Assembly: GCF_900129645.1 (NCBI RefSeq)
Contig: NZ_FSQZ01000001.1
Coordinates: 1,822,001 to 1,886,000 of the forward strand
Length of the DNA stretch: 64,000 nucleotides
Direction of reading: 5' to 3'
DNA from: Acetomicrobium flavidum
GTDB lineage: Bacteria > Synergistota > Synergistia > Synergistales > Acetomicrobiaceae
Under the pieces are notes generated by a model, which was not told where the DNA came from, searched no databases, and saw nothing but the letters and a program-made list of their open reading frames with translations. The position numbers were made by a program, and so were the translations under genes. This document shows, piece after piece, positions 1-64,000 of this stretch (within the stretch, counting starts at the first letter, position 1; every line of letters starts with the position of its first letter).

Positions 1-1
1 C

Positions 2-343
2 GGTTTAACGGCCCTAGTAGTGGGGATACTCTTTTTGTGCGCCCTCTTCATATCTCCCATAGCAAAGATTGTACCGTCTGTGGCCACTGCGCCGGCTCTG
101 GTCATGGTTGGCGTCTTCATGATGCAGTCACTTAAAAATTTGAATTTCGACGATCTGACCGAGATAACCCCCGCGTGTATCACGATATTTGCGATGCCCT
201 TTACTTACTCCATAGCAGAAGGCATTTCCTGGGGGATAATCTCCTACGCCCTGATCAAGTTGCTCTCCGGGCGCGGCAAGGAAGTCAGCAAGACCATGTA
301 TGTGCTGGCCATACTTTTCTTGCTCAAGGAGTTTGCCCTTTAA
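2..343 (+). CDS. NCS2/AzgA-type purine permease, C-terminal part (cut by window edge)
   Basis: This is the last ~114 residues of a membrane transporter whose reading frame is open to the left edge, so the start lies outside the window. The sequence has several hydrophobic segments and the pattern VATAPALVMVGVFMM, followed by a segment with FAMPFTYSIAEGISWG, which is typical of the AzgA/PbuG branch of the NCS2 family (hypoxanthine/guanine/adenine uptake with protons at the inner membrane). It converges on purD with only 20 bp between stop codons, so purine salvage and synthesis genes sit side by side. The exact purine specificity cannot be read from this fragment. Confidence 0.85.
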   Translation, partial: GLTALVVGILFLCALFISPIAKIVPSVATAPALVMVGVFMMQSLKNLNFDDLTEITPACITIFAMPFTYSIAEGISWGIISYALIKLLSGRGKEVSKTMYVLAILFLLKEFAL

Positions 344-363
344 TGTAAGTTGAAAACTTAAGG

Positions 364-1632
364 TTAAACGAAGGCCTGCCACGCTATGTCCCTACGGTAG
401 TGGGCGTCCTTGAAGGTTATGGATGATATAGCGCGGTAGGCCTTATCTCTTGCCTCTTTCAGGTCGTCGGCAAGCCCAACGACCGTAAGCACCCTTCCGC
501 CGTTAGTGAGAAATTTGCCCCCTTCCATCCTGGTTCCCGAGTGAAATGCGATGACGTCGTCTTTGCCTTCAAGGGCATCTAAGCCTTCGATGGGGTAGCC
601 GATTTCGTATTTGTCCGGGTATCCGCCGGAGGCCATTACGACACCTACGCCGCTTCTGGCGGCGTTGATCTGAGCGCTTTCCTCGAGGTTGCCGCCTGCG
701 CAGGAAACAAAGATCCTGCCCCAATCCACGTCGCAAATGGGGATGACGACTTGCGCCTCAGGATCGCCAAAGCGAACGTTATATTCAAGCACATAAGGAG
801 AGCCTTCATGTATCATCAATCCTGCGTAAATCGTGCCCCTAAAGTCAATCCCTTTGCGCTTTAAGCCCTCTACGGTTGGTTTTACAACTTCGTCTTCGAT
901 CTTAGCTTTAAGCGTATCGTCAACCTGAGGTAGGGGAGAGTAAGCCCCCATTCCTCCCGTGTTTGGGCCCTTGTCACCGTCGTAAGCCCTTTTGTGGTCC
1001 TGGCTTAAGGGAAGCATCCTGTAAGTCCTTCCGTCAGTTATCGCCATGGCCGTAATCTCGTATCCTGCCAGGAAATCTTCTATTACGACGGTACGCCCTG
1101 ACTCCCCTAGGACGCCTTTCACCAGCAGTTGATCTAAAATATTGCGTGCTTCCGTCGTGTCATCTATGATGAAGGCGCCCTTTCCCGCAGCTAAGCCGTC
1201 TGCCTTTATGACGAAAGGCGGCGTACGCTTCTTTAATGCTTCTAAGGCTTTATCGAAACTGCTGCATACGTCAAAGGGCGCGGTGGGAATACGGCAGTCA
1301 TTCATGAACCTTTTGGCGAAGGCCTTGCTTCCTTCAAGCATTGCACCTGCCCTTCCGGGGCCGTAAACTTTGATGCCTTCTTTTCTGAGCACGTCGGCGA
1401 CACCTGCGACAAGCGGAGCCTCGGGGCCTATGACTACGATATCGACCTTTTGGGTTAACGAAAGCTCAAGGACTTCCTTTGAATTTACCGGATTTAGCGG
1501 AAAGACCTCCACCATTTTTGATATGCCGCCGTTTCCGGGGGCTGTTATGACCTCATCTACGAAACTTGATTTCTTCAAGGCGTAAACCAGGGCGTGTTCC
1601 CTTCCTCCTGCCCCCAAGACCAGTGCTTTCAT
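364..1632 (-). CDS. purD: Phosphoribosylamine-glycine ligase (GAR synthetase)
   Basis: Cytosolic ATP-grasp ligase that joins glycine to phosphoribosylamine, step 2 of purine synthesis. The 422-residue length is normal. GAGGREHAL near residue 7 starts the N domain, the ATP-grasp region carries KADGLAAGKG near 143-152 and GPNTGGMGA near 222-230, and YNVRFGDPE near 280 is the metal/ATP-binding signature. The ATG start is preceded by AAGGAGG. It is the last gene of the minus-strand purine operon, 19 bp after purH, and converges on the permease gene at the left edge. Confidence 0.97.
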   Translation of the reverse strand: MKALVLGAGGREHALVYALKKSSFVDEVITAPGNGGISKMVEVFPLNPVNSKEVLELSLTQKVDIVVIGPEAPLVAGVADVLRKEGIKVYGPGRAGAMLEGSKAFAKRFMNDCRIPTAPFDVCSSFDKALEALKKRTPPFVIKADGLAAGKGAFIIDDTTEARNILDQLLVKGVLGESGRTVVIEDFLAGYEITAMAITDGRTYRMLPLSQDHKRAYDGDKGPNTGGMGAYSPLPQVDDTLKAKIEDEVVKPTVEGLKRKGIDFRGTIYAGLMIHEGSPYVLEYNVRFGDPEAQVVIPICDVDWGRIFVSCAGGNLEESAQINAARSGVGVVMASGGYPDKYEIGYPIEGLDALEGKDDVIAFHSGTRMEGGKFLTNGGRVLTVVGLADDLKEARDKAYRAISSITFKDAHYRRDIAWQAFV

Positions 1633-1651
1633 GGCCTATACCTCCTTGCCG

Positions 1652-3184
1652 TCAGTGCCTAAAGGCTCGCATCTTCGTCACGAGCATGGGTATTCTATGC
1701 TTGATGCAAGCTTCCTTGACCTCTTCGTCGCGTTTCGAGCCTCCCGGCTGAAGTATGAGAGCGATGTCTGCACGGGCTGCAATCTCTATACTGTCGGGGA
1801 AGGGGAAAAAGCCGTCTGAGGCCAAAACAGAACCTTTAGCTTTTTGTCCTGCGTGCCTTACCGCCCATTCGACGGCATCAACGCGGCTCGTAAAGCCCGA
1901 TGCGATGGCAACCGTGGCTCCGTCCTTTGCCAGGGCTATGGCGTTGCTTTTTGCCAAGGCGGCTGCCTTCCAGGCGACCAAAGCATCATCTTTTAGCTCA
2001 GGGCGTCTTTCACCAGTCCATTCGCCTCCTTCAAAGTCCGGGTCAGGAGCCATTACGTCTTCCTGCGCCAAAAACCCGAAGGCGGTCTTGGTCAACCGCA
2101 GCTCATCGCGCTTGCTTAAATCGAAGGAGATTAACCTCAGGTTGGGCCTTTTTTCCTTAAATGCTTCGACGGCTTCAGTTGAAAAGCCTGGAGCTACGAT
2201 GATTTCATAAAACTTTGATGCAAGTTTCACCGCTGTGTCCTTGTCCACCTCGCGAGTCAGCCCTATGATGCCCCCATAAGCTGACAGGGGATCGCAGGCC
2301 AAGGCACCTTCATAAGCTGACGGCAAATCCTTTCCAATGGCCATCCCGCAGGGGGTGGTGTGTTTTATGATCACGCATCCTGTCCTGTCGCCCAAAAGCA
2401 GGATGCCCTTTACGGCTGCCTCTGCGTCGAGGATATTGTTATAAGACAGTTCACTTCCTCCAAGCTGCTTAAAGGGAAGTTTTTGCAGCGGTTGAGCGTA
2501 AAGGGCGGCCCTTTGATAGGGGTTTTCGCCGTACCTTAGGGAAGCAGCCTTTTTTAAGGACACAGGGTAAACATCGGGAAACAAATCTTCTTCCTTCATG
2601 GCCTTGGACAGCGCGAAATGGATGATCGAATCGTAGGAAGCGGTGGCGGCGAGGGCCTTTAGCGCCAAGCGTTGGCGCGTTTTAATGGAGACGTTACCAA
2701 GGGACTTGATCTCTTCGATGACCGTGCCGTAATCGCGAGGGTCAGTTACGATAGTGACGTAGCGATAATTTTTTGCTGCAGCCCTTATAAGCGTTACGCC
2801 CCCGATGTCGATGTTTTCGATGAGATCTCCCAGATCTGCCTTCCTCTTTGCCACTTCCTCGAAGGGATACAAGTTGCAGACGACTACGTCTATAAGCGGT
2901 ATGTTCCATTTTTCGACGTCCGCCAGGTCTGCATCGAAATCTCGCCTTGCCAGTATGCCTCCAAGCACCGAAGGATGCAGGGTCTTGACGCGTCCTCCAA
3001 GGATATGGGGGTAGCCCGACAGGTCTGCTATTTCCCTGACGGAAAGACCGTGTTCCTTTAAGTAATTTGCCGTCCCTGAGGATGAAACTATTTCGTAGCC
3101 CGCCTCATGTAAGCCCTTTGCCAGCTCTTCGACCCCGCTTTTGTCGAAGACGGAAATGAGCGCCCTTCTAACGTGATCCCTCAA
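1652..3184 (-). CDS. purH: Bifunctional AICAR transformylase / IMP cyclohydrolase
   Basis: Performs the last two steps to IMP: formyl transfer from 10-formyltetrahydrofolate to AICAR, then ring closure. The 510-residue length is standard. The N-terminal MGS-like cyclohydrolase domain starts RRALISVFDKSG and contains GGRVKTLHP near residue 65. The transformylase domain has RYGENPYQ near 218 and IKHTTPCG near 273. The start is a TTG with GGGAGG ten bases upstream, inside the end of purN, so the two genes overlap by 17 bp and are probably translationally coupled. Confidence 0.96.
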   Translation of the reverse strand: MRDHVRRALISVFDKSGVEELAKGLHEAGYEIVSSSGTANYLKEHGLSVREIADLSGYPHILGGRVKTLHPSVLGGILARRDFDADLADVEKWNIPLIDVVVCNLYPFEEVAKRKADLGDLIENIDIGGVTLIRAAAKNYRYVTIVTDPRDYGTVIEEIKSLGNVSIKTRQRLALKALAATASYDSIIHFALSKAMKEEDLFPDVYPVSLKKAASLRYGENPYQRAALYAQPLQKLPFKQLGGSELSYNNILDAEAAVKGILLLGDRTGCVIIKHTTPCGMAIGKDLPSAYEGALACDPLSAYGGIIGLTREVDKDTAVKLASKFYEIIVAPGFSTEAVEAFKEKRPNLRLISFDLSKRDELRLTKTAFGFLAQEDVMAPDPDFEGGEWTGERRPELKDDALVAWKAAALAKSNAIALAKDGATVAIASGFTSRVDAVEWAVRHAGQKAKGSVLASDGFFPFPDSIEIAARADIALILQPGGSKRDEEVKEACIKHRIPMLVTKMRAFRH

Positions 3185-3773
3185 TTATCATACGCCTCCC
3201 TCGTCTTAGGTAGCGGCCCGCAAAGAGGTCTTTAAGCGTCCGCCAGTAGATGTCGTGTTCGACCTCATGTATCTTTGCCTCTAAGCTTTCAAGGCTGTCC
3301 TCGTCCAAGATGCGAACTTCGGCCTGGTTCAATATGGGGCCGTGATCCACCATTTCATCGACCAGATGCACGGTGACGCCCGTAACCTTGACACCGTATT
3401 CGTAGGCATCCTTTATGGCCTGCGTTCCCGGAAATGCTGGCAGTAACGACGGATGTATGTTTACTACCCTTTCGCTGTGTCTGGCCACAAATTGAGAGGA
3501 AAGTATCCTCATAAAGCCCGCCAGCACGATCCAGTCGACCGAATGTTTGCTAAGTTCTTCATCCAAGGCGGCCTCAGCTATGGCCCTGCCCCTATCGTAG
3601 GGAAGTACCAGCGTCTTGAAGTTCATGACTTTGGCCTTATTGAGACCTAAAGCATCAGCCTTATCGCTTGCGACGAAGGCTACGTTTGCATTAAGCTCTC
3701 CGCTTTTGCATTTGCCGGCCAGGGCCTCCATGTTGGTGCCGCGACCGGATATTAAAATTGCCATGTTCGTCAC
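3168..3773 (-). CDS. purN: Phosphoribosylglycinamide formyltransferase (folate type)
   Basis: Transfers a formyl group from 10-formyltetrahydrofolate to GAR. About 201 residues, as usual for the family. ISGRGTNMEAL near residue 8 is the phosphate-binding loop; VLAGFMRIL, the catalytic region NIHPSLLPAFPG near 106-117, and VTVHLVDEMVDHGPI (catalytic His and Asp) are all present. The start is a GTG preceded by GAGGTGAT; it overlaps the end of purM by 4 bp (GTGA). Confidence 0.96.
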   Translation of the reverse strand: MTNMAILISGRGTNMEALAGKCKSGELNANVAFVASDKADALGLNKAKVMNFKTLVLPYDRGRAIAEAALDEELSKHSVDWIVLAGFMRILSSQFVARHSERVVNIHPSLLPAFPGTQAIKDAYEYGVKVTGVTVHLVDEMVDHGPILNQAEVRILDEDSLESLEAKIHEVEHDIYWRTLKDLFAGRYLRRGRRMIIEGSR

Positions 3774-4762
3774 GCCGTGATCACCTCGCCTATCACGCAG
3801 TAAGGCTCGCTCATCTCCTTTAAGGTGTCCTCAAGGCCGGGAAGGTTGGTTTTTTCGATGACCAAGACAAACCCTATGCCTAAGTTGAATACCTTTCTCA
3901 TCTCCCCTTCCTCGACGCCCGCCTTGGCGATGAGATCGTAGATCTTAGGCCTTTTCCAGGAGCTGTAATCTACTGATATGGCAAGTCCCTCGGGTATGAC
4001 CCGCATGACGTTGCCTTCAAGGCCGCCTCCCGTGATGTGTGCCATTGCCTTTATTCTAACCTTTTCCATTATTTTTGCTATGATACGGGGATAAAGTCGC
4101 GTTGGTTCAAGGAGAGTTTTATAAAGTGGCCTTCCTTCCCCCAGGGGATCGCTGTCAAGGGAAAGCTTCAAGCCGTCTTCCAGCAGCACCTTTCGCACCA
4201 GGCTGAAGCCGTTACTGTGAAGCCCGCTCGAAGGGAGGCCTACCAGCAGGTCGCATGCCGTTATGTCTTGGCCTGTGATGAGTTTGCTTTTTTTGGCCAA
4301 GCCCACGGCAAAACCTGCCAGATCAAATCCGTCTGGGGGATAAGTGCCCGGCATCTCCGCTGTTTCCCCGCCAAGCAGGGCGCAACCGCTTTGCCTGCAG
4401 GCCTCGGCGATGCCGTAAATTAGGCCGGAAAACCTTTGACCATCCAGCCTACCGCAGGCTATGTAGTCTAGGAAAAACAATGGCCTGGCGCCACAGGTTA
4501 TGAGGTCGTTTACGTTCATGGCGACTAAGTCCTGGCCCAATCCGGCAAACTGGTCGGCCTTCTTTGCTATTTCAAGCTTTGTGCCTACGCCGTCGCAGCA
4601 GGCCGCAAGACAGAGGTCATCCCCCAGGTCGTAAAGGCCGCTAAAACCTCCTATCCCTGAGATGACGCCTTCTTGAGCTATGGATGCGGCCCTCTTTACG
4701 ATGTCTATCCAGTCGTCAGCCGCCTTTAAGGACACGCCCGCACCTTCGTAGGTCCACTTCAC
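3770..4762 (-). CDS. purM: Phosphoribosylformylglycinamidine cyclo-ligase (AIR synthetase)
   Basis: Closes the imidazole ring of FGAM with ATP to give AIR. This PurM/PurL-superfamily protein has GGFSGLYDL near residue 38, CCDGVGTKL near 57, the nucleotide loop LGGETAEMPG near 130, and the C-terminal-domain motif AHITGGGL. I place the start at the second in-frame GTG (MKWTYEGAG), because AGGAG lies eight bases before it. The first GTG would directly abut that sequence. Length from this start is 330 residues, normal for the family. Confidence 0.95.
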   Translation of the reverse strand: MKWTYEGAGVSLKAADDWIDIVKRAASIAQEGVISGIGGFSGLYDLGDDLCLAACCDGVGTKLEIAKKADQFAGLGQDLVAMNVNDLITCGARPLFFLDYIACGRLDGQRFSGLIYGIAEACRQSGCALLGGETAEMPGTYPPDGFDLAGFAVGLAKKSKLITGQDITACDLLVGLPSSGLHSNGFSLVRKVLLEDGLKLSLDSDPLGEGRPLYKTLLEPTRLYPRIIAKIMEKVRIKAMAHITGGGLEGNVMRVIPEGLAISVDYSSWKRPKIYDLIAKAGVEEGEMRKVFNLGIGFVLVIEKTNLPGLEDTLKEMSEPYCVIGEVITA

Positions 4763-4767
4763 CTTGG

Positions 4768-6117
4768 TCACTCCTTTAGATATAGGCCGCTAAAGCAAGC
4801 CGTGCAAAGCTCCTCTTCGGGAAGGCCAACAGAGCAAACGAGGTCGCTTACGTCAAGAAAGCACAGGGAATCTGCTCCTACATAGTCCCTTAAGGCCTCT
4901 ACGTCCATTTTGGCAGCAGCCAGGTCGGAAGACGTCGGCGTGTCGATGCCGTAAAGACAAGGAAATTTCACGGGAGGGGAGGCTATTCGAAGGTGCACCC
5001 TCATGGCACCGGCATCTCGAAGAAATTTAACAGCCATCTTGGACGTGGTGCCACGAACGATGGAGTCGTCCACGACTACGATGCTTTTGCCCTTGATTAA
5101 GCCCTTTATTGGGTTCAGCTTGATCTGCACCCCGAGAGATCTCACTCTTTGTGTTGGCTGTATGAAGGTGCGCCCGACATACCTGTTTTTGACGACTGCC
5201 ATCTCGAAGGGCAGCTTTGATTTCGAGGCATATCCTAAGGCGCCTATTGTGCCGCTGTCGGGCATGCCCAAGACCAGCTCGCCCTCACTGCAGGGGCATG
5301 TGCAGGCAAGCCTTTGTCCTAACTTGAGCCTCACGTCGTAGACGGATTTGTCGTCTATGACGCTGTCGGGGCGTGCCAGATATACGTATTCAAAGGAACA
5401 TCTGAAATGTCTCTCTGCCTTTACGGGCATGTTTAAGCTTTCAAGCTTGCCCTCCTCTATGATGACTATTTCGCCAGGCGCTACGTCTCTGACGAAATCG
5501 GCGTTCACTATGTCCAGCGCGCAACTTTCGGAGGCCACATAGTAAACGTCATCCCTTTTTCCTATGACCAAAGGCCTAAATCCCCAAGGGTCCCTGGCTG
5601 CGACCAGACGACCTTCGATTATGGCTATGATACTAAAGGCACCCCTTAGTTTGCTTAAGGACTTTACCAGAGCATCTATGGGAGACAGGCTTTGCTCGTG
5701 CGCCATGAGGTGCAATATCACTTCCGTATCTGTGGTAGATTGAAATATGGCGCCTCTGGATTCCAGGTCGCGTTTAAGGGCCCTTGCGTTCGTTATGTTG
5801 CCGTTGTGGGCAACGGCGATTTGTCCCTTTGAGTAGGTGGCATGCAGGGGTTGGGCGTTTATTATGTTGGACTCCCCTGCAGTCGAGTAGCGCACATGCC
5901 CTATGGCGCATTTTGTCCTTTCTTTGGCCAGCTCTTCCTGATTTAAACAGGCATGCACCAAACCCATTCCCTTTTGAAGCTCTAAGTTTCCCTTGCCGTC
6001 AAGCCATGCTATCCCTGCCGATTCCTGCCCGCGGTGCTGAAGGGCATATAAACCCAGGTACAGGTCCTCTAAAACGGAAGACATCCTTGGAGCGCTTACG
6101 CCAAATATCCCGCACAT
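4768..6117 (-). CDS. purF: Amidophosphoribosyltransferase
   Basis: First committed step of purine synthesis: glutamine plus PRPP give phosphoribosylamine. The protein starts MCGIFG with the catalytic N-terminal cysteine directly at position 2, so no long propeptide is encoded. The class II glutaminase domain covers roughly residues 2-230. The PRPP-binding loop VVVDDSIVRGTTS lies near residue 345. Extra cysteines (RCSFEY, LCTACFSG) resemble the iron-sulfur cluster ligands of the Bacillus-type enzyme. The ATG has GGAGG nine bases upstream. It lies between purL and purM. Confidence 0.96.
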   Translation of the reverse strand: MCGIFGVSAPRMSSVLEDLYLGLYALQHRGQESAGIAWLDGKGNLELQKGMGLVHACLNQEELAKERTKCAIGHVRYSTAGESNIINAQPLHATYSKGQIAVAHNGNITNARALKRDLESRGAIFQSTTDTEVILHLMAHEQSLSPIDALVKSLSKLRGAFSIIAIIEGRLVAARDPWGFRPLVIGKRDDVYYVASESCALDIVNADFVRDVAPGEIVIIEEGKLESLNMPVKAERHFRCSFEYVYLARPDSVIDDKSVYDVRLKLGQRLACTCPCSEGELVLGMPDSGTIGALGYASKSKLPFEMAVVKNRYVGRTFIQPTQRVRSLGVQIKLNPIKGLIKGKSIVVVDDSIVRGTTSKMAVKFLRDAGAMRVHLRIASPPVKFPCLYGIDTPTSSDLAAAKMDVEALRDYVGADSLCFLDVSDLVCSVGLPEEELCTACFSGLYLKE

Positions 6118-6132
6118 CTTCTTACCTCCGGA

Positions 6133-8217
6133 TCAGACAAATCGAAGCGTGTCATCTTTGATAACGCTCCCTAGCTCTGTAACCTTAAAACCATCCCATA
6201 TTTCAAGGAATTTATCCGTCTTTTCCTCCGGTACCGCGTAAAGCGCGCGAGGGCATCCTTCGCCAAAAAGAAATTCCACGTCAAAGCTTTTGATTGCAGC
6301 GCCCAAATTGGATTGCCTTAGCATCTTGATGATCGCCATCGCGACTCCCCCCAAGCCGACGCACCTGCCGCTTGAGGCTGCCGCCTCCAAGGCAGTTTTA
6401 CGTGCACGGCTGCAAAAGTCGCGCTCGGCGTCAAAGTCGAGAGGCTCAAGGGGTCCGCTTAACCTTCCTTCAAAGATCCGCTCAAAGGCGCTTGCCTTCA
6501 AAGACCCGCCGCTTCCGACGAGAAATAGCTTGTCCGATACATTTGGCTCGTTGCTTTTTAAGAACTTCTCGTCGTCGAAATACCCGACGGCACATACAAC
6601 GGGCGATGGCAATATGGCGCCCTGGGGCGACTCGTTATAAAGGCTCACGTTTCCTGAGACTATGGGGCAGTCAAGCTCCTGACAAGCTAACGCCATTCCC
6701 CTTATGACCTCGGACATGGTCCAGAAGTTTTCCGGAACCTCCGGGGACGGAAAGTTGAGGCAATCGGTCATGCCCAAAGGATACGCCCCGGCGACGGCCA
6801 ATTTTCTTACTGCCTTGGCCACGGTCTCCATGCCCCCGATCAGCGGATCAATCGCGCATCTCCACGGGTCGCTTGCCGCAGATAAGGCTATGAGCCTGTC
6901 AATCTCCTTGACGTAGATGATTGCCACGGAGTTTCCCGGCCCAAGCGTGGTCCTTGTTTGAACCATGTGATCGTATTGCTCGTATATCCAGGATTTGTCC
7001 TCAAACTGAGGAAGCTCGGATAAGGCCTTTGCAACCGACATGGGGTCCTTGCCGTCTATGTTGGTTTGAGGTTTTGTGGGGTAATGTATGACCCTTTGGG
7101 CAGGCTCCCTTTTTGGCCAGTCTATCGTGGGGCCCGAAGCGAGCATGGAAGCCGGAACGTCTGCTGCCACCTGGCCCTTGAAGTACAAAACGAACCTGTC
7201 CTGCTCGATGAGCCTTCCAATATTGGCGCACTCAAGCCCCCATTTGTCGGCTATCTTTTTGACGTCGCCGTAGTGTCGTTCTTCTATGACCAAAAGCATC
7301 CTTTCCTGGGATTCGGACAAGGCGATCTCAAAGGGGTTCATGCTCTCTTCCCGCAAGGGTACGTTATCAAGGTAAAGTTCTGCGCCGGCATGAGCCTTGG
7401 CGGCCAGCTCGACGGCAGAGGACGTTATGCCGGCGGCGCCCATGTCCTGCATGCTCACTATAAATCCTTTGTCCAAAATTTCGAGGCAGCACTCTATGAG
7501 CAACTTTTCGGCGAAGGGATCTCCCATTTGGACCTGTGGCTTGCTCTTCTTGACGGCTTCATCTAGCTCTGCGGATGCAAAGGCAGCGCCTGCGATCCCA
7601 TCGCGGCCGGTCTTTGAGCCAAGAAGTACCAGCACATGTCCTGGCTTGGAAGTATCTGACTTCACGACACCGTCTAACCTTACAAGCCCTGCGCACATCG
7701 CGTTTACCAGTGGATTTCCCGCGTAGCAGGGGTCGTAGTAAGTAAGGCCTCCGACGGTGGGTACGCCTACGCAGTTGCCGTAGCTTCCGACGCCCTTTAT
7801 TATCCCTTCTCTAAGGTAATTCGATCTTCTGTCGTCCGGAGGCCCAAAAAAGAGGCAATCCATCGAGGCGATGGGCCTGGCTCCCATGGCAATTACGTCC
7901 CTTATTATCCCTCCTACGCCTGTTGCGGCGCCCTGGACGGGCTCGACGGCGGAGGGGTGATTGTGGCTTTCCATCTTAAAGGCTATGCCGATACCTGAGC
8001 CTATATCAACGATACCGGCGTTTTCTCCAGGTCCCTGAAAGACGTATCTGCCCTTCGTTGGAAACATGGCAAGCAGACGTTTTGTTGACTTGTAGCAGCA
8101 ATGCTCGGACCACATCACGCCGAAGAGGCCAAGCTCCGTATCGTTGGGTTCCCTTTGCAAGGTCTCCTTTATTTGTCTGTATTCTTCTTCCCTAAGCCCG
8201 AAAAGGTCTTTCTTCAT
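6133..8217 (-). CDS. purL: FGAM synthase subunit PurL (small, multisubunit type)
   Basis: ATP-dependent synthase subunit that works with PurQ (glutaminase) and PurS. Its ~694 residues fit the short PurL type, not the 1300-residue fused enzyme, which agrees with the separate purQ and the PurS domain on PurC. MWSEHCCYKSTKRLL near residue 37 and ESHNHPSAVEPVQGAATGVGG near residue 85 are hallmark motifs. I place the start at the ATG that forms an ATGA overlap with the purQ stop and has AAAGGAG eight bases upstream; an in-frame upstream codon lacks such a site. Confidence 0.96.
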   Translation of the reverse strand: MKKDLFGLREEEYRQIKETLQREPNDTELGLFGVMWSEHCCYKSTKRLLAMFPTKGRYVFQGPGENAGIVDIGSGIGIAFKMESHNHPSAVEPVQGAATGVGGIIRDVIAMGARPIASMDCLFFGPPDDRRSNYLREGIIKGVGSYGNCVGVPTVGGLTYYDPCYAGNPLVNAMCAGLVRLDGVVKSDTSKPGHVLVLLGSKTGRDGIAGAAFASAELDEAVKKSKPQVQMGDPFAEKLLIECCLEILDKGFIVSMQDMGAAGITSSAVELAAKAHAGAELYLDNVPLREESMNPFEIALSESQERMLLVIEERHYGDVKKIADKWGLECANIGRLIEQDRFVLYFKGQVAADVPASMLASGPTIDWPKREPAQRVIHYPTKPQTNIDGKDPMSVAKALSELPQFEDKSWIYEQYDHMVQTRTTLGPGNSVAIIYVKEIDRLIALSAASDPWRCAIDPLIGGMETVAKAVRKLAVAGAYPLGMTDCLNFPSPEVPENFWTMSEVIRGMALACQELDCPIVSGNVSLYNESPQGAILPSPVVCAVGYFDDEKFLKSNEPNVSDKLFLVGSGGSLKASAFERIFEGRLSGPLEPLDFDAERDFCSRARKTALEAAASSGRCVGLGGVAMAIIKMLRQSNLGAAIKSFDVEFLFGEGCPRALYAVPEEKTDKFLEIWDGFKVTELGSVIKDDTLRFV

Positions 8218-8888
8218 CTTCGTATCTCCTTTACCCACTCGTTTATTCCCTTGAAAAACCTCACGCCGTCCTGACCTCCCACCAACGGGTGAACGACGCG
8301 CTCGGGATGTGGCATCAGGCCCAAGACGTTTTTGGATGCGTTGGTTATCCCGGCTATGGCGTTAAGCGAGCCGTTTGGGTTGTTCAGGTAGCGAAGGGTC
8401 ACGCAGCCGCTTTCCTCAAGCTTTGCTAAAGATGTGTCATCCAAATAAAATAGCCCTTCATGGTGGGCTATGGGGAAGTTGACCACTTCGCCCTGCTTGT
8501 AGAGGAAGGTAAAGGGCGTGTCAATTTGCTCGATCCTTATCTTACAAGGTCTGCATATGAACTTGGTCGAGACGTTAGGAAGGAGCACTCCCGGAAGGAG
8601 ATGGGCTTCCGTAAGTATCTGAAATCCGTTGCAAATGCCCAAAACCAGCCCCCCGCTTGAGGCAAATTCGACCACCGACCCCATGATGGGAGACTTAGCG
8701 GCCATGGCGCCGCTTCGCAAGTAATCGCCGTAAGAAAATCCTCCGGGCAGGACGACGACGTCGCTTTCGGGCAACGACTTTTCGGTGTGCCACACCATGC
8801 TTACGTCGGCGTTACAGCAGACCTCGAAGGCCCACTTCACGTCCAGGTCGCAGTTGCTTCCGGGGAATACGATCACCGAGACCTTCAT
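8214..8888 (-). CDS. purQ: FGAM synthase glutaminase subunit PurQ
   Basis: Class I glutamine amidotransferase that supplies ammonia to PurL. About 224 residues, normal size. GGFSYGDYLRSGA lies near residue 50, the nucleophile elbow LGICNGFQIL near 83-92 holds the catalytic cysteine, and PHPERV near 195 holds the catalytic histidine and glutamate. The start follows the stop of the purC-purS fusion without a gap, and its ribosome binding site GGAGGAAAT lies within the last codons of that gene. Confidence 0.96.
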   Translation of the reverse strand: MKVSVIVFPGSNCDLDVKWAFEVCCNADVSMVWHTEKSLPESDVVVLPGGFSYGDYLRSGAMAAKSPIMGSVVEFASSGGLVLGICNGFQILTEAHLLPGVLLPNVSTKFICRPCKIRIEQIDTPFTFLYKQGEVVNFPIAHHEGLFYLDDTSLAKLEESGCVTLRYLNNPNGSLNAIAGITNASKNVLGLMPHPERVVHPLVGGQDGVRFFKGINEWVKEIRR

Positions 8889-9863
8889 CTATATTTCCTC
8901 CAGTTCAAAGGCGTATTCCTCGATCAGATCGTTAACAAGCAAGTCTTCGCACATCTTCTTTACCTTGAATTCAGCCTCTTGGTGCGACGGCGAATTTAAG
9001 GTTATCTTTAAATACTTGCCGACGCGAACGTCTTGGACCTCGGGGTAATTGAGCGAATGAAGCGAAGAAAGCACGGTTTTTCCCTGGGTATCCAATACTC
9101 CTTCTTTTAGGTATATGAAAAGTCTTGCCTCGTAGTGCTTTTGTATAGCTGCCTTTGGTTGACCAATTCTGCGCCAGATCTCCTCGTAGGCTTCAAGGAC
9201 ATTTCCCAGGTCCTTCCTGAACCTGTCCTTGTCAAGCCGTTCCTTGGAAGACAAATCCCAAAAGCGACACGTGTCGGGAGAGATCTCGTCGGCGACGTAG
9301 ATGTTGCCCTCTTCGTCAGTGCCGAACTCAAGCTTGAAGTCTACCAGCTTGATGCCGCGCTCGTACAGATATTTGGAAAGTATGTCGTTTACCTTAAGGC
9401 TAAGTTCCTTCATCTTTTCCACTTGAGGCTTTGAGGCAAAACAGAAGGCCCTGATGTGGTCTTCCGTGACCAAGGGATCGCCAAGCTCGTCGTTTTTGAG
9501 GTAAAACTCCACAAGCGGCGGCACCAGGTCTAAGCCTTCCTCGACGCCAAGCCTCTTGCACAAAGAGCCGGTGCTCGTGTTTCTTACGACCACTTCCAAT
9601 GGGATTATCTTGAGCCTTTTAACGAGCTGGTGGTTGTCGTCGATTAGTTTTACGAAGTGGGTGGGGATGCCTTTATCCTGAAGAAGCTTTAAAAATGTGG
9701 CGCTTATGAGGTTTGTGAACCTTCCCTTGCCCTGCATGGTGTCTTTCTTTTGCGCGTTGAAGGCCGTCAAGGAATCCTTGTACTCGAATATCGCAAGGGT
9801 CGGATCGTCGGTCTCGTAGACCTTCTTTGCCTTGCCCTCGTAAATTAACTTAATTTTATTCAT
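8889..9863 (-). CDS. purC: SAICAR synthetase fused to FGAM synthase subunit PurS
   Basis: One 324-residue protein with two parts. Residues 1 to ~238 are PurC, the ATP-dependent ligase joining aspartate to CAIR (LIYEGKAKKVY at the N terminus, VVRNTSTGSLCKRLG near 95, FKLEFG near 185, DEISPDTCRFWD near 200). Residues ~241-324 match PurS, the small FGAM synthase subunit (LFIYLKEGVLDTQGK and VQDVRVGKYLKITL). No separate purS is seen in the operon, so the fusion presumably supplies PurS to PurL and PurQ. The ATG at 9863 has AAGGTGAT upstream and lies just downstream of a consensus promoter; a longer reading frame to 9926 would run through that promoter, so I reject it. Confidence 0.93.
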   Translation of the reverse strand: MNKIKLIYEGKAKKVYETDDPTLAIFEYKDSLTAFNAQKKDTMQGKGRFTNLISATFLKLLQDKGIPTHFVKLIDDNHQLVKRLKIIPLEVVVRNTSTGSLCKRLGVEEGLDLVPPLVEFYLKNDELGDPLVTEDHIRAFCFASKPQVEKMKELSLKVNDILSKYLYERGIKLVDFKLEFGTDEEGNIYVADEISPDTCRFWDLSSKERLDKDRFRKDLGNVLEAYEEIWRRIGQPKAAIQKHYEARLFIYLKEGVLDTQGKTVLSSLHSLNYPEVQDVRVGKYLKITLNSPSHQEAEFKVKKMCEDLLVNDLIEEYAFELEEI

Positions 9864-9897
9864 ATCATCACCTTCATATGTGGAATTTTCGCTTACA

Positions 9898-9926
9898 TTT
9901 ATGCCATAGAAGGGTAGAAATGTCAA
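9898..9926 (-). promoter_or_regulatory. Promoter of the purine operon
   Basis: On the minus strand, TTGACA (perfect -35) is followed after 17 bases by CATAAA (-10, 4 of 6). It gives a short leader of about 27 bases before the purC-purS start, so no room remains for a purine riboswitch. The only minus-strand promoter seen for this tightly packed operon. Confidence 0.65.
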
Positions 9927-10232
9927 TAATTTTTGGGCTCATTCCATTCTGTAAAACCCAACGCAACAGGGGCAGTTTGCAGGTCATCATGTTTACTCGC
10001 TAATGTAATTTTGATTTGATATATTTTAATTTTTTTCTAAAAAGAGTAAAATAAATTTGCATTAATTTTACGGCCCTTGAATATAGACAGGGAAACGGCA
10101 TGCCACAAAGAAAGCATTTACGTTATCCCTTGCGACGAGGGTCTTTTTACCGTCATCTATTCCGCAAAGAGAGAAGTTTTCAACTGTTATCTCGAAGTGG
10201 TCAATATTATGATTGCCAAAGGGGTGATAAGC
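9927..10232. other. Divergent intergenic region between purC-purS and the secreted-protein gene
   Basis: About 300 bp. The left part belongs to the purine promoter. The middle is A+T-rich (10010-10070) and probably holds the plus-strand promoter, for example TAAAAT at 10047, but no good -35 partner is evident. The rest (10075-10232) is an in-frame but probably untranslated leader, since the signal peptide and ribosome binding site of the next gene only start at 10218-10233. No known RNA element is recognised. Confidence 0.5.
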
Positions 10233-12230
10233 ATGTGTAAAAGACTTATGCTTTTGTTTTCGTTGCTTCTGGTGCCTTTGATTTTTTCGACGGCCATGGC
10301 GGCCGGCGCTGTCACAGAGGACGGGGTGACCGAACAAAATGTCAAAAACTTCACCTATCATCTTGCTTTCGGCGAAAGAAGCGTAACTTTAAAAGACGGC
10401 AAGTACGAACAGCCACACCCCGACTACCTGCACGTATGGATAGATAATTTCATCATAGATGACGTGGACAGAAACGGCACATCCGACGCAGTAGTGGTAT
10501 TGGCCCAAAACGGCGGTGGCAGCGGGACGTTTTTTGAGCTAACCGCCTTGCTTGCAACGCAAAACGGCATCGTGCAGACGAACTCTGTTTCTCTTGGAGA
10601 TCGCGTAAAGATCGACAGCGTCAAGGTGGTCGAAAATAGCGAGGCTCTGTCAACGAGCTTGTTTGAGCCCAAAAAGATCGTCATTGACATATTGACCCAT
10701 AAGGAAAGCGATTCGTCGTGCTGTCCTACGCAAAAGGAGAGCTTAAACTTTGCCCTCTATGAAGATGAGCTGGTCTCCTACGAAGATGTACCTCCCACGA
10801 TCGTAAAAAAGCCCGCGATTTATCTGTATCCACAGAAAGAGATCAAGGTGAAGGTAAAAGTTGACGTCAACGGCGAGATCACCAAAAGCATCCCTCAATA
10901 CGGCAACGGCTGGGAAGTTACCGCTAGCCCCAAGGGAAAGATCGGCGGCAAATACGACTACCTCTTCTATGAAGCCAGGTTAAACAGCCTGCCACAGCTT
11001 CCCGAAGAAGGATGGGTCGTGGCTTACGACGAGCTGGGCAAGTGGTTCGACAAAAACCTTGCTGCCTTAGGTCTTAATGGTAAGGAAGCACGCGACCTCA
11101 AGGAATACTGGATCAAGAACCTAAAGCCCGCGAAGTATTACGTAATAAAGCTTTTGGACAGAAACTTTATAGACGAAAACCTGAAACTGCAGGTTTCACC
11201 CACGCCTCAGACCGTCATCAGGCTCATGCTTTACTTTAAGCCTACTGACCATTTCGATATACTGAAGGCGCCAAAACCGCAGAAGACCGTGAGGGTAGGA
11301 TTTACGGTGGTCGAGTGGGGCGGCATCGTTGAAGACTCGGACGCAGACGTATGCTTGAAACCTGCCTATTCGCTTCTCCCCGATGATACGGGCATTTTGC
11401 TGCTTCGGGCCGTAAGCGTCGGACAGCACAAGCTGTCGATCACGGTTAATTCCGGAGGTTGTACGGATAAAGATACGATAAAGGCTGTCGTAAATAAGGT
11501 AGATGCCATAGACGGCCAGGTCCCCGTTTACGAGCTCACGTTTTTGCGCGAAAAGCCCGACCTTTGTAAGGCCTTTCTGCCCGAGGGAGTGGTGATCGAC
11601 TACGATCTCGAAAAGGATTTTGGATTTAAGATGCCCTACGTCGTTACCGTAACAAACCCGGTGCTTCCGATCGTCAAAGATGAGCCTTACTTCACCATTT
11701 CTTCAATTAGGATCGAGATAGAGGAACCAAAGGCAACCTCGGACGCTCAAGACTATTATGTCATGCTTAAAAAGGGTTTGATCGATGCCACCGTTAGGGC
11801 CATTAGGCTTGAGATAAATAGGTATGAAGCTTCAAACCACAGCGATAAGCAGGAAAAGATCGGTTACCTCAAAGGAGAACTAGCCAGATTCGAGGGTATG
11901 AAACCGCAGGATTACGTTCTAGAAACATCTGAATGGCAAAACGGCGATGAAAATCCGCTCGAAAACTTCGGCAAGTTCGGGCCGCTCATGCCCCCTGAGG
12001 AGAGGGAAGCGGAAGTTATCGTTACCGACGAGCTTGAATACGGTTCGATTTTGACCGTTACCGGCATGACCAGGTCGGGCCCCTTTTATCACGTTGCAGG
12101 CGTGATGAATGACGATTTCAAGGCCCTGACGCCCGGAAAGCACAAGGTAAAACTTTACTTGGTCTATAAAAGGGAGTACTTCGGCGGCATCCCCGATTAC
12201 TACGTGTTTATAGGTGACAAATTGCAGTAA
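10233..12230 (+). CDS. Secreted protein of unknown function
   Basis: 665 residues from an ATG preceded by AAAGGGGTGAT. The first ~25 residues form a signal peptide (CKRLMLLFSLLLVPLIF, then AMAAGA as likely cleavage site). Residues ~35-180 resemble a conserved exported domain with GGSGTFFEL, LGDRVKIDSVKV and a CCPT motif. Next comes a region starting KPAIYLYPQKE, with YGNGWEV and ending GFTVVEWGG, which I recall as a recurring hypothetical secreted domain. The last ~250 residues show nothing I know. No enzyme motif is visible. It stands alone between the purine operon and a TSUP exporter gene 72 bp downstream. Confidence 0.75.
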   Translation: MCKRLMLLFSLLLVPLIFSTAMAAGAVTEDGVTEQNVKNFTYHLAFGERSVTLKDGKYEQPHPDYLHVWIDNFIIDDVDRNGTSDAVVVLAQNGGGSGTFFELTALLATQNGIVQTNSVSLGDRVKIDSVKVVENSEALSTSLFEPKKIVIDILTHKESDSSCCPTQKESLNFALYEDELVSYEDVPPTIVKKPAIYLYPQKEIKVKVKVDVNGEITKSIPQYGNGWEVTASPKGKIGGKYDYLFYEARLNSLPQLPEEGWVVAYDELGKWFDKNLAALGLNGKEARDLKEYWIKNLKPAKYYVIKLLDRNFIDENLKLQVSPTPQTVIRLMLYFKPTDHFDILKAPKPQKTVRVGFTVVEWGGIVEDSDADVCLKPAYSLLPDDTGILLLRAVSVGQHKLSITVNSGGCTDKDTIKAVVNKVDAIDGQVPVYELTFLREKPDLCKAFLPEGVVIDYDLEKDFGFKMPYVVTVTNPVLPIVKDEPYFTISSIRIEIEEPKATSDAQDYYVMLKKGLIDATVRAIRLEINRYEASNHSDKQEKIGYLKGELARFEGMKPQDYVLETSEWQNGDENPLENFGKFGPLMPPEEREAEVIVTDELEYGSILTVTGMTRSGPFYHVAGVMNDDFKALTPGKHKVKLYLVYKREYFGGIPDYYVFIGDKLQ

Positions 12231-12302
12231 AGCTCAAAGTGGAGTAGTGGTAATATTTGACATATAGCATATGTGGAGTACATGGGTCAGAAGTGAGGTA
12301 AT

Positions 12303-13097
12303 ATGTTTTATATCCTGATAACTGTCATAAGCTTTATAGCAGGATCAATCACCGGGCTAATTGGTGCTAGCGGTGTAATGGTAATAGTACCGGGGCTCGT
12401 GATGTTGGGTTGTTCTACCTTCGATGCCATAGGTTGCAGCCTCTTTGCCGATGCCTTGGCCTCCCTTGTCGTGGCCTGGACTTACTCCAGGTACGGCAAC
12501 CTAAACTTGAGGCAAGGTTGGCTGATAGCCCTGGGGTCGGTATTGGGTGCACAGTTGGGAAGCTTCATTTCGCCCCATCTGCCCGAGATGGGAGTGGGCG
12601 GGTCCTTTGGCGTCCTGCTTTTGGTTTCAGCCGCCATGTTTTGGCGGAAGGGAAGCAAAAAGGCAGCCATAAAGCCCGAAGGCAGGGCGACGTCGAATGA
12701 TGAAGTTAAAGGTTTTTTGAAGGTCTTGAGGGATAATCCAAAAACGTCGGGAACGATCCTGGGCGTGCTGGTGGGGATCATAAGCGGAATCCTTGGCGCC
12801 GGCGGAGGAGTGATGATCCTACTGATACTGGTCTTCGTAATGGGCTACAAGGTGCACGAAGGAGTAGGCACCTCAACGCTCATCATGGCCTTTACGGCAG
12901 CTTCCGGAGCTTTGGGACATGCCTTCACGGGAAATCTCCCCATGGACATTGCCGTACCCAGCGCGATCGGCACGGTAATAGGGGGAAGGTTAACGGCAGG
13001 CTTTGCCAACAAGACAAATGAGGCGGTCTTGGGAAAGATAGTCGGCATCATCTTTGCCGTGCTGGGAGCGTTGATGATTTTTGGGATTGGGCAGTAG
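12303..13097 (+). CDS. TSUP (TauE/SafE) family membrane transporter
   Basis: 264-residue integral membrane protein with about eight hydrophobic segments arranged as two similar halves. Each half has the family's glycine-rich start: GSITGLIGASGVMVIVPGL near residue 15 and GIISGILGAGGGVMILLIL near residue 160. TSUP proteins export or import small sulfur- or carbon-containing anions such as sulfite, sulfoacetate or related compounds; which one is not readable here. The start has GAGGT upstream. It may be cotranscribed with the preceding secreted protein gene. Confidence 0.85.
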   Translation: MFYILITVISFIAGSITGLIGASGVMVIVPGLVMLGCSTFDAIGCSLFADALASLVVAWTYSRYGNLNLRQGWLIALGSVLGAQLGSFISPHLPEMGVGGSFGVLLLVSAAMFWRKGSKKAAIKPEGRATSNDEVKGFLKVLRDNPKTSGTILGVLVGIISGILGAGGGVMILLILVFVMGYKVHEGVGTSTLIMAFTAASGALGHAFTGNLPMDIAVPSAIGTVIGGRLTAGFANKTNEAVLGKIVGIIFAVLGALMIFGIGQ

Positions 13098-13225
13098 CAG
13101 TAGGGCATGTTTATGATTAAATAAAACGAACTGGAGAATCGTCGTGCAAGACAAGCACTTCATTAATTCTATAAGCTGGATTTTAATTATTTACATAGCC
13201 ATTGAATGAGAGGAGAGAGATAGGC

Positions 13226-14878
13226 ATGGCTACTATGGGGTATTATCAGGCAGGGTTTGAAGGCCTTAGGTCCAGGATCAGGGTAACCGTCGAAGCTCCA
13301 TTTTACGGCAATAACGTGGTATCCGTAGGCTCTTTGAGGGAAGCTTACGGCCTTGCCAAGGATAGCCCGGGGACAGTTGAGCTCACGGGTATGCCCGTAT
13401 TCGATGCCGAAAGGCAAGGTCTGCCCGAGGGCGCAAACGTGTTGTTGTTTAACGACGGCGGTGTAGTGGGCCGCTGCGCCGCGGCAAGGAGGATAATAGG
13501 AGAGCCGAATGTAAGCGTCGAGGAATACGCCTCCAAACTTCGCGAGGCCGTTTACGGGACGAGGTTTCGCAAATTGTATCACGTACAGGCCGTCGTGGGA
13601 TTGGACCTAGACTTCATGGTCAAGGCCCACCTCTTGATCCCCGAGGGACACGAAAATATCCTGTACAACTGGCTGCTCAACTTTCAGTACTTAAACGAGC
13701 GTTACAGTGAGATGTATCGCAGCTCAAAGCTTTACCCCGAAGGGGACATATTCGTCTTTTCCGACCCGGATTGGCAACATCCTGACCATCCTCTGGGACT
13801 TGCTCTTTTTGACCCCCTTCACAACTGCGCCGCCATACTGGGCATGAGGTATTTTGGCGAGTTCAAGAAGGGAACATTGACGCTTGCCTGGGGAACGGCA
13901 GCAAGAAACGGCTTTCTTTCCTGTCATGGCGGGCTAAAGCGATTTCGGCTGCCATACGGCAAAAGCTTCGTCATGGCGGTATTCGGGCTGTCCGGATCGG
14001 GAAAATCGACCATTACGCACGCAAAACATAACGGTAAGTACGATATAACCGTATTGCACGACGACGCCTTCGTCGTCAACCGGGAAAAGGGATACTCCAT
14101 AGCCCTGGAACCCACCTATTTCGACAAGACACAGGATTACACGATTACCAGCGAAGCAAGTAAGTATATCGTTACGCTGCAAAACAACGGCGTAACCGTG
14201 GGTGAGGACGGCAAACTATACGCAGTAATGGAAGACATCCGAAACGGAAATGGCAGGGCCATACGATCCAGGTTTTGGTCACCGAACAGGGCCGACCGCT
14301 TGGATGATCCTATAAACGCCCTCTTTTGGATCATGAGGGATCCGAACCTGCCGCCCGTTGTCAAGGTAACTGATCCCTGCCTTGGCTCGACCATGGGCGC
14401 GACCCTTGCCACAAGGAGGACGACGGCAGAAAGGCTTTTGCCCGGCATCGATCCAAATGCATTGGTCTTTGAGCCCTATGCTAACCCCTTTAGGGTGTAT
14501 CCTTTAAGCGTAGATTACGAGGGCTTCAAGCACCTTTTGGCCGAAGGCGTCGACTGTTACGTCTTAAATACAGGAGAGTTCATGGGCAAAAAGATCGAAT
14601 CTAAGATGACCCTGGAGATAATAGAGGCCATCGTAGAAGAAAGGGCGCACTTCGTGCCTTGGGAGGATTTTTCGGGCCTTCAGATCATGGAGATAGAGGG
14701 GTTTGTGCCGAATTTTAAAGACGAAAACTATCGGGAGCAGTTCGCGGCCAGAATCAAGGACAGGATCAAGTTCGTAAAAGACAGAGATACGGAAAAGGGA
14801 GGGTTTGACAAACTGCCCCCGGAAGCGGGGAAAGCCTTGGAGGACATTTTGCAGGGCATAAGTAATTTAGTCGGTTAG
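13226..14878 (+). CDS. ATP-dependent phosphoenolpyruvate carboxykinase-like protein
   Basis: 550 residues from an ATG that has AGGAGAG ten bases upstream; an in-frame ATG 24 bases earlier lacks a site. The central P-loop GLSGSGKST near residue 253 corresponds to kinase-1 of ATP-type PEPCK (usually GLSGTGKTT). It is followed by HDDAFVVN and ALEPTYFDKT, which resemble the kinase-2 acidic pair and the substrate/metal region of that fold. The N-terminal 200 residues do not look like a textbook PckA. It may belong to a divergent PEPCK-like family (possibly the one called DUF4914). The reaction, if PEPCK, would interconvert oxaloacetate and PEP, but a different nucleotide-dependent role is possible. 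Confidence 0.6.
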   Translation: MATMGYYQAGFEGLRSRIRVTVEAPFYGNNVVSVGSLREAYGLAKDSPGTVELTGMPVFDAERQGLPEGANVLLFNDGGVVGRCAAARRIIGEPNVSVEEYASKLREAVYGTRFRKLYHVQAVVGLDLDFMVKAHLLIPEGHENILYNWLLNFQYLNERYSEMYRSSKLYPEGDIFVFSDPDWQHPDHPLGLALFDPLHNCAAILGMRYFGEFKKGTLTLAWGTAARNGFLSCHGGLKRFRLPYGKSFVMAVFGLSGSGKSTITHAKHNGKYDITVLHDDAFVVNREKGYSIALEPTYFDKTQDYTITSEASKYIVTLQNNGVTVGEDGKLYAVMEDIRNGNGRAIRSRFWSPNRADRLDDPINALFWIMRDPNLPPVVKVTDPCLGSTMGATLATRRTTAERLLPGIDPNALVFEPYANPFRVYPLSVDYEGFKHLLAEGVDCYVLNTGEFMGKKIESKMTLEIIEAIVEERAHFVPWEDFSGLQIMEIEGFVPNFKDENYREQFAARIKDRIKFVKDRDTEKGGFDKLPPEAGKALEDILQGISNLVG

Positions 14879-15080
14879 ACAAGCCATGGAAGAGCAGCTG
14901 TTGAGACTTGCCCTGATGTTTGCCACCGACAGACAAACAAAAACTGTATGGGTCGAAGAAGCTGATCGAAAGAATGAGGCCCGATGAAGTCTCGTTAAGC
15001 CGCCCAAGGTACGTCAGGAGTTTTACACAAAAAGCGGGACAAAGGATATCTCCAGCAAAGTAAGCTCCTTTGTCCCCTTT
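14879..15080. other. Intergenic region, no gene recognised
   Basis: Short broken reading frames only. Fragments such as one with KKLIERMRPDEVSL in the plus frame look vaguely protein-like but match nothing I can name. The right end carries a terminator shared with rlmN. Confidence 0.4.
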
Positions 15081-15082
15081 TT
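15036..15082. terminator. Bidirectional intrinsic terminator
   Basis: GGGACAAAGGA at 15036-15046 pairs perfectly with TCCTTTGTCCC at 15066-15076. It is followed on the plus strand by TTTTTA, and on the minus strand by a GCTTTTT run. It can end transcripts from the PEPCK-like gene and from rlmN, whose stop codon sits at its edge. Confidence 0.85.
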
Positions 15083-16115
15083 ATTGATTCATGACCCTTC
15101 GAAGTTGCCCGCACGCAGCGTTTATGTCGGAACCCCTTTCGCGCCTTATCTCACATTCTATGTTGAGCTTGGAAAGGATGTCAGCGAAGGCCTTGATGCG
15201 ACCGTCCGTAGACCTTTTAAAATTGCCTCCGGGCACGCTATTGTAGGGTATCAGGTTTACGTAAACGGACAGGCCGCTTAAAAGCGTTGCAAGCTCGTAT
15301 GCATGCTCCGTCGAGTCGTTGACGCCGTTCATCATTAGATATTCGATGGTGATGCGATCCTTCGTGGCCGATTGATATTTTCGAAGCGCTTCCATCAGGG
15401 TTGACAGCGGATATTGTTTGTTTATAGGCATCAGCTTGCTTCTCAGCTGATCGTTTGGCGCATGCAAAGATACAGAAAGCCTCACCGGGATCTTCATCTC
15501 GGCCAAAGCCAATATTCCGGGTACTACCCCTGCCGTTGATATGGTGAAGTGCCTGATGCCAAGGCCCCTCATCTTGGGTTCGTTTAATATTCGAATGCTT
15601 TTAAATACCGCTTCCTGATTTAAGAAAGGCTCCCCCATCCCCATGTATACTATGTTGTCTATGTCCTGGTCTGTAAACTTTTCCATAGCAAGGAATTGGC
15701 CCGTTATTTCTCCAGCCGACAGATTTCTTACAAACCCACTTTTCCCCGAGGCACAAAAGGCACATGACAAAGGGCAGCCTACCTGGGTCGAAAGACATGC
15801 AGTCAAGCGCCCCTGCTGCACAAGCAAGACCGATTCCACACTTTCGCCGTCCTGCAATTGCCATAGAAACTTTCTGGTGCCGTCCTTGGAGGTCTCCATG
15901 CGGGCCAAAACAGGCGGCGTAATGACGATGCTTCCTGCCAGTTTTTGCCTCAAGTCTTTGCTTAAGTTTGTCATCTCGTAAAAGTCGAATACCTTTTTTT
16001 GGTAGATCCACTGACATACCTGGTCTGCCCTGTATCTTTGAAGGCCAAATTTTTCGGATAAGGCATCTACCCACTCCGGATAATCCAGGTCAAGGCCGTT
16101 TACTGCTTCGTCCAT
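15081..16115 (-). CDS. rlmN: Dual-specificity RNA methyltransferase RlmN
   Basis: Radical SAM enzyme that methylates C2 of A2503 in 23S rRNA and A37 of some tRNAs. 344 residues, normal. The CxxxCxxC cluster motif is CPLSCAFC (Cys 114, 118, 121), and the methyl-carrying cysteine is in NAACGQL (Cys 335). YMGMGEPFLN and SLHAPND are further family motifs. The start ATG has AGGAGG-like bases just upstream. It is transcribed in the same direction as the SIMPL-domain gene located 72 bp upstream. Confidence 0.96.
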   Translation of the reverse strand: MDEAVNGLDLDYPEWVDALSEKFGLQRYRADQVCQWIYQKKVFDFYEMTNLSKDLRQKLAGSIVITPPVLARMETSKDGTRKFLWQLQDGESVESVLLVQQGRLTACLSTQVGCPLSCAFCASGKSGFVRNLSAGEITGQFLAMEKFTDQDIDNIVYMGMGEPFLNQEAVFKSIRILNEPKMRGLGIRHFTISTAGVVPGILALAEMKIPVRLSVSLHAPNDQLRSKLMPINKQYPLSTLMEALRKYQSATKDRITIEYLMMNGVNDSTEHAYELATLLSGLSVYVNLIPYNSVPGGNFKRSTDGRIKAFADILSKLNIECEIRRERGSDINAACGQLRRVMNQ

Positions 16116-16187
16116 TCCTCGTTTCCTCCTGGTCTTGGTGATAACCTGCCTGCAGGCAGTCTTTTATAGCAGATTTTGCCGATTATA

Positions 16188-16904
16188 TCAATGGGATGTC
16201 AGGAAAAAGTCCACAGTTGTAACGACGCGGACCATTTTGAAGTCGGGGGAACCGGCGTCCCTGTCCTCAACGGTGAAATACCCCTGGGAGGCCCTCCTTA
16301 TGGCTCCAACTTTGCTGCCCGAATCTCGGGCAAACTGCTCGGCAGCTTCTCTGGCGTTTTTGGTCGCCTCGGCGATCATCTCGGGCTTTATGTCGTTTAG
16401 TTTGGTGAAGGCAAATTGCGCTGAGCTGTCCTCGCCTATGGCAATTCCGGCAGATACAAGCTGTCCTGCCTTTTCCATGGCCTTTTTAACGTTTGCAACG
16501 TCGCCCGACCGCAATGTAACCCTTGTTACGGCGACGTAGCGATATTCTCTGCCTTTGCCCGCATCGTAGTAGGGCAGAGCCTGTGTGTCGGTTATCTGCG
16601 GCGGCATGCTTGAGATCTCGGATTCAGGGAAACCTGCCTCAAGCAGGAAGTTATACAGCTTTGTCTTGTTATCGTCGATGCTTCTTTGAAGTTCCTCCAA
16701 GTCGTTGGCGGAGTTCCTGAAGGATATGCTCCAAATGGCAAGGTCTGCCTCCACGATCCGTTCTGACAACCCCTTTACGGTGACATAGCGTTCCGCGGAC
16801 TTAAACTCTACCAGGGCATTACCTATGATATAGCTTGCTATGATGAGCCCACAGGCCAAACATATTCCTAAAGCCAAAAAAGCGACAGTTCTTCGGTCCG
16901 TCAT
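16188..16904 (-). CDS. SIMPL (DUF541) domain protein, membrane-anchored or periplasmic
   Basis: 238 residues with an N-terminal hydrophobic segment (VAFLALGICLACGLIIASYIIG) acting as signal or anchor. The SIMPL domain follows: YVTVKGLSERIVEADLA, an SFRN segment, and a C-terminal half with A-rich helices (ATKNAREAAEQFARDSG) typical of the family. SIMPL proteins are periplasmic or envelope proteins of poorly defined function, some linked to oxidative stress or outer-membrane integrity. A GGGGGC ribosome binding site precedes the ATG. Between this gene and rlmN lies a 14-bp perfect palindrome (16146-16159). Confidence 0.85.
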   Translation of the reverse strand: MTDRRTVAFLALGICLACGLIIASYIIGNALVEFKSAERYVTVKGLSERIVEADLAIWSISFRNSANDLEELQRSIDDNKTKLYNFLLEAGFPESEISSMPPQITDTQALPYYDAGKGREYRYVAVTRVTLRSGDVANVKKAMEKAGQLVSAGIAIGEDSSAQFAFTKLNDIKPEMIAEATKNAREAAEQFARDSGSKVGAIRRASQGYFTVEDRDAGSPDFKMVRVVTTVDFFLTSH

Positions 16905-17050
16905 CTTTGGATGCCCCCTTTTTATTTATTATAGCCTGTATAAAGCATCGGCGTTACAGTATTTACGCAGGTTAAGCTTGTTAGTTGGACCGATTAGAGG
17001 ATGTGCTTTCAAAGCTCATAGAGCATATTCATATTTATGACACATTTATG

Positions 17051-17079
17051 TTTACAAATATGTTACTAATAAGTATACT
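17051..17079 (+). promoter_or_regulatory. Promoter of the MazF-type toxin-antitoxin operon
   Basis: TTTACA, a 17-base spacer and TATACT lie about 30 bases before the antitoxin start, in an A+T-rich stretch. Both hexamers match the consensus in 5 of 6 positions. Confidence 0.6.
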
Positions 17080-17111
17080 TAATATAGGACTTTCAAGGGA
17101 GATGATGAAAA

Positions 17112-17360
17112 ATGGCAAGCAGCACTGTCCGCATCGACTCTTCAACCCACAAGATGCTGCAAAGCCTTTCGGCCCAAACGGGACGCAAGATGCAGGAAAT
17201 TTTAGGCGAAGCGGTCGAGCTGTACCGCCGCAAGCTCCTGCTCGATAAAGCTAACGCCGCCTTCGCCGCTTTGAAGGCAGACTCACAGGCGTGGAAGGAA
17301 GAGCAGGAAGAAAGAGCCGACTGGGATGTTACGCTCCTTGACGGGCTGAAGGACAATTAA
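17112..17360 (+). CDS. Antitoxin of a MazEF/PemIK-type pair (ribbon-helix-helix-like)
   Basis: 82 residues. The N-terminal ~45 residues (STVRIDSSTHKMLQSLSAQTGRKMQEILGEAVELY) look like a ribbon-helix-helix DNA-binding domain. The acidic C-terminal tail, rich in Glu and Asp with tryptophans (QAWKEEQEERADWD), is the kind that wraps a toxin. The gene ends two bases before the toxin start, so the two are coupled. It is expected to bind and silence both the toxin and its own promoter. Confidence 0.8.
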   Translation: MASSTVRIDSSTHKMLQSLSAQTGRKMQEILGEAVELYRRKLLLDKANAAFAALKADSQAWKEEQEERADWDVTLLDGLKDN

Positions 17361-17362
17361 AA

Positions 17363-17704
17363 ATGGCAGAACCATCTCGCGGAGAGATATGGCTGGTGGA
17401 CTTAAATCCCGTTTGCGGTCACGAGCAGGCAGGCAGACGTCCGGCCCTTGTCGTTTCGGTCGACGGCTTTAATCACGGACCTGCCGGGCTTGTGATTGTA
17501 ATTCCCATTACCACAAAGGATAAGGGCATTCCCCTTCACGTCGGCGTTTTCCCGCCGGAAGGCGGCCTGAACGAGCAAAGCTTCATAAAATGCGAAGACG
17601 TCCGTTCGGTCGCAAAAGAACGGCTTGTTAGATGCCTTGGAAGGGTGGAAGAAGGAACGCTTGCGGAAGTAGAAGATAGGCTGCGCATCCTTTTGGGATT
17701 ATGA
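17363..17704 (+). CDS. MazF/PemK family endoribonuclease toxin
   Basis: 113 residues. RGEIWLVDLNP at residues 6-16 and GRRPALVVS near 24-32 are hallmark motifs with the catalytic arginine region. The middle (VIVIPITTKDKG) and FIKCEDVRSVAKERL near 73-87 complete the CcdB/PemK fold. Such toxins cut mRNA at short sequences and arrest growth. It follows its antitoxin with a two-base gap. Length is complete, so it is likely functional. Confidence 0.9.
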   Translation: MAEPSRGEIWLVDLNPVCGHEQAGRRPALVVSVDGFNHGPAGLVIVIPITTKDKGIPLHVGVFPPEGGLNEQSFIKCEDVRSVAKERLVRCLGRVEEGTLAEVEDRLRILLGL

Positions 17705-18071
17705 ATTATACACCTGCAGGATATAGCTTAGCATCTAATTAATCTTTTTGTTGCTTATAACCCCTTCTTCCAGTATCCTGATCTCCCGCTTCCTGGGCAC
17801 GACCTTTGCCGTAAGAAACCCTGGCCGGAAACCGATGGTGTTTCGTACGGGCAATATCATTTACTACTATAAGTTTTTAAAGCAGCTTTAATCTTTCCTC
17901 GACGAAGTCGATGTGCCGTTCCATTTCTTTAGCAGCAGCATCACCGTTTCTTTTTTGTATATATGGTATTATAATTTTTGAAAGCTATTATGCTATTGAT
18001 GAGATGATATGAAATTTGAAAAAACCAATTTTATAATTTCGCGGTAAGCTCTATACGAAAAGGTGATGAAA
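17705..18071. other. Decayed intergenic region with gene remnants
   Basis: About 365 bp with no intact gene. The minus strand holds the tail of a GntR-type regulator (listed separately). Left of it, minus frames of 17740-17870 look protein-like (with TAKVVPRKREIRILEEG) but I cannot assign them. TATAAT at 17970 with a poor -35 may be the promoter of the alcohol dehydrogenase. Confidence 0.5.
17877..17958 (-). pseudogene. C-terminal remnant of a GntR/FCD-family transcriptional regulator
   Basis: Minus-strand translation gives NGDAAAKEMERHIDFVEERLKAAL and a stop. The pattern (GDA-x-A-x-x-M-x-x-H, then RL near the end) is the typical last helix of FCD-domain GntR regulators. Only about 27 residues remain, and nothing recognisable precedes them, so it is a leftover of a deleted gene. 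Sequence match is from pattern recognition only. Confidence 0.5.
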
Positions 18072-19235
18072 ATGACGAACATATTGAGGCAATTTAGTTT
18101 CGAGTTGCCCACGAGGATCGAATACGGAGTGGGCATAGTAAGCAAACTTGGGGACGAACTAAAGAAACTTGGAGCCCAAAAAGTATGCATAATCACAGAC
18201 CCCGGAATCATAAAGGCAGGCTTGCTGGGAAAAATAAAGCCCATCTTAAATGAAGAGGGGATCTCCTACGGCATTTTCGATGGGATAGATCCCAATCCGA
18301 AGGACCGAAACGTCGAAAGCGGCGCTCGGACCGTAAGTAGCTTTCAAGCGGATGCAATGATAGCCATAGGCGGAGGAAGCGTGATCGATTGCGCCAAGGC
18401 AATTGGCGTTTTGGTTTCCCACGGCGGGGAGAGGATAAAGGATTTCGAGGGAAGGACTAAAGTAAAAAAGCCCATCCTTCCCTTCGTCGCCATACCGACA
18501 ACCGCCGGGACGGGAAGCGAGGTTACCTTTTCGGCGGTAATCACTGACACTGAGAACAACTACAAGATGACGGTCAAAAGTCCCTACATGGCCGCAAAGA
18601 TTGCCATGCTTGACCCCGAACTTACCGTAACCGTTCCGTCTCATATAACCGCCTCTACGGGCATGGATGCCTTGACGCACGCCATAGAGGCCTACACCGT
18701 CAAGGTTTCTGAGCCTGTCAGCGATGCGCTGGCTTTATACGCGGTTGAGCTGATAACGCACAATCTAGCAAGGGCAGTGAAAGATGGGGAAGACATCGAG
18801 GCGCGGGCCAGCATGTTGGTGGGAAGTTTGCTTGCCGGGATCGCTTTTAGCCACTCCGACGTCGGTTCCGTTCACTGCATGGCCGAGGCCTTGGGCGGCA
18901 TTTACGATGCGCCCCACGGGGTCTGCAACGCCGTATTGTTGCCCTACGTGATGGAATACAACGCCGAGTGTTGCATTGAAAAGTACGCAAGGATTGCAAA
19001 GGCAATGGGAGAGACCTTTGAAACTTCTCGGGAAGGTGCCATGAAGGCCGTAGAAAGGGTCAAAAAACTGGCCAAGGAAGTGGGCCTGCCCTCTTTCAAT
19101 AGCCTTGGCGTAAAAGAATCAGACCTTGAAAGGTTGGCAGATATGGCAGCCGGAAACATCTCCACGGATAGCAATCCTCGTGAAATGAGCAAAGAGGATT
19201 ACCTGGTGCTATTTAAAAAAGCGCTGGCGGATTGA
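18072..19235 (+). CDS. Iron-containing alcohol dehydrogenase (group III)
   Basis: NAD(P)-dependent dehydrogenase of ~387 residues. GGGSVIDCAKAIG near residue 94 and PTTAGTGSEVT near 135-145 bind the nucleotide; D-x-x-x-H (GMDALTHAIEAY near 200), HSDVGSVHCMAEALGG and PHGVCNA near 275 give the iron ligands. I choose the ATG at 18072 with AAAAGGTGAT upstream over a GTG three codons earlier. The glycerate kinase gene follows 22 bp later, suggesting a shared operon that could interconvert hydroxy- and oxo-acids or aldehydes, but the substrate is unknown. Confidence 0.9.
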   Translation: MTNILRQFSFELPTRIEYGVGIVSKLGDELKKLGAQKVCIITDPGIIKAGLLGKIKPILNEEGISYGIFDGIDPNPKDRNVESGARTVSSFQADAMIAIGGGSVIDCAKAIGVLVSHGGERIKDFEGRTKVKKPILPFVAIPTTAGTGSEVTFSAVITDTENNYKMTVKSPYMAAKIAMLDPELTVTVPSHITASTGMDALTHAIEAYTVKVSEPVSDALALYAVELITHNLARAVKDGEDIEARASMLVGSLLAGIAFSHSDVGSVHCMAEALGGIYDAPHGVCNAVLLPYVMEYNAECCIEKYARIAKAMGETFETSREGAMKAVERVKKLAKEVGLPSFNSLGVKESDLERLADMAAGNISTDSNPREMSKEDYLVLFKKALAD

Positions 19236-19257
19236 AGCCCATGGAGAGCTGCTGTTA

Positions 19258-20526
19258 ATGAAAAGCTTAAGAGAAGATGCCCTTAGGATAATAGAGGATT
19301 CTATTAGCTCGGTATTGCCCGAAAGGGCAGTGGAACAAGAGCTTAGAAAGCTAGATTTGGGTGACAAGATTTATTTGGTCGCCATAGGAAAAGCTGCCTG
19401 GAGGATGGCCAAGTCCGCGAAGGACTGTCTTAAGGACAAGGTGAAAGGCGGCGTTGTCATCACCAAATACGGACATTCCCAAGGTCCAATAGAGGGGCTG
19501 AAGATCTACGAAGCGGGCCATCCCATACCCGACGAAAATACGATCAGCTCCACGAAAGAGGCCGTAGAACTTGCGAAGGGCCTATCGAAGGACGATACTG
19601 TGCTGTTTTTGGTCTCCGGAGGAGGGTCTGCACTTTTTGAGCTTCCCGTAGATGGCGTGAGCCTGGAGGATATAAAGAACGTCACCGATATGCTTTTAAG
19701 GTGCGGGGCCAATATCGTGGAGATAAACGCCATCAGAAAGCGGATGTCTCAGGTAAAGGGCGGAAGGTTTGCTCTGATGGCCTCGCCAGCCAAGGTGTAT
19801 TCCCTCGTTCTTTCAGACGTTTTGGGCGACAGGCTTGATAGCATCGCCTCAGGCCCCGCTTATCCCGACTCGACGACGGTCGAAGACGTGAGAAAAATAA
19901 TAAGGAAATACGACTTAAAATTGCCGAGGCATATACTTCAAAGCCTGAGCGAAGAAACCCCTAAAAGCCTTGACAACGTTGAAACCAGGATAATAGGAAG
20001 CGTCTCCAAGGTATGTGAAAGCGCAAAAAATGTGGCTGCAAGTTTGGGATACAATGCCATGATCCTGACTACCACGCTAGATTGTGAGGCAAGCGAAGCA
20101 GGCCTGTTTTTGGCCGCGATTGCCAGAGAAGAGGTTGAAAAAGAAAGGCCTCTGAAAAGGCCCTGTGCGATAATCCTGGGCGGCGAGACGGTCGTACACG
20201 TAAAAGGAACCGGAAAAGGGGGCAGGAACCAGGAGCTTGTCCTGTCTGCTGCCCGAGGCATAAAAAACTGTACAGGAGTTGTGATTGCCTCCGTAGGTAC
20301 GGACGGTACCGACGGTCCGACGGATGCGGCGGGCGGTATCGTCGACGGAAGGACGGCGACATTATTAGAGGAAGCCGGCATAGATATCGACGACGCCTTA
20401 AACGACAACGATTCCTATCACGCCTTACAAAAAGTCAATAGCTTGATAAGGACAGGGCCGACGGGCACAAACGTAAATGATTTGATATTTATATTATGCG
20501 ATGAGACGAAAGTCCGGGAAAATTGA
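19258..20526 (+). CDS. Glycerate 2-kinase (MOFRL/GckA family)
   Basis: 422 residues, in the usual range of the GckA/TtuD family, which phosphorylates D-glycerate to 2-phosphoglycerate using ATP. Visible marks: GKAAWRMA near residue 44, VLFLVSGGGSALFE near 117-130, RKRMSQVKGGR near 160 and LSDVLGD near 180. The C-terminal MOFRL region carries GGRNQELVL near 322 and VGTDGTDGPTDAAGG near 340. It lies directly behind the alcohol dehydrogenase. Its stop codon is eight bases before the start of the left tRNA-Val repeat. Confidence 0.93.
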   Translation: MKSLREDALRIIEDSISSVLPERAVEQELRKLDLGDKIYLVAIGKAAWRMAKSAKDCLKDKVKGGVVITKYGHSQGPIEGLKIYEAGHPIPDENTISSTKEAVELAKGLSKDDTVLFLVSGGGSALFELPVDGVSLEDIKNVTDMLLRCGANIVEINAIRKRMSQVKGGRFALMASPAKVYSLVLSDVLGDRLDSIASGPAYPDSTTVEDVRKIIRKYDLKLPRHILQSLSEETPKSLDNVETRIIGSVSKVCESAKNVAASLGYNAMILTTTLDCEASEAGLFLAAIAREEVEKERPLKRPCAIILGGETVVHVKGTGKGGRNQELVLSAARGIKNCTGVVIASVGTDGTDGPTDAAGGIVDGRTATLLEEAGIDIDDALNDNDSYHALQKVNSLIRTGPTGTNVNDLIFILCDETKVREN

Positions 20527-20533
20527 TGCCTCA

Positions 20534-20608
20534 GAAAATCCAGTAAAAATGGTGGGCGACACAGGTTTCGAACCTGTGACCTCTTCCGTGTGGGGGAAGC
20601 GCTCTCCC
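20534..20608. repeat. Left copy of a 75-bp direct repeat (tRNA-Val 3' part)
   Basis: Identical to 35109-35183 except at two positions (20543 G versus A, 20593 G versus A). It covers the tRNA-Val 3' end through the anticodon arm to part of the D arm, plus 16 bp beyond the 3' end. Same orientation as the right copy. It fits an attL-type attachment site. Sequence diverges sharply at 20609. Confidence 0.85.
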
Positions 20609-20622
20609 CTTATCTGTCGCCG
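20550..20622 (-). pseudogene. Degenerate tRNA-Val(CAC)
   Basis: On the minus strand the T arm, variable loop and anticodon arm (anticodon CAC) are intact and end in ACCA. The D stem cannot pair (GATA against GAGC), and the first acceptor pair is C-C. The 5' end still reads GGCGAC, able to pair with the 3' acceptor strand over six base pairs. It is either a decayed duplicate of the tRNA at 35125-35199 or an attachment-site half next to chance similarity. Unlikely to be functional. Confidence 0.65.
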
Positions 20623-20749
20623 GGATATTTGCCTTTCCCTTGCCCCGTGGATGATTTCCCTTCGTAAATACTTTACTTGTGTCCTGTACGATAAGTCGAG
20701 CATGTCTTGTTGTTGAGAAATTCTTATCCCGAAAGTCATTATCCGGGCC

Positions 20750-20777
20750 TTGACAGGCAGAGTCCGTTGTCTATAAT
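20750..20777 (+). promoter_or_regulatory. Consensus promoter of the AbrB-type antitoxin gene
   Basis: TTGACA and TATAAT, both perfect matches to the sigma-70 consensus, separated by 16 bases. The antitoxin start is 46 bases further on, with a perfect inverted repeat in between. Confidence 0.8.
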
Positions 20778-20788
20778 TAAACCATCAA

Positions 20789-20809
20789 TTAGTGGGATTT
20801 TCCCACTAA
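20789..20809 (+). promoter_or_regulatory. Palindromic operator before the AbrB-type antitoxin
   Basis: TTAGTGGGA, three bases, then TCCCACTAA: a perfect 9-bp inverted repeat just downstream of the -10 box. The position is ideal for autorepression by the antitoxin encoded next. A transcript hairpin is also possible. Confidence 0.65.
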
Positions 20810-20822
20810 GGGGGGGTAGAAG

Positions 20823-21089
20823 ATGGCTGACACAAAAGAAGTGGCTGTAAGAATAGACGACAAAGGCCGCATTACTTTACCCAGGAGCATGAGAAAGGCC
20901 TTAGGAGTAAAAGCGGGCGACACGTTGTTCTTCAAGTATGATCCGCAAAGTAACCAGTTGCGGATAGCCCTGGCAGTGAGTCCTTTTGACGTCTTAGCCG
21001 AGGAAGCCGTCAAGGAGTATAAGGAGGGTCGTACCAGAACTATAGAAGAGTACGCCAAAGAAAAAGACATCCGTTTGGACGTCGAATGA
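20823..21089 (+). CDS. AbrB/MazE-type antitoxin (SpoVT-AbrB domain)
   Basis: 88 residues. The N-terminal swapped-hairpin DNA-binding domain reads VRIDDKGRITLPRSMRKALGVKAGDTLFF (shown by the RITLP and GVKAGD motifs at residues ~15-32). The charged C-terminal tail (EEAVKEYKEGRT, then EEYAKEKD) is a typical toxin-binding extension. The stop overlaps the ATG of the next small gene (ATGA), as in toxin-antitoxin operons. It is driven by a consensus promoter with an inverted repeat. Confidence 0.85.
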   Translation: MADTKEVAVRIDDKGRITLPRSMRKALGVKAGDTLFFKYDPQSNQLRIALAVSPFDVLAEEAVKEYKEGRTRTIEEYAKEKDIRLDVE

Positions 21090-21211
21090 ACTTTGAACTG
21101 CATTTGACAAAGAGCGCTGAAAAAGACCTGACAAAGCTACGGGGGCTGGCCGAAGAAGCCATCAGGGTGTATGTATTTGTAGTTACATTGTATCTACAAA
21201 GGTGGCGTTGA
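21086..21211 (+). pseudogene. Truncated RelE/ParE-type toxin
   Basis: Starts in an ATGA overlap with the antitoxin stop and encodes 41 residues. The first ~18 (MNFELHLTKSAEKDLTKL) match the N-terminal strand and helix of RelE/ParE toxins, which are normally 85-95 residues long. After about residue 28 the sequence is unrelated and ends. The catalytic C-terminal half is missing, so this toxin should be inactive, leaving an orphan antitoxin. Confidence 0.65.
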
Positions 21212-21234
21212 CATTGGTACGAACCTGCGATTCG

Positions 21235-21696
21235 ATGATCAGGGTGCGAATAAACAGCGAAACAAAGGAGAGGGCCGCACGTGTCCTTGATGGGATGGGG
21301 CTTATCCTTTCCGACGCAGTGCGCATGTTTTTAGTCCGCATTGCCGAAGAAGGGCGTTTCCCCTTCGAGATCGAAGTTCCCAAAGCAAAAGAAGAAAAAC
21401 CAAAGCCAAAGACCCTTGAAGAGATAAAAAGAATCATAAACAGCCACAGGAAAGAGCTTGAAGAAAAGTACAAGGTAAAAAGCATCGCTGTCTTTGGTTC
21501 TTATGCCCGCGGCGAGCAGACCGAAGACAGCGACGTTGACATCATGGTCGAGTTTAGCTAGCCCGTAGGTCTCAAGTTCTTCGGCCTTGCCGATTTTCTG
21601 GAAGACATCCTGGGTATAAAAGTCGATCTTGCGACCCCTGACGGCATAAAGCCCAACAGGAAAGAGTACGTCATGGAAGATTTGTGCTATGTCTAA
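21235..21696 (+). pseudogene. RelB/DinJ-like antitoxin domain fused to MNT nucleotidyltransferase, interrupted by TAG
   Basis: From the ATG at 21235, residues ~1-47 match RelB/DinJ antitoxins (RVRINSETKERAARVLDGMG, then PFEIEVP). A lysine/proline-rich linker leads into a minimal nucleotidyltransferase (KTLEEIKRII, then GSYARGEQTEDSDVD with the GSxxRG and DxD catalytic motifs). A TAG at 21559-21561 stops it after VEFS. In the same frame the family continues (PVGLKFFGLADFLEDILG, VDLATPDGIKPNR) to a natural stop at 21694. Without the TAG the product would be 153 residues. It could still yield a 108-residue truncated protein. Confidence 0.65.
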
Positions 21697-21751
21697 AAGG
21701 GGACGAACTCAAAAGTGAATTTTATCCTCTGTGATGATAGGTGATATTCGA

Positions 21752-21798
21752 TAAAAAAATACCGAGCGGATACTCTGCCAACAGCCCCGCTCGGTATT
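21752..21798 (-). terminator. Terminator of the AtuA/MmgE operon
   Basis: On the minus strand AATACCGAGCGG (rc of 21787-21798) pairs with CCGCTCGGTATT (rc of 21758-21769), a perfect 12-bp stem, followed by TTTTTTA. It lies just after the last gene of the minus-strand operon. Confidence 0.9.
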
Positions 21799-21804
21799 TA
21801 AAAG

Positions 21805-23193
21805 TTATTCCTTCCTCAAGAGCTCCACGAAGCTTCTGACGTTTTTGACTTCTTCCAGGTTAAACAAGGCCTCAGCGATCCTGTCGAGTTTTTTGTCGTC
21901 TTGGATTGCCTTGAAGCCCAGGGTTTTGAACTTCCAGAGCAACTCTTCCTTAGTGAAGGGGTTTTTGGGATGTCCCTTGGGATAATTTACCTCCAGGTTG
22001 AACACACGTCCGTCGTTTAAGTGGATGTCGATCTTAACGGTGTAGCGAAGAGCCCTGGGCAGGTTTTCTATTTCGGGATCGTCGACGACCTCAACTTTTC
22101 TTGCGAACTCCAGTATCTTGGGATCTTTGATCTTGTCTTCGGTAAATTGGTCGATAAAGGCGTTCCCCTCCATGAGCGTGACGGCACAAACGTAGGGATG
22201 GCTTAACTGCGCCGAGACCACGCTTTTGATGTCATCTACGTCGACGGAGTATTTTCTCGTTATAGATGTGGTATGAACGACAATCTTTTTTATGTCCTCG
22301 GGCTTTATGTCGGGATGTTCTGCTTTGAACTTCCTTAAGCCGTCTATGGTCGTGTGCTTGCTTCGACAAGTGGAGTAGAATTTAAGTCCAATGCCCATGA
22401 GCTCCCAACGGTCACCCAACTCTCCGCAGGTGCGCTCTTCGTCGTAGACTCTGTCGGTGAAGCAGTGATAAAATCCTCCGAATTCGTTTTCAAAGACGTC
22501 TTCTATTCCAGTGAAACCTTCTTTTGCGAGCAAAGCTCCGACGATGGCTCCTTCCGAGGATTTGGAGGGCACTATCCTTTTTGCCATGGAGGCAAACTGT
22601 ACGGCCTGCAGGCCGCTTGCCCAGTTTCCTGAAATTCCCATGGCGTGTTGCATTTGTTCAGCGTTCAAGCCAAGCAGCCTTCCCACGCCCGCTGTCGAAC
22701 CGAATACGCAGGTGGTTCCCGTGTTGTTAAATCCCTGATGGGCCAGCTCCATGCCGATGGGTGCGGCCACGCGGCAGGATATTTCGTAGGCTAGGGCGGC
22801 GGCGACCAAAAATTCCTTGCCGCTTACGCTTTCAAGCATCTCAGCAAAGGAGGTGACACATCCCAAAACACCTGTGGAAACGTGAATTATTCCGTCGGTA
22901 TGCGTGTCGTCGAGCTCAAAGGAGTTTATGGCCGAGCCGTTTATCATCATGGCGGCGGTGACGGAAGTTTTATCCCTCGTTCCCCATATGGAGGCTTCCT
23001 TTCTGTCCGTCCTGGCCGTCAGGACGTCTTTGTAGATCTTCATCCACGGGGTGGTGGATCCGAATAGTCCGCATCCATAACCGTCAAGCATGACGTTTTT
23101 GAGGTGTTCTATCACCTCCGAGGGAATGTCCTCGTATTTCAGGCTGACAGCGAATTCCGATAACCGTCTGCTCATTGTCTGTTTTTCCGACAT
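21805..23193 (-). CDS. MmgE/PrpD family protein, copy 1
   Basis: 462 residues, the usual length of the MmgE/PrpD (2-methylcitrate dehydratase) superfamily. Typical marks: MINGSAINSFELDDTHTDGIIHVSTGVLG near residues 83-110, then FNNTGTTCVFGSTAGVGRLLGL near 153 and FYSTCRSKHTTIDGL near 273. The HPSS-type histidine seen in many members is replaced here by DDTHTDG and IIHVS. Members dehydrate or isomerise branched tri- and dicarboxylic acids. Last gene of the AtuA operon, 36 bp after copy 2. The ATG has GAGGGGG upstream. Confidence 0.85.
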   Translation of the reverse strand: MSEKQTMSRRLSEFAVSLKYEDIPSEVIEHLKNVMLDGYGCGLFGSTTPWMKIYKDVLTARTDRKEASIWGTRDKTSVTAAMMINGSAINSFELDDTHTDGIIHVSTGVLGCVTSFAEMLESVSGKEFLVAAALAYEISCRVAAPIGMELAHQGFNNTGTTCVFGSTAGVGRLLGLNAEQMQHAMGISGNWASGLQAVQFASMAKRIVPSKSSEGAIVGALLAKEGFTGIEDVFENEFGGFYHCFTDRVYDEERTCGELGDRWELMGIGLKFYSTCRSKHTTIDGLRKFKAEHPDIKPEDIKKIVVHTTSITRKYSVDVDDIKSVVSAQLSHPYVCAVTLMEGNAFIDQFTEDKIKDPKILEFARKVEVVDDPEIENLPRALRYTVKIDIHLNDGRVFNLEVNYPKGHPKNPFTKEELLWKFKTLGFKAIQDDKKLDRIAEALFNLEEVKNVRSFVELLRKE

Positions 23194-23229
23194 CTTCTTT
23201 TCCCCCTCTATTAATTTAAAAAATATGCC

Positions 23230-24594
23230 CTAGAACCTTAACAGTTTCATCAAACTTCTTACCGGCGCGTCGGGCGATCCGTGTAACGTATTTTCGATGA
23301 TCTCCGCCTGTCTTTTCTTTGAAATTACCCCTTCCGTGACGTCGATGAACTTATCTATCAATTCTTCGTCTGTCATTGGATTTTCCGGGTCACCCTTTGG
23401 ATAATCTACGCGCGATGAATAGATATTGCCTTTTTTATCCTTAATTTGAACGATCATGCTCCTGGGATTCGGATATAGCTTTTGAATTTCAGGATCTATT
23501 TCTATGGTGATCTTTTTTGCAATTTCATGCACCTTTGGGTCCTTTATCGCCTCATCCGTGTACTCCTGAAGTCCGGCTTTGCCTCTGACCAGTATTGAGG
23601 CGATCCCGTATTGGATGCTCAAGCGTGCGTGCAAGACCGTTTGGTAATCGGGGATATCAGAGCCTTGCTTGGCGTTTTGGTGTGTGAGGATATGGATTTG
23701 GTCAATGTCTTCCGGCGTCAAAGGGTGTTCATTTAGGATGTTTAAAGTTGCTTCGTTTGCATAATGGACATATCTGCAGGAGGGGTATGGCTTGAAGTAG
23801 ATGGACAATATGTCGTATTCGCTGCCCAAGCCCTTCGTTATGGATGAGATGTCGTATCGGTCAGAGAAACAGTGACAGAACCCGAGACGTCCCTCGATTA
23901 CTCCTTTTGGGCCCGTCAGGCCTTCTTTAGCCAGTAGGGCAGTCAAGATTCCGTTTCTTGCAGCGTTACCGGGGTGTAAGTGCTTCACCAAAGAGCCGTC
24001 TATCTCGTATTGATTGATGCCCGATGCCAGGCTTCCGGCAAGCCCCAAGGCGTTGACCGTTTCTTCGACGCTTAAGTTTAATATTTGGCAGCAGGCTGCC
24101 GTCGTGCCAAAGTGAGCGACCGTTCCCGTTGGATGAAATCCCTTGAGGTAGTGGTGTGGGTTCATGGATTTTCCTATCCTTATGGAGACTTCGTAGCCCA
24201 CGGCGATGGCGGTGATCAAATCCCGAGCAGTTTTTCCTTCCGCCTCACATAGGGCGAGGGAGGAAGGTATGATCGAGGATCCGGGATGGTAAGTCGCATG
24301 TCTTGAGCCGTCGTCGAGTTCTAGAGCGTGCGCTGCGATGCCGTTTGCGAAGGCAGCCGTTTGAGGAGATCTCATGATGTCCGTTCCAATTATCGTAGCC
24401 TTGGGCGGCTCCTCCAGGGACCTTGCGTAGTTTTGGGCTATCTTTCCTGATGTCGAGTGATAGCTTCCGGCTATTACGGCTCCGCAGGTGTCCAAAAGGC
24501 ATCTTTTAGCCTGGTGGACCACCTCTTTGGGCAAGTTTTCGTAAGTTGCCCTTTGTACGAAATCTGCCAGCCTTTCGGAGACGCTTTTGGTCAT
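23230..24594 (-). CDS. MmgE/PrpD family protein, copy 2
   Basis: 454 residues from an ATG with GGGAGG seven bases upstream (a longer frame begins five codons earlier without support). The family motif LDTCGAVIAGSYHSTSGKIA lies near residue 29, ALELDDGSRHATYHPGSSIIPSSLA near 90-114, and YFKPYPSCRYVHYA near 266. The HPGS and histidine-rich segments are conserved, so a dehydratase/isomerase activity on a branched polycarboxylate is likely. Its start lies two bases after the stop of the DUF4387 gene; translational coupling is likely. Confidence 0.88.
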   Translation of the reverse strand: MTKSVSERLADFVQRATYENLPKEVVHQAKRCLLDTCGAVIAGSYHSTSGKIAQNYARSLEEPPKATIIGTDIMRSPQTAAFANGIAAHALELDDGSRHATYHPGSSIIPSSLALCEAEGKTARDLITAIAVGYEVSIRIGKSMNPHHYLKGFHPTGTVAHFGTTAACCQILNLSVEETVNALGLAGSLASGINQYEIDGSLVKHLHPGNAARNGILTALLAKEGLTGPKGVIEGRLGFCHCFSDRYDISSITKGLGSEYDILSIYFKPYPSCRYVHYANEATLNILNEHPLTPEDIDQIHILTHQNAKQGSDIPDYQTVLHARLSIQYGIASILVRGKAGLQEYTDEAIKDPKVHEIAKKITIEIDPEIQKLYPNPRSMIVQIKDKKGNIYSSRVDYPKGDPENPMTDEELIDKFIDVTEGVISKKRQAEIIENTLHGSPDAPVRSLMKLLRF

Positions 24595-24596
24595 CG

Positions 24597-24923
24597 TCAG
24601 TCCTCCCACGGTATCTCCAGGGAAAAGAGGGGAGCGTACTGCTGACAGCCGTAGACATCCGTTTCGGCAGGTCCGCCGCTTGGAATCGGGCGCTGATAAT
24701 TTGCCTTGATGCCCATGCCCGGATCAAAGAACATGAAGTCTAAGATCTTTTCAGGTTCTACGTTATAGGCCCTGGCTATCGCCTCCCTCGTTATGGCTCC
24801 GCTTTTTTTGACCCTTTCGTAAATTTCCCGATCGTCGAATATGATCTCCAGGGTTATCATGAAGCTTCCTGCATTCTTGCTCCTCACGGTTCTGGCCAAA
24901 TCACAGATATTTTTTGTCTTCAT
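24597..24923 (-). CDS. DUF4387 family protein
   Basis: 108 residues from an ATG preceded by GGGAGG. It matches the small DUF4387 family: LARTVRSKNAGSFMITLEIIFDD at the N terminus and FDPGMGIKANYQRPIPSGGP toward the end. Members are nearly always encoded next to AtuA (DUF1446) proteins, often as one fused protein, so it is probably a subunit or partner of the AtuA-like protein in this operon. Biochemical role unknown. It overlaps the end of MmgE/PrpD copy 3 by 4 bp (ATGA). Confidence 0.85.
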   Translation of the reverse strand: MKTKNICDLARTVRSKNAGSFMITLEIIFDDREIYERVKKSGAITREAIARAYNVEPEKILDFMFFDPGMGIKANYQRPIPSGGPAETDVYGCQQYAPLFSLEIPWED

Positions 24924-26320
24924 GAACAAAACCTCCCAAAGTGTTCAATGATTTCTTCATAACTTCGACTTTCAATATCCCCCTCTACTGTCATCTTCCA
25001 CAGGCCTTCGAAGAAGGCGTTGGGGTAGTAGGGGGATAACATGGCTTGCAGCTTTTCCTTTAAGTCTTCGTCGGTAACGGGAAATTCCGGCTCTCCCTTA
25101 GCGACGGGGATGTATTTTTCAAAGCTTCGGCCGTCTCTTAAAACTACTTTCATATGGGCACCCCTTTCTTCGGGGTACAGGTCGTTTAATTTTTCATCTT
25201 CTATTACATGAACTTTTTCTGCCAAGGAGATGAGCTTCGGATCGCTTAACGTCTCAGGTGTATAGTCTTGTAGCGTGACGTTTCCTCGAGTCAATGCTAT
25301 TGCTACGGCAAAGGGCAGGCTGAACATGGCCTCTTGCTGGGTCTTTGGCACCTGTATTCGGCCAACTTCCACGATGCCAAGCCTGTAAGTTTTGACTTCG
25401 ATGTATTCTATATCGGCCGGATCGCAGGATAGCGTTTCCCTGGCCTCCCGTGCCAGGTCTATGGCGGCGTGGCAGTGTCTGCAGGTGGGATAAAGCTTCG
25501 TGTAAGTATAGAGGATCTCAAATCGGGTTCCAAGGTCTCCTATTAAGGCTTCGGCCGAGTAATTTGAATCGCACATGGCCTTGAGCCAGCCGTGTTCTCC
25601 CTCAAAAAGGGTCCTGGGGGATTTGGCGCCGCGCTTTGCCAAGTCTGCAGCCAGGACGCCGGCTGAGGCAGACTTTCCGGGCTGAAGGGGCTTCACGCCC
25701 GGATGGTCGTGGAGCATCTCTTGTAATCCTGCGCTTTGAAGCCCGCCCATCGATATGGCGTAAGCCGTCTTTTCTTCGTCCAAGTTTAAGAGCTTCGCAC
25801 ATGCTGCAGCAGCGCCTAAAGAGCCGCATGTCCCTGTCGAATGGAACCCCTTTTTAAGGTGCGCGGGGTTTATCGCCCTGGCCGTCCGAAGCATCATGTC
25901 GTAGCCGATGACGATGGCTAAAAGGATTTCGCCGTAGGAGCTTTTCTCCCTTTCGGCCATGGCCAGCACGGCAGGCATGATTGCCACGGCAGGATGTGAT
26001 GTTCCCCACCTGTGGCCGTCGTCGAGCTCTATAGCGTGAGCCATTACTCCCATCCCGAGGGCGGCATTTTGGGCGGGCATCTTTCTGCCCACGCAAAGCA
26101 GAGTCGACTCAGGCTTGCCTCCCAGCTCCACAAGGTAAGGATTTACCGCCTCGGCCAGCTCTCCCACGTAGAAACCCGCAGCCAGCTCGCTCAAGAAATC
26201 CGCCAGCGAACGTTTTGCCTTCTCGATGACTTCGGCTGGAACTTCGTCATACGACAGCGAGGCGTAGTAGCGGGCAAGTTTACAGAGCAACGTATCCATT
26301 TCGTCCCTCGGCTTGCTCAT
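24920..26320 (-). CDS. MmgE/PrpD family protein, copy 3
   Basis: 466 residues. Motifs in the same order as in the other two copies: HAIELDDGHRWGTSHPAVAIMPAVLA near residue 95, KKGFHSTGTCGSLGAAAACAKLL near 155, and YTKLYPTCRHCHAAIDLA near 280. Three different paralogues in one operon suggest either a multistep conversion or subunits with different substrate preferences. It starts two bases after the stop of the AtuA gene, with GGGGAAGG as ribosome binding site. Confidence 0.88.
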   Translation of the reverse strand: MSKPRDEMDTLLCKLARYYASLSYDEVPAEVIEKAKRSLADFLSELAAGFYVGELAEAVNPYLVELGGKPESTLLCVGRKMPAQNAALGMGVMAHAIELDDGHRWGTSHPAVAIMPAVLAMAEREKSSYGEILLAIVIGYDMMLRTARAINPAHLKKGFHSTGTCGSLGAAAACAKLLNLDEEKTAYAISMGGLQSAGLQEMLHDHPGVKPLQPGKSASAGVLAADLAKRGAKSPRTLFEGEHGWLKAMCDSNYSAEALIGDLGTRFEILYTYTKLYPTCRHCHAAIDLAREARETLSCDPADIEYIEVKTYRLGIVEVGRIQVPKTQQEAMFSLPFAVAIALTRGNVTLQDYTPETLSDPKLISLAEKVHVIEDEKLNDLYPEERGAHMKVVLRDGRSFEKYIPVAKGEPEFPVTDEDLKEKLQAMLSPYYPNAFFEGLWKMTVEGDIESRSYEEIIEHFGRFCS

Positions 26321-26322
26321 CG

Positions 26323-27705
26323 TTACCTTCCCCTGACAGTTTCAAAGGAGAATCTGAATATCTTGTCGTCCAGCGGATCGTCCAATCGCAGGAGATGGTC
26401 TACAGTCCATTTATAGCATTTGTTTTTGGGATAAAGCGGTTCGTCTGTAAGAAGCGCCACCGATCCGCCGGAGGAGTTCATCTGCCCGGGATAGCTCATG
26501 TAGAAAAAGCGGAATTTGGCGCACTTTGCCACGGAGGTGGCAAGCTCCTGATCCTTCGATATGGCTTCGATCACTACGGCTAATTCGTGGCTTGTTATCC
26601 GCTCTTGCGGTTCGAAATCCTTCATGATGGCGTTTTTGCCGTAAACGTGAAAGAAGAGTTCGTAGTCTCCGTCCCTGTGGGGTCCTATGATCTGAGAGAC
26701 CTTCTTTCGGGTGTCCACCAATATTTGGTCGATGTTGGCTATGGCCCTCGTGTCCCTGATGCCGACCAGGTGATACACCCTGTAGCCAACTTCGCCGGCT
26801 CCCTCCAGCTTTACCTTGTAGGTTCCGTCGGGGGAGGGGACGAATTTGCTCCCGTAAACCCTGGTGATGCGGTCCGTTTCGGCGACGTACTCGGATTCGT
26901 GCATGTCCAAGATGCCGCCGGGCACTCCCTGTACGAAGGGGTTCGTCCTCTCGTACATCGAGTGGGCCGCCACGCTGTGGGGCGTTGCCCGCTGTGCCGG
27001 ATGCATCGGCTCTATCGAAAAGTATTCCTTGGTGACCGTCGCGATGATGGATTCCTTCACCATCTGGGGCCAGCAGACCAGCGATGCGCATTCGGCAGCC
27101 TTGCCCATATGCAGGCTGATACCCTTGGGAAAGCCCTTATAGATGGGGTAGGCAGCCAAGACAGCGTCGTCGCAGGCCCTGCCCGCTAAAATTACGTCTG
27201 CGCCTTCTTCCAGGGCATGTACGATCTGCTCTATGCCCATGGATGCCGTTACGTTTGTCGTCTCGTTTAAGACTTCTTCGGTGAGTTCGTAGGGAGCTTC
27301 GAGAGGTTCGATATCCTTGAGCCTTCTTTGCAGCTCCTCCTTGCTGACCTGAGAGTATATCAAGGCCATTTTAAAGGGCTCCAGCTTGTGTTTTTTGGCA
27401 AGCCTTCTGATGATATCCGCATATCTGTCCACTGCGCTGTCTGTGCCCGTAGTGCTGCAGGAGCCTACTATCATGGGGACGTTTCTTTTTCTGCTTTCTA
27501 CCAGGAGGAGTTCGAGGTCGTGTTCCTCCCATTCGATTGGGTTGTGGGGCATGTCGGCGCCCAAAAAGGTGGGACCTGCATCGGCAGTGCCGGCATCTGC
27601 GGCGAAACAATCGATCTGACGTTTCACGCCTTCGTAAAAGGATCCCTCCTCGATTATGTTATCGCCCAAATTTCCCGTTGACACCAATAAAGAAATCTTT
27701 TCCAA
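26323..27705 (-). CDS. AtuA family protein (DUF1446), acyclic terpene utilisation-like
   Basis: I place the start at a TTG (MEKISLLVSTGNLGDN) that has GGAGGG six bases upstream; an in-frame ATG 19 codons earlier has no such site. From here the protein is 460 residues. N-terminal TADAGPTFLG, GSCSTTG near residue 80, and AGRACDDAVLAAYP near 180 are AtuA/DUF1446 features. AtuA was named from citronellol/geranylate degradation in Pseudomonas, but the family is much broader and its chemistry is unknown. First gene of a five-gene operon with three MmgE/PrpD genes and DUF4387. Confidence 0.85.
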   Translation of the reverse strand: MEKISLLVSTGNLGDNIIEEGSFYEGVKRQIDCFAADAGTADAGPTFLGADMPHNPIEWEEHDLELLLVESRKRNVPMIVGSCSTTGTDSAVDRYADIIRRLAKKHKLEPFKMALIYSQVSKEELQRRLKDIEPLEAPYELTEEVLNETTNVTASMGIEQIVHALEEGADVILAGRACDDAVLAAYPIYKGFPKGISLHMGKAAECASLVCWPQMVKESIIATVTKEYFSIEPMHPAQRATPHSVAAHSMYERTNPFVQGVPGGILDMHESEYVAETDRITRVYGSKFVPSPDGTYKVKLEGAGEVGYRVYHLVGIRDTRAIANIDQILVDTRKKVSQIIGPHRDGDYELFFHVYGKNAIMKDFEPQERITSHELAVVIEAISKDQELATSVAKCAKFRFFYMSYPGQMNSSGGSVALLTDEPLYPKNKCYKWTVDHLLRLDDPLDDKIFRFSFETVRGR

Positions 27706-28150
27706 TTCGATCCCTCCGATCGTGATGCCCTTTGCATCATAATAACGGATATACATTTCCATTTCATGATGAGCTTATCACGCTCATATCGTTAAGTCAA
27801 TATACAAAGTTATACCAGATATATATAGATTTTTTGACGTAACATAGATGCACCTGCAGCATATATTCAGTTGTATTAACGGTTTAGTATGTATTATCCA
27901 GCCGTTATTGAAAGGGATTTTGAGCCTATATACATGGTGGGGTTCCTGTATTCCATGCAAAGATCAATTAAAAAATTGTCATATCCTTCATGCAAAATCA
28001 TCATTGAAAATCAGGTTATTCTGCTATTGACAAAAAAAATATTAGTGCTATTTTTAGCTTAGTCAATGGAAATAGATATCCAATATTGCGTTCTCTAAAA
28101 ACATTCTAGGTCTTGCCTTTCGTTCGCCATAGAGACAGGGGTGCATTGAT
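27706..28150. other. Divergent regulatory region of the catabolic island
   Basis: About 445 bp, markedly A+T-rich, between two divergent operons. The plus-strand promoter at 28027-28054 is clear; no equally good minus-strand promoter is seen, though TTGACT occurs on the minus strand near 27794-27799. No gene is recognised. It is the likely target of the NrpR-like regulator at the end of the island. Confidence 0.5.
28027..28054 (+). promoter_or_regulatory. Promoter of the LeuCD-like/TRAP operon
   Basis: TTGACA (perfect), a 16-base spacer and TATTTT, about 97 bases before the first gene. The long leader contains nothing I recognise. Confidence 0.55.
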
Positions 28151-29407
28151 ATGGGAGGAACTATTGTCGAAAAGATAATTTCCAGTCATGTCGGCGAGGA
28201 GGTGAAGGCGGGGGATTTCTGCGTGGTAACCGTGGACATGCTGATGTGCCATGATGCTACCGGCCCCCTTACCATAAAGGCTTTTAATGAATTTGAAAGA
28301 GAAAACGTCTGGGATCCTCAAAGGATTACCTTTGTGTTGGACCACGCTGCCCCGAGCCCTAACGAGAGAGTAAGCGGTCTTCACGACATGTTGAGAAGCT
28401 TCGCGAAGGAGCAGGGAATAAGGTTCTTCGACGTCGGCGAAGGCATCTGCCATCAACTTATGTTGGAGAAGGGGTTGGTCTTGCCTGGCGACATCGCCCT
28501 TGGTACTGACTCTCATACGTGCACCTACGGAGCCGTGGGCGCCCTTTCTTTCGGCATAGGTTCAACCGATGCGAGCGGAGTTCTCCTTACGGGCAAGTTG
28601 TGGCTCAAGGTGCCCTATACAATGAAGATAATTGTTTCAAACAGCTTCAAGCCGGGCGTATATCCCAAAGACCTCATGCTCAATGTCATCGGAATCCTTA
28701 AGGCAGACGGTGCCGATTATCTTTGCTTGGAATTTTCAGGCAGCTGCATCGATGAGATGTCCATGGGGGGCAGGATGACGCTTTGCAATATGGCGATCGA
28801 AGCCGGTGCAAAGGGAGGAATAGTCCCACCGGATGAAAAGACGCTTGAATGGGTTCGCCGCCGTTCATCTCGCTCATTTACCCCTCAGATAAGCGACAAA
28901 GATGCATATTTCATCGATGTCCTCCATATAGATGCAGCAAGTCTTGAACCTCAGGTTGCCTTTCCCCATGCAGTCGATAACGTTCATCCCGTCAGTGAAG
29001 CAACAGGAATTCCTATTCAACAGGTCTTTTTGGGGACATGCACTAACGGTCGCCTTGAAGATCTAAGGGAAGCAGCTTCAATCTTGAGCGGGCGCCGCGT
29101 CCATGATGATGTAAGGTTGCTCGTATGTCCCGCCTCCAGGCAAACCTTACTTGAAGCTATCGAGGAAGGAATTATTTCCACCTTGCTCGAGGCAGGAGCT
29201 ACGGTAATCCCACCCGGTTGCGGTCCCTGCCCGGGAACCCATTTGGGAGTGCCTGGAGATGGCGAGAACGTGATATCCACAGCAAACAGAAACTTCAAAG
29301 GTCGAATGGGAAATAATAAATCTAACATATATCTGGCTTCTCCTGCGACATGTGCTGCTTCCGCCGTTGAGGGAAAGATAGCCGATCCGCGAAAGTACTT
29401 ATCTTGA
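28151..29407 (+). CDS. Aconitase-family dehydratase large subunit (LeuC/DmdA-like)
   Basis: 418 residues, the size of LeuC-type large subunits that work with a separate small subunit. The 4Fe-4S cysteines are in GTDSHTCTYG (near residue 122), GTCTNGR (near 298) and GCGPCPG (near 357). Substrate loops such as LDHAAPSPNE are present. Relatives include isopropylmalate, homoaconitate and 2,3-dimethylmalate dehydratases. The operon partners (small subunit, TRAP uptake, isocitrate-lyase-type lyase) favour a catabolic branched malate or isocitrate-like substrate over leucine synthesis. Inference from context. Confidence 0.88.
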   Translation: MGGTIVEKIISSHVGEEVKAGDFCVVTVDMLMCHDATGPLTIKAFNEFERENVWDPQRITFVLDHAAPSPNERVSGLHDMLRSFAKEQGIRFFDVGEGICHQLMLEKGLVLPGDIALGTDSHTCTYGAVGALSFGIGSTDASGVLLTGKLWLKVPYTMKIIVSNSFKPGVYPKDLMLNVIGILKADGADYLCLEFSGSCIDEMSMGGRMTLCNMAIEAGAKGGIVPPDEKTLEWVRRRSSRSFTPQISDKDAYFIDVLHIDAASLEPQVAFPHAVDNVHPVSEATGIPIQQVFLGTCTNGRLEDLREAASILSGRRVHDDVRLLVCPASRQTLLEAIEEGIISTLLEAGATVIPPGCGPCPGTHLGVPGDGENVISTANRNFKGRMGNNKSNIYLASPATCAASAVEGKIADPRKYLS

Positions 29408-29430
29408 GCTTTAAGGAAAGGTGATGCGAG

Positions 29431-29937
29431 ATGAACGGCTTTTTGTTAAAGGGTCGAGCTCATAAATTTGGCGATGATATCAACACCGACTACATCATAG
29501 CCGGTAAATATACAAAGACATTAAACCTAAATGACCTGGCGTTGCACCTGTTCGAGGACATTGACCCAAACTTTTCTAAGAAGATGAAAGGGGGAGACCT
29601 TGTCGTAGCCGGAAAAAACTTCGGATGCGGCTCCTCAAGGGAGCAGGCTCCAATCGCGATCAAGGAGTCTGGGATAGCTGCCGTGTTGGCCCACTCCTTT
29701 GCCAGGATATTTTTTAGAAACGCCATCAATATCGGACTTCCTGCCTTGGTGTGCAATACGGATGAAATAGATGACGGGGACGAGCTTGAGGTCGACCTGG
29801 AAAATGGATTGGTCTTAAACATCACTAAAGATAAAAAAATTCCAATGGAACCGATGCCCGACATAATGAAGCACATTTTAAGAGAAGGAGGGTTGGTGCC
29901 CTATTTAAAAAAATATGGGGATTTCGTAAGGGAATAA
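29431..29937 (+). CDS. Aconitase-family dehydratase small subunit (LeuD/DmdB-like)
   Basis: 168 residues, the swivelling domain partner of the preceding protein. HKFGDDINTDYIIAGKY near residue 11, GKNFGCGSSREQAP near 57-70 and the conserved AHSFARIFFRNAINIGLP near 88-105 are diagnostic. The start has AAAGGTGAT upstream and lies 23 bp after the large subunit. Together they should hydrate or dehydrate a 2- or 3-hydroxy dicarboxylate through an iron-sulfur cluster. Confidence 0.9.
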   Translation: MNGFLLKGRAHKFGDDINTDYIIAGKYTKTLNLNDLALHLFEDIDPNFSKKMKGGDLVVAGKNFGCGSSREQAPIAIKESGIAAVLAHSFARIFFRNAINIGLPALVCNTDEIDDGDELEVDLENGLVLNITKDKKIPMEPMPDIMKHILREGGLVPYLKKYGDFVRE

Positions 29938-30016
29938 AAACTCTATGTCGCTCCCTACGGAATGTCCAGCTTTTAGAAGATGTTTTAAGCAACTAAGATT
30001 AAAAGGAGGGAGAAAG

Positions 30017-31027
30017 TTGAAAAAGAAGGGATATTGGCTCGTTTTCCTCGTCTTAACATTATGTCTTCTGACTTCTCCGGCGATGGCACAAAAACATTAT
30101 CTGAACATGGGAAGCACGTCATCTACCTCGGGAGTATATGCCTGGTGCGTCGCAACGGCAAACGTGATCAACAAGTCGCAAAACGACATTCAGGTGACGG
30201 TCATAGAAAGCGGCGCTGCACTGGACAACTTACGAAAGATCAAAGCAGGGGTGTTCGATTTCGCACTGTGCGTTGATCTGCCTTCTGCCTTTCAAATGGT
30301 AAGGGGAATGGACACTTTTCAAAAGGAAAAGTGGGAAGATGTCAGGTGGCTTTTTACACGCAACATCACTGCTGACCGTTTGTACGTTCGAAAGGACTCT
30401 GGTGTCACTACCTTTAAAGAATTGAAGGGCAAAAAATTCTGTCCCGGAATCCCTGGTTCCGCTTCGGCCGATTATATTTTTAAATTTAACGATCTGCTGA
30501 AAGCAGACATAAAGCTCATGCCTGCCGCTATCGGCGATGCAGTTGACGCCATGAAAAATGGCGCTATAATCGGGCTTTCAAAGACTTCGCCTTTGGACAG
30601 TTTGGATGCAGCCATGATCGAAGTTAATTTGACCCTCCCCATAACGGTGATCGGTTATAGCGAAGACGATGTCGCAAAGATTAGAGAGCGTTACCCCTAC
30701 ATGATTTTCCTGGAGACGCCCAAAGGTAAGATTAAACAGTTACCTGAAGTTGGACCCATCATGGAAGAATGTGCCATAGTAGGTGCTGTTGCTTCTGCGA
30801 GGTTGCCCGAGGAGCTCGGATATAAAATCGTGAAGGCCTACGTCGAAAACTTGGAAGAAGTGGCATCCGCCTATCCGGCTATTAAGGGTTGGGATCCAGT
30901 GGCCGATTTCTTCAAAAACGTTCCTCCAGGCGGTGAAATTTACGCCCATGCTGGTCTGATACGTTACGCTCAAGAAAGGGGAATTGAAGTGCCTGAGAGG
31001 TTTATACCCCCCGAATATAAAAAGTAG
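30017..31027 (+). CDS. TAXI family TRAP transporter solute-binding protein
   Basis: 336 residues from a TTG start with AGGAGG seven bases upstream; a longer frame to 29945 lacks one. A signal peptide (KKKGYWLVFLVLTLCLLTSPAMA) is followed by LNMGSTSSTSGVYAWCVATA, the TAXI-family ligand-binding opening, and a segment KFCPGIPGSASADYIF. The protein delivers an unknown organic acid to the membrane permease encoded 102 bp downstream. It belongs to the dehydratase-lyase operon, so its ligand is probably the substrate of that pathway. Confidence 0.9.
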   Translation: MKKKGYWLVFLVLTLCLLTSPAMAQKHYLNMGSTSSTSGVYAWCVATANVINKSQNDIQVTVIESGAALDNLRKIKAGVFDFALCVDLPSAFQMVRGMDTFQKEKWEDVRWLFTRNITADRLYVRKDSGVTTFKELKGKKFCPGIPGSASADYIFKFNDLLKADIKLMPAAIGDAVDAMKNGAIIGLSKTSPLDSLDAAMIEVNLTLPITVIGYSEDDVAKIRERYPYMIFLETPKGKIKQLPEVGPIMEECAIVGAVASARLPEELGYKIVKAYVENLEEVASAYPAIKGWDPVADFFKNVPPGGEIYAHAGLIRYAQERGIEVPERFIPPEYKK

Positions 31028-31090
31028 GTCGGCTGTTTGGTAGGAATCCGACAGCCGACGTCAGTAAATGTTTCTGCGTTAGCTGTCGGA
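31028..31090 (+). promoter_or_regulatory. Overlapping alternative hairpins between TRAP genes
   Basis: GTCGGCTGT (31028-31036) pairs with ACAGCCGAC (31051-31059). Alternatively TCCGACAGC (31047-31055), which overlaps the second arm, pairs with GCTGTCGGA (31082-31090). Both are perfect 9-bp stems and cannot form together. No T-run follows the second. They may protect the mRNA of the binding protein or attenuate expression of the permease. Confidence 0.6.
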
Positions 31091-31129
31091 AACGGGCTTT
31101 TGAATGAAAAGGAGGATTAATATTTTGCC

Positions 31130-33013
31130 ATGGCCAAGGACATGAAGACCTCCATAATCTTTTGGTTGGCCGTTATACTCTCTGCAGTGCAGCTCACAGT
31201 CCCAGTATTTTTCCATTTGCTCGATTTGCAGCTCAGGGCAATTCACGTAGGCCTGGGCATATCGCTTGCTGCGCTTGTATTTCCTTTCTCAAAAAAATAT
31301 CAAGCCAATAAACTCACATCTATAGATATCTTGGCACTAATTATCATTATTGCTGCAAATATCAATATATACCTTAAAACGCTTAACATATACATGTATC
31401 CCGGAAGTGCCGGGATGTTGGATTTACTGCTTGGCATTGGCCTCGCAATTGTCATCTTGGATACTACGAGAAGGGCTGTGGGTTGGGCTATCCCAATAAT
31501 AGTGATTGGTCTGATATTTTATGCGATGTTCGGTGACCTGTTTCCCGGGATGTGGAAATTAAGGGGTTTATCCTGGGATTTTGTCGTAAATTCGATATAT
31601 TATTCTCCATTGGGGATATACGGCAGCATCACAGCCATGTCAGCCACTTTTATTTCCCTATTTATCATATTCGGATCGCTGCTGTCTGCCGGTGGAGGAG
31701 GAAAGACGTTTATAGATATAGCCTTTGCATTGACAGGTCGATGGAGGGGAGGCCCTGCCAAAGCTGCCATAGTGGCCAGCGCGCTTTTTGGCAGCATATC
31801 GGGTAGTGCCGTGGCCAACGTTGCCGTGACGGGAAATTACACCATCCCCATGATGAAAAAACTGGGTTACCCCAAAGATTTTGCCGGCGCAGTAGAAGCG
31901 ATAGCCTCTACTGGCGGAGGAATCACGCCTCCTATAATGAGCATAGCCGCCTTCATGATGGCAGAATTTCTGAGCATATCCTACTTAAAAATCATAGGGT
32001 ACGCCCTGATCCCTTGTATTCTTTACTATACCAGCATTTATGCCGGCGTTCATTTTATGACCTTGCGGCTGGGATTGGTGCCCATGCCCGAGGAAGAGAT
32101 ACCTAAGTGGAGGGATGTCTTGACATTTCAACGCCTTGCCTGCCTCATAATACCTATGGTTGTATTGCTTGGGTTGATTGCCATCGGTAGGCCTCTTCTC
32201 ACTGCCGGCTTTTATACTTGCTTGACCACGATAGTCTTAATGCTCATAACCGACATTCCCAAGAAGGGCTTTAAGGAAACCTTTAAGAACCTGCTTTTGG
32301 CCCTGGAAGATGGCGGGACCAGCCTTGCCAGGATAATTCCGATCCTGGTCTCGGTAAGCATACTTGTGAACATGGTCGGCATAACAGGCATCGCCCCAAA
32401 GATCAGCGGGCTGATTATGGACGTTGGCGGCAACAACTTCATCATAGCTTTGATGATAGCCACTGTCATACCCTTTTTGCTTGGGACGTCGCTTCCCGTT
32501 GTGCCCACGTACGTGCTTTCGCTTTCCATATTGGCACCGCCTTTGCTTCGTTTGGGAGCAGATCCGGTTGCGCTGCATCTTTTCTTCATCTATTGGTCCT
32601 TGTTAGGAGGAGTAACCCCGCCAACGTGCACCCAGGCTATCGTAGCTGCCGGCATCTCTCAGGGAGATTGGTTTAAGACAGGGATTAACGCCGTGAAATT
32701 GGGAATAGTGGCTTTTATAATGCCCTTCTTTTTTGTGTGGAACCCCGCCTTTGTCGGGCGTGGTGATCCTGTGGATGTGGCGGTCTGTGCTGTAACGGGA
32801 TTTTTGGGAGCCATATTTATGGGATATGGGTTTTTTGGCCACATGAATAGCAAAGTCAACTTCATTTTTAGGATAGTGTTCTTCCTTGGCGGAGTTTTGT
32901 TGCTATTTCCTAATCATCTTTATTCGGCAGTAGGGCTAGCCGTAGCTATCGCCATGTTGATAGCTCAAAAGGCTGTAACCAAAAAAATCAAACTGGAGGA
33001 GTTGTCGCTATGA
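31130..33013 (+). CDS. TRAP transporter fused permease (4TM/12TM, DctQM-like)
   Basis: 627-residue integral membrane protein with many hydrophobic helices. The N-terminal part corresponds to the small 4TM subunit, and the rest to the large 12TM subunit typical of TAXI systems (FGSISGSAVANVAVTGNYTIP near residue 222, ASTGGGITPPIM near 261, LLGGVTPPTCTQA near 490). It uses a sodium or proton gradient to import the ligand bound by the preceding protein. AGGAGG lies about 14 bases before the ATG, a little far. It overlaps the lyase gene by 4 bp. Confidence 0.92.
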   Translation: MAKDMKTSIIFWLAVILSAVQLTVPVFFHLLDLQLRAIHVGLGISLAALVFPFSKKYQANKLTSIDILALIIIIAANINIYLKTLNIYMYPGSAGMLDLLLGIGLAIVILDTTRRAVGWAIPIIVIGLIFYAMFGDLFPGMWKLRGLSWDFVVNSIYYSPLGIYGSITAMSATFISLFIIFGSLLSAGGGGKTFIDIAFALTGRWRGGPAKAAIVASALFGSISGSAVANVAVTGNYTIPMMKKLGYPKDFAGAVEAIASTGGGITPPIMSIAAFMMAEFLSISYLKIIGYALIPCILYYTSIYAGVHFMTLRLGLVPMPEEEIPKWRDVLTFQRLACLIIPMVVLLGLIAIGRPLLTAGFYTCLTTIVLMLITDIPKKGFKETFKNLLLALEDGGTSLARIIPILVSVSILVNMVGITGIAPKISGLIMDVGGNNFIIALMIATVIPFLLGTSLPVVPTYVLSLSILAPPLLRLGADPVALHLFFIYWSLLGGVTPPTCTQAIVAAGISQGDWFKTGINAVKLGIVAFIMPFFFVWNPAFVGRGDPVDVAVCAVTGFLGAIFMGYGFFGHMNSKVNFIFRIVFFLGGVLLLFPNHLYSAVGLAVAIAMLIAQKAVTKKIKLEELSL

Positions 33014-33897
33014 AGAAATCTACATTACTTAAAAATATGATTGCTGAAAGAAAAGCCCTCGTTTGTCCGGGCGCTCACGACGTAATTTCCGCCAAACTCA
33101 TAGAGCGCGCAGGCTTTAAGGCATGCCAGGTCAGCGGCTTCGGCCTTTCGGCTTCATATCTTGGGCTTCCGGATATGGCCTTTTTATCCTTCTCCGAGGC
33201 GTTGAACTTTTCCAAAAACATAATAGATGCAGTAGAAATACCCGTAATGGTGGATGCCGATACGGGCTTTGGGAATGCCATTAACGCAATGAGAGTTACC
33301 GAGGAATTCATAAAGATCGGGGCAGCGGGGATGAACATCGAGGACCAAGTATTCCCAAAGCGTTGCGGGCACCTTGAAGGAAAGCAAATAATCCCGATGG
33401 AGGAAATGGTGCTCAAGATAAAGGCTTGCATAGAGGTCAAAAAGAAATTAGACCCGGATTTCGTCATTAACGCAAGGACCGATGCCATAGCCGTGAGCGG
33501 TGTGGATGAAGCAATAAGACGGGGCAATGCCTATGCCGATGCCGGAGCGGATTTGATATTCATCGAGGCTCCGCGCACCAAGGAAGACATAAAGAGATTA
33601 ACCAGGGAAATTCAGGCGCCCATAAGCATTAATCTGTTCGATGCCGTAAGCGGTGGCAAGACTCCTCTTATAAGCATTGACGAGCTTCGCGAGATGGGAG
33701 TAGCTCGCATAAGCATCCCCGTAGGCCCTCTGTTTGCTGCCATAAGGGGCATGATCAATTACCTTGACGTGATAAAAGATGGCATCGCCGAAGGAAGGGA
33801 CGACCTGGTGGTTCCCTTTGCAGAGTTTAAAGAACTGATAGGATTTAACAAATATCGAGATCTTGAAAAAAAGTATTTGCCGGAGTTCATTTCTTAA
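33010..33897 (+). CDS. Isocitrate lyase/PEP mutase family carbon-carbon lyase, copy A
   Basis: 295 residues. PGAHDVISAKLIERAGFKA near residue 21, VDADTGFGN near 78-86, EDQVFPKRCGHLEGK near 108-122 (the KRCGH active-site loop) and VINARTDA near 148 place it in the methylisocitrate lyase / dimethylmalate lyase branch. Such enzymes split a 2-hydroxy-3-alkyl acid into pyruvate or glyoxylate plus a carboxylic acid. ATGA overlap with the transporter gene. As the last enzyme of the operon it plausibly performs the final cleavage of the imported substrate. Exact substrate unknown; it resembles copy B at 37635. Confidence 0.88.
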   Translation: MKKSTLLKNMIAERKALVCPGAHDVISAKLIERAGFKACQVSGFGLSASYLGLPDMAFLSFSEALNFSKNIIDAVEIPVMVDADTGFGNAINAMRVTEEFIKIGAAGMNIEDQVFPKRCGHLEGKQIIPMEEMVLKIKACIEVKKKLDPDFVINARTDAIAVSGVDEAIRRGNAYADAGADLIFIEAPRTKEDIKRLTREIQAPISINLFDAVSGGKTPLISIDELREMGVARISIPVGPLFAAIRGMINYLDVIKDGIAEGRDDLVVPFAEFKELIGFNKYRDLEKKYLPEFIS

Positions 33898-33938
33898 AAG
33901 CATGCCAACAATTCGGTAGATGAATATAATATAATAAA

Positions 33939-33974
33939 ATCGGAGAGCTATTAAATTTTTAGTACCTCTCCGAT
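33939..33974 (+). terminator. Hairpin after the lyase gene
   Basis: ATCGGAGAG pairs with CTCTCCGAT, and flanking ATAATAAA and TTTATTAT extend the stem. It is followed by A+T-rich sequence, not a clean T-run, so termination may be weak. It separates the catabolic operon from the regulator gene. Confidence 0.55.
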
Positions 33975-34107
33975 TTATTATATGCATCATCTTAATTGCA
34001 GGAAAAATATCCAATCTTGGTTTAAAATACTTTTATCTTTGATTGCAAGATCTAACAACTGTCAAAGCTATGAGTTTTTGCAGCTGGGATACCAGGAGGT
34101 TATGGTA

Positions 34108-35121
34108 GTGAAGATTCCAATGGTAAACAATGTGGAGGAATACCCTCCAACGGTAGTTGAGATACTTAGAAGCCTATATTTCTCCGAAGATCCGCTTACG
34201 TCCGTTGAATTGAAAGATCAATTGGCTAGGCGTGGCTTTAGCATCGATGACAGGACTGTTCGTTATCACCTTTCCAATTTGGAAAAAGACGGCTTCATTA
34301 CCCGTTTTGGAAGAAAGGGGGTGCTGCTTACTCCCGAGGGCAGCGAAGAGGCAAGGGCTTTGTTCGTCTTTGACAGGATAGGCCTGTCTTCTATGGAAAC
34401 CGAGATACTCATAACGAAAAGTGACCTCGATTTATGTTCTAACAAGGGAAAAGCAATCGTAAACATAACTGCTGTGCAGGAAGAGCGTTTCGATGAAGCT
34501 GTGTCCATTTTAAAGGAAGTATCAAATTCCAACATTATAGTTTCTCCATTGGTTGCGTTTTTGGAGGGAGGTCAGCGAATATGGAATTACAGGGTACCGG
34601 AAGGCCATAGGGCAATTCTTTGTCTTTCTTCCGCCAACTACGATGTTGTCTTGAGGCGATGTGGTGTGCATGTAGAAACGGTCGCTACAGGTCTTTTTAG
34701 GATACAGGATCATAAGTATAAGGGTTTTGCCGATATCATTTCCCATTCGGGGACCACGCTTAGCCCCGGCGAGCTTCTCGTCAGAGGTGGTTTTACCGAC
34801 GTAATGTCTGCGGTGCGCACCGGAAGAGGATATGTTACCGCTGCGATTAAGACGTTTCCGTCCTTTATGTACGAAACAGTTGTTGAGGCCATCAAAAATT
34901 GTAAGAACGACAACATTAGCGGCCTTTTTGAGTTGGGCTATCTGATGCCTCAGAAATACCAAATGAGCATTAAGGATCGTACTCGCGGGTATATGCTTGT
35001 CTTTGGTGGTGCCAATTACTTTGCGCCTCTGGTCGAATGGGGAATTACTAGTGCCCTCTCCATAGCATCGGGGCTATTTAATATACAGGATATGCATGTT
35101 CCTCAAGCGAAAATCCAATAA
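34108..35121 (+). CDS. NrpR-like transcriptional regulator (winged helix plus DUF128 domain)
   Basis: 337 residues from a GTG eight bases after AGGAGG; the ATG two codons earlier is too close to that site. Residues ~10-75 form a winged-helix domain (TSVELKDQLARRGFSIDDRTVRYHLSNLEKDGFI). The rest matches the DUF128/NRD effector domain known from the archaeal nitrogen regulator NrpR, which binds 2-oxoglutarate. Only one effector domain is present. Its position at the end of the island suggests it controls the divergent catabolic operons in response to an oxo- or dicarboxylic acid. Its last codons lie inside the right tRNA repeat. Confidence 0.8.
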   Translation: MKIPMVNNVEEYPPTVVEILRSLYFSEDPLTSVELKDQLARRGFSIDDRTVRYHLSNLEKDGFITRFGRKGVLLTPEGSEEARALFVFDRIGLSSMETEILITKSDLDLCSNKGKAIVNITAVQEERFDEAVSILKEVSNSNIIVSPLVAFLEGGQRIWNYRVPEGHRAILCLSSANYDVVLRRCGVHVETVATGLFRIQDHKYKGFADIISHSGTTLSPGELLVRGGFTDVMSAVRTGRGYVTAAIKTFPSFMYETVVEAIKNCKNDNISGLFELGYLMPQKYQMSIKDRTRGYMLVFGGANYFAPLVEWGITSALSIASGLFNIQDMHVPQAKIQ

Positions 35122-35183
35122 AAATGGTGGGCGACACAGGTTTCGAACCTGTGACCTCTTCCGTGTGAGGGAAGCGCTCTCCC
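35109..35183. repeat. Right copy of the 75-bp direct repeat
   Basis: Matches 20534-20608 at 73 of 75 positions. It contains the last four codons of the NrpR-like gene (including the stop) and 59 bases of tRNA-Val. Fits an attR-type site. Confidence 0.85.
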
Positions 35184-35199
35184 GCTGAGCTAGTCGCCC
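35125..35199 (-). tRNA. tRNA-Val (anticodon CAC)
   Basis: Minus strand, 75 nt. Acceptor GGGCGAC pairs with GTCGCCC; D stem GCTC/GAGC; anticodon arm CTTCC-CTCACAC-GGAAG with CAC; T arm ACAGG-TTCGAAA-CCTGT; discriminator A and encoded CCA. All stems pair, so it should be functional. Confidence 0.95.
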
Positions 35200-35334
35200 A
35201 CCGCGGTTTTGATTATAAACTACCATCCTGTGTTATGGCAAGCGAAACTTACCGGAACGTAGGATGAACCTCAAAAGAACGATTACCTAAGAATTAAGGC
35301 CAAATGCCGCGGATGCGCATGGCCTGGTATATCC

Positions 35335-35556
35335 TTATTCCCCAGTCCTTCTTTGAACCCATTTGAAATAGCTGACGGTTACGCCGACGGAGTTTGCCAG
35401 CACGTCTGGGATAATGAGGATTCCTTTGTCGATGAGCACCTTTTCAGCCTCAGGAGTTACGGGACCGATGGCCAGCTCTAATGTGATATTTGCCTTTACG
35501 TCGTGGGCGTTCGAATTATTGATTGTCCCTTCAAAGGCAGCAGGTCGGCGATCCAT
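35335..35556 (-). pseudogene. Glutamate dehydrogenase C-terminal fragment
   Basis: 73 codons in one frame. NAHDVKANITLELAIGPVTPEAEKVL and PDVLANSVGVTVSYFKWVQ match the NAD(P)-binding C-terminal domain of Glu/Leu/Phe/Val dehydrogenases, where the intact sequence reads roughly NGPTTPEAD and PDILANAGGVTVSYFEWVQ. Upstream catalytic and downstream residues are absent, so this is a decayed remnant. Close to the tRNA, which marks the locus as a rearrangement site. Confidence 0.75.
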
Positions 35557-35786
35557 GTCATTATTAGGGAATTTATTGCCTAGTTATATCGTCCGGATGA
35601 TATGGCAATGATATATATCACCTCTGTGATCAAAAATCAAGCATTAAGCTTAAGAAATTTTTGGGTTAATATTTTTCATGGGAAAGGGGCAAATATAATG
35701 TTAAGATTCAAAAAAAGTTCGATTACAGAGGTCACGGAAGTTTATAACTTCAACACCAGAAGGGTCCTAATTGCTGATAGAAGCAT

Positions 35787-35835
35787 GAGAAAAGCCCCGA
35801 AAACTTTAAACAAGTTTAGCTCAAGTTTCGGGGCT
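35787..35835 (-). terminator. Terminator of the amidohydrolase gene
   Basis: AGCCCCGAAA (35793-35802) pairs with TTTCGGGGCT (35826-35835). On the minus strand the stem is followed by TTTCTC. A perfect 10-bp stem. Confidence 0.75.
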
Positions 35836-35875
35836 GTCTTCTGACGAACCAAGCTTTAATTATTTATGGTGTAAA

Positions 35876-37438
35876 TTACACCGGCATTCCGTTTACGTAA
35901 GTCTTTAGCACCTTTATGTCCTTCAGGCGCACGGGGTCTGCCTTAAAGGGATCTTCGCTTACGACAATGAAGTCGGCAAAGCCTCCTTCCTTCAAGGCGC
36001 CTATGTACGGGTCTTGCATGACGGTTCCCGCGGCCTTCGTGTAGCAATAGATGGCTTCTTTTATGCTCAAGGCTTCGGTTGGGGTTGCCTGGGCAAGCGG
36101 GATATCCTCGAATTTGCCTCTGGTTACCGCAGCGTACACGGTCTGCCACGGGTTAACGTCCTCTACAGGGGCGTCGGTGCCGAAGGCCATGGGAATTCCT
36201 GATTCTAAGATGCTTTTAAAGGGATGTATGAAGCTTGCCCTTTCCGGGCCCAGCCTTTCGATTGCCCAGCGGTCGGAGATCACGAAATGGGGCTGTACCG
36301 AGGCATACAGGCCAAGCTCTTTCAGGCGCTTGATCTGATCGGGCCTTAAGACAGAAAGATGTTCGATCCGATGGCCGCGGTTGTAGACCTTGGAATCGTT
36401 AAATGCGTCAAGGATCATATCTATGGTGGCATCTCCGATCCCGTGGATCGCCAGCTGCAGGCCCGCGCCGTCAGCCCGCGCTATGAGCGTTGCAAGCTCA
36501 CTTTTGCCGATGTTTGGAAATCCCTGCTGGTCAGGCTTGTCCAAGTAAGGCGCGGTAAGCCATGCCGTACGAGCTCCCAGTGAACCGTCTGCCAATATCT
36601 TTATGCCCTGCACCTTAAGCATTTCGTCGCCAAAACCCCTTTTTATGCCGAGATTTACGAGGGCCTGAAGGATTTCGTTGTCCTCATACATCCTTTCTCC
36701 CGTCTGACATCTCCTGCCCGGTTCCAGGTATACCCTGATCTTGGTGGCAATTTCCCCGTTTCGCCACAGGGACATCAATGCCGACAACGCCCTTTCGTCG
36801 CAGCTTACGAAGCCAAGGCACGTCAATCCGAGGTTTGAAGCATGCCTTAAGGCGTCTTTGATCATCTTTTTTAAGTCTTCGAGCGATAAGCTTTGTTTAA
36901 AGACGTCTCTTGCACGCTGAAAGTCTCCTTCCACAACTATGCCACTGGGAGAGGGGATCCCTGAAATCTCCAGCGCCTTTGAGTTTAAGACACCTGCATG
37001 AAGACATGCCCTTGATATCATGACGGGCCTTTTATCCTCAATGGCGTCCAAGTCATCCTTGGTGGGCCACCTTTTTTCGATGAAAAGCTCCTGGTCCCAG
37101 CCGTGGCCGAGAATCCACGATGTGGTCACCTTTGAGGCGAAATTTTGAAGCTTTTCCTGAAGCTCGCTTACGCTCCTGGTGCCCCTTAAATCCAGGGAAT
37201 TAAGGTACATTCCCAGCTCATCGATGTGCAAATGCGAATCAACAAAGCCAGGCAGTACGCATTTGCCATTGAAATCTACGACCTCACCGCCCAAGGACTT
37301 TGCTTTTTCGGCAATGTCCTTGCTTGATCCAAATGAAATGATTTTGCCGTGGGCGACGAGGAAGGCCTCAAAGAAATGATCCTCCCCGACGTCGCCAAAG
37401 CCGTTGCAATTGATAAATCCCGTGACGCGACTCGTCAT
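35876..37438 (-). CDS. Amidohydrolase family protein (YtcJ-like)
   Basis: 520 residues from an ATG with GGAGG eight bases upstream; the longer frame has no support. It belongs to the metal-dependent hydrolase superfamily: PGFVDSHLHIDELG near residue 63 (HxH metal ligands), HRIEHLSVLRPDQ near 330, and FGTDAPVEDVNPW near 388 (metal-binding Asp). YtcJ-type members include N-substituted formamide deformylase and related amide or imide hydrolases. Cytoplasmic, no signal peptide. It is divergent from the second lyase operon; a functional link is possible but unproven. Confidence 0.85.
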   Translation of the reverse strand: MTSRVTGFINCNGFGDVGEDHFFEAFLVAHGKIISFGSSKDIAEKAKSLGGEVVDFNGKCVLPGFVDSHLHIDELGMYLNSLDLRGTRSVSELQEKLQNFASKVTTSWILGHGWDQELFIEKRWPTKDDLDAIEDKRPVMISRACLHAGVLNSKALEISGIPSPSGIVVEGDFQRARDVFKQSLSLEDLKKMIKDALRHASNLGLTCLGFVSCDERALSALMSLWRNGEIATKIRVYLEPGRRCQTGERMYEDNEILQALVNLGIKRGFGDEMLKVQGIKILADGSLGARTAWLTAPYLDKPDQQGFPNIGKSELATLIARADGAGLQLAIHGIGDATIDMILDAFNDSKVYNRGHRIEHLSVLRPDQIKRLKELGLYASVQPHFVISDRWAIERLGPERASFIHPFKSILESGIPMAFGTDAPVEDVNPWQTVYAAVTRGKFEDIPLAQATPTEALSIKEAIYCYTKAAGTVMQDPYIGALKEGGFADFIVVSEDPFKADPVRLKDIKVLKTYVNGMPV

Positions 37439-37545
37439 TTTGTCAACCTCCAATGTATTTTTTTGCCTGAATCATATCCTTTATTTTACAGCACCATGAT
37501 GGAGGATTACCCATACATTTGTCCATTTTTCTGTACGGAGGAAGC

Positions 37546-37573
37546 TTGACAAGGAATAGTGGAGTGGTAGAAT
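37546..37573 (+). promoter_or_regulatory. Promoter of the second lyase operon
   Basis: TTGACA (perfect), 16-base spacer, TAGAAT (5 of 6). It lies 62 bases before the GTG start and just before a perfect inverted repeat. Confidence 0.7.
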
Positions 37574-37582
37574 ACAATTAAC

Positions 37583-37619
37583 GTTCGATATTCTGGTACT
37601 ACGTTCAATGATATTGAAC
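37583..37619 (+). promoter_or_regulatory. Probable IclR-type operator pair
   Basis: GTTCAAT-GAT-ATTGAAC at 37603-37619 is a perfect inverted repeat. A related half-conserved site GTTCGATATTC starts at 37583, about 20 bp (two helical turns) earlier. Both sit immediately downstream of the -10 box, suited to repression. The IclR-family regulator encoded two genes on is the natural candidate. Confidence 0.6.
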
Positions 37620-37634
37620 ACTGAGGTGATCTGA

Positions 37635-38561
37635 GTGAAGAAAACTACCCTTTTGAAAAAACTGATAAATGATCCCGAGATCCTGGTGATGCCCGGTGCT
37701 TACGACGTCTTGTCGGCGCGCCTGATAGAGGCTGCCGGTTTCAAGGCAGTGCAGTGCTCTGGCTTTGGCTTTGCAGCTTCGCTTCTGGGGTTGCCCGACA
37801 TCGGCATTTTAAGCAGCACGCAGATGCTTGAAATTACGCGCAGCATTTGTCACGCCGTCGATATCCCCGTCATGGCCGACGGTGGTAACGGCTTTGGAAA
37901 CGCCGTGAATACCTACTACACGGTCCGGGAGTTTGAGGCCGCAGGTGCTGCAGGCATCAACCTGGAAGATCAGATTAGCCCTAAAAGGTGTGGCCACATC
38001 ACGGGAAAGCAGTGCATCTCCGCCGAGGAGATGGTCCTAAAGATAAAGGCGGCAAGGGAGGCTGCCAGGGACCCCGACTTTGTGATAAACGCCCGCACCG
38101 ATGCTTACATGGTCTACGGGGAGGAGGAGGCCATCCGTCGAGGCAACATGTATGCTAAAGCAGGCGCTGACCTCATCTTCGTCGAGGCCGTAACCTCCGT
38201 GGAGGGAATCAAGCGAGTGATAAAGGGCATCGATGCTCCCGTCTCAATAAATCTCCTTCAGGGCGGAAGGACGCCACTAGTTACCATCCAGGAGCTTCAG
38301 GAATGGGGGGCTGCCAGGGTCAGCATACCCGTCACTTCCATAATGGCTGCTGCGTGGGGAGTCAAGCAGGCATTGGAATACATAAAAGAAAAGGGCACAA
38401 TAAAGGACCTGCCGGGCGTGATAGGTTTCGAAGAATTTGAGAGCCTTGTAAAGCTGGATAAGATCAGGGACTTGGAGTCGCGCTACCTCACTGAAGAAGA
38501 GATCGCGCTGAGGTACCAGGGCCGTGAGGGTTTGGAAAGGGCAAAGAAGGAGCTTCACTAA
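37635..38561 (+). CDS. Isocitrate lyase/PEP mutase family carbon-carbon lyase, copy B
   Basis: 308 residues from a GTG with GAGGTGAT upstream. PGAYDVLSARLIEAAGFKA near residue 21, ADGGNGFGNAVN near 79 (copy A has DADTGFGN, so the second acidic residue is Gly here), EDQISPKRCGHITGK near 109-123, and INARTDAYMV near 148. Same active-site loop KRCGH as copy A. The altered D-x-G-N segment at the metal site suggests different substrate or reaction. It is followed by an IclR regulator 29 bp downstream. Confidence 0.87.
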   Translation: MKKTTLLKKLINDPEILVMPGAYDVLSARLIEAAGFKAVQCSGFGFAASLLGLPDIGILSSTQMLEITRSICHAVDIPVMADGGNGFGNAVNTYYTVREFEAAGAAGINLEDQISPKRCGHITGKQCISAEEMVLKIKAAREAARDPDFVINARTDAYMVYGEEEAIRRGNMYAKAGADLIFVEAVTSVEGIKRVIKGIDAPVSINLLQGGRTPLVTIQELQEWGAARVSIPVTSIMAAAWGVKQALEYIKEKGTIKDLPGVIGFEEFESLVKLDKIRDLESRYLTEEEIALRYQGREGLERAKKELH

Positions 38562-38590
38562 AGCTAAATAATTTAGGGAGTGCAGAGCAG

Positions 38591-39394
38591 ATGGCTGAAA
38601 GGGAACAGGGCACATCGATTCGACGGGCTTTAAAGGTGCTTTCCGCTTTTTCCTTGGAGGAGCCCTTTCTTGGAGTGAGCGAAATCGCAAAGAAACTAGG
38701 GCTACCGAAAAGCTCGGTTCACTGGCTGCTTCAAGTCCTCCAGGATGAAGGTTATGTGTGTCAGGACCCGAAGACCGGCAAATATCGTCTCAGCGTGAAG
38801 CTCTTTCACCTTGGAACGATCGCTGCTAACACGATGAATATTAGTTACGTTGCCCGTCCCGTAATGGAGCGGCTGCGCAACGCTACGGGGGAGACCGTAA
38901 ACCTTTACGTTTTAGACGGCTTTGATCGTGTCTGTATTGAGCAGGCTGAAGGCATTCACCTGGTAAGACAGGTGGTCCGCCTTGGCCAGAAGATCCCTTC
39001 ATATTGCGGAGCTGCCGGGAAGGTGTTGATTGCCTGGCAACCTGAGGATTTCATCGAAAGGTTGATCTCCCATACACGACTTAAACCTTTGACCAAAAAC
39101 ACGATCTCTGATGCAGGCCTCTTTAAAGAGGAGCTTGCCAAAATAAGAAGGCAGGGATATGCAGTAAGTTTCGGCGAGAGAGATGTCGAGGTGGCAGCAG
39201 TTGCTGCACCCGTCTTTGACGAAGAAGGAAAGATCCTTGCCTCCTTAAGCGCCAGCGGCCCCGTCTCCCGCTTTGAAATAACTCCACAGGTGGTAGAGGC
39301 GATTATAAACGCAGCAGGCGAAATTTCCTATCAAATGGGTTATTTAAAAGACCTGGAAGCCGTAACGTCGGGAGGAAAAATTAAGGTATCGTAA
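38591..39394 (+). CDS. IclR family transcriptional regulator
   Basis: 267 residues. N-terminal winged helix (GTSIRRALKVLSAFSLEE, ISEIAKKLGLPKSSVHWLLQVLQDEGYV, roughly residues 7-60) and C-terminal effector domain with GERDVEVAAVAAPVFD near 195. It likely controls the preceding lyase gene through the palindrome at 37603-37619 and is cotranscribed with it. Effector unknown; IclR regulators of such loci usually sense a pathway acid. The start has GGGAG twelve bases upstream. Confidence 0.92.
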   Translation: MAEREQGTSIRRALKVLSAFSLEEPFLGVSEIAKKLGLPKSSVHWLLQVLQDEGYVCQDPKTGKYRLSVKLFHLGTIAANTMNISYVARPVMERLRNATGETVNLYVLDGFDRVCIEQAEGIHLVRQVVRLGQKIPSYCGAAGKVLIAWQPEDFIERLISHTRLKPLTKNTISDAGLFKEELAKIRRQGYAVSFGERDVEVAAVAAPVFDEEGKILASLSASGPVSRFEITPQVVEAIINAAGEISYQMGYLKDLEAVTSGGKIKVS

Positions 39395-39449
39395 AGGGCA
39401 AAAAATTTTATGCAAATATATCTTAATATGAAAAAAGGAGGACAAATCC

Positions 39450-40232
39450 GTGAGACCAAAGGCAGCCAAGCCGGTCGTCGTTAGGGGAAAGAAACTTGGA
39501 GGAGACAAGCCACTGATTTGCTTTCCCCTTGTGGGAAAGACTCCCGAGGCAGCTTTAGAGGAGGCCAAGAAGGCGATTGCGGGCTCTCCCGACGTTATCG
39601 AGCTCAGGGTTGATGCCTGGGACTTCATAACAGACAAACAAACTTCCATGAAAGTCCTTGGCGAGATACGAAAATTGACCGACATACCCTTGCTTTTGAC
39701 GTGCAGGAGCCACCTTGAGGGCGGATTTCAGGAAGTATCGGCGGAAACGAGAAACGCCCTCTATAAAGGTGCGATAGAAGAGAAACTGGTTGACCTCGTC
39801 GACATCGAGCTAATAAGCGGCTACGAAGAAATCAGGAATTTAAAACAAATTGCCTCACCCCGTGGCGTTTATGTAGTTGTCTCATTTCATGATTTCAAGA
39901 AAACCCCTCCTAAAGAAGTCATCTTTGCGACCATAGCCAAGGAGATCGCCTTTGGCGGAGACGTCGCCAAGGTCGCCGTAATGCCCCAGTCCATGGAAGA
40001 CGTCTTGGCCCTGATGTCAGCGACGCTGATGGCCAGGCGGGAGTTTCCCGATATTCCCTTGATAACCATGTCCATGGGTGCGCTTGGTTCCATCACGAGG
40101 ATTGCAGGCTGGCTTTTCGGTTCGGATCTCACCTTTGCGGTGGGCGTAGCATCATCTGCCCCTGGCCAGATACCGGCAGACGAGCTGAGGGAAGTTTATA
40201 AGCTGCTTTATTCCCTTTACCTGAACGAGTAA
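39450..40232 (+). CDS. aroD: 3-dehydroquinate dehydratase, type I
   Basis: 260 residues from a GTG with AAGGAGGAC upstream. DVIELRVDAWDF near residue 50 and LTCRS near 87 start the type I barrel. The catalytic His is in VVSFHDF near 148, the Schiff-base Lys in AKVAVMP near 174, and ITMSMGALGSITR near 210 binds substrate. It dehydrates 3-dehydroquinate to 3-dehydroshikimate. Placed 55 bp after the IclR gene and ahead of aroE, so it may belong to a quinate/shikimate use unit or to ordinary aromatic biosynthesis; other aro genes are not in the window. Confidence 0.94.
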   Translation: MRPKAAKPVVVRGKKLGGDKPLICFPLVGKTPEAALEEAKKAIAGSPDVIELRVDAWDFITDKQTSMKVLGEIRKLTDIPLLLTCRSHLEGGFQEVSAETRNALYKGAIEEKLVDLVDIELISGYEEIRNLKQIASPRGVYVVVSFHDFKKTPPKEVIFATIAKEIAFGGDVAKVAVMPQSMEDVLALMSATLMARREFPDIPLITMSMGALGSITRIAGWLFGSDLTFAVGVASSAPGQIPADELREVYKLLYSLYLNE

Positions 40233-40509
40233 AGGACAAGAGGGCAAGAATAAGGCGTGTTAGATTTAAATAATGATGTTTTGTCACCGTAAATTGTGAG
40301 TCTGCCTAAAGATTCACCCCTCTTTTTCGGAGTAGTCATGGACTACATATGACTAAAAAGCACCAATCCATTTCCTAGAAAAAATTGATTACGCTCCTCG
40401 CTCTCTATAAATATAACCATTATGTATTAAAATCTTTACTAGAAAATCTTTATCAAACCATAAGCCTTTTGGCAAGTTTATAGATGTTAAACTAACAGGG
40501 GGGTTTAGG
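40233..40509. other. Intergenic region before aroE
   Basis: 277 bp, A+T-rich, no gene. TAGTCAT (40333-40339) and ATGACTA (40349-40355) form a perfect 7-bp inverted repeat with a 9-base spacer, possibly an operator or a weak hairpin. No convincing promoter pair is seen. Confidence 0.45.
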
Positions 40510-41385
40510 ATGTTTTATCCAAACGCGGATACTAAATATGTTGTAATTTACGGCAACCCGTTAAAGCAGACTTTGTCGCCCCTGCTTCACAATACTGTAT
40601 TTGAGTCGAAAAAGATGAACAACTTGTATTACCCACTTGAGATACAGAGCTTCGATGATCTGTCAAAGGCATTGAAGACCATGCACGTGTTTAACGTAAT
40701 AGGCGCCAACGTCACCATGCCCTACAAGGAAAAGGTCATAGAGCTTCTGGACGGCTTGGACAAAAGCGCCGAGCAGTGCGGGGCGGTCAACACCGTCGTC
40801 ACTACCGAAAAGGGATTGATCGGTTACAACACCGATGGCATGGGATTTCTCAATTCCTTCATGGAGGAGTTCAACGTAAGCCCCGAAGGAAAGACCCTTC
40901 TTTTGATAGGCGCAGGAGGAGCTGCCAAGGCCGTCGTATTTGCCTTTCTAAACGCAGGAGTTTCAAAGGTGATCGTCTACAACAACAGCCAAACCAGGGC
41001 CATGTCGCTGCTAGAAAGGGTAGAGAAGTTCTTTCCCGGAAAATGCGAGTGGAGGCCACTGAACAATAAGCCGGTGCCCCCTGAGGGCATCGCCGAGGCA
41101 GATATCATCATCAACGCCACGAAGGTTGGCATGAAAGGCGAAGCGGAAGGTCAGTCGCTGGTATTGCCGGACAGCTTCCGTCCGGGACAGTTCGTCTGCG
41201 ACGTCGTCTATAACCCGCCCGAGACCAAGCTGCTGGCCGACGCAAAAAGGGCAGGCTGCAAGACCTTAAGCGGAGACGGCATGCTCGTTTATCAGGCGGC
41301 TGCTGCCTTTAAGCTGTGGTTCGGTAAGGGTTCTGACGTCAAACTGATGAAAAGTGCCCTTGAAAGTTACTTTAAATGCTTTTGA
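40510..41385 (+). CDS. aroE: Shikimate (or quinate/shikimate) 5-dehydrogenase
   Basis: 291 residues from an ATG with a strong AGGGGGG site. IYGNPLKQTLSPLLHNTVF near residue 13, GANVTMPYKEKV near 63 (catalytic Lys), NTDGMGF near 108, GAGGAAKAVVFA near 135 (nucleotide loop) and DGMLVYQAAAAF near 259. The YGNPLKQTLSP variation on the usual GNPI-x-HSLSP and the slightly long C terminus also occur in YdiB-type quinate/shikimate dehydrogenases, so the preferred substrate is open. Confidence 0.93.
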   Translation: MFYPNADTKYVVIYGNPLKQTLSPLLHNTVFESKKMNNLYYPLEIQSFDDLSKALKTMHVFNVIGANVTMPYKEKVIELLDGLDKSAEQCGAVNTVVTTEKGLIGYNTDGMGFLNSFMEEFNVSPEGKTLLLIGAGGAAKAVVFAFLNAGVSKVIVYNNSQTRAMSLLERVEKFFPGKCEWRPLNNKPVPPEGIAEADIIINATKVGMKGEAEGQSLVLPDSFRPGQFVCDVVYNPPETKLLADAKRAGCKTLSGDGMLVYQAAAAFKLWFGKGSDVKLMKSALESYFKCF

Positions 41386-41424
41386 AAGCAATTTATACAT
41401 CGTATTGGATGGCAACACGTATTT

Positions 41425-41595
41425 ATGTCTGACGAAGTGCTTAGAGGCTACGTCGGCGAAATGCAGGACTTCATTGAATGCGTAGCTTACGGCAGGCGTC
41501 CGCTTTGCGGCTTCGACCTGGCATATGAAACCGTAAAGGTCATTTACGCAGCATACAGATCAGCAGAGGAGGGGAAGGCGATAGAGATTGCATAG
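41425..41595 (+). pseudogene. C-terminal fragment of a Gfo/Idh/MocA family oxidoreductase
   Basis: 57 codons to a TAG. EMQDFIECVAYGRRPLCGFDLAYETVKVIYAAYRSAEEGKAIEIA follows the final helix pattern of sugar/inositol dehydrogenases of this family (F-x-E-x-V-x-x-G-R-x-P near 12-24, then VIYAAYRSAEEG). The Rossmann domain and most of the protein are missing, so it is a remnant. Confidence 0.6.
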
Positions 41596-41790
41596 ATGAA
41601 TAAATCGTATGCCCTTAATATCAGGCTTTTTCTCAAGTTTGCCCACGACTTTGGCGGGGTAAAGTTAGCTCTAACCGGCACAAAAGCCGTAGAATATATC
41701 AGACATAATCAGTCCGTCTCGGCTTGGTTGCTTCACGATATGGGTTATACCAAGAGGTCGCCTGAAGAATTTGGAATACCTAGGCCCTAG
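41596..41790 (+). CDS. Small open reading frame, unrecognised
   Basis: 64 codons starting right after the stop of the oxidoreductase fragment and ending just before a strong terminator. The sequence (MNKSYALNIRLFLKFAHDFGG at the start) resembles nothing I know and has no clear domain or ribosome binding site of its own other than GGAGG about 30 bases upstream. It may be more debris of the same deletion or a small real protein. Confidence 0.25.
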   Translation: MNKSYALNIRLFLKFAHDFGGVKLALTGTKAVEYIRHNQSVSAWLLHDMGYTKRSPEEFGIPRP

Positions 41791-41805
41791 ATATAGCGCT
41801 TTTTA

Positions 41806-41842
41806 GCCGCCGCTTGCAACGTTAAGCGGCGGCTTGTTTTTT
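41806..41842 (+). terminator. Strong intrinsic terminator
   Basis: GCCGCCGCTT (41806-41815) pairs perfectly with AAGCGGCGGC (41824-41833) and is followed by TTGTTTTTT. It ends the aroE region and isolates the ECF gene downstream. Confidence 0.92.
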
Positions 41843-41893
41843 ATAGCTTCCAACTTGTGGTATAAACATAAACATAAAAAGGAGGTGAGGAGT

Positions 41894-42382
41894 ATGTCCG
41901 CGTCTCAAGGCGGTGCAAAGGAAGTGACGTTGGGAGCCCTTTTTGCCGCCATCGTGGCCGTTGCCACCATGATACACATACCGGTACCCGGCTACAGGGT
42001 TTATTTCAACCTTGGTGAAGGCGTTATCTATTGCATCGCCCTATTGATGGGTCCTAAGTACGGTGCTATTTGCGGCGGCATTGGTGGTGCCATGGCGGAT
42101 GTCGTGCTGGGATATCCCCTTTGGGCCCCCTTCACCTTCGTGATAAAGGGGGCAGAGGGGTTGCTTGCGGGAAGATTTAGACAGAAAAGAAAGCAGGCAG
42201 TGTTGATAGGGGCATGCGTGATGGTGGCCGGCTACACACTGGCAGCCGGATTGCTTTATGGCTGGAAGGTGGCCCCTATCGAGCTTTTAACCGACCTTGC
42301 TCAAGCAGGCGTGGGAGCCGCAATAGCCCTGGTGGCACTGCCCTACATAGAACGGCCAGTAAGGAGGTTCATAGGCAAATAG
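41894..42382 (+). CDS. ECF transporter S component
   Basis: 162-residue hydrophobic protein with about five or six membrane segments from an ATG behind AAGGAGGTGAGG. TLGALFAAIVAVATMIHIPVPGYRVYFNLGEG near residues 12-45, followed by GPKYGAICGGIGGAMADVVLGYP near 55-77, has the pattern of substrate-binding S components of energy-coupling-factor vitamin transporters. No T or A/A' components lie nearby, so it must share a general ECF module elsewhere. The vitamin or metal transported cannot be told. Confidence 0.85.
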   Translation: MSASQGGAKEVTLGALFAAIVAVATMIHIPVPGYRVYFNLGEGVIYCIALLMGPKYGAICGGIGGAMADVVLGYPLWAPFTFVIKGAEGLLAGRFRQKRKQAVLIGACVMVAGYTLAAGLLYGWKVAPIELLTDLAQAGVGAAIALVALPYIERPVRRFIGK

Positions 42383-42428
42383 CCCTCGCAGTTATGCATG
42401 ACAAAGCTTGTTTGAGGCCGTGATTATC

Positions 42429-42458
42429 TTGACACCCGAATTTAATATGTGCTAAAAA
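42429..42458 (+). promoter_or_regulatory. Possible promoter of the YfcC-type carrier gene
   Basis: TTGACA (perfect), 18-base spacer, TAAAAA (4 of 6), about 46 bases before the start codon. Confidence 0.45.
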
Positions 42459-42504
42459 ATCTTCATAATAAGTCATTATCTCATCATTTAAAAGGAGGTT
42501 AAAC

Positions 42505-43896
42505 ATGCGTGTTAAGTTGGCAATGCCTCATACTTACGTGCTTTTATTTTTGATCGTTATCATAGTGGCCATAGGCACCTACTTTGTGCCTGCGGGACAG
42601 TTCGACAGATACAAGGACGAAGCTACAGGTCGTACTCTTGTAGATCCTCAAAGCTTTCACTACGTCGAGCAATCGCCCGTTGGCGTTTTGGACGTCTTTG
42701 CCTCCGTGCCAAAGGGCATGGTGGAGGCAGCCGAGGTCATATTTTTCATCTTCGTGGTGGGCGGAGCCTTCACGATAATCCAGGCGACGGGGGCCATCGA
42801 TGCGGGGATATCCAAGGTCGTCTTGATGCTGAGGAGCAAGGAAAAGCTGCTCATCCCCACCACGATGTTCGTCTTTTCCCTCGGAGGGTTGTCCTTTGGC
42901 ATGTCCGAGGAGACGATAGTCTTTATCCCCATGGGAGTGGCTCTGGCAAGGGCCGTCGGGTTTGACCCCATAGTTGGTACTGCCATGATATCCACCGGGG
43001 CTGCCGTGGGTTTTGCCGGAGGAGTCCTTAATCCCTTTACGGTGGGGGTGGCTCAAAGCATATCCGAGCTTCCGCTTTTTTCCGGGATAGGATTTAGGAC
43101 CGTAGGTTACATTCTTATCTTCATCGTGGCCTGCTATTACGTGATGCGTTATGCCTCCAAGGTTAAGCAAGACCCGAAAAACAGCTTGGTTTGGGACTTA
43201 ATGGCCGAAGAAGAAGGCGAGCAAGGAAAAAGCGAGGATGTCAAACTGACCACCTCTCACAAACTGGTGCTGTTAGTCATGGGTTTGCTTTTTGCCTTCA
43301 TGATATATGGGGTAATGGCCAAAGGTTACTACATCATGGAACTTGCCTCGATATTTCTGGCCATGGGCGTAATTAGCGGGCTTATAGGCGGCCTTTCTCC
43401 CAACGCCATAGCCAGGCTGTTCGTGAAGGGTTCGGAGAGCATCGCCTTTGGAGCCCTTGTTGTGGGCGTCGCCAGGGCAATTCTGGTGGTGATGACCGAT
43501 GGACAGATCATCGACACCGTCATTTACTACCTGGCCAATGCAGTCTATCATCTGCCCAAGTCTCTTACCGCTGCCGGCATGTTTTGGGTTCAGGCTGCGA
43601 TTGACTTCTTCATTCCTTCGGGGAGCGGACAGGCCATGGCGACGATGCCGATAATGTCTCCTCTGGCTGACCTCATAGGCGTCACCAGACAAACTGCCGT
43701 GTTGGCATACCAATATGGCGACGGATTTACAAACCAGCTGTTCCCAACCTCAGGTGTGCTTATGGCCACCTTGGGCATGGCAAAGATTCCCTATGAAAGA
43801 TGGCTTAAGTTCATATGGCCGATAATGGTCTTCTGGTTCATCGTCGGTACCGGCATGGTGATCGTGGGATCGATGATAGGATACGGGCCGTTTTAG
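42505..43896 (+). CDS. YfcC family membrane carrier (C4-dicarboxylate/basic amino acid type)
   Basis: 463-residue integral membrane protein with about twelve hydrophobic segments. MPHTYVLLFLIVIIVAIGTYFVPAGQFDR at the N terminus, GLSFGMSEETIVFIPMGVALA near residue 135 and PSGSGQAMATMPIMSPLADLIGVTRQ near 373 are typical of the YfcC/ArcD-related family. Members are annotated as short-chain fatty acid, arginine/ornithine or dipeptide carriers, so the substrate is uncertain. Strong AAAGGAGG ribosome binding site. A long hairpin follows directly. Confidence 0.87.
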   Translation: MRVKLAMPHTYVLLFLIVIIVAIGTYFVPAGQFDRYKDEATGRTLVDPQSFHYVEQSPVGVLDVFASVPKGMVEAAEVIFFIFVVGGAFTIIQATGAIDAGISKVVLMLRSKEKLLIPTTMFVFSLGGLSFGMSEETIVFIPMGVALARAVGFDPIVGTAMISTGAAVGFAGGVLNPFTVGVAQSISELPLFSGIGFRTVGYILIFIVACYYVMRYASKVKQDPKNSLVWDLMAEEEGEQGKSEDVKLTTSHKLVLLVMGLLFAFMIYGVMAKGYYIMELASIFLAMGVISGLIGGLSPNAIARLFVKGSESIAFGALVVGVARAILVVMTDGQIIDTVIYYLANAVYHLPKSLTAAGMFWVQAAIDFFIPSGSGQAMATMPIMSPLADLIGVTRQTAVLAYQYGDGFTNQLFPTSGVLMATLGMAKIPYERWLKFIWPIMVFWFIVGTGMVIVGSMIGYGPF

Positions 43897-43906
43897 CGAC
43901 GGGCCT

Positions 43907-43947
43907 ATAACATAAAGGCGACCGGGTTTCGGTCGCCTTTATGTTAT
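43907..43947. terminator. Bidirectional terminator
   Basis: ATAACATAAAGGCGACCG and CGGTCGCCTTTATGTTAT form a perfect 18-bp stem with a 5-base loop between convergent genes. The A/T-rich outer part serves as the U-run in both directions. Confidence 0.88.
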
Positions 43948-43968
43948 GAGTGCTTTTGCGGAAAAAAT

Positions 43969-45318
43969 TTAAAACAGCAGCATCGCTATGGGGATGGTAA
44001 CGAGGATGGATAGTGCAACCCTTTCAAACCATATCACTATAAGGTCTTTTATCTTTAGCGGGATGTCTGTTCCCATGATGCAGGGAATGATGCCTGAGAA
44101 GAACAGGACCTCGGATATGGAGATCACGGCGATGGTAAATCGAAAGACAAGGCCGGGATCTATGCCTGTGTTGGCCACTAATATTGCGGGAAGAAACATC
44201 TCAGCCAGGGATACGGCACAAGCCTTTGCAGCCAGCATAGCCTCGGGAATGTTAAAGAGCTTGAAAAGTGGATAGTAGATATAGCCAACGATGTCGAAAA
44301 TTGGAGTATACTTTGCCGTCATGAGGCCCAAAAACCCGATCGATATTATGGAAGGAATCACGGCAAAAGCCATATTTAAACCCTCTTTGAAGTTGTCCTT
44401 GATCGTTTGCCCTATGGATGGTGCCTCCATGGCTGTCATCACACCTGCCTGCCAGGCGCGCTTGAACGAAAATCCGCCTCTTTCTTCCTTGGCCCTCTTG
44501 CTGCTTCCGTCGTAATAGCTGTCAGGTATCGCACTGAGGGGCCACAGCCTTGCGGTTATTGCAGTGACGACGAAAGTGACGATCATGGAGACAACGAAAA
44601 ACAGCATCCAGTAATCCATGATCTTAAGCGTCTTGGCTACCACGAGCATAAAGGTTGCAGAGACCGTGGAAAACCCCGTGGCTATGATTGCGGCTTCTCT
44701 GGCCGAATAAAGGCTTCGCCTGTATATGTTATTGGTTATGATGAGGCCCACCGAGTAGCTTCCCACGAAGGATGCGATGGCATCTATAGCAGATCTGCCC
44801 GGGGTTTTAAATAGAGCTCTCATTACCGGCGCCATGAAAACGCCCGTAAACTCAAGAAGACCGTATCCTGTCAGAAACGCCAAAAACACCGACCCTATAG
44901 GGATAACCAGGCTCACGGGAACGGCCAGGCTTGAAAGAAGGAAGGGGCCGACGCTTTTATCAAGCAGAAAAGAAGGACCTACGTTGAAAAATATCATCGG
45001 TCCTATGAAGGCTCCCATTACCTTTGCAAGGGAGAAAAAGATGTCGCTTTTGGAGCGGTTCCAGGTCTTTCGGATAAAGGGCAGGGCAGCGCCAACTATC
45101 ATGACAGCGATCGTATATACTTTCGCTGCAGTAGGAAAATAATTTCTTATAAAAGTGATGATATGATCAACCGGAATTGAGGAGACAGAACCGATCTTAA
45201 GGGGATAGAAAAACATAAAAAGGCCAAATAGGCTAAATAATATAAAGCGCATTGCAGAAAAGCTGTAAGTTAGCTTATTTTCGATCGTGCGACCCTCGAA
45301 TGTGTGATTCTGAGACAT
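43969..45318 (-). CDS. YjiH family membrane protein (nucleoside-recognition/Gate domain)
   Basis: 449 residues from an ATG with AAAGGAGG upstream (a longer frame is unsupported). About ten membrane segments; two Gate-type stretches, one with FLTGYGLLEFTGVFMAPVMRALFKTPGRSAIDA near residue 150 and a second near 340-400. The pattern AIDAIASFVGSYSVGLIITNNIYRR is typical of YjiH proteins. In histidine-utilising bacteria such a gene often sits with hut genes and may carry histidine or urocanate. Here it follows hutU in the same operon, which supports that role. Confidence 0.83.
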   Translation of the reverse strand: MSQNHTFEGRTIENKLTYSFSAMRFILFSLFGLFMFFYPLKIGSVSSIPVDHIITFIRNYFPTAAKVYTIAVMIVGAALPFIRKTWNRSKSDIFFSLAKVMGAFIGPMIFFNVGPSFLLDKSVGPFLLSSLAVPVSLVIPIGSVFLAFLTGYGLLEFTGVFMAPVMRALFKTPGRSAIDAIASFVGSYSVGLIITNNIYRRSLYSAREAAIIATGFSTVSATFMLVVAKTLKIMDYWMLFFVVSMIVTFVVTAITARLWPLSAIPDSYYDGSSKRAKEERGGFSFKRAWQAGVMTAMEAPSIGQTIKDNFKEGLNMAFAVIPSIISIGFLGLMTAKYTPIFDIVGYIYYPLFKLFNIPEAMLAAKACAVSLAEMFLPAILVANTGIDPGLVFRFTIAVISISEVLFFSGIIPCIMGTDIPLKIKDLIVIWFERVALSILVTIPIAMLLF

Positions 45319-45379
45319 AGGGATACCTCCTTTGTGATAAATGCCACATGCATTGGGCAAAATGATTCTTCCATGCACA

Positions 45380-45414
45380 AGGCGCTTATGACCGGCAGGA
45401 GGCCACAAGCGCCT
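45380..45414. terminator. Hairpin between hutU and the YjiH gene
   Basis: AGGCGCTT (45380-45387) and AAGCGCCT (45407-45414) form a perfect 8-bp stem. A short T-run follows only on the plus strand, so on the operon strand it more likely tunes relative expression than terminates. Confidence 0.35.
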
Positions 45415-45432
45415 GTTTTATGGCTTTAAAGT

Positions 45433-47472
45433 TTATTTGTTTTTCTTCTTTAAAGTTTCGGCAACGGTTTCGGCGACCAGGGTGTCGTCGGGTATGTAGG
45501 GTAGGGTGATGTGATAATCTTGTCTGAGCTTTTCGTTGACCTCGCGGGCAACCTCCATGGCGCCGCTGTTTCTTGCCCAGGATCTTCTTGCCACGCCTAC
45601 GAGCACGTCCCAGGGGATCGCCCTGTCGATTATGCGATCGATGCGCTCACTGCCATCCAAAACGAGGCCAAACCCTCCGTTGATCGCCTTGCCTATGCCG
45701 ACTCCGCCGCCATTATGGAGAGCGACCAAAGACATCCCCCTGGCGGCGTTTCCTGCGTAGCACTGCACGGCCATGTCGGCAGCGATGTTGCTTCCGTCCT
45801 TGATGTTGGCCGTCTCCCTGAAGGGCGAGTCAGTGCCGCCCGTGTCGTGGTGGTCTCTGCCAAGCATGACGGGGCCTATTTCGCCCTTTCGCACCATCTC
45901 GTTGAACTTATGTGCAATGACGTATCTTAAATGAGCATCGGCGTAAAGAATTCTGGCCTGCGTTCCGACGACAAGATTGTTTTTGTCGGCGTCCCTGATC
46001 CAGTTGTAGTTATCCCTGTCCTGCGGCCTGCGGTTGGGGTCGATGCATTCAAGGGCTGCCTTGTCCGTCTTAAGCAGGTCTTCGTGCTTACCTGACAGGC
46101 ACACCCACCTGAAAGGCCCATATCCGTAATCGAAAAGGAGCGGTCCCATGATGTCTTCGACGTAAGAGGGAAATATGAAGCCGTCCCTTTCGTCGACGCC
46201 GTTTTTGCAAATTTCTTTCACGCCGGCGTCGTAGACTGCCTTCATGAAGGAGTTGCCGTAGTCGAAGAAGTACGCTCCGCGATCCACCAGTGTCTTTATG
46301 AGCTCGAAGTGCTTGCGCAGGCTTTTGTCGACGAGCTGTTTGAACCTTTCCCTGTCCTCGGAAAGCATCTTAGTTCGTTCCTCGAAGGTCAGCCCCTGGG
46401 GGCAGTAGCCGCCGTCGTAGGCAGCATGACACGACGTCTGGTCGGATATGAGCTCGGCCTTTATTCCGTTTTTGACGACGTATTCCAGGAGATCCACGAT
46501 GTTTCCATAGTAGGCGATGGATATGGGCTCCTTTTTCTTTAGGTGTTCGTTTGCCACGCGAAATACCTCGTCCAGGTCAGACGAAACGTAGGATACCCAG
46601 CCCTGTTTCCTTCGCGTCTCGATCCTCGACGGATCCACTTCGGCTATGATGCCGACGGCCCCGGCTATCTCGCAGGCCTTGGGCTGAGCGCCGCTCATGC
46701 CGCCCAACCCTGAGGAGATGAAGAGATGTCCGCGCATGTCCTCGCCGGGCTTAAGGCCCAGGTGCAGCCTTCCTGCGTTGAGTATGGTGTTGTAAGTGCC
46801 GTGCACTATGCCCTGGGGGCCTATGTACATCCAGCCGCCTGCCGTCATCTGACCGTAGTTGGTGACGCCAAGCTGCATGCCCCTGTGCCAGTCTTCCTGA
46901 TTATCGTAAAGGCCCACCAGCAAGCCGTTGGTGATGACGACCCTTGGAGCCTCAGGATGAGACTTAAAAAGCCCTAAGGGATGTCCTGACATGACCACCA
47001 AGGTATGGTCTTGGTCTAACATCTCCAGGTACATCTTGATTAACCTGTACTGCATCCAGTTTTGGCAGACCTGCCCCGTCTCGCCGTAGGTCACAAGCTC
47101 GTAAGGATAAAGCGCCACTTCGAAATCGAGGTTGTTGTCGATCATCACCTGAAAGGCCTTTCCTTCGATGCAGTTGCTCTTGTACTCGTCGATGGGTCGT
47201 CCCCAGATTCTTCCCTTCGGCCTGAAGCGGTAGCCGTAGATGCGACCTCTGGTGACTAGCTCTTCCATGAACTCGGGCGCGAGCTTTTCGTGCAGCTCCT
47301 CGGGGACGTAGCGAAGGGCATTCTTTAAAGCCAGTTCCGCCTCCTTTTGGGTTAGAGTAAATCCTCTGTCGGGAGCGCGCCTTACGTTTGGCTCAAAGGG
47401 AGGGTATTCGGGAAGTTCGGGGGGAAGCTTGATCGTCATCGCCTTACCGTTCAACTCGTTCGTCTCTTTCAA
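45433..47472 (-). CDS. hutU: Urocanate hydratase
   Basis: 679 residues, the long urocanase form. Converts urocanate to imidazolonepropionate with tightly bound NAD+. MSGHPLGLFKSHPEAPRVVITNGLLVGLYD near residue 160, YGQMTAGGWMYIGPQGIVHGTYNT near 205, SSGLGGMSGAQPKA near 252 and the active-site cysteine region YGYGPFRWVCLSG near 446 are all present. The start is a TTG behind AAGGAGG. It lies between an IclR regulator and a YjiH transporter; no hutH, hutI or formiminotransferase is in the window. Confidence 0.96.
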   Translation of the reverse strand: MKETNELNGKAMTIKLPPELPEYPPFEPNVRRAPDRGFTLTQKEAELALKNALRYVPEELHEKLAPEFMEELVTRGRIYGYRFRPKGRIWGRPIDEYKSNCIEGKAFQVMIDNNLDFEVALYPYELVTYGETGQVCQNWMQYRLIKMYLEMLDQDHTLVVMSGHPLGLFKSHPEAPRVVITNGLLVGLYDNQEDWHRGMQLGVTNYGQMTAGGWMYIGPQGIVHGTYNTILNAGRLHLGLKPGEDMRGHLFISSGLGGMSGAQPKACEIAGAVGIIAEVDPSRIETRRKQGWVSYVSSDLDEVFRVANEHLKKKEPISIAYYGNIVDLLEYVVKNGIKAELISDQTSCHAAYDGGYCPQGLTFEERTKMLSEDRERFKQLVDKSLRKHFELIKTLVDRGAYFFDYGNSFMKAVYDAGVKEICKNGVDERDGFIFPSYVEDIMGPLLFDYGYGPFRWVCLSGKHEDLLKTDKAALECIDPNRRPQDRDNYNWIRDADKNNLVVGTQARILYADAHLRYVIAHKFNEMVRKGEIGPVMLGRDHHDTGGTDSPFRETANIKDGSNIAADMAVQCYAGNAARGMSLVALHNGGGVGIGKAINGGFGLVLDGSERIDRIIDRAIPWDVLVGVARRSWARNSGAMEVAREVNEKLRQDYHITLPYIPDDTLVAETVAETLKKKNK

Positions 47473-47534
47473 TTCAAACTACCTCCTTTTTATATTTGGA
47501 TAGATTAAGACTTTATTTTTTAGGGAAAGCTGCC

Positions 47535-48272
47535 TTATAGCTTGCCTTTAATTCGATCGGCAGCTTCCTTTAGCTTTTTTATGATCGTCTCTTCCTGCCC
47601 GTCGAAGCTCGTAACTAAGCCTGCCAGACCAAGCTGGGCCAAGAAGTTGCCCCTTCGGTCAAAAAGGGGCACACTGATGTCTCCGGCATGCGTGAGCCAT
47701 TCCTCACGGCTGTAGGCAAAGCCCTGTCTTCGTATGTATTCAAGCTCTTGTCTCAGGCGGTCTTTGTCCACCTCGGGCGGCAGGTCGCAGGAGATGATGC
47801 GTTCGCGCACCTCCATCGGGCTGAAGGCCAAAAGGACCTTTCCGGTGGCGCTCACGTGCAAGGGTATGCTCATCCCGCGGCGAGCAACGTATTTGACGGG
47901 ACATGCAGGTTCTACGTGGTATATGCAAAGGCCCCTTCGCCCTTCCAAGACGCTTAGTATGGCCGTCTTCTGGGTTTCGGCAACCAGGCGTTTCATCTCC
48001 TCTGAGGCGGCGCCGATCAAGGCCTGATGAAAGAGCTTTTCGTTGTGGAGGAGGAAAAAACCGACTCCGGGGCGAAATTGGTCGGTCTTGGGGTCGGCAT
48101 AAACCCATTCTTCCTTTTCGAGAGACTTGAGCAGGCGATGCAGCGTGCTTTTCGGTATGCCCGTAAAGCCTTCTATCTCTCGCAGGCTATAGGTATCGTT
48201 CGAGGAACACAGCAGCCTCATGATGGCTGCTATCTTGCCGACGGTATCCGTCTTTGAGGAAGCCTTGGCCAT
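47535..48272 (-). CDS. IclR family transcriptional regulator of the hutU operon
   Basis: 245 residues from an ATG behind AGGAGGAG. N-terminal winged helix (KIAAIMRLLCSSNDTYSLREIEGFTGIPKSTLHRLLKSLEKEEWV) and effector domain with HVSATGKVLLAF near residue 145. It is the first gene of the IclR-hutU-YjiH operon, and its own promoter contains a perfect inverted repeat, so autoregulation plus control by urocanate or histidine is likely. Confidence 0.92.
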   Translation of the reverse strand: MAKASSKTDTVGKIAAIMRLLCSSNDTYSLREIEGFTGIPKSTLHRLLKSLEKEEWVYADPKTDQFRPGVGFFLLHNEKLFHQALIGAASEEMKRLVAETQKTAILSVLEGRRGLCIYHVEPACPVKYVARRGMSIPLHVSATGKVLLAFSPMEVRERIISCDLPPEVDKDRLRQELEYIRRQGFAYSREEWLTHAGDISVPLFDRRGNFLAQLGLAGLVTSFDGQEETIIKKLKEAADRIKGKL

Positions 48273-48291
48273 GTCCTCTCCTCCTAATAAC

Positions 48292-48306
48292 GGGACAGCC
48301 TGTCCC
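48292..48306 (-). promoter_or_regulatory. Operator in the leader of the IclR-hutU operon
   Basis: GGGACAG-C-CTGTCCC, a perfect 7-bp inverted repeat with a single central base. It lies between the -10 box and the ribosome binding site, so a bound repressor would block transcription. Confidence 0.6.
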
Positions 48307-48316
48307 ATTTGTGTAT

Positions 48317-48345
48317 AACATAGCGAATAGTCGGTACTTTGTCAA
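48317..48345 (-). promoter_or_regulatory. Promoter of the IclR-hutU-YjiH operon
   Basis: Minus strand: TTGACA (perfect), 17-base spacer, TATGTT (4 of 6), 45 bases before the regulator start. Confidence 0.7.
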
Positions 48346-48410
48346 TAGAAGGACAAGCACCCCCTCAGAGGCGTTGACGAGAAAGGCAAAAGCGCAAAAA
48401 GCGCTTAAAT

Positions 48411-48443
48411 TAAAAAAGGAGCTTAAAACGGACTTTAAGCTCC
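48411..48443 (-). terminator. Terminator of the amino acid ABC operon
   Basis: Minus strand: GGAGCTTAAA pairs with TTTAAGCTCC (perfect 10 bp, 6-base loop) followed by TTTTTTA. It ends the transporter operon before the IclR promoter. Confidence 0.92.
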
Positions 48444-48474
48444 CAAAACGCAAAGGTATGGGATCTTTGCTGTT

Positions 48475-49173
48475 TCAGCGCCTGTCCCTGGCGTGGCCGA
48501 AGCCCGGGATTTCGATCCTCTTTTCGATCTTGCCCACGAGCCAAGCTGCCGCCAATACAATGACGAGGTAGATGACGGCAACGATGAGGTAGACCCTGAA
48601 GAACTGATAATTTCTGCTTGCGATGAACTTTCCCTGTGTCAGTAAGTCCGGGGCGCCTATGACGTAGGCTATGGAGGTGGATTTGAGCAGATATATGAAC
48701 TCGTTGGTCCAGGCAGGGATAGACCACCTGACGGCCTGCGGCAGCACAACGTGAAATATGGTCTGCCAGCGGCTCATGCCCAATGAATAAGCCGCCATGT
48801 ACTGGTCTGAGCCCACGGCCTGTATGGAACCGCGCGTGTATTCGGCCTGATAGGCTGCGGAATTCAGTATGAAGCCCAAAAAAGCCACTGTCACGGCAGA
48901 AAGCCTGATCCCGTAGGGCGGAAGGGCAAAATAAAGTATGAAAAGCTGCGCAAGAAGTGGCGTTCCCCTGATCAGCTCTATGTAGGCGGCACACAACCAC
49001 GACACAGGCTTAGCGCCAAAGGTCCTTCCCAGGGCAAGAAATATCCCAAGCAGGCTTCCGCAAAGCATGGAGACGACGGCAAGCTCAAATGTAAAGGCCA
49101 ATCCCTTCATCAACGTGGAAAAATGGGTCGTAAATATGTCTACGATCATGAAGTCTCCCAAAAATCCGGGCAT
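48475..49173 (-). CDS. Polar amino acid ABC transporter permease 1
   Basis: 232-residue inner-membrane protein with about five helices. IRGTPLLAQLFILYFALPPYGIRLS near residue 68 and the EAA loop AVGSDQYMAAYSLGMSRWQTIFHVVLPQAVR near 119-149 are typical of HisM/GlnP permeases. It forms a heterodimer with permease 2 of the same operon. Starts two bases after the ATPase stop. Confidence 0.94.
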   Translation of the reverse strand: MPGFLGDFMIVDIFTTHFSTLMKGLAFTFELAVVSMLCGSLLGIFLALGRTFGAKPVSWLCAAYIELIRGTPLLAQLFILYFALPPYGIRLSAVTVAFLGFILNSAAYQAEYTRGSIQAVGSDQYMAAYSLGMSRWQTIFHVVLPQAVRWSIPAWTNEFIYLLKSTSIAYVIGAPDLLTQGKFIASRNYQFFRVYLIVAVIYLVIVLAAAWLVGKIEKRIEIPGFGHARDRR

Positions 49174-49175
49174 CT

Positions 49176-49934
49176 CTACCTGCCGCCTTCGCCGTAAAGT
49201 TCCCGCAGCTTAAACAAAAACTCCCGGGTTCGCGGATGCTTAGGCTGCGTGAACATCCTTTCGGGAGGTCCCTGTTCTACGATCCTGCCGTTTTCCAAGA
49301 ATATTATCTCGTCCGATACGGAACGGGCAAAGCCCATCTCATGGGTAACGACGAGCATGGTCATGTCGGCTTCGGCCAGCCCCTGCATGACTGCCAAGAC
49401 CTCTCCTATGAGCTCAGGGTCTAATGCCGACGTGGGCTCGTCAAAAAGCATGAGTTTGGGGTCCATGGCCAAAGCCCTGGCAATGGCGACCCTCTGTTTT
49501 TGACCCCCCGAAAGCTGAGCGGGGTAAAGGTCCTCGATCCCCGACAGGCCGACCCTGTTTAGCTCGTAACGGGCGCGCTCCATGGCCTCTTTTTTGGGGA
49601 TCTTTTTGACCTTGGTCAGGCCTATCATGATGTTTTCAAGGGCAGTGAGGTGATGAAACAGCCCGAAGTCCTGGAAGACGTAGCCTATTTGCTGTCGAAT
49701 GGCGTTGATGTTCTTGCACTTGGTGATCTCGGTGTCCTCAAGCCATATTTCGCCCTCGTCCGGGACGACCAGGCGGTTTATGGACTTAAGCAAGGTGCTT
49801 TTTCCCGTGCCGCTTGGGCCTATGATCACCTTGGTCTCGCCTTTATACAGGTCAAAGGAAACCCCATCCAAGACGACCTTGTCGCCGAAGCGCTTCTTTA
49901 AGTTTATTATCCTAAGCAGCGGTTTGTCCGACAT
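49176..49934 (-). CDS. Polar amino acid ABC transporter ATP-binding protein
   Basis: 252 residues. Walker [10 protein letters not shown] near residue 38, Q-loop YVFQDFGLF near 86, signature [16 protein letters not shown] near 141, Walker [15 protein letters not shown] near 163, H-loop VVTHEMGFA near 196. Belongs to the GlnQ/HisP class. It powers the two permeases encoded on either side. Confidence 0.96.
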
Positions 49935-49943
49935 TGGTACTTT

Positions 49944-50609
49944 TTACACTCCTATTCCGGGAAGTTTGAGCTTTTCTTCCAACCTTTTAAGCAGCCTGGT
50001 GACCCCGAAGGTCAAGACGAAATATATGGCAGCTATGACCAAAAAGATCGGCAGAGGCTTATATTCCACGGCGATGATGTACTGCCCCTGCCTGAGCAGC
50101 TCCACGACGCCTATGGCGTAAGCAAGAGACGTATCCTTGAGTATTATGGCGTATTCATTGGCAAAGGGGGGTATGAACGTCCTGATTGCCTGCGGAAATA
50201 TGACATACGCAAAGGCCTTGTATTCGCTCATGCCAAGTGAGTAGGCGGCCGTGAGCTGATCTGACCCCACTGCCATGAAGCTTCCCCTATAAATTTGGGC
50301 CATGTAGGCCGTCGAGCGCAGCCCCAATGCGAGCACTGAAGCGTAAAAGGGACTCAGCCTGATGCCCGCTCCGGGCAGGCCGTAAAAGACCAGCAAAAGC
50401 AATACCAGCTCCGGAATGCTTCGAAATATCCTGTCGTAGACGGCGGCACATGCCCGAAGCGGCCTGTTTCCGTAAGTGTGGCAAAAGGCGACTATAAGCC
50501 CTAAAACAAGGCTCATGGCAACGATGAGCACGGTCAACTTAATTGTGACGAAAGTCCCTTCCAGCAGGGTTGGGAGGGACTTTTCGATCAAGGCAATGGT
50601 TTCCTTCAA
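49944..50609 (-). CDS. Polar amino acid ABC transporter permease 2
   Basis: 221 residues, with the same architecture as permease 1: FRSIPELVLLLLVFYGLPGAGIRLS near residue 63 and EAA loop AVGSDQLTAAYSLGMSEYKAFAYVIFPQAIR near 117-147. Two distinct permeases point to a histidine/lysine/arginine or glutamine type system. Closely spaced with the ATPase gene. Confidence 0.94.
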   Translation of the reverse strand: MKETIALIEKSLPTLLEGTFVTIKLTVLIVAMSLVLGLIVAFCHTYGNRPLRACAAVYDRIFRSIPELVLLLLVFYGLPGAGIRLSPFYASVLALGLRSTAYMAQIYRGSFMAVGSDQLTAAYSLGMSEYKAFAYVIFPQAIRTFIPPFANEYAIILKDTSLAYAIGVVELLRQGQYIIAVEYKPLPIFLVIAAIYFVLTFGVTRLLKRLEEKLKLPGIGV

Positions 50610-50637
50610 TAAAAACCCCTCGTTCGTGTGGCTTTAT

Positions 50638-51372
50638 TTAAAAGTATTTCTTTAAAAGCTCGTCGAGCTTGCCATTGGCCTTTATTTCCTTTAAGCCCTT
50701 GTTAAGCTTGTCAAGTAAGTCTTTATTGCCCTTGGCGACGGCAATTCCGTATTCCTCGCCGGTTATTATCTCGGCAACCATCGTGACGGGGTTTTCGGCC
50801 ATGTAGCGCTTAGCCACCGGGGTATCCAATACGACGGCGTCGACGTTTCCGTTTATGAGGTCCTGTATGGCCAGCACGAAGGTATCAAACCTGGTGACTT
50901 TTCCCTTGAGTATGCCCGTCTTTTCCAGGTTTTCCTCGACCCATAGGTCTCCCGTCGTTCCCGTCTGTACGGCTATCTTGTGGTTGCCGAAAAGCACGGT
51001 CACGTTTTTGCCGCTTCCCTTTTTGACCAATACGGCCTGGTTAGCGGAGTAGTAGGGTTCCGTGAAGTCTACGACCTTCTTTCTCTCCTCGGTAATTGTC
51101 ATGCCCGATGCGACTATGTCGATTGTGCCGGCCGTTAGCCCGGGTATTAGGGAATCGAAGCTGATGTCCTGAAACTTCACGTCGAAGCCCTGGCTTTTGG
51201 CGATCGCCTTGATTAGGTCGATGTCAAAGCCCACTATTTGGCCGTCTTTGATGTACTCAAAAGGCGGGAAATCGGCGCTGGTGCCCACCACGTAGGTCTT
51301 GGCCACAGCGGGCGTGATGGCCGCAAACAGCACCAACGCTATCATCGACAGATAAAATAAACACTTTTTCAT
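50638..51372 (-). CDS. Amino acid ABC transporter substrate-binding protein (family 3)
   Basis: 244 residues with a signal peptide (FYLSMIALVLFAAITPAVA). The mature part starts TYVVGTSADFPPFEYIKDGQIVGFDIDLIKAIAKSQG, the classic family 3 opening, and includes GMTITEERKKVVDFTEPYY near 107-125. No lipobox cysteine is evident, so it should be free in the periplasm. Ligand is a polar amino acid; the neighbouring hut operon makes histidine a reasonable guess. First gene of the operon with a good promoter. Confidence 0.94.
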   Translation of the reverse strand: MKKCLFYLSMIALVLFAAITPAVAKTYVVGTSADFPPFEYIKDGQIVGFDIDLIKAIAKSQGFDVKFQDISFDSLIPGLTAGTIDIVASGMTITEERKKVVDFTEPYYSANQAVLVKKGSGKNVTVLFGNHKIAVQTGTTGDLWVEENLEKTGILKGKVTRFDTFVLAIQDLINGNVDAVVLDTPVAKRYMAENPVTMVAEIITGEEYGIAVAKGNKDLLDKLNKGLKEIKANGKLDELLKKYF

Positions 51373-51426
51373 TTTCTCGACACCTCCTGTTTTAGGAATC
51401 CTTATTTTCGTGAAGTACTACGTTTA

Positions 51427-51455
51427 AATATATAGTCCCCGCAGGGCCTTGTCAA
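51427..51455 (-). promoter_or_regulatory. Promoter of the amino acid ABC operon
   Basis: Minus strand: TTGACA (perfect), 17-base spacer, TATATT (5 of 6). The leader to the binding-protein start is about 47 bases. Confidence 0.75.
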
Positions 51456-51812
51456 TAAACCCTGGTTTATCTTGAACTTGCTAAATTATTTGAAATATTT
51501 TCTATATAGAATTTCTTCTTGAATAAATCTCCTTTGCCTATTATAGTAACTATTGTAATCATTAAGTTTATTTTTCAAAGGTTATCTTTCGCAAATTGCG
51601 TATGGAGGCAGAGGTGATAACATGCTTACTTAGCGTTATTTATAATTGACTGCCGATGTTATGGCTGACGTTTGTTTAAATTGAAATCTTTTCATGGTTT
51701 AGTATTATTTCATGCTCATTCAAGTTCTACCCATCAAATCACGATGTTCAACCGTACGGGCCTGAACCTTTCTCATTCAAGGTTAACAAATTAGAGTTAG
51801 GAGGAATGTATC
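51456..51812. other. Divergent intergenic region before the alanine symporter gene
   Basis: About 357 bp, A+T-rich. No gene is seen. AACCTT and AAGGTT near 51767-51784 form a small hairpin shortly before the ribosome binding site. I find no glycine riboswitch-like core, and no clear promoter for the symporter. Confidence 0.45.
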
Positions 51813-53246
51813 GTGACAGGTTTTTTAGGGTGCATTGAGGCCTTCTCGACTTGGCTTTGGGGTACGCCGATGATAGCAGTTCTTGCCATCACAGGAGTAT
51901 TTTTATCCTTCCGGCTTCGTTTCTTTCAGGTAAGGTACATATCTTATATCTTTAAGCAAACGCTGGGGAAGGTCTTTTCCAAGGAAAGGCTGGGCGAGGG
52001 CACTATCTCTCCTTTTCAGGCCTTGACCTCTGCCTTGGCGTCTACCTTGGGTGCCGGCAATATAGCCGGCGTGTCCGTGGCCATATATTACGGAGGCCCC
52101 GGAGCTGTATTTTGGATGTGGGTCGTAGCAACCCTGGGGATGGCTACCAAGTTCACCGAGACCGTCTTGAGCTTGAAATATAGGGAAAGAAACGAGGAAG
52201 GCGAATATGTAGGCGGTCCCATGTATTACATGTCCAAGGGTTTGGGTTGGAAGTGGCTTGGGGTCTGGTTTGCCCTCGCTTTTTTGGTCGAGCTTTTCTG
52301 CAGCATAATGGTGCAGTCCAACGCTATCGCGGGCAATATTGCGGAATCCTTTGGGATCTCGAGCTACATTGTAGGTCTGGGGTCGATGCTTTTCGTAGCA
52401 GTAGTTGTCCTTGGCGGCATCAAAAGGATAGGAAACGTCACGGAAAAGCTGGTGCCCTTCATGGCGCTGCTTTACGTCGGAGGGGTGCTGGTCACCATGA
52501 TCCTGGATATAGGAAGGTTGCCAGAGATCATAGCGCTGATATTTCATTACGCTTTTTCGCCGCATGCTCCCGTTGGAGGTTTCATGGGCGCGACGATAGC
52601 GCAGGCCATGAGATGGGGCTTTGCCAGAGGAGTGTATTCCAACGAAGCCGGCATGGGCACGGCCCCCATAGCGCACGCTACGGCAAGCACCGACCATCCC
52701 GTAAGACAGGGCCTATGGTCTGTAACGGAAGTCATACTGGACACTGTCGCCTGCACGGCCACTGCCTTTGCCGTGCTTATATCAGGCGTTTGGAGCAGCG
52801 ACATCGCTGCCGTTAATCCTTCCAGCCTGGCTGCCGTGGCCTTGAGCAAATATTTCGGCAACTACGGAAGCGGGCTGGTGGCCGTGAGCCTGTTTTTATT
52901 CGTCATCACAACGGTGTTGGTGTTGGTGTATTACGCGGAAAAGCAGGTGGAGTTTCTCTTTGGCTTGAAGCCCGCTAAGCTTTCGAGGTACTTATATATT
53001 GCAGCGATCTACATCGGCGCCGTTGGTGGGGCAAAGTTTCTGTGGCAATTTTTGGATATAAGCCTGGCCATGATAGTCATTCCTAACGTTATGGTGTTGC
53101 TGTTGCTTTCAAGGCAAGTTGCTGAGCTTAAAGACGAGTTCTTCGGCACGCCGGGCAAATATTACCTAAAGGACGTAGAAGGCAAGGCCTTATCACTTGG
53201 GCTCGAAAATGCAACGTCCAGCAGTTATCGTAAGAACGGGCTTTAA
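51813..53246 (+). CDS. Sodium:alanine/glycine symporter (AGCS family)
   Basis: 477-residue membrane protein from a GTG behind AGGAGG. FQALTSALASTLGAGNIAGVSVAIYYGGPGAVFWMW near residue 68 and GFARGVYSNEAGMGTAPIAHATASTDHPVRQG near 269-300 are family hallmarks. It imports alanine or glycine with sodium. About ten membrane segments. Transcribed alone. Confidence 0.95.
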   Translation: MTGFLGCIEAFSTWLWGTPMIAVLAITGVFLSFRLRFFQVRYISYIFKQTLGKVFSKERLGEGTISPFQALTSALASTLGAGNIAGVSVAIYYGGPGAVFWMWVVATLGMATKFTETVLSLKYRERNEEGEYVGGPMYYMSKGLGWKWLGVWFALAFLVELFCSIMVQSNAIAGNIAESFGISSYIVGLGSMLFVAVVVLGGIKRIGNVTEKLVPFMALLYVGGVLVTMILDIGRLPEIIALIFHYAFSPHAPVGGFMGATIAQAMRWGFARGVYSNEAGMGTAPIAHATASTDHPVRQGLWSVTEVILDTVACTATAFAVLISGVWSSDIAAVNPSSLAAVALSKYFGNYGSGLVAVSLFLFVITTVLVLVYYAEKQVEFLFGLKPAKLSRYLYIAAIYIGAVGGAKFLWQFLDISLAMIVIPNVMVLLLLSRQVAELKDEFFGTPGKYYLKDVEGKALSLGLENATSSSYRKNGL

Positions 53247-53317
53247 AAAATGTTAAATCTGTGGTAAACATTTCTCGCGCGATTGCGTAAGCCATAAACG
53301 GTTAAGGAGGCAGGCAG

Positions 53318-55072
53318 ATGTTTTCAGGTAAAAGGATCAAGATATCGTCGACGATTTTGCTGACCTTTTTCATTATCCTGTCGTCAGTATGTTCTGCGAC
53401 GGCGATATCGCGCGGGGAAGTGGTTTACGAGATCATGAACGCCCTGGATTTGCCGGTCGTACAGGAAGGCACGGGGTTTTCCGACGTGTCCTCGTCGACC
53501 CCTCACGGGGATTCCATACAGGCCGCCAAGGCCTTGGGGATATTGCCGCCCTTGGAGCAGTTTTACCCCTCTTTGGAGGCAACGAACGCAGAGGCTTTAA
53601 TGTTTGCCGTACGGGCACTGGGGCTTTTTAACGAAGCCGAAGCCTTGGGAGCTGTCTGCAATTTTCAATCGGGCGACGTTCCTCCGTACCTCATGCCCTA
53701 CATGACGATAGCAGGCGAAATGACCCCCAAAGCGCCCGATGAGATGTTGTCCGACCCAACCGCTGACGTTACGAGCTTGACGCTTGGATCCTTGGTCTCG
53801 TGGCTTAGGGCTTGCAAAAACGGCCTCGTCTTTGAAAAGACCCTGCAGGACGATGTATCCACGGTTGTCATGCACAGGGAAGGCATAGGTCGACCTCCTA
53901 AGCTTTGGCTCGTCTGCGTCGACGAGATCCCGTTGAACAGCGAAGCCCGTGCCCGCGATCTGGCCGGCAGCTTAAAAAACATGGGATATCCCGCCTTCGT
54001 CGTGCGACAGGAGTGGGCGTTTCAGGTGGCCATAGGGCCCTTCGCGAATTACGTCAAGGCCTTCGAGGTGAAGTCGGGCTTACCCAAGACCATGACGGCC
54101 TCCATAATTCCTTACGGCGGTGCAGAGGAAAGCCCGGCCCTGTCGTGGGTTGCCCTTGTGTTTGATGCGACGACCGTCACCCCAAAGATTGCCCTTTCAA
54201 GCGCCGAATTTGGGACGTCCAAGCCTTTAAGCGAGCTGGCCAAGGCCAAGAATGCAAGGGCTGCCGTAAACGGAGGTTATTTCAGCGGTATGCGTCCCAT
54301 AGGGCTTATAATAGCGGACGGCAACGTGGTTTATAAGCCCTACAACGGCAGGACCGCCATAGGCTGGAGTGACAGGGGCGAAATTTACATCGGACAGGCA
54401 AGGCTTGTTACAAAGGTTACCGTTGGGGGAAAGGTTCAGTTCAATGTGGATGGCATTAATACTCCGCCAACCTATCACGGCATAAGCATCTATACGCCTG
54501 AGTTTGGCCAGGAGGCTCAAAAGATTCAGTCCGACGCCTTGGAAGTAATGGTAAGAGACGGCAAGATGACGTGGAAGCAAAGCACGGCTACGGCAAGTCA
54601 CCACTATATTCCGCCCGACGGCTTTCTTTTGGTGGCCCGCGGAAACAGCAGGTCGTATTTTGCCGATGTGCCCCTTGGGACGGAGGTATCCTTTGAAAGC
54701 GCGCTTACTCCCGAGGAGTTTGGTGGTGCAACGTGGGCCTTCCAGGCAGGACCGCTGCTTTTAAAGAACGGCATGGACGTGAGTGCAAACGAGGGCTTTA
54801 AACCGAGCTTCACGGACAAAAGACACCCAAGGACATTGTGGGGATGCGACGGAAGCAAGGTCTATTGGGTCGTGGTGGATGGCCGCGATCCCTGGCATTC
54901 CCGCGGGGTTACCCTTGCAGAGCTAAGGTCTTTGGCGAAACGTCTGGGGATGAGGGATGCCGTAAACCTGGACGGTGGGGGCTCATCGGGCCTCTGGTGG
55001 AACGGGGCTTTGGTAAATCATTCTCCGGGAGGCAGGGAAAGACCCCTTCCTTATATAATTTACATCGATTGA
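53318..55072 (+). CDS. Secreted SLH-like / SPOR-like / phosphodiester glycosidase protein
   Basis: 584 residues with a signal peptide (ISSTILLTFFIILSSVCSATA). Residues ~28-110 look like an S-layer-homology module (ISRGEVVYEIMNAL, GFSDVSSST, AAKALGILP). Residues ~195-255 resemble a SPOR peptidoglycan-binding domain (LKNMGYPAFVVRQEWAFQVAIGPF). Residues ~290-584 match the NAGPA/DUF2233 phosphodiester glycosidase domain (RAAVNGGYFSG, GLIIADG and NLDGGGSSG). It probably acts in the cell envelope, removing sugar from phosphodiester-linked glycans or anchoring there. SLH and SPOR assignments are by eye. Confidence 0.8.
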   Translation: MFSGKRIKISSTILLTFFIILSSVCSATAISRGEVVYEIMNALDLPVVQEGTGFSDVSSSTPHGDSIQAAKALGILPPLEQFYPSLEATNAEALMFAVRALGLFNEAEALGAVCNFQSGDVPPYLMPYMTIAGEMTPKAPDEMLSDPTADVTSLTLGSLVSWLRACKNGLVFEKTLQDDVSTVVMHREGIGRPPKLWLVCVDEIPLNSEARARDLAGSLKNMGYPAFVVRQEWAFQVAIGPFANYVKAFEVKSGLPKTMTASIIPYGGAEESPALSWVALVFDATTVTPKIALSSAEFGTSKPLSELAKAKNARAAVNGGYFSGMRPIGLIIADGNVVYKPYNGRTAIGWSDRGEIYIGQARLVTKVTVGGKVQFNVDGINTPPTYHGISIYTPEFGQEAQKIQSDALEVMVRDGKMTWKQSTATASHHYIPPDGFLLVARGNSRSYFADVPLGTEVSFESALTPEEFGGATWAFQAGPLLLKNGMDVSANEGFKPSFTDKRHPRTLWGCDGSKVYWVVVDGRDPWHSRGVTLAELRSLAKRLGMRDAVNLDGGGSSGLWWNGALVNHSPGGRERPLPYIIYID

Positions 55073-55095
55073 TCTTAAAGATATCCGCGCTATCA

Positions 55096-55123
55096 AAAAG
55101 GGCCGCCCGCAAGCGGCCCTTTT
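55096..55123. terminator. Bidirectional terminator
   Basis: AAAAGGGCCGC and GCGGCCCTTTT form a perfect 11-bp stem with a 6-base loop between convergent genes. Confidence 0.88.
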
Positions 55124-55144
55124 AAGCTGTTCTTGGCATTAAGT

Positions 55145-56656
55145 TTATTCCGTTATGATGTCGTCGTCGGTATCCTTGCGCCAGAATATGAATTTGCCCA
55201 TCGCCGTGAGCGCTATGGCGACCAGGGGATTTAGGTAGTTCAGGAAGGCGTAAGGCAGATACTCAAGGGTTGGCACTCCAAAGAGGCTCGTGTGATAAGC
55301 TCCGCATGTGTTCCAGGGGATCAGGACGGACGTGAGCGTGCCGCTGTCCTCCAGCGTCCTGGATAACATCCTTGGATGCAAGCCCTTTTTGTCGAAGGCG
55401 GATTTAAACATCCTCCCGGGAAGGACTATGCTCGTGTACTGGTCGCCCACGAGCAGATTGGTGGCAAAGCAGGCGATGATGACGGACGTGACCAATCCCG
55501 TCACGCTTTCAACGTGCTTAAGGATCGCCTCAAGGAGCACTTCCAGGAACCCGCAGCGTTCCATGACTCCGCCGAAGGAAAGGGCACAAAGTATCAACGA
55601 TACCGTCCACATCATGGAATCCAGTCCGCCGCGCTGCAGCAAATCGCTCAGCATTTGACCCACTTCTTTTGCAAGTTCCGGTGCAACGTCAGTGATGCCC
55701 TTTGATGCAAGCAAAACAGATACTGCTTCTAAATTTTCGGCTCCTGCAAGCTGGGCACTCAAGGTGGGGGTGTAGCCGTAATGGATGGACGTGACCATCG
55801 TGGCCAATCCGTTTCCCTGAAGAAGTATCATTATGCCGCCCAATACGACGCCTGCAAACATGCTTGGAATCGCAGGAAACTTAAGGGCAGCAAGAAGTAT
55901 TACTACGATGGGTGGGATAAACCCTAGAAGCGAGATATGAAACTCTGCGGCCAGTAACTTTTGAAAGGCCTGTATTTTCGATACATCCAAAGTGCCGCCT
56001 GCAAACTTAAATCCGAGGACTACGGTAATGATGATGACGATAACGTACGTTGTCATCGTGGTAGATATCATAGCCCTTATATGGCTGAAAAGAGTCGTGC
56101 CTGCCACGGCAGGTGCCAGGTTTGTCGTATCCGACAAGGGGGACATCTTATCTCCAAAGTAGGCTCCGGATATTACCACGCCTGCGGCAAGCGGTGCAGG
56201 AACGCCTAAACCTGCAGCGATGCCTATCAAGGCGAGCCCCACAGTGCCTGATGTACCCCAAGACGTGCCCGTCGCCAGAGAAACAATAGAACATATTAAA
56301 AGCGTTGCAAGCAGAAATATGGCAGGCGACAGCAAGCGCAAACCGTAGTAGATCAAGGTGGGTACAACCCCTCCCTGGATCCATGCACCTATGATCATGC
56401 CGACTATCATGAGGATCAATATGGCCTGCAGTCCTATCATGATGCCGCGAAAAATTCCCTCTTCGATCTCTTTCCATTGGAAGTGAAGCAGGTAGCGACC
56501 AATCACACATATGAAAGAAGTCGCAATTACGATGGGAACGTGAACGTCGACGCCCAAGGCAAGGACCCCCACGCCGATGCATGCAAAGGATACAACCACG
56601 GCGACGATCGCCTCAAGCAGCGTCGGTCTTCGGTGCGAGCTTTCGCTTTCCTTCAT
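55145..56656 (-). CDS. NhaC family sodium/proton antiporter
   Basis: 503-residue membrane protein with about twelve segments. SLATGTSWGTSGTVGLALIGIAAGLG near residue 125, GAYFGDKMSPLSDTTNLAPAVAGT near 163-186 and DQYTSIVLPGRMFKSAF near 410 are conserved NhaC motifs. Family members exchange sodium for protons, or malate plus proton for sodium plus lactate. The ATG follows AAGGAGG. Monocistronic, with a shared terminator downstream. Confidence 0.92.
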   Translation of the reverse strand: MKESESSHRRPTLLEAIVAVVVSFACIGVGVLALGVDVHVPIVIATSFICVIGRYLLHFQWKEIEEGIFRGIMIGLQAILILMIVGMIIGAWIQGGVVPTLIYYGLRLLSPAIFLLATLLICSIVSLATGTSWGTSGTVGLALIGIAAGLGVPAPLAAGVVISGAYFGDKMSPLSDTTNLAPAVAGTTLFSHIRAMISTTMTTYVIVIIITVVLGFKFAGGTLDVSKIQAFQKLLAAEFHISLLGFIPPIVVILLAALKFPAIPSMFAGVVLGGIMILLQGNGLATMVTSIHYGYTPTLSAQLAGAENLEAVSVLLASKGITDVAPELAKEVGQMLSDLLQRGGLDSMMWTVSLILCALSFGGVMERCGFLEVLLEAILKHVESVTGLVTSVIIACFATNLLVGDQYTSIVLPGRMFKSAFDKKGLHPRMLSRTLEDSGTLTSVLIPWNTCGAYHTSLFGVPTLEYLPYAFLNYLNPLVAIALTAMGKFIFWRKDTDDDIITE

Positions 56657-56993
56657 AATGCCCGTTCCTCCTTTGGGTATAGCTTTATGTTATAATACTT
56701 ATCTTTGATTATATTTATAATAAGGACACTATACAAGACTGATTTTTCATAAAAGCGGTAATTTTAAGAAATTTTAAGTTAAGTTTTTATGAATTAATGC
56801 ACTTTAATTTATATGTACAAGTATTCATAAATTCATGAATGATAAAAATAAAGTTTAAATTGTAAGTGTATATCAGATTGTTTTTCAAATAACCAGTAGT
56901 TAATACAAAATGACAGTCTGCTAATACAAAATACGGCACGAGCCGCCGTTAAACAGCCCGTGCCGTCGAAGGGAAAGGGCGGATTTCGGATTT
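56657..56993. other. Intergenic region between NhaC and mgtE
   Basis: About 337 bp, strongly A+T-rich. No gene. It contains the mgtE terminator at its right end and the direct repeat TAATACAAAAT at about 56901 and 56922. The promoter of the antiporter should lie at the left end, but no consensus pair stands out. Confidence 0.5.
56933..56966 (-). terminator. Terminator of mgtE
   Basis: ACGGCACG and CGTGCCGT pair across an 18-base loop. On the minus strand the stem is followed by ATTTTGT. Confidence 0.7.
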
Positions 56994-58352
56994 TTAATCT
57001 ATGTTCAATAGCCTTATTGCGATATTGAAGTACACTGTAAGTGCGGTGATATCGACAACTGTTGTGATAAATGGCGCGGAAAACACTGCCGGATCCACGC
57101 GGCACATCCTTCCCAGGATAGGAAGGATGGCCCCTATCGTAGAGCTCATGATCAAGACTACTATTAAGGTGCAGGCAACTATCATGCCGATCGTCGCCGA
57201 GCCGCTTATGGCCCAGGCGAAGAAGTACCCTATGAACCCCATCACGATGCCTATCAAACCGCTTACCCTTAACTCCTTGAAGAGTATGACCGCGATGTCC
57301 TTAACCGTGACCTCTCCCAGGGCTAAGGCCCTGATAATTAACGACGACGCCTGCGTGCCGGAGTTTCCCCCCACATCGGCAAGCAGTGGGATGAAAAAGG
57401 CCAGCGTTACCACGCTGCTTAAAACATTTTCATAGTACTTTAAGATATTGCTGGTGACCGCCTGGACGACAAAAAGAAACACAAGCCAGCCTATTCGCTT
57501 GCTGAAAAGCGTCATCAGGCTTGATTCCAGATAGGGCAACTCCAGAGGCTGGCTGCCTCCGAGCCTGTGGATGTCTTCGGTGTCCTCTTCTTCTATGACG
57601 TCCATGATGTCGTCGGCCGTAATGACACCGACCAACCTGCCCTGGCCGTTTACCACGGGCAGGATCATGAGGTCGTACTGGCTCATTACCCTGGCTGCCT
57701 CTTCCTGGTCTGCCGTCGCCAGCACCGTTATGATGTTTTTGTGCATGACGTCGGATACCAGGCTTTTGGGATCGTTTAAAAGCAGTTCCTTGAGGGATAA
57801 CACGCCGACCAGCTTGCCTATCGCATCGACGATGTAGATGTAGTTTGCGATGCTCTGTTTCTGGCCGACCTTTCTGAAATGCCTTATGACCTGCTCTATG
57901 GTCCAGTACTCTCTGGCCTGGATGTAGTCCAGGGACATTATCCCGCCGGCGGAATCCTCCGGATAGGTCATGAGGTACTTGATGCTTTCCAGGTCTTCCT
58001 CCGGCACCATGGCCATTATTTGTTGTGCCTTGTTTGGATGGATGGCCATGAGCAGATCGGCTATGGCGTCCCGCCCCATGGCCGCAAATATCGCCTTGGC
58101 CACGGCTTTGTCGGAGTGATCAAGCAGTCGGTACTGGTCGTCGTAGTCCAAGTGCTCCAAGGCCTCAGCTGCGGTTTCCGGAGGGGTCAAGGAAAGTATC
58201 GTGATTTGTTCCGGTTCCTCGAATTCCTCCAAAAGCGATGCGATCTCGTAAGGATGAAGCTCGCTAAGGTAATCCCGCAAGGCTTCATAGTTACGTGCCT
58301 CTAACATATCCTCGACGGTTCCCCTGAAGAAATCGATGTTTCTCTGTTCCAT
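56994..58352 (-). CDS. mgtE: Magnesium transporter MgtE
   Basis: 452 residues, full length. Residues ~1-130 are the cytosolic helical N domain (ELHPYEIASLLEEFEEPEQ, and RDAIADLLMAIHPNKAQQIM). Two CBS domains follow (VDAIGKLVGVLSLKELLL and VVNGQGRLVGVITADDIMDVIEEEDTED), and then five membrane helices with the pore signature DVGGNSGTQASSLIIRALALGE near 330. It is a gated Mg2+ channel. The ATG follows GGGAGGTGATTCC; an upstream in-frame GTG overlaps that site and is rejected. Its leader is long and structured. Confidence 0.95.
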   Translation of the reverse strand: MEQRNIDFFRGTVEDMLEARNYEALRDYLSELHPYEIASLLEEFEEPEQITILSLTPPETAAEALEHLDYDDQYRLLDHSDKAVAKAIFAAMGRDAIADLLMAIHPNKAQQIMAMVPEEDLESIKYLMTYPEDSAGGIMSLDYIQAREYWTIEQVIRHFRKVGQKQSIANYIYIVDAIGKLVGVLSLKELLLNDPKSLVSDVMHKNIITVLATADQEEAARVMSQYDLMILPVVNGQGRLVGVITADDIMDVIEEEDTEDIHRLGGSQPLELPYLESSLMTLFSKRIGWLVFLFVVQAVTSNILKYYENVLSSVVTLAFFIPLLADVGGNSGTQASSLIIRALALGEVTVKDIAVILFKELRVSGLIGIVMGFIGYFFAWAISGSATIGMIVACTLIVVLIMSSTIGAILPILGRMCRVDPAVFSAPFITTVVDITALTVYFNIAIRLLNID

Positions 58353-58489
58353 TGGAATCACCTCCCAGAGATCAGTGGGTTGCTAAAGGGACGCAAGAGG
58401 TGCGTAGCGTCTTAAAGACGTTTTTGTCGTTTTGCCAAATCTTTCCGATCTCCGGAGGGCGTTTGGGATGGCCTAAAGCAGAGGGATAG
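58353..58489 (-). promoter_or_regulatory. Distal mgtE leader with possible ribosome-site sequestration
   Basis: Downstream of the structured RNA, the minus-strand leader has hairpin GACGC/GCGTC (58389-58410), whose loop contains CACCTC. That loop is complementary to GAGGTG of the mgtE ribosome binding site. Another hairpin GCCTA/TAGGC (58472-58492) overlaps the end of the long closing stem. These could form an expression platform acting on translation. Confidence 0.4.
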
Positions 58490-58620
58490 GCATGAAGGAT
58501 GTGGCCATAGGAAAGCCCTGACCCTCCGAAAGAACCGGAGCATGTCCGCCTGTTATTTCATACACGCTACACCGATGACTACTGGGTCCGGCGTCCACCT
58601 ATTGCCACCACCCTTCCTGC
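58490..58620 (-). ncRNA. Structured leader RNA of mgtE, family not recognised
   Basis: Read on the minus strand, 58620-58598 pairs with 58511-58490 in a closing helix of about 20 base pairs with two mismatches and one bulge. Inside, GCC-G-GACCC (near 58592-58584) pairs with GGGUC-AG-GGC (58524-58515), enclosing hairpins GCGUGU/ACAUGC and UCCG/CGGA. G-U pairs in two helices work only for the minus strand, so the RNA belongs to mgtE. Canonical M-box motifs are absent, so it may be another magnesium- or metabolite-responsive element. Confidence 0.5.
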
Positions 58621-58918
58621 ATAAAGAATAAGACCTTAATTAGGATAACATATGAGATGATATTTTTCACCTTTTTTGCGATGTTGAAAGGGCCAACTTA
58701 AGTGGAAAATTTAACATAAAATGACATGTATACATTTACAAATCCGTTTTATGTATATAATAATATCTGGCGGAAGAGTAAGTAATTTCTTGGAGGTGAT
58801 GTCCCAGGTAACATCCGTCGATAGGATGGCGTAACGAATAGGCTGGTTGCTTTTATACGCAAGTCCATTTGTCAGTGCTGTCAAAAATTACACGAAAACG
58901 AATCGGGAGGTTATGGGA
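58621..58918. other. Divergent intergenic region between the mgtE leader and the symporter gene
   Basis: About 300 bp. A+T-rich up to 58770, including TATAAT-like sequence at 58753-58760 that may serve the symporter gene. Further right, CATCC-GTCGATA-GGATG (near 58814-58830) can form a hairpin in the symporter leader. A reading frame running into the symporter from 58847 is probably untranslated. Confidence 0.4.
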
Positions 58919-60142
58919 ATGTTTAAGAAATTGGGCTTGTTGCCAAGGCTAATCATTGCGATCATCTGCGGTATTTTAATCGGAAAGTTTTTACCCCAGT
59001 GGTGCGTCGGACTTCTTGCTACCTTTAACGGCATCTTCGGCAATTTCCTGGGCTTTGCCATCCCGCTCATAATCCTTGGTTTCGTTGCTCCGGGCATAGC
59101 GGATCTGGGGAAGGGCGCCGGAAAGCTGCTTGGGATAACTGTTGCGCTTGCCTACGGCTCGACTTTGCTAGCGGGCTTTTTTGCCTACTTCGTCGGAACC
59201 AACATCATGCCCAAATTTATAAACTTCGTGGCCAATGTGGCTGCATCCAACCCTGAGGAGCATTTGCTGCCTCCATACTTTACGATCGAAATGCCCCCGA
59301 TCATGGGCGTGATGACCGCGATACTGCTTGCCTTCATACTTGGCATAGGAATGCCGGCAATCGAGGAAAAGACCTTACACAACGCCACGGTCGAGTTTCA
59401 AAAGATCGTCACAATGCTAGTCAGTTACGTCATAATACCGTTGCTGCCCATCCACGTGGCGGGCATATTTGCCAATATGACCTTTGCGGGAGAAGTGGGC
59501 AGAATTATGTCAGTATTTGGCAAGGTTTTGCTGCTTGTAATAGCCTGCCATATTACGCTGCTTTTGGTGTACTTCGCCGTGGCCTGCGCTTACGGCAAAA
59601 AGAACTTCTTCCAGTGCCTTAAAAACCAGATACCGGGTTACGTCACGGCCCTTGGTACTCAGTCCTCGGCTGCGACTATACCGGTGAATGTCCAGTGCGC
59701 GGAAAGAAACGGCATTTCCAAGGCGGTGAGGGACTTCGTGATACCGCTGTGCGCTACGATTCACCTGGCAGGCTCAACCATTACCATTACCATGTGCTCC
59801 ATAGCCGTCATGATGCTTCATGGCATGCAATTTAACTTTGCCTCCATGGTCGGCTTCATAGCGATGCTTGGCATTACCATGGTTGCCGCACCCGGCGTTC
59901 CCGGAGGCGCTATCATGTCTGCCCTTGGAGTGCTTCAGACCATGCTTGGCTTTAGCGAAGCCCAGCTTGGCCTCATGATAGCCCTTCACATCGCCCAAGA
60001 CAGCTTCGGTACGGCCTGCAACGTCTCGGGGGACAACGCAATAGCCATCGTTGTCGACAAGATAGCCGCAAGGATGGAAAGGGAAACCGCTACTCAAAAG
60101 GGCAAACGAACGTCCAGGGAACCTCAGTTTGCTGGGAAATAG
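58919..60142 (+). CDS. Dicarboxylate/amino acid:cation symporter (DAACS/GltP family)
   Basis: 407 residues from the ATG eight bases after GGGAGG; the ATG two codons earlier is only two bases from it. GTQSSAATIPVNVQCAERNGISKAV near residue 243 is the first substrate-binding loop. The next helices contain PLCATIHLAGSTITITMCSIAV and PGVPGGAIMSALGVL near 323, and the last contains DSFGTACNVSGDNAIAIVVDK near 360. Transports glutamate, aspartate or C4-dicarboxylates with sodium or protons. Monocistronic. Confidence 0.93.
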   Translation: MFKKLGLLPRLIIAIICGILIGKFLPQWCVGLLATFNGIFGNFLGFAIPLIILGFVAPGIADLGKGAGKLLGITVALAYGSTLLAGFFAYFVGTNIMPKFINFVANVAASNPEEHLLPPYFTIEMPPIMGVMTAILLAFILGIGMPAIEEKTLHNATVEFQKIVTMLVSYVIIPLLPIHVAGIFANMTFAGEVGRIMSVFGKVLLLVIACHITLLLVYFAVACAYGKKNFFQCLKNQIPGYVTALGTQSSAATIPVNVQCAERNGISKAVRDFVIPLCATIHLAGSTITITMCSIAVMMLHGMQFNFASMVGFIAMLGITMVAAPGVPGGAIMSALGVLQTMLGFSEAQLGLMIALHIAQDSFGTACNVSGDNAIAIVVDKIAARMERETATQKGKRTSREPQFAGK

Positions 60143-60333
60143 CGACTGAATCGTAAACTAAATATGCGTAATGACGGCCATGTAAGCCCGCGAGGCTGCA
60201 TGGCCGTAATTTTTTTTGGAAAATAGATACCTTGGTCAAGGACGCTATCGGCAAGAAGTTGTACGAAATTGCTTCTGACGGTGATGCGCTGATCGAAAAT
60301 GCCCCCACACCTTCCTTTGGGAGGTGTGGCCGG

Positions 60334-61005
60334 TTGAGCAGAAGATGTTTTGTCGTGGAATTTAAAGAGCCCCTGGGTTACGGCGACGGCCTTACATTTC
60401 AGGAAAGGGCTTTTGAAAAAGTTTCAGCGGGTGAGGCCGACGGCATACTTCTTCTTTTGGAGCACAAGCCCGTTTTTACCGTGGGAAGATCGGGGGGAAG
60501 GGAAAACCTGCTCGTGGATGAAAGGGTCCTTGAAGCTTACGGGATAGAGCTATACGAGACGAACAGGGGAGGAAACATAACCTATCACGGTCCTGGGCAG
60601 ATAGTCGCCTACCCCATATTTAATTTGAGCAAATGGAAGAAGGACCTTCCATGGTACGTCTCATGCCTTGAAGAAGTGGTTATACAAGTGCTGAAAGATT
60701 ACAATATAAAGGCCGGCAGGAAGCCCAAATACAGGGGCGTCTGGGTCGCAGACAAAAAAATCGCAGCCATAGGTATCGCCGCCGACAGGTGGATCACCAT
60801 GCACGGCTTTGCCTTTAATGTAAGGGTTGACAAGTCACATTTCGAGCTCATCAACCCCTGCGGTATAAAGGAGTTTTCCGTGGCCTCGCTCGACGACTAC
60901 GTCGAGGACGTAGATTTTCGGGAGGTCGTAAAAAAAGTAAAAGAAAAATTCTCTTTAGTTTTTGAAACTAACTTCAAAAAGGAATTATCAGAAGGGATGT
61001 CGTAA
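60334..61005 (+). CDS. lipB: Octanoyltransferase (lipoyl synthesis) LipB
   Basis: 223 residues from a TTG eight bases after GGGAGG; a longer frame to 60232 has no site and would add 34 unusual residues. RGGNITYHGPGQIVAYPIFNL near residue 75 is the LipB signature, KIAAIGIAADRWITMHGFAFNV near 145 has the catalytic lysine region, and NPCGI near 180 holds the catalytic cysteine. It transfers octanoate from acyl carrier protein to lipoyl domains. The upstream site is inside a hairpin (CCACACCT with AGGTGTGG, 60305-60329) that could limit translation. Two bases separate it from the HisA-like gene. Confidence 0.92.
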   Translation: MSRRCFVVEFKEPLGYGDGLTFQERAFEKVSAGEADGILLLLEHKPVFTVGRSGGRENLLVDERVLEAYGIELYETNRGGNITYHGPGQIVAYPIFNLSKWKKDLPWYVSCLEEVVIQVLKDYNIKAGRKPKYRGVWVADKKIAAIGIAADRWITMHGFAFNVRVDKSHFELINPCGIKEFSVASLDDYVEDVDFREVVKKVKEKFSLVFETNFKKELSEGMS

Positions 61006-61007
61006 AT

Positions 61008-61748
61008 TTGCAAGTTATCCCGGTAATGGATCTTTTGGATGGTTTAATCGTGCGAGCATATAGAGGAGAGAGGGATAAATATCGCCCTATGGAAAGCCCT
61101 TTGGTAAATTCGCCCCATCCTGTGAAAGTGGCAAAGGCGTTGCTTCACGTAACAGGAGGAAGTGACCTTTACGTCGCCGATCTCAACGCCATTCAAGACA
61201 TGGAAGATAATCTCGAGGTTTTGCAAAAAGTACGGAAAGAGACAATGGCAACCCTTTGGATAGATGCGGGAACAGGATGCTTGGATGAAGTGCTTTACCT
61301 GATGTCCGAGATTCCATCCTGCAAGGTTGTCGTTGGCTCTGAGACCCTTGAAAGCAGCGAAGAACTTGAAAAGATAGCAAGAAAATGCCCGATGGATCGC
61401 GTTGTATTCAGCTTGGATATCAAAGAAGGTAAAATCCTGACTCGTGAGGGATCGCCCTTTTGGGGCGTTTCCTTGGAAGAAGGGATAGACCTGTTAAAAG
61501 AAGTAGAATGGGAAAAGGTCATAATTCTTACTTTAGACGGCGTGGGAACGGGCAGTGGATTGCCCCTGCAGATGTATGAGAGGGCAATTCAAAGGGCGCC
61601 TGAAATAAGTTTTTACGGCGGCGGAGGATTTAGCTCCAAGAATGAGCTTTTTGCCCTAAAAAAGCTAAACATGGCAGGCCTGCTGGTCGCCACGGCCCTT
61701 CACGAAGGGCGAATCACCAAAAAAGACATAGAGGAGCTGGCGTCGTGA
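61008..61748 (+). CDS. HisA-like TIM-barrel protein of the methanofuran/H4MPT gene neighbourhood
   Basis: 246 residues from a TTG with GAAGGGATG upstream. VIPVMDLLDGLIVRAYRGER at the N terminus and GGGGFSSKNEL near residue 203 resemble HisA/HisF phosphate-binding barrels. Yet the sequence DLYVADLNAIQDMEDNLEVL, and its place in front of mfnB, match the HisA-related proteins found beside methanopterin and methanofuran genes in archaea and methylotrophs. It overlaps mfnB by 4 bp. It is probably not the histidine enzyme; the reaction is unknown. Confidence 0.75.
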   Translation: MQVIPVMDLLDGLIVRAYRGERDKYRPMESPLVNSPHPVKVAKALLHVTGGSDLYVADLNAIQDMEDNLEVLQKVRKETMATLWIDAGTGCLDEVLYLMSEIPSCKVVVGSETLESSEELEKIARKCPMDRVVFSLDIKEGKILTREGSPFWGVSLEEGIDLLKEVEWEKVIILTLDGVGTGSGLPLQMYERAIQRAPEISFYGGGGFSSKNELFALKKLNMAGLLVATALHEGRITKKDIEELAS

Positions 61749-62497
61749 GTTCATATCCAAAAAGGGCGGCCTTTCTGGCAAGCGTTGTATCTAAGGAAGA
61801 GGCCGCCGAAGCCTTGAAGGTCCAAGTTGACGTGATAGACGTGAAAAACCCCGCCGAAGGAGCTCTTGGGGCAGCCTTGCCGGAGACAATAACCGAGATA
61901 AGAGGCGTCGTCCCCAAGGCCATTCCCGTGAGCGCCGCCATTGGAGACATGCCATATCTTCCGGGCACGGCAGCGCTTGCGGCCGTAGGAGCAGCCTGTG
62001 CAGGAGCCGATATGGTTAAAATAGGCCTTTACGGTGCAAAAACATCCGATGAGGCCTTGAATCTGCTTTGCTCGGTCGCAAATGCGTTAAAAATGTATTT
62101 CCCGACCTCTTTGCTGGTCGCAGGAGCTTACGCGGATGCTCAAATCTTTGGCGGCATTAATTTCCTTGATGTCCCGGCTTTGGCCGCGAAGGCCGGTGCT
62201 GCAGGTTGTCTTCTTGATACTTTTGATAAATCCTTCGGCCACAACTTGCTTGAGATTGCCTCCATGGAGGCAATAGGGGATTTTGTCTCGGCCTGCAGGG
62301 AATGGGGCCTTTTTTCTGCCTTGGCTGGTTCTTTAAAACTCGAAGATGTACCTTTATTATTGCCCCTTAGGCCTGATTACCTGGGCTTTCGAGGTGCACT
62401 TTGCGAGGGAGGTCGGTCGGGCAAACTTTCGTCAAGAAAGGTCCTTGAAATTTCATCGCTCATTGCAGGCGAAAGCAGCGCCTGTTGCCACAGCTGA
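61745..62497 (+). CDS. mfnB: (5-Formylfuran-3-yl)methyl phosphate synthase (MfnB/DUF556)
   Basis: 250 residues. FLASVVSKEEAAEALKVQVDVIDVKNPAEGALGAALP near residues 10-46 (the DVKNP lysine is the expected catalytic residue), PVSAAIGDMPYLPGTAA near 60, ADMVKIGLYGA near 89 and LDTFDKSFG near 157 are DUF556 hallmarks. In methanogens MfnB condenses two glyceraldehyde-3-phosphates to 4-(hydroxymethyl)-2-furancarboxaldehyde phosphate, the furan of methanofuran. ATGA-type overlap with the HisA-like gene before it. It converges on the MfnE-like gene, with which its 3' end overlaps by 38 bp. Confidence 0.9.
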   Translation: MSSYPKRAAFLASVVSKEEAAEALKVQVDVIDVKNPAEGALGAALPETITEIRGVVPKAIPVSAAIGDMPYLPGTAALAAVGAACAGADMVKIGLYGAKTSDEALNLLCSVANALKMYFPTSLLVAGAYADAQIFGGINFLDVPALAAKAGAAGCLLDTFDKSFGHNLLEIASMEAIGDFVSACREWGLFSALAGSLKLEDVPLLLPLRPDYLGFRGALCEGGRSGKLSSRKVLEISSLIAGESSACCHS

Positions 62498-63071
62498 CGG
62501 TGTCGTTTAGCGAAAGCTTCTTATTTCCGTCGCACAGCCAGACCTCCCCATTGTAGCGGGAAAGGAAACGGAAGAACATTGGATCGACCCAACTTGTGCC
62601 CGTAAGGTCCTTCACGTCATGGGGAGGAATGTTGTCTTTAAGCAGGACAAGTCTTGAGGCGTCGAAGGCTGCGGCGATAAAGCAGGCCAAGCTGTCAGAG
62701 GTTGTTTCCCAGCTTTCGGGTATTCCTCTTTGCTCCTTAAGCCAGTTAGATGGCAAAAATATAGGGATCTTTCCCGAAAGCCAGGCCTGTGATATATCTT
62801 CTTTGTTGTAGGCCGTTACGGAATGCGGTACCTTTTCAGCAAGAACGTAACCAAATTGATCCATCGCCAGCACGGCCATCCAGTGAGACGTGAAAGCCGC
62901 TAGCTTCCATTGTCTGTCGCATAGGCGTACCTCATCGGCAAATTTACCGCCTCCCGGTACCACTATGCATTTATGGCCTCGCAGCGACTCGCTTAAATTT
63001 CTGCATATCTCAAGAAATCGTGGTAGCCTTTCAAGGCTTCCGCCAAATTTTACTACGACTTCGGCGGACAT
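62460..63071 (-). CDS. Amino acid kinase family protein, MfnE-like
   Basis: 203 residues. VVVKFGGSLERL near residue 5 and IVVPGGGKFADEVR near 35 are the nucleotide-binding loops of the amino acid kinase fold; TSDSLACFIAAAFDASRLVLLKD near 130 completes it. Short, as is MfnE, which phosphorylates 5-(aminomethyl)-3-furanmethanol phosphate to the diphosphate in methanofuran synthesis. The neighbours (mfnB, MfnF-like) favour this over another kinase. It overlaps the MfnF-like gene by 19 bp. Confidence 0.75.
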   Translation of the reverse strand: MSAEVVVKFGGSLERLPRFLEICRNLSESLRGHKCIVVPGGGKFADEVRLCDRQWKLAAFTSHWMAVLAMDQFGYVLAEKVPHSVTAYNKEDISQAWLSGKIPIFLPSNWLKEQRGIPESWETTSDSLACFIAAAFDASRLVLLKDNIPPHDVKDLTGTSWVDPMFFRFLSRYNGEVWLCDGNKKLSLNDTVSCGNRRCFRLQ

Positions 63072-64000
63072 GAGAGGTAAATGGCCAAATCCTTGGCAGC
63101 AGCATAGGCGGGAAAATGTTTCTTAACCACATCAGGGATGATCGCCTCAGTATTTAAGATTGACAGATTTGCCCGGAGGGCTGCCTGAATTCCTAAGGAT
63201 TGGCCTGCTCCCGTGACTGCGGCAGGCCCCTTTACGTGGGGCTGCGAGCAAACTTGATACAGCGCGTCAACTATTAGCCCGATTTGACGTTCCCTCAAAT
63301 ATCCGGCCAATGGCAACAGATCTTCTGGCTTTATAAGAGAAGCGTCCGCACATATAAGTCGGGCCAGGCGACGGGCAGCGCCCTCGGCGTTAACGGATCC
63401 GCTGTCAGGCGGGGTACAGCTGTAGTCTTTCGGGTCGATTTCGCCTAAAAGAAGGTAGCAGTCTCCCATGACGGCAAAATATTCGTTGGAAGTGCGATAC
63501 CAGTCTCCCCTAAAGGGAAGCAGTGAGGCTAGGGCGTTGGGATTTGAGCGGATTAAGCCCGTATAGACCAGCTCGCCGAAGCGCAGTCTGTCTGTGTCGT
63601 TTCTTCCTCTAACGTACAGGGCATTTTCTTTGATGGGTATTATGTCCGTTGTGGTGCTTCCAACATCTATCCATATTCCGTCGCCGATGGACCTTGCTAT
63701 CTCTCGCGCAGCCGCAATCCAATTGGTCGCCGCAAGGTTGATCGGATCGCCCATGGCTTTTTCTGCTGGCACCCACCTTTCGTCTGTGCCAAGGCACATA
63801 AGCTGGATGCCAGGAAATGTATTGATGAAGGCATCCAGCACGAAGCGCACACCTTCAGCTTTGGTGGCAAAACAATCGGAAAGTTCAGCCGTCATGGTGA
63901 TAGCCATGGCTGTGTTGGAGAGGGAGATGTCTGAGGCAAGATACTCAAGCACCGTCGACAGCTTGTCAGGGTCCCTCCATATCTCAAAGGTCATATCCTT
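63053..64000 (-). CDS. MfnF-like protein, hydantoinase/oxoprolinase-type ATPase fold (cut by window edge)
   Basis: About 315 residues are visible; the frame continues past the right edge, where the N-terminal nucleotide loop should lie. IWIDVGSTTTDIIPI near visible residue 108 is an ASKHA ATPase phosphate loop. LVYTGLIRSNPNALASLLPFRGDWYRTSNEYFAVMGDCYLLLG near 141-183 matches the protein family annotated as H4MPT-linked C1 transfer pathway protein, now MfnF, which couples the furan diphosphate to glutamyl-tyramine. Forms an overlapping unit with the MfnE-like gene. Confidence 0.8.
   Translation of the reverse strand, partial: KDMTFEIWRDPDKLSTVLEYLASDISLSNTAMAITMTAELSDCFATKAEGVRFVLDAFINTFPGIQLMCLGTDERWVPAEKAMGDPINLAATNWIAAAREIARSIGDGIWIDVGSTTTDIIPIKENALYVRGRNDTDRLRFGELVYTGLIRSNPNALASLLPFRGDWYRTSNEYFAVMGDCYLLLGEIDPKDYSCTPPDSGSVNAEGAARRLARLICADASLIKPEDLLPLAGYLRERQIGLIVDALYQVCSQPHVKGPAAVTGAGQSLGIQAALRANLSILNTEAIIPDVVKKHFPAYAAAKDLAIYLSCPPKS

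Follow-up and report, generated by a model that had tools for sequence, protein, structure and literature searches.

Proteins of the AtuA and DUF4387 families, as well as most members of the MmgE/PrpD family, are common and have no assigned function. The closest described counterpart of an AtuA-DUF4387 pair is found in the PDB entries 9erq and 9evf, the chains of which were deposited as the subunits CmlA and CmlB of a citramalate lyase. The name of the reaction is that of the depositors, and no paper describing this lyase or its assay was found in the literature on AtuA, DUF4387, 9ERQ, and 9EVF. Escherichia coli O157:H7 encodes homologs of both chains, ECs_0760 (92% identity to CmlA) and ECs_0759 (84% to CmlB), next to the mesaconase FumD, methylaspartate ammonia-lyase, and glutamate mutase in the methylaspartate (glutamate fermentation) cluster. 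The description of this E. coli cluster left the DUF1446 gene without assignment and the fate of citramalate unclear (PMC4682846, 2015). RefSeq names ECs_0760 a 3-methylaspartate ammonia-lyase and ECs_0759 an acyl-CoA synthetase (L070, 31934-33618), names that are probably wrong. A comparable cluster with genes for methylaspartate ammonia-lyase, CmlA, CmlB, and a fumarase-like mesaconase is present in a Synergistota relative (L116).

Two pathways for branched acids offer further parallels. The methylcitrate cycle employs PrpD, aconitase, and PrpB, while the last steps of nicotinate fermentation combine a LeuCD-type hydratase (DmdAB) with a lyase (Dml). The MmgE/PrpD family includes methylcitrate dehydratase, cis-aconitate decarboxylase, iminodisuccinate epimerase, and methylsuccinate isomerase, all of which, to our knowledge, act on a substituted succinate via an enolate. 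Within the LeuCD-type enzymes, an arginine in the specificity loop of homoaconitase holds the extra carboxylate. A common enolate mechanism has been proposed for the MmgE/PrpD family, involving His102, His152, Lys202, and Lys266 (Pseudomonas aeruginosa numbering) and, in epimerases, Tyr148 as second base (PMC12290011). In methanogens, the nitrogen repressor NrpR binds the operator GGAA-N6-TTCC (PMC2723118; PMC4335013).

Here, we describe a locus of Acetomicrobium flavidum in which relatives of several of these proteins are brought together, analyzed within a stretch of 64,000 nucleotides (the window). Its novelty lies in the combination and in a new subfamily of enzymes whose kinds are known, rather than in the kind of system. 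Five genes lie on the minus strand and were assigned by Pfam, namely MmgE1 (21805-23193), MmgE2 (23230-24609), DUF4387 (24597-24929; PF14330), MmgE3 (24920-26320), and an AtuA-family protein (26323-27762; PF07287). The numbering of the MmgE/PrpD proteins is our own, with MmgE3 adjoining AtuA, and the DUF4387 gene overlaps the genes on both sides. On the plus strand follow the large subunit of a LeuC/HacA-family [4Fe-4S] hydro-lyase (28151-29407; NCBIfam hacA_fam), a LeuD/DmdB-family small subunit (29431-29937; over the cut-off of the LeuD/DmdB subfamily model), a TAXI-family TRAP substrate-binding protein (29945-31027; over the TIGR02122 cut-off and matching TAXI proteins in the PDB), a fused TRAP permease (31130-33013; over the TIGR02123 cut-off), and a carbon-carbon lyase of the PEP mutase/isocitrate lyase superfamily (33010-33897; Pfam and NCBIfam). 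These ten open reading frames and their families are all as listed in an earlier, sequence-only reading of this DNA, which left out an eleventh gene that is part of the unit: an NrpR-type regulator on the plus strand (33982-35121) with a winged helix and the only NRD1_2 domain of the genome. The conserved part of AtuA begins near residue 22, and translation may therefore start further downstream than at the listed ATG. The AtuA protein of Acetomicrobium hydrogeniformans is a 97% match, and the genome has no MmgE genes besides these three. An iron-dependent alcohol dehydrogenase and a glycerate kinase (18063-20526) were rejected as members, since they are near in the genus but not beside the operon in other families.

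Other families of the order carry the ten genes colinearly as AtuA-MmgE3-DUF4387-MmgE2-MmgE1-LeuC-LeuD-TAXI-TRAP-lyase, with identities of 56-83%, a recurrence far beyond chance. Where the contig is long enough, almost every Synergistota locus has the NrpR gene next to the operon; among the single-operon loci it mostly stands divergently alongside (L022, L023, L025, L027, L028), while L024 meets the contig end without it. A genome scan revealed further loci in a Thermovirga, several Synergistaceae bins, and bin GBS-1, and an Armatimonadota bin contains AtuA through lyase without the transporter on its short contig. The two divergent operons of the earlier description thus hold for Acetomicrobium but not elsewhere; among the loci compared, the split is peculiar to this genus. 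In 17 of the 22 genomes of the order with this AtuA subfamily (76-100% identity), the lyase gene is no more than about 12 kb away on the contig of atuA, and in two more it lies on another contig, figures that derive largely from metagenome-assembled contigs, some of them short. Every operon of this type seen has MmgE3 between atuA and the DUF4387 gene, and an Atribacteria bin that contains only TRAP-TAXI-AtuA-MmgE3-DUF4387 (L041) also keeps it with the two. By these sequence comparisons, the eleven genes are one inherited unit. Genome G061 retains NrpR, AtuA, the three MmgE proteins, DUF4387, TAXI, and TRAP (L117), but leuC and the lyase gene are lost from its operon and leuD is reduced to a remnant of 29 residues; two lyases of the same subfamily are encoded elsewhere in this genome. 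The LeuCD-lyase module is therefore separable, and the two halves of the unit may not form one linear pathway. Two genomes of one family have an AAT (acyl-transferase/amide-hydrolase-like) gene directly downstream of the lyase (L047, 9479-10918; L048, 9251-10654), and an opine dehydrogenase and MTTB are extra neighbors in the Atribacteria bin. These additional genes are too inconsistent to serve as clues to the substrate.

The sole PDB match of the AtuA protein is chain A of 9erq/9evf (E 3.3e-71 for 9erq_A), and DUF4387 gives a significant match to chain B alone (E 2.2e-25 for 9erq_B), both over the full length. The statement that these two families have no settled reaction is therefore outdated, and the number of carbon-carbon lyases in the set is probably two rather than one, as the pair matches proteins deposited as a citramalate lyase. 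Like CmlAB, the pair consists of an AtuA-family large and a DUF4387 small subunit and is linked to hydratases, but an MmgE gene separates the two subunit genes, the pair is not part of a glutamate mutase/methylaspartate cluster, and no methylaspartate ammonia-lyase was found in a search of the genome. The identities are 33% to CmlA and 45% to CmlB. The window AtuA falls outside the CmlA clade in a sister clade (local support 1.0), and the CmlA motif GRAYDP aligns with GRACDD, while residues conserved without exception in the family (GRxxD, GKxxEC, KLEGA, GxRD, and HxYG among others) are kept. An AtuA model predicted with nine close homologs had a mean pLDDT of 44, too poor for a fold search. 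From the deposited structure and the gene clusters of its homologs, AtuA-DUF4387 is very likely a CoA-independent lyase that acts on a tertiary 2-hydroxy acid, and in the window pair the reaction type is probably kept with a changed substrate. The latter seems likelier than activity on citramalate itself because this pair belongs to the sister clade, while a second AtuA-DUF4387 pair of the same genome (L018, 8616-16643; C1, near 1722615-1730642) falls in the CmlA clade with 45% identity. The operon of this second pair reads GntR-AtuA-DUF4387-TctC-TctB-TctA-aconitase-isocitrate dehydrogenase, and the pair may act as a lyase of citramalate or of citrate.

The three MmgE/PrpD proteins share both domains and the Asp-Asp and Lys core of the known family members, but they are paralogs with different active sites, none of which is a PrpD equivalog (scores of no more than 76 bits, with cut-offs at 458-950). 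The catalytic His and Tyr pair of the iminodisuccinate-epimerase type is present in MmgE2 (HYLKGFHPTGT, kept in 12 orthologs), the best PDB match of which is the iminodisuccinate epimerase (E 4e-44; motif HYLAGWHPTST), and absent from the other two. MmgE3 has Leu in place of the epimerase Tyr while keeping His and Lys (GFH(S/T)TGT in 15 orthologs). In MmgE1, best matched by the fungal cis-aconitate decarboxylase (E 2e-29), Asn and Ala replace His and Tyr (AHQGFNNTGT) and HVSTG replaces HP, near-invariantly in 13 orthologs. Because these differences show little or no variation among the orthologs, the three proteins are not redundant. Near the second Lys, all three have a Cys followed by Arg (SCR/TCR); this Arg is missing from the iminodisuccinate epimerase and Bacillus subtilis structures.

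The LeuC-like protein scores 562 bits with hacA_fam and keeps the cluster cysteines, but stays under the LEU2 and HacA_Meth equivalog cut-offs. The specificity loop of its LeuD partner reads YTKT, invariant in 14 orthologs and present in all 15 sequences, where homoaconitase has YLRT and isopropylmalate isomerase YLVY. Thus the pair bears neither the homoaconitase nor the isopropylmalate isomerase (YLV(Y/M)) signature, although the loop resembles the former more closely; by analogy, its Lys could hold an extra carboxylate. Like DmdAB with Dml, the pair is encoded together with a lyase of the PEP mutase/isocitrate lyase superfamily. This lyase combines a KRCGHLEGK loop with a three-residue insertion (NL(F/M)DAVxGGKTPL), and its best PDB match is the petal death protein (E 1.4e-61), an alkylmalate lyase. 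The best NCBIfam match, TIGR02317 prpB, gave 254.7 bits against a cut-off of 354.4. This score, the insertion, and CGHL in place of the CGHR of methylisocitrate lyase argue against a methylisocitrate lyase. In other loci, relatives of the lyase (64-73% identity) accompany LeuC-LeuD and a Tct transporter or belong to IclR-TAXI-TRAP-lyase units. Where a LeuD protein is linked to this type of lyase, its loop is (Y/H)TKT, and the LeuCD-linked lyases have PVG(P/L)LF where most LeuCD-free ones have PVGTTF. Since the loops co-vary across contexts, albeit in a small sample, LeuCD and the lyase probably act in sequence. Elsewhere in the genome, a compact LeuC-LeuD-lyase unit (L061, 7324-10642; C1, near 1413323-1416641) with an isopropylmalate-like YLSLT loop and no insertion is, by its sequence, a candidate for a dimethylmalate-type pathway. 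In a second lyase of the PEP mutase/isocitrate lyase type, at 37635-38561, the metal-binding motif DxDTG is replaced by DGGNG.

The regulator has the NRD1_2 domain and winged helix of the methanogen NrpR proteins, and the same operator recurs at its loci. Upstream of atuA, GGAA-N6-TTCC is found exactly in 9 of 14 loci, where 0.14 were expected, and with at most one mismatch in all 14, where 2.3 were expected (first-order Markov simulation, 500 rounds). The probable operator of the window, GGAAATAGATATCC (28068-28081, plus strand), lies in the leuC-atuA intergenic region with one mismatch, and its counterpart is exact in sister species (L019, L020, L030, L031). A second operator-like site, GGATATACATTTCC (27747-27760, plus strand), with one mismatch at the annotated atuA start, would on its own be no more than chance expects; paired sites also occur in L022, L023, L025, and L028. 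As one-mismatch sites are common across the whole window, both sites gain their weight from the comparison only. A genome-wide regulon was ruled out, as the pattern is no commoner in the genome than its reversed control. This result, and the fact that the genome encodes no other member of the family, suggest a local regulator, and in contrast to the nitrogen repressor of methanogens it is situated in a carboxylate degradation locus. A minimal set of AtuA-DUF4387-DcuC-NrpR, i.e., a lyase, a transporter, and the same type of regulator, is present in genome G011 (L026, 7430-11782).

The families, the co-inheritance, the conserved and divergent active sites, and the operator are best explained, with a probability of roughly 0.55, by an NrpR-controlled and TRAP-fed unit for the CoA-independent catabolism of a branched di- or tricarboxylic acid to a 2-oxoacid, acetate, and a short acid. 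The families agree with the uptake of an organic acid, two kinds of hydratase or dehydratase, and a KRCGH-loop carbon-carbon lyase as previously read from the sequence. In the reaction order that we infer, the TAXI-type TRAP transporter would import the acid and the three MmgE/PrpD enzymes would epimerize and hydrate or dehydrate it as a compound of the substituted succinate type, with a tertiary 2-hydroxy acid of the citramalate or citrate type as one of the products. This acid would be split by the CmlAB-like AtuA-DUF4387 enzyme, presumably independent of CoA, into acetate and a 2-oxoacid, which would be pyruvate in the case of citramalate. In a second branch, LeuCD would hydrate an unsaturated acid, or move its hydroxyl group, to give a malate- or isocitrate-type acid, which the partner lyase would split into a 2-oxoacid and a short acid; pyruvate may be released in this step. 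This module might act on a regioisomer or on the second fragment, or serve another acid. NrpR would act on the unit through the GGAA-N6-TTCC sites, its probable signal being a dicarboxylate or an oxoacid. The Lys of the LeuD loop and the additional Arg that the active-site segments of the three MmgE proteins have in common, single residues in each case, favor a tricarboxylate. More tentatively, and at less than even odds, the unit may represent a previously undescribed pathway for CoA- and ACP-independent splitting of a tricarboxylic acid by a new AtuA-DUF4387 subfamily acting on citrate-type tertiary alcohols, together with three specialized MmgE/PrpD enzymes and a nitrogen repressor of archaeal type, NrpR, reused as a local substrate sensor.

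Co-inheritance as one operon and the shared NrpR operator support the earlier proposal of one pathway for both operons and argue against two operons that answer to different substrates. It nevertheless deserves consideration, although we regard it as unlikely, that LeuCD and the lyase serve one acid and AtuA-DUF4387 with the three MmgE proteins another, the two sets being joined for co-regulation only. LeuCD with the lyase, and the lyase alone, have their own transporters elsewhere, the G061 operon kept the other genes after the loss of this module, and L041 lacks it; yet the fused operon has a single transporter, several families and the Armatimonadota bin keep the genes together, and the two lyase copies of G061 may supply the function in trans. 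That the AtuA-DUF4387 enzymes of this clade are not lyases but other enzymes acting on a related acid, e.g., hydratases or isomerases, appears improbable: the low identity to CmlA and the changed GR(A)YDP residues would fit, but both subunits match over their full length, the family-invariant residues are retained, and acid transporters or hydratases are linked to both clades.

The methylcitrate cycle and nicotinate fermentation, which the sequence-only reading had named as parallels, hold as analogies, while membership in either was rejected. Methylitaconate isomerase is related to PrpF, and a search of the genome for PrpF (PF04303) found none. A route resembling the methylcitrate cycle, in which PrpD-like, LeuCD, and PrpB-like enzymes would convert imported methylcitrate or a homolog to pyruvate and succinate with AtuA-DUF4387 as accessory, has all three reaction types, the homoaconitase-like LeuD loop, and the top match to prpB (about 255 bits) in its favor. 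It is nonetheless quite improbable, given that both the PrpD and PrpB equivalog cut-offs are missed by a wide margin, that the lyase has CGHL and an insertion in its substrate loop, and that the unit contains no methylcitrate synthase (PrpC) and the genome no PrpF. We consider it least probable that LeuCD and the lyase are the dimethylmaleate hydratase and dimethylmalate lyase of a nicotinate-type route. The LeuD subfamily assignment, the adjacency of LeuCD and lyase in relatives, and the petal death protein match would suit such enzymes, whereas the Lys of the YTKT loop suggests an additional acid group, the lyase loop carries the insertion, the L061 pair looks the better candidate, AtuA-DUF4387 and the three MmgE proteins among several further enzymes would be left unexplained, and here too a PrpF-family protein is absent from the genome.

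Under the preferred reading of one CoA-independent unit, the locus links a defined subfamily of AtuA-DUF4387 with particular MmgE, LeuCD, and lyase partners, one transporter, and one operator, and a single growth or binding result could assign several families. It suggests that anaerobes may break down branched acids without CoA, and that an NrpR-family protein and its operator apparently serve carbon catabolism rather than nitrogen control. In the surroundings of the unit, the region between NrpR and DcuC (35125-42382) encodes a tRNA-Val, an amidohydrolase, the second lyase, an IclR regulator, a type I dehydroquinase, a shikimate dehydrogenase, and an ECF component. In the sister species DcuC closely follows NrpR, and this block is possibly a tRNA-linked insertion. 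At 8889-9926, the window also encodes a fusion of SAICAR synthetase and PurS.
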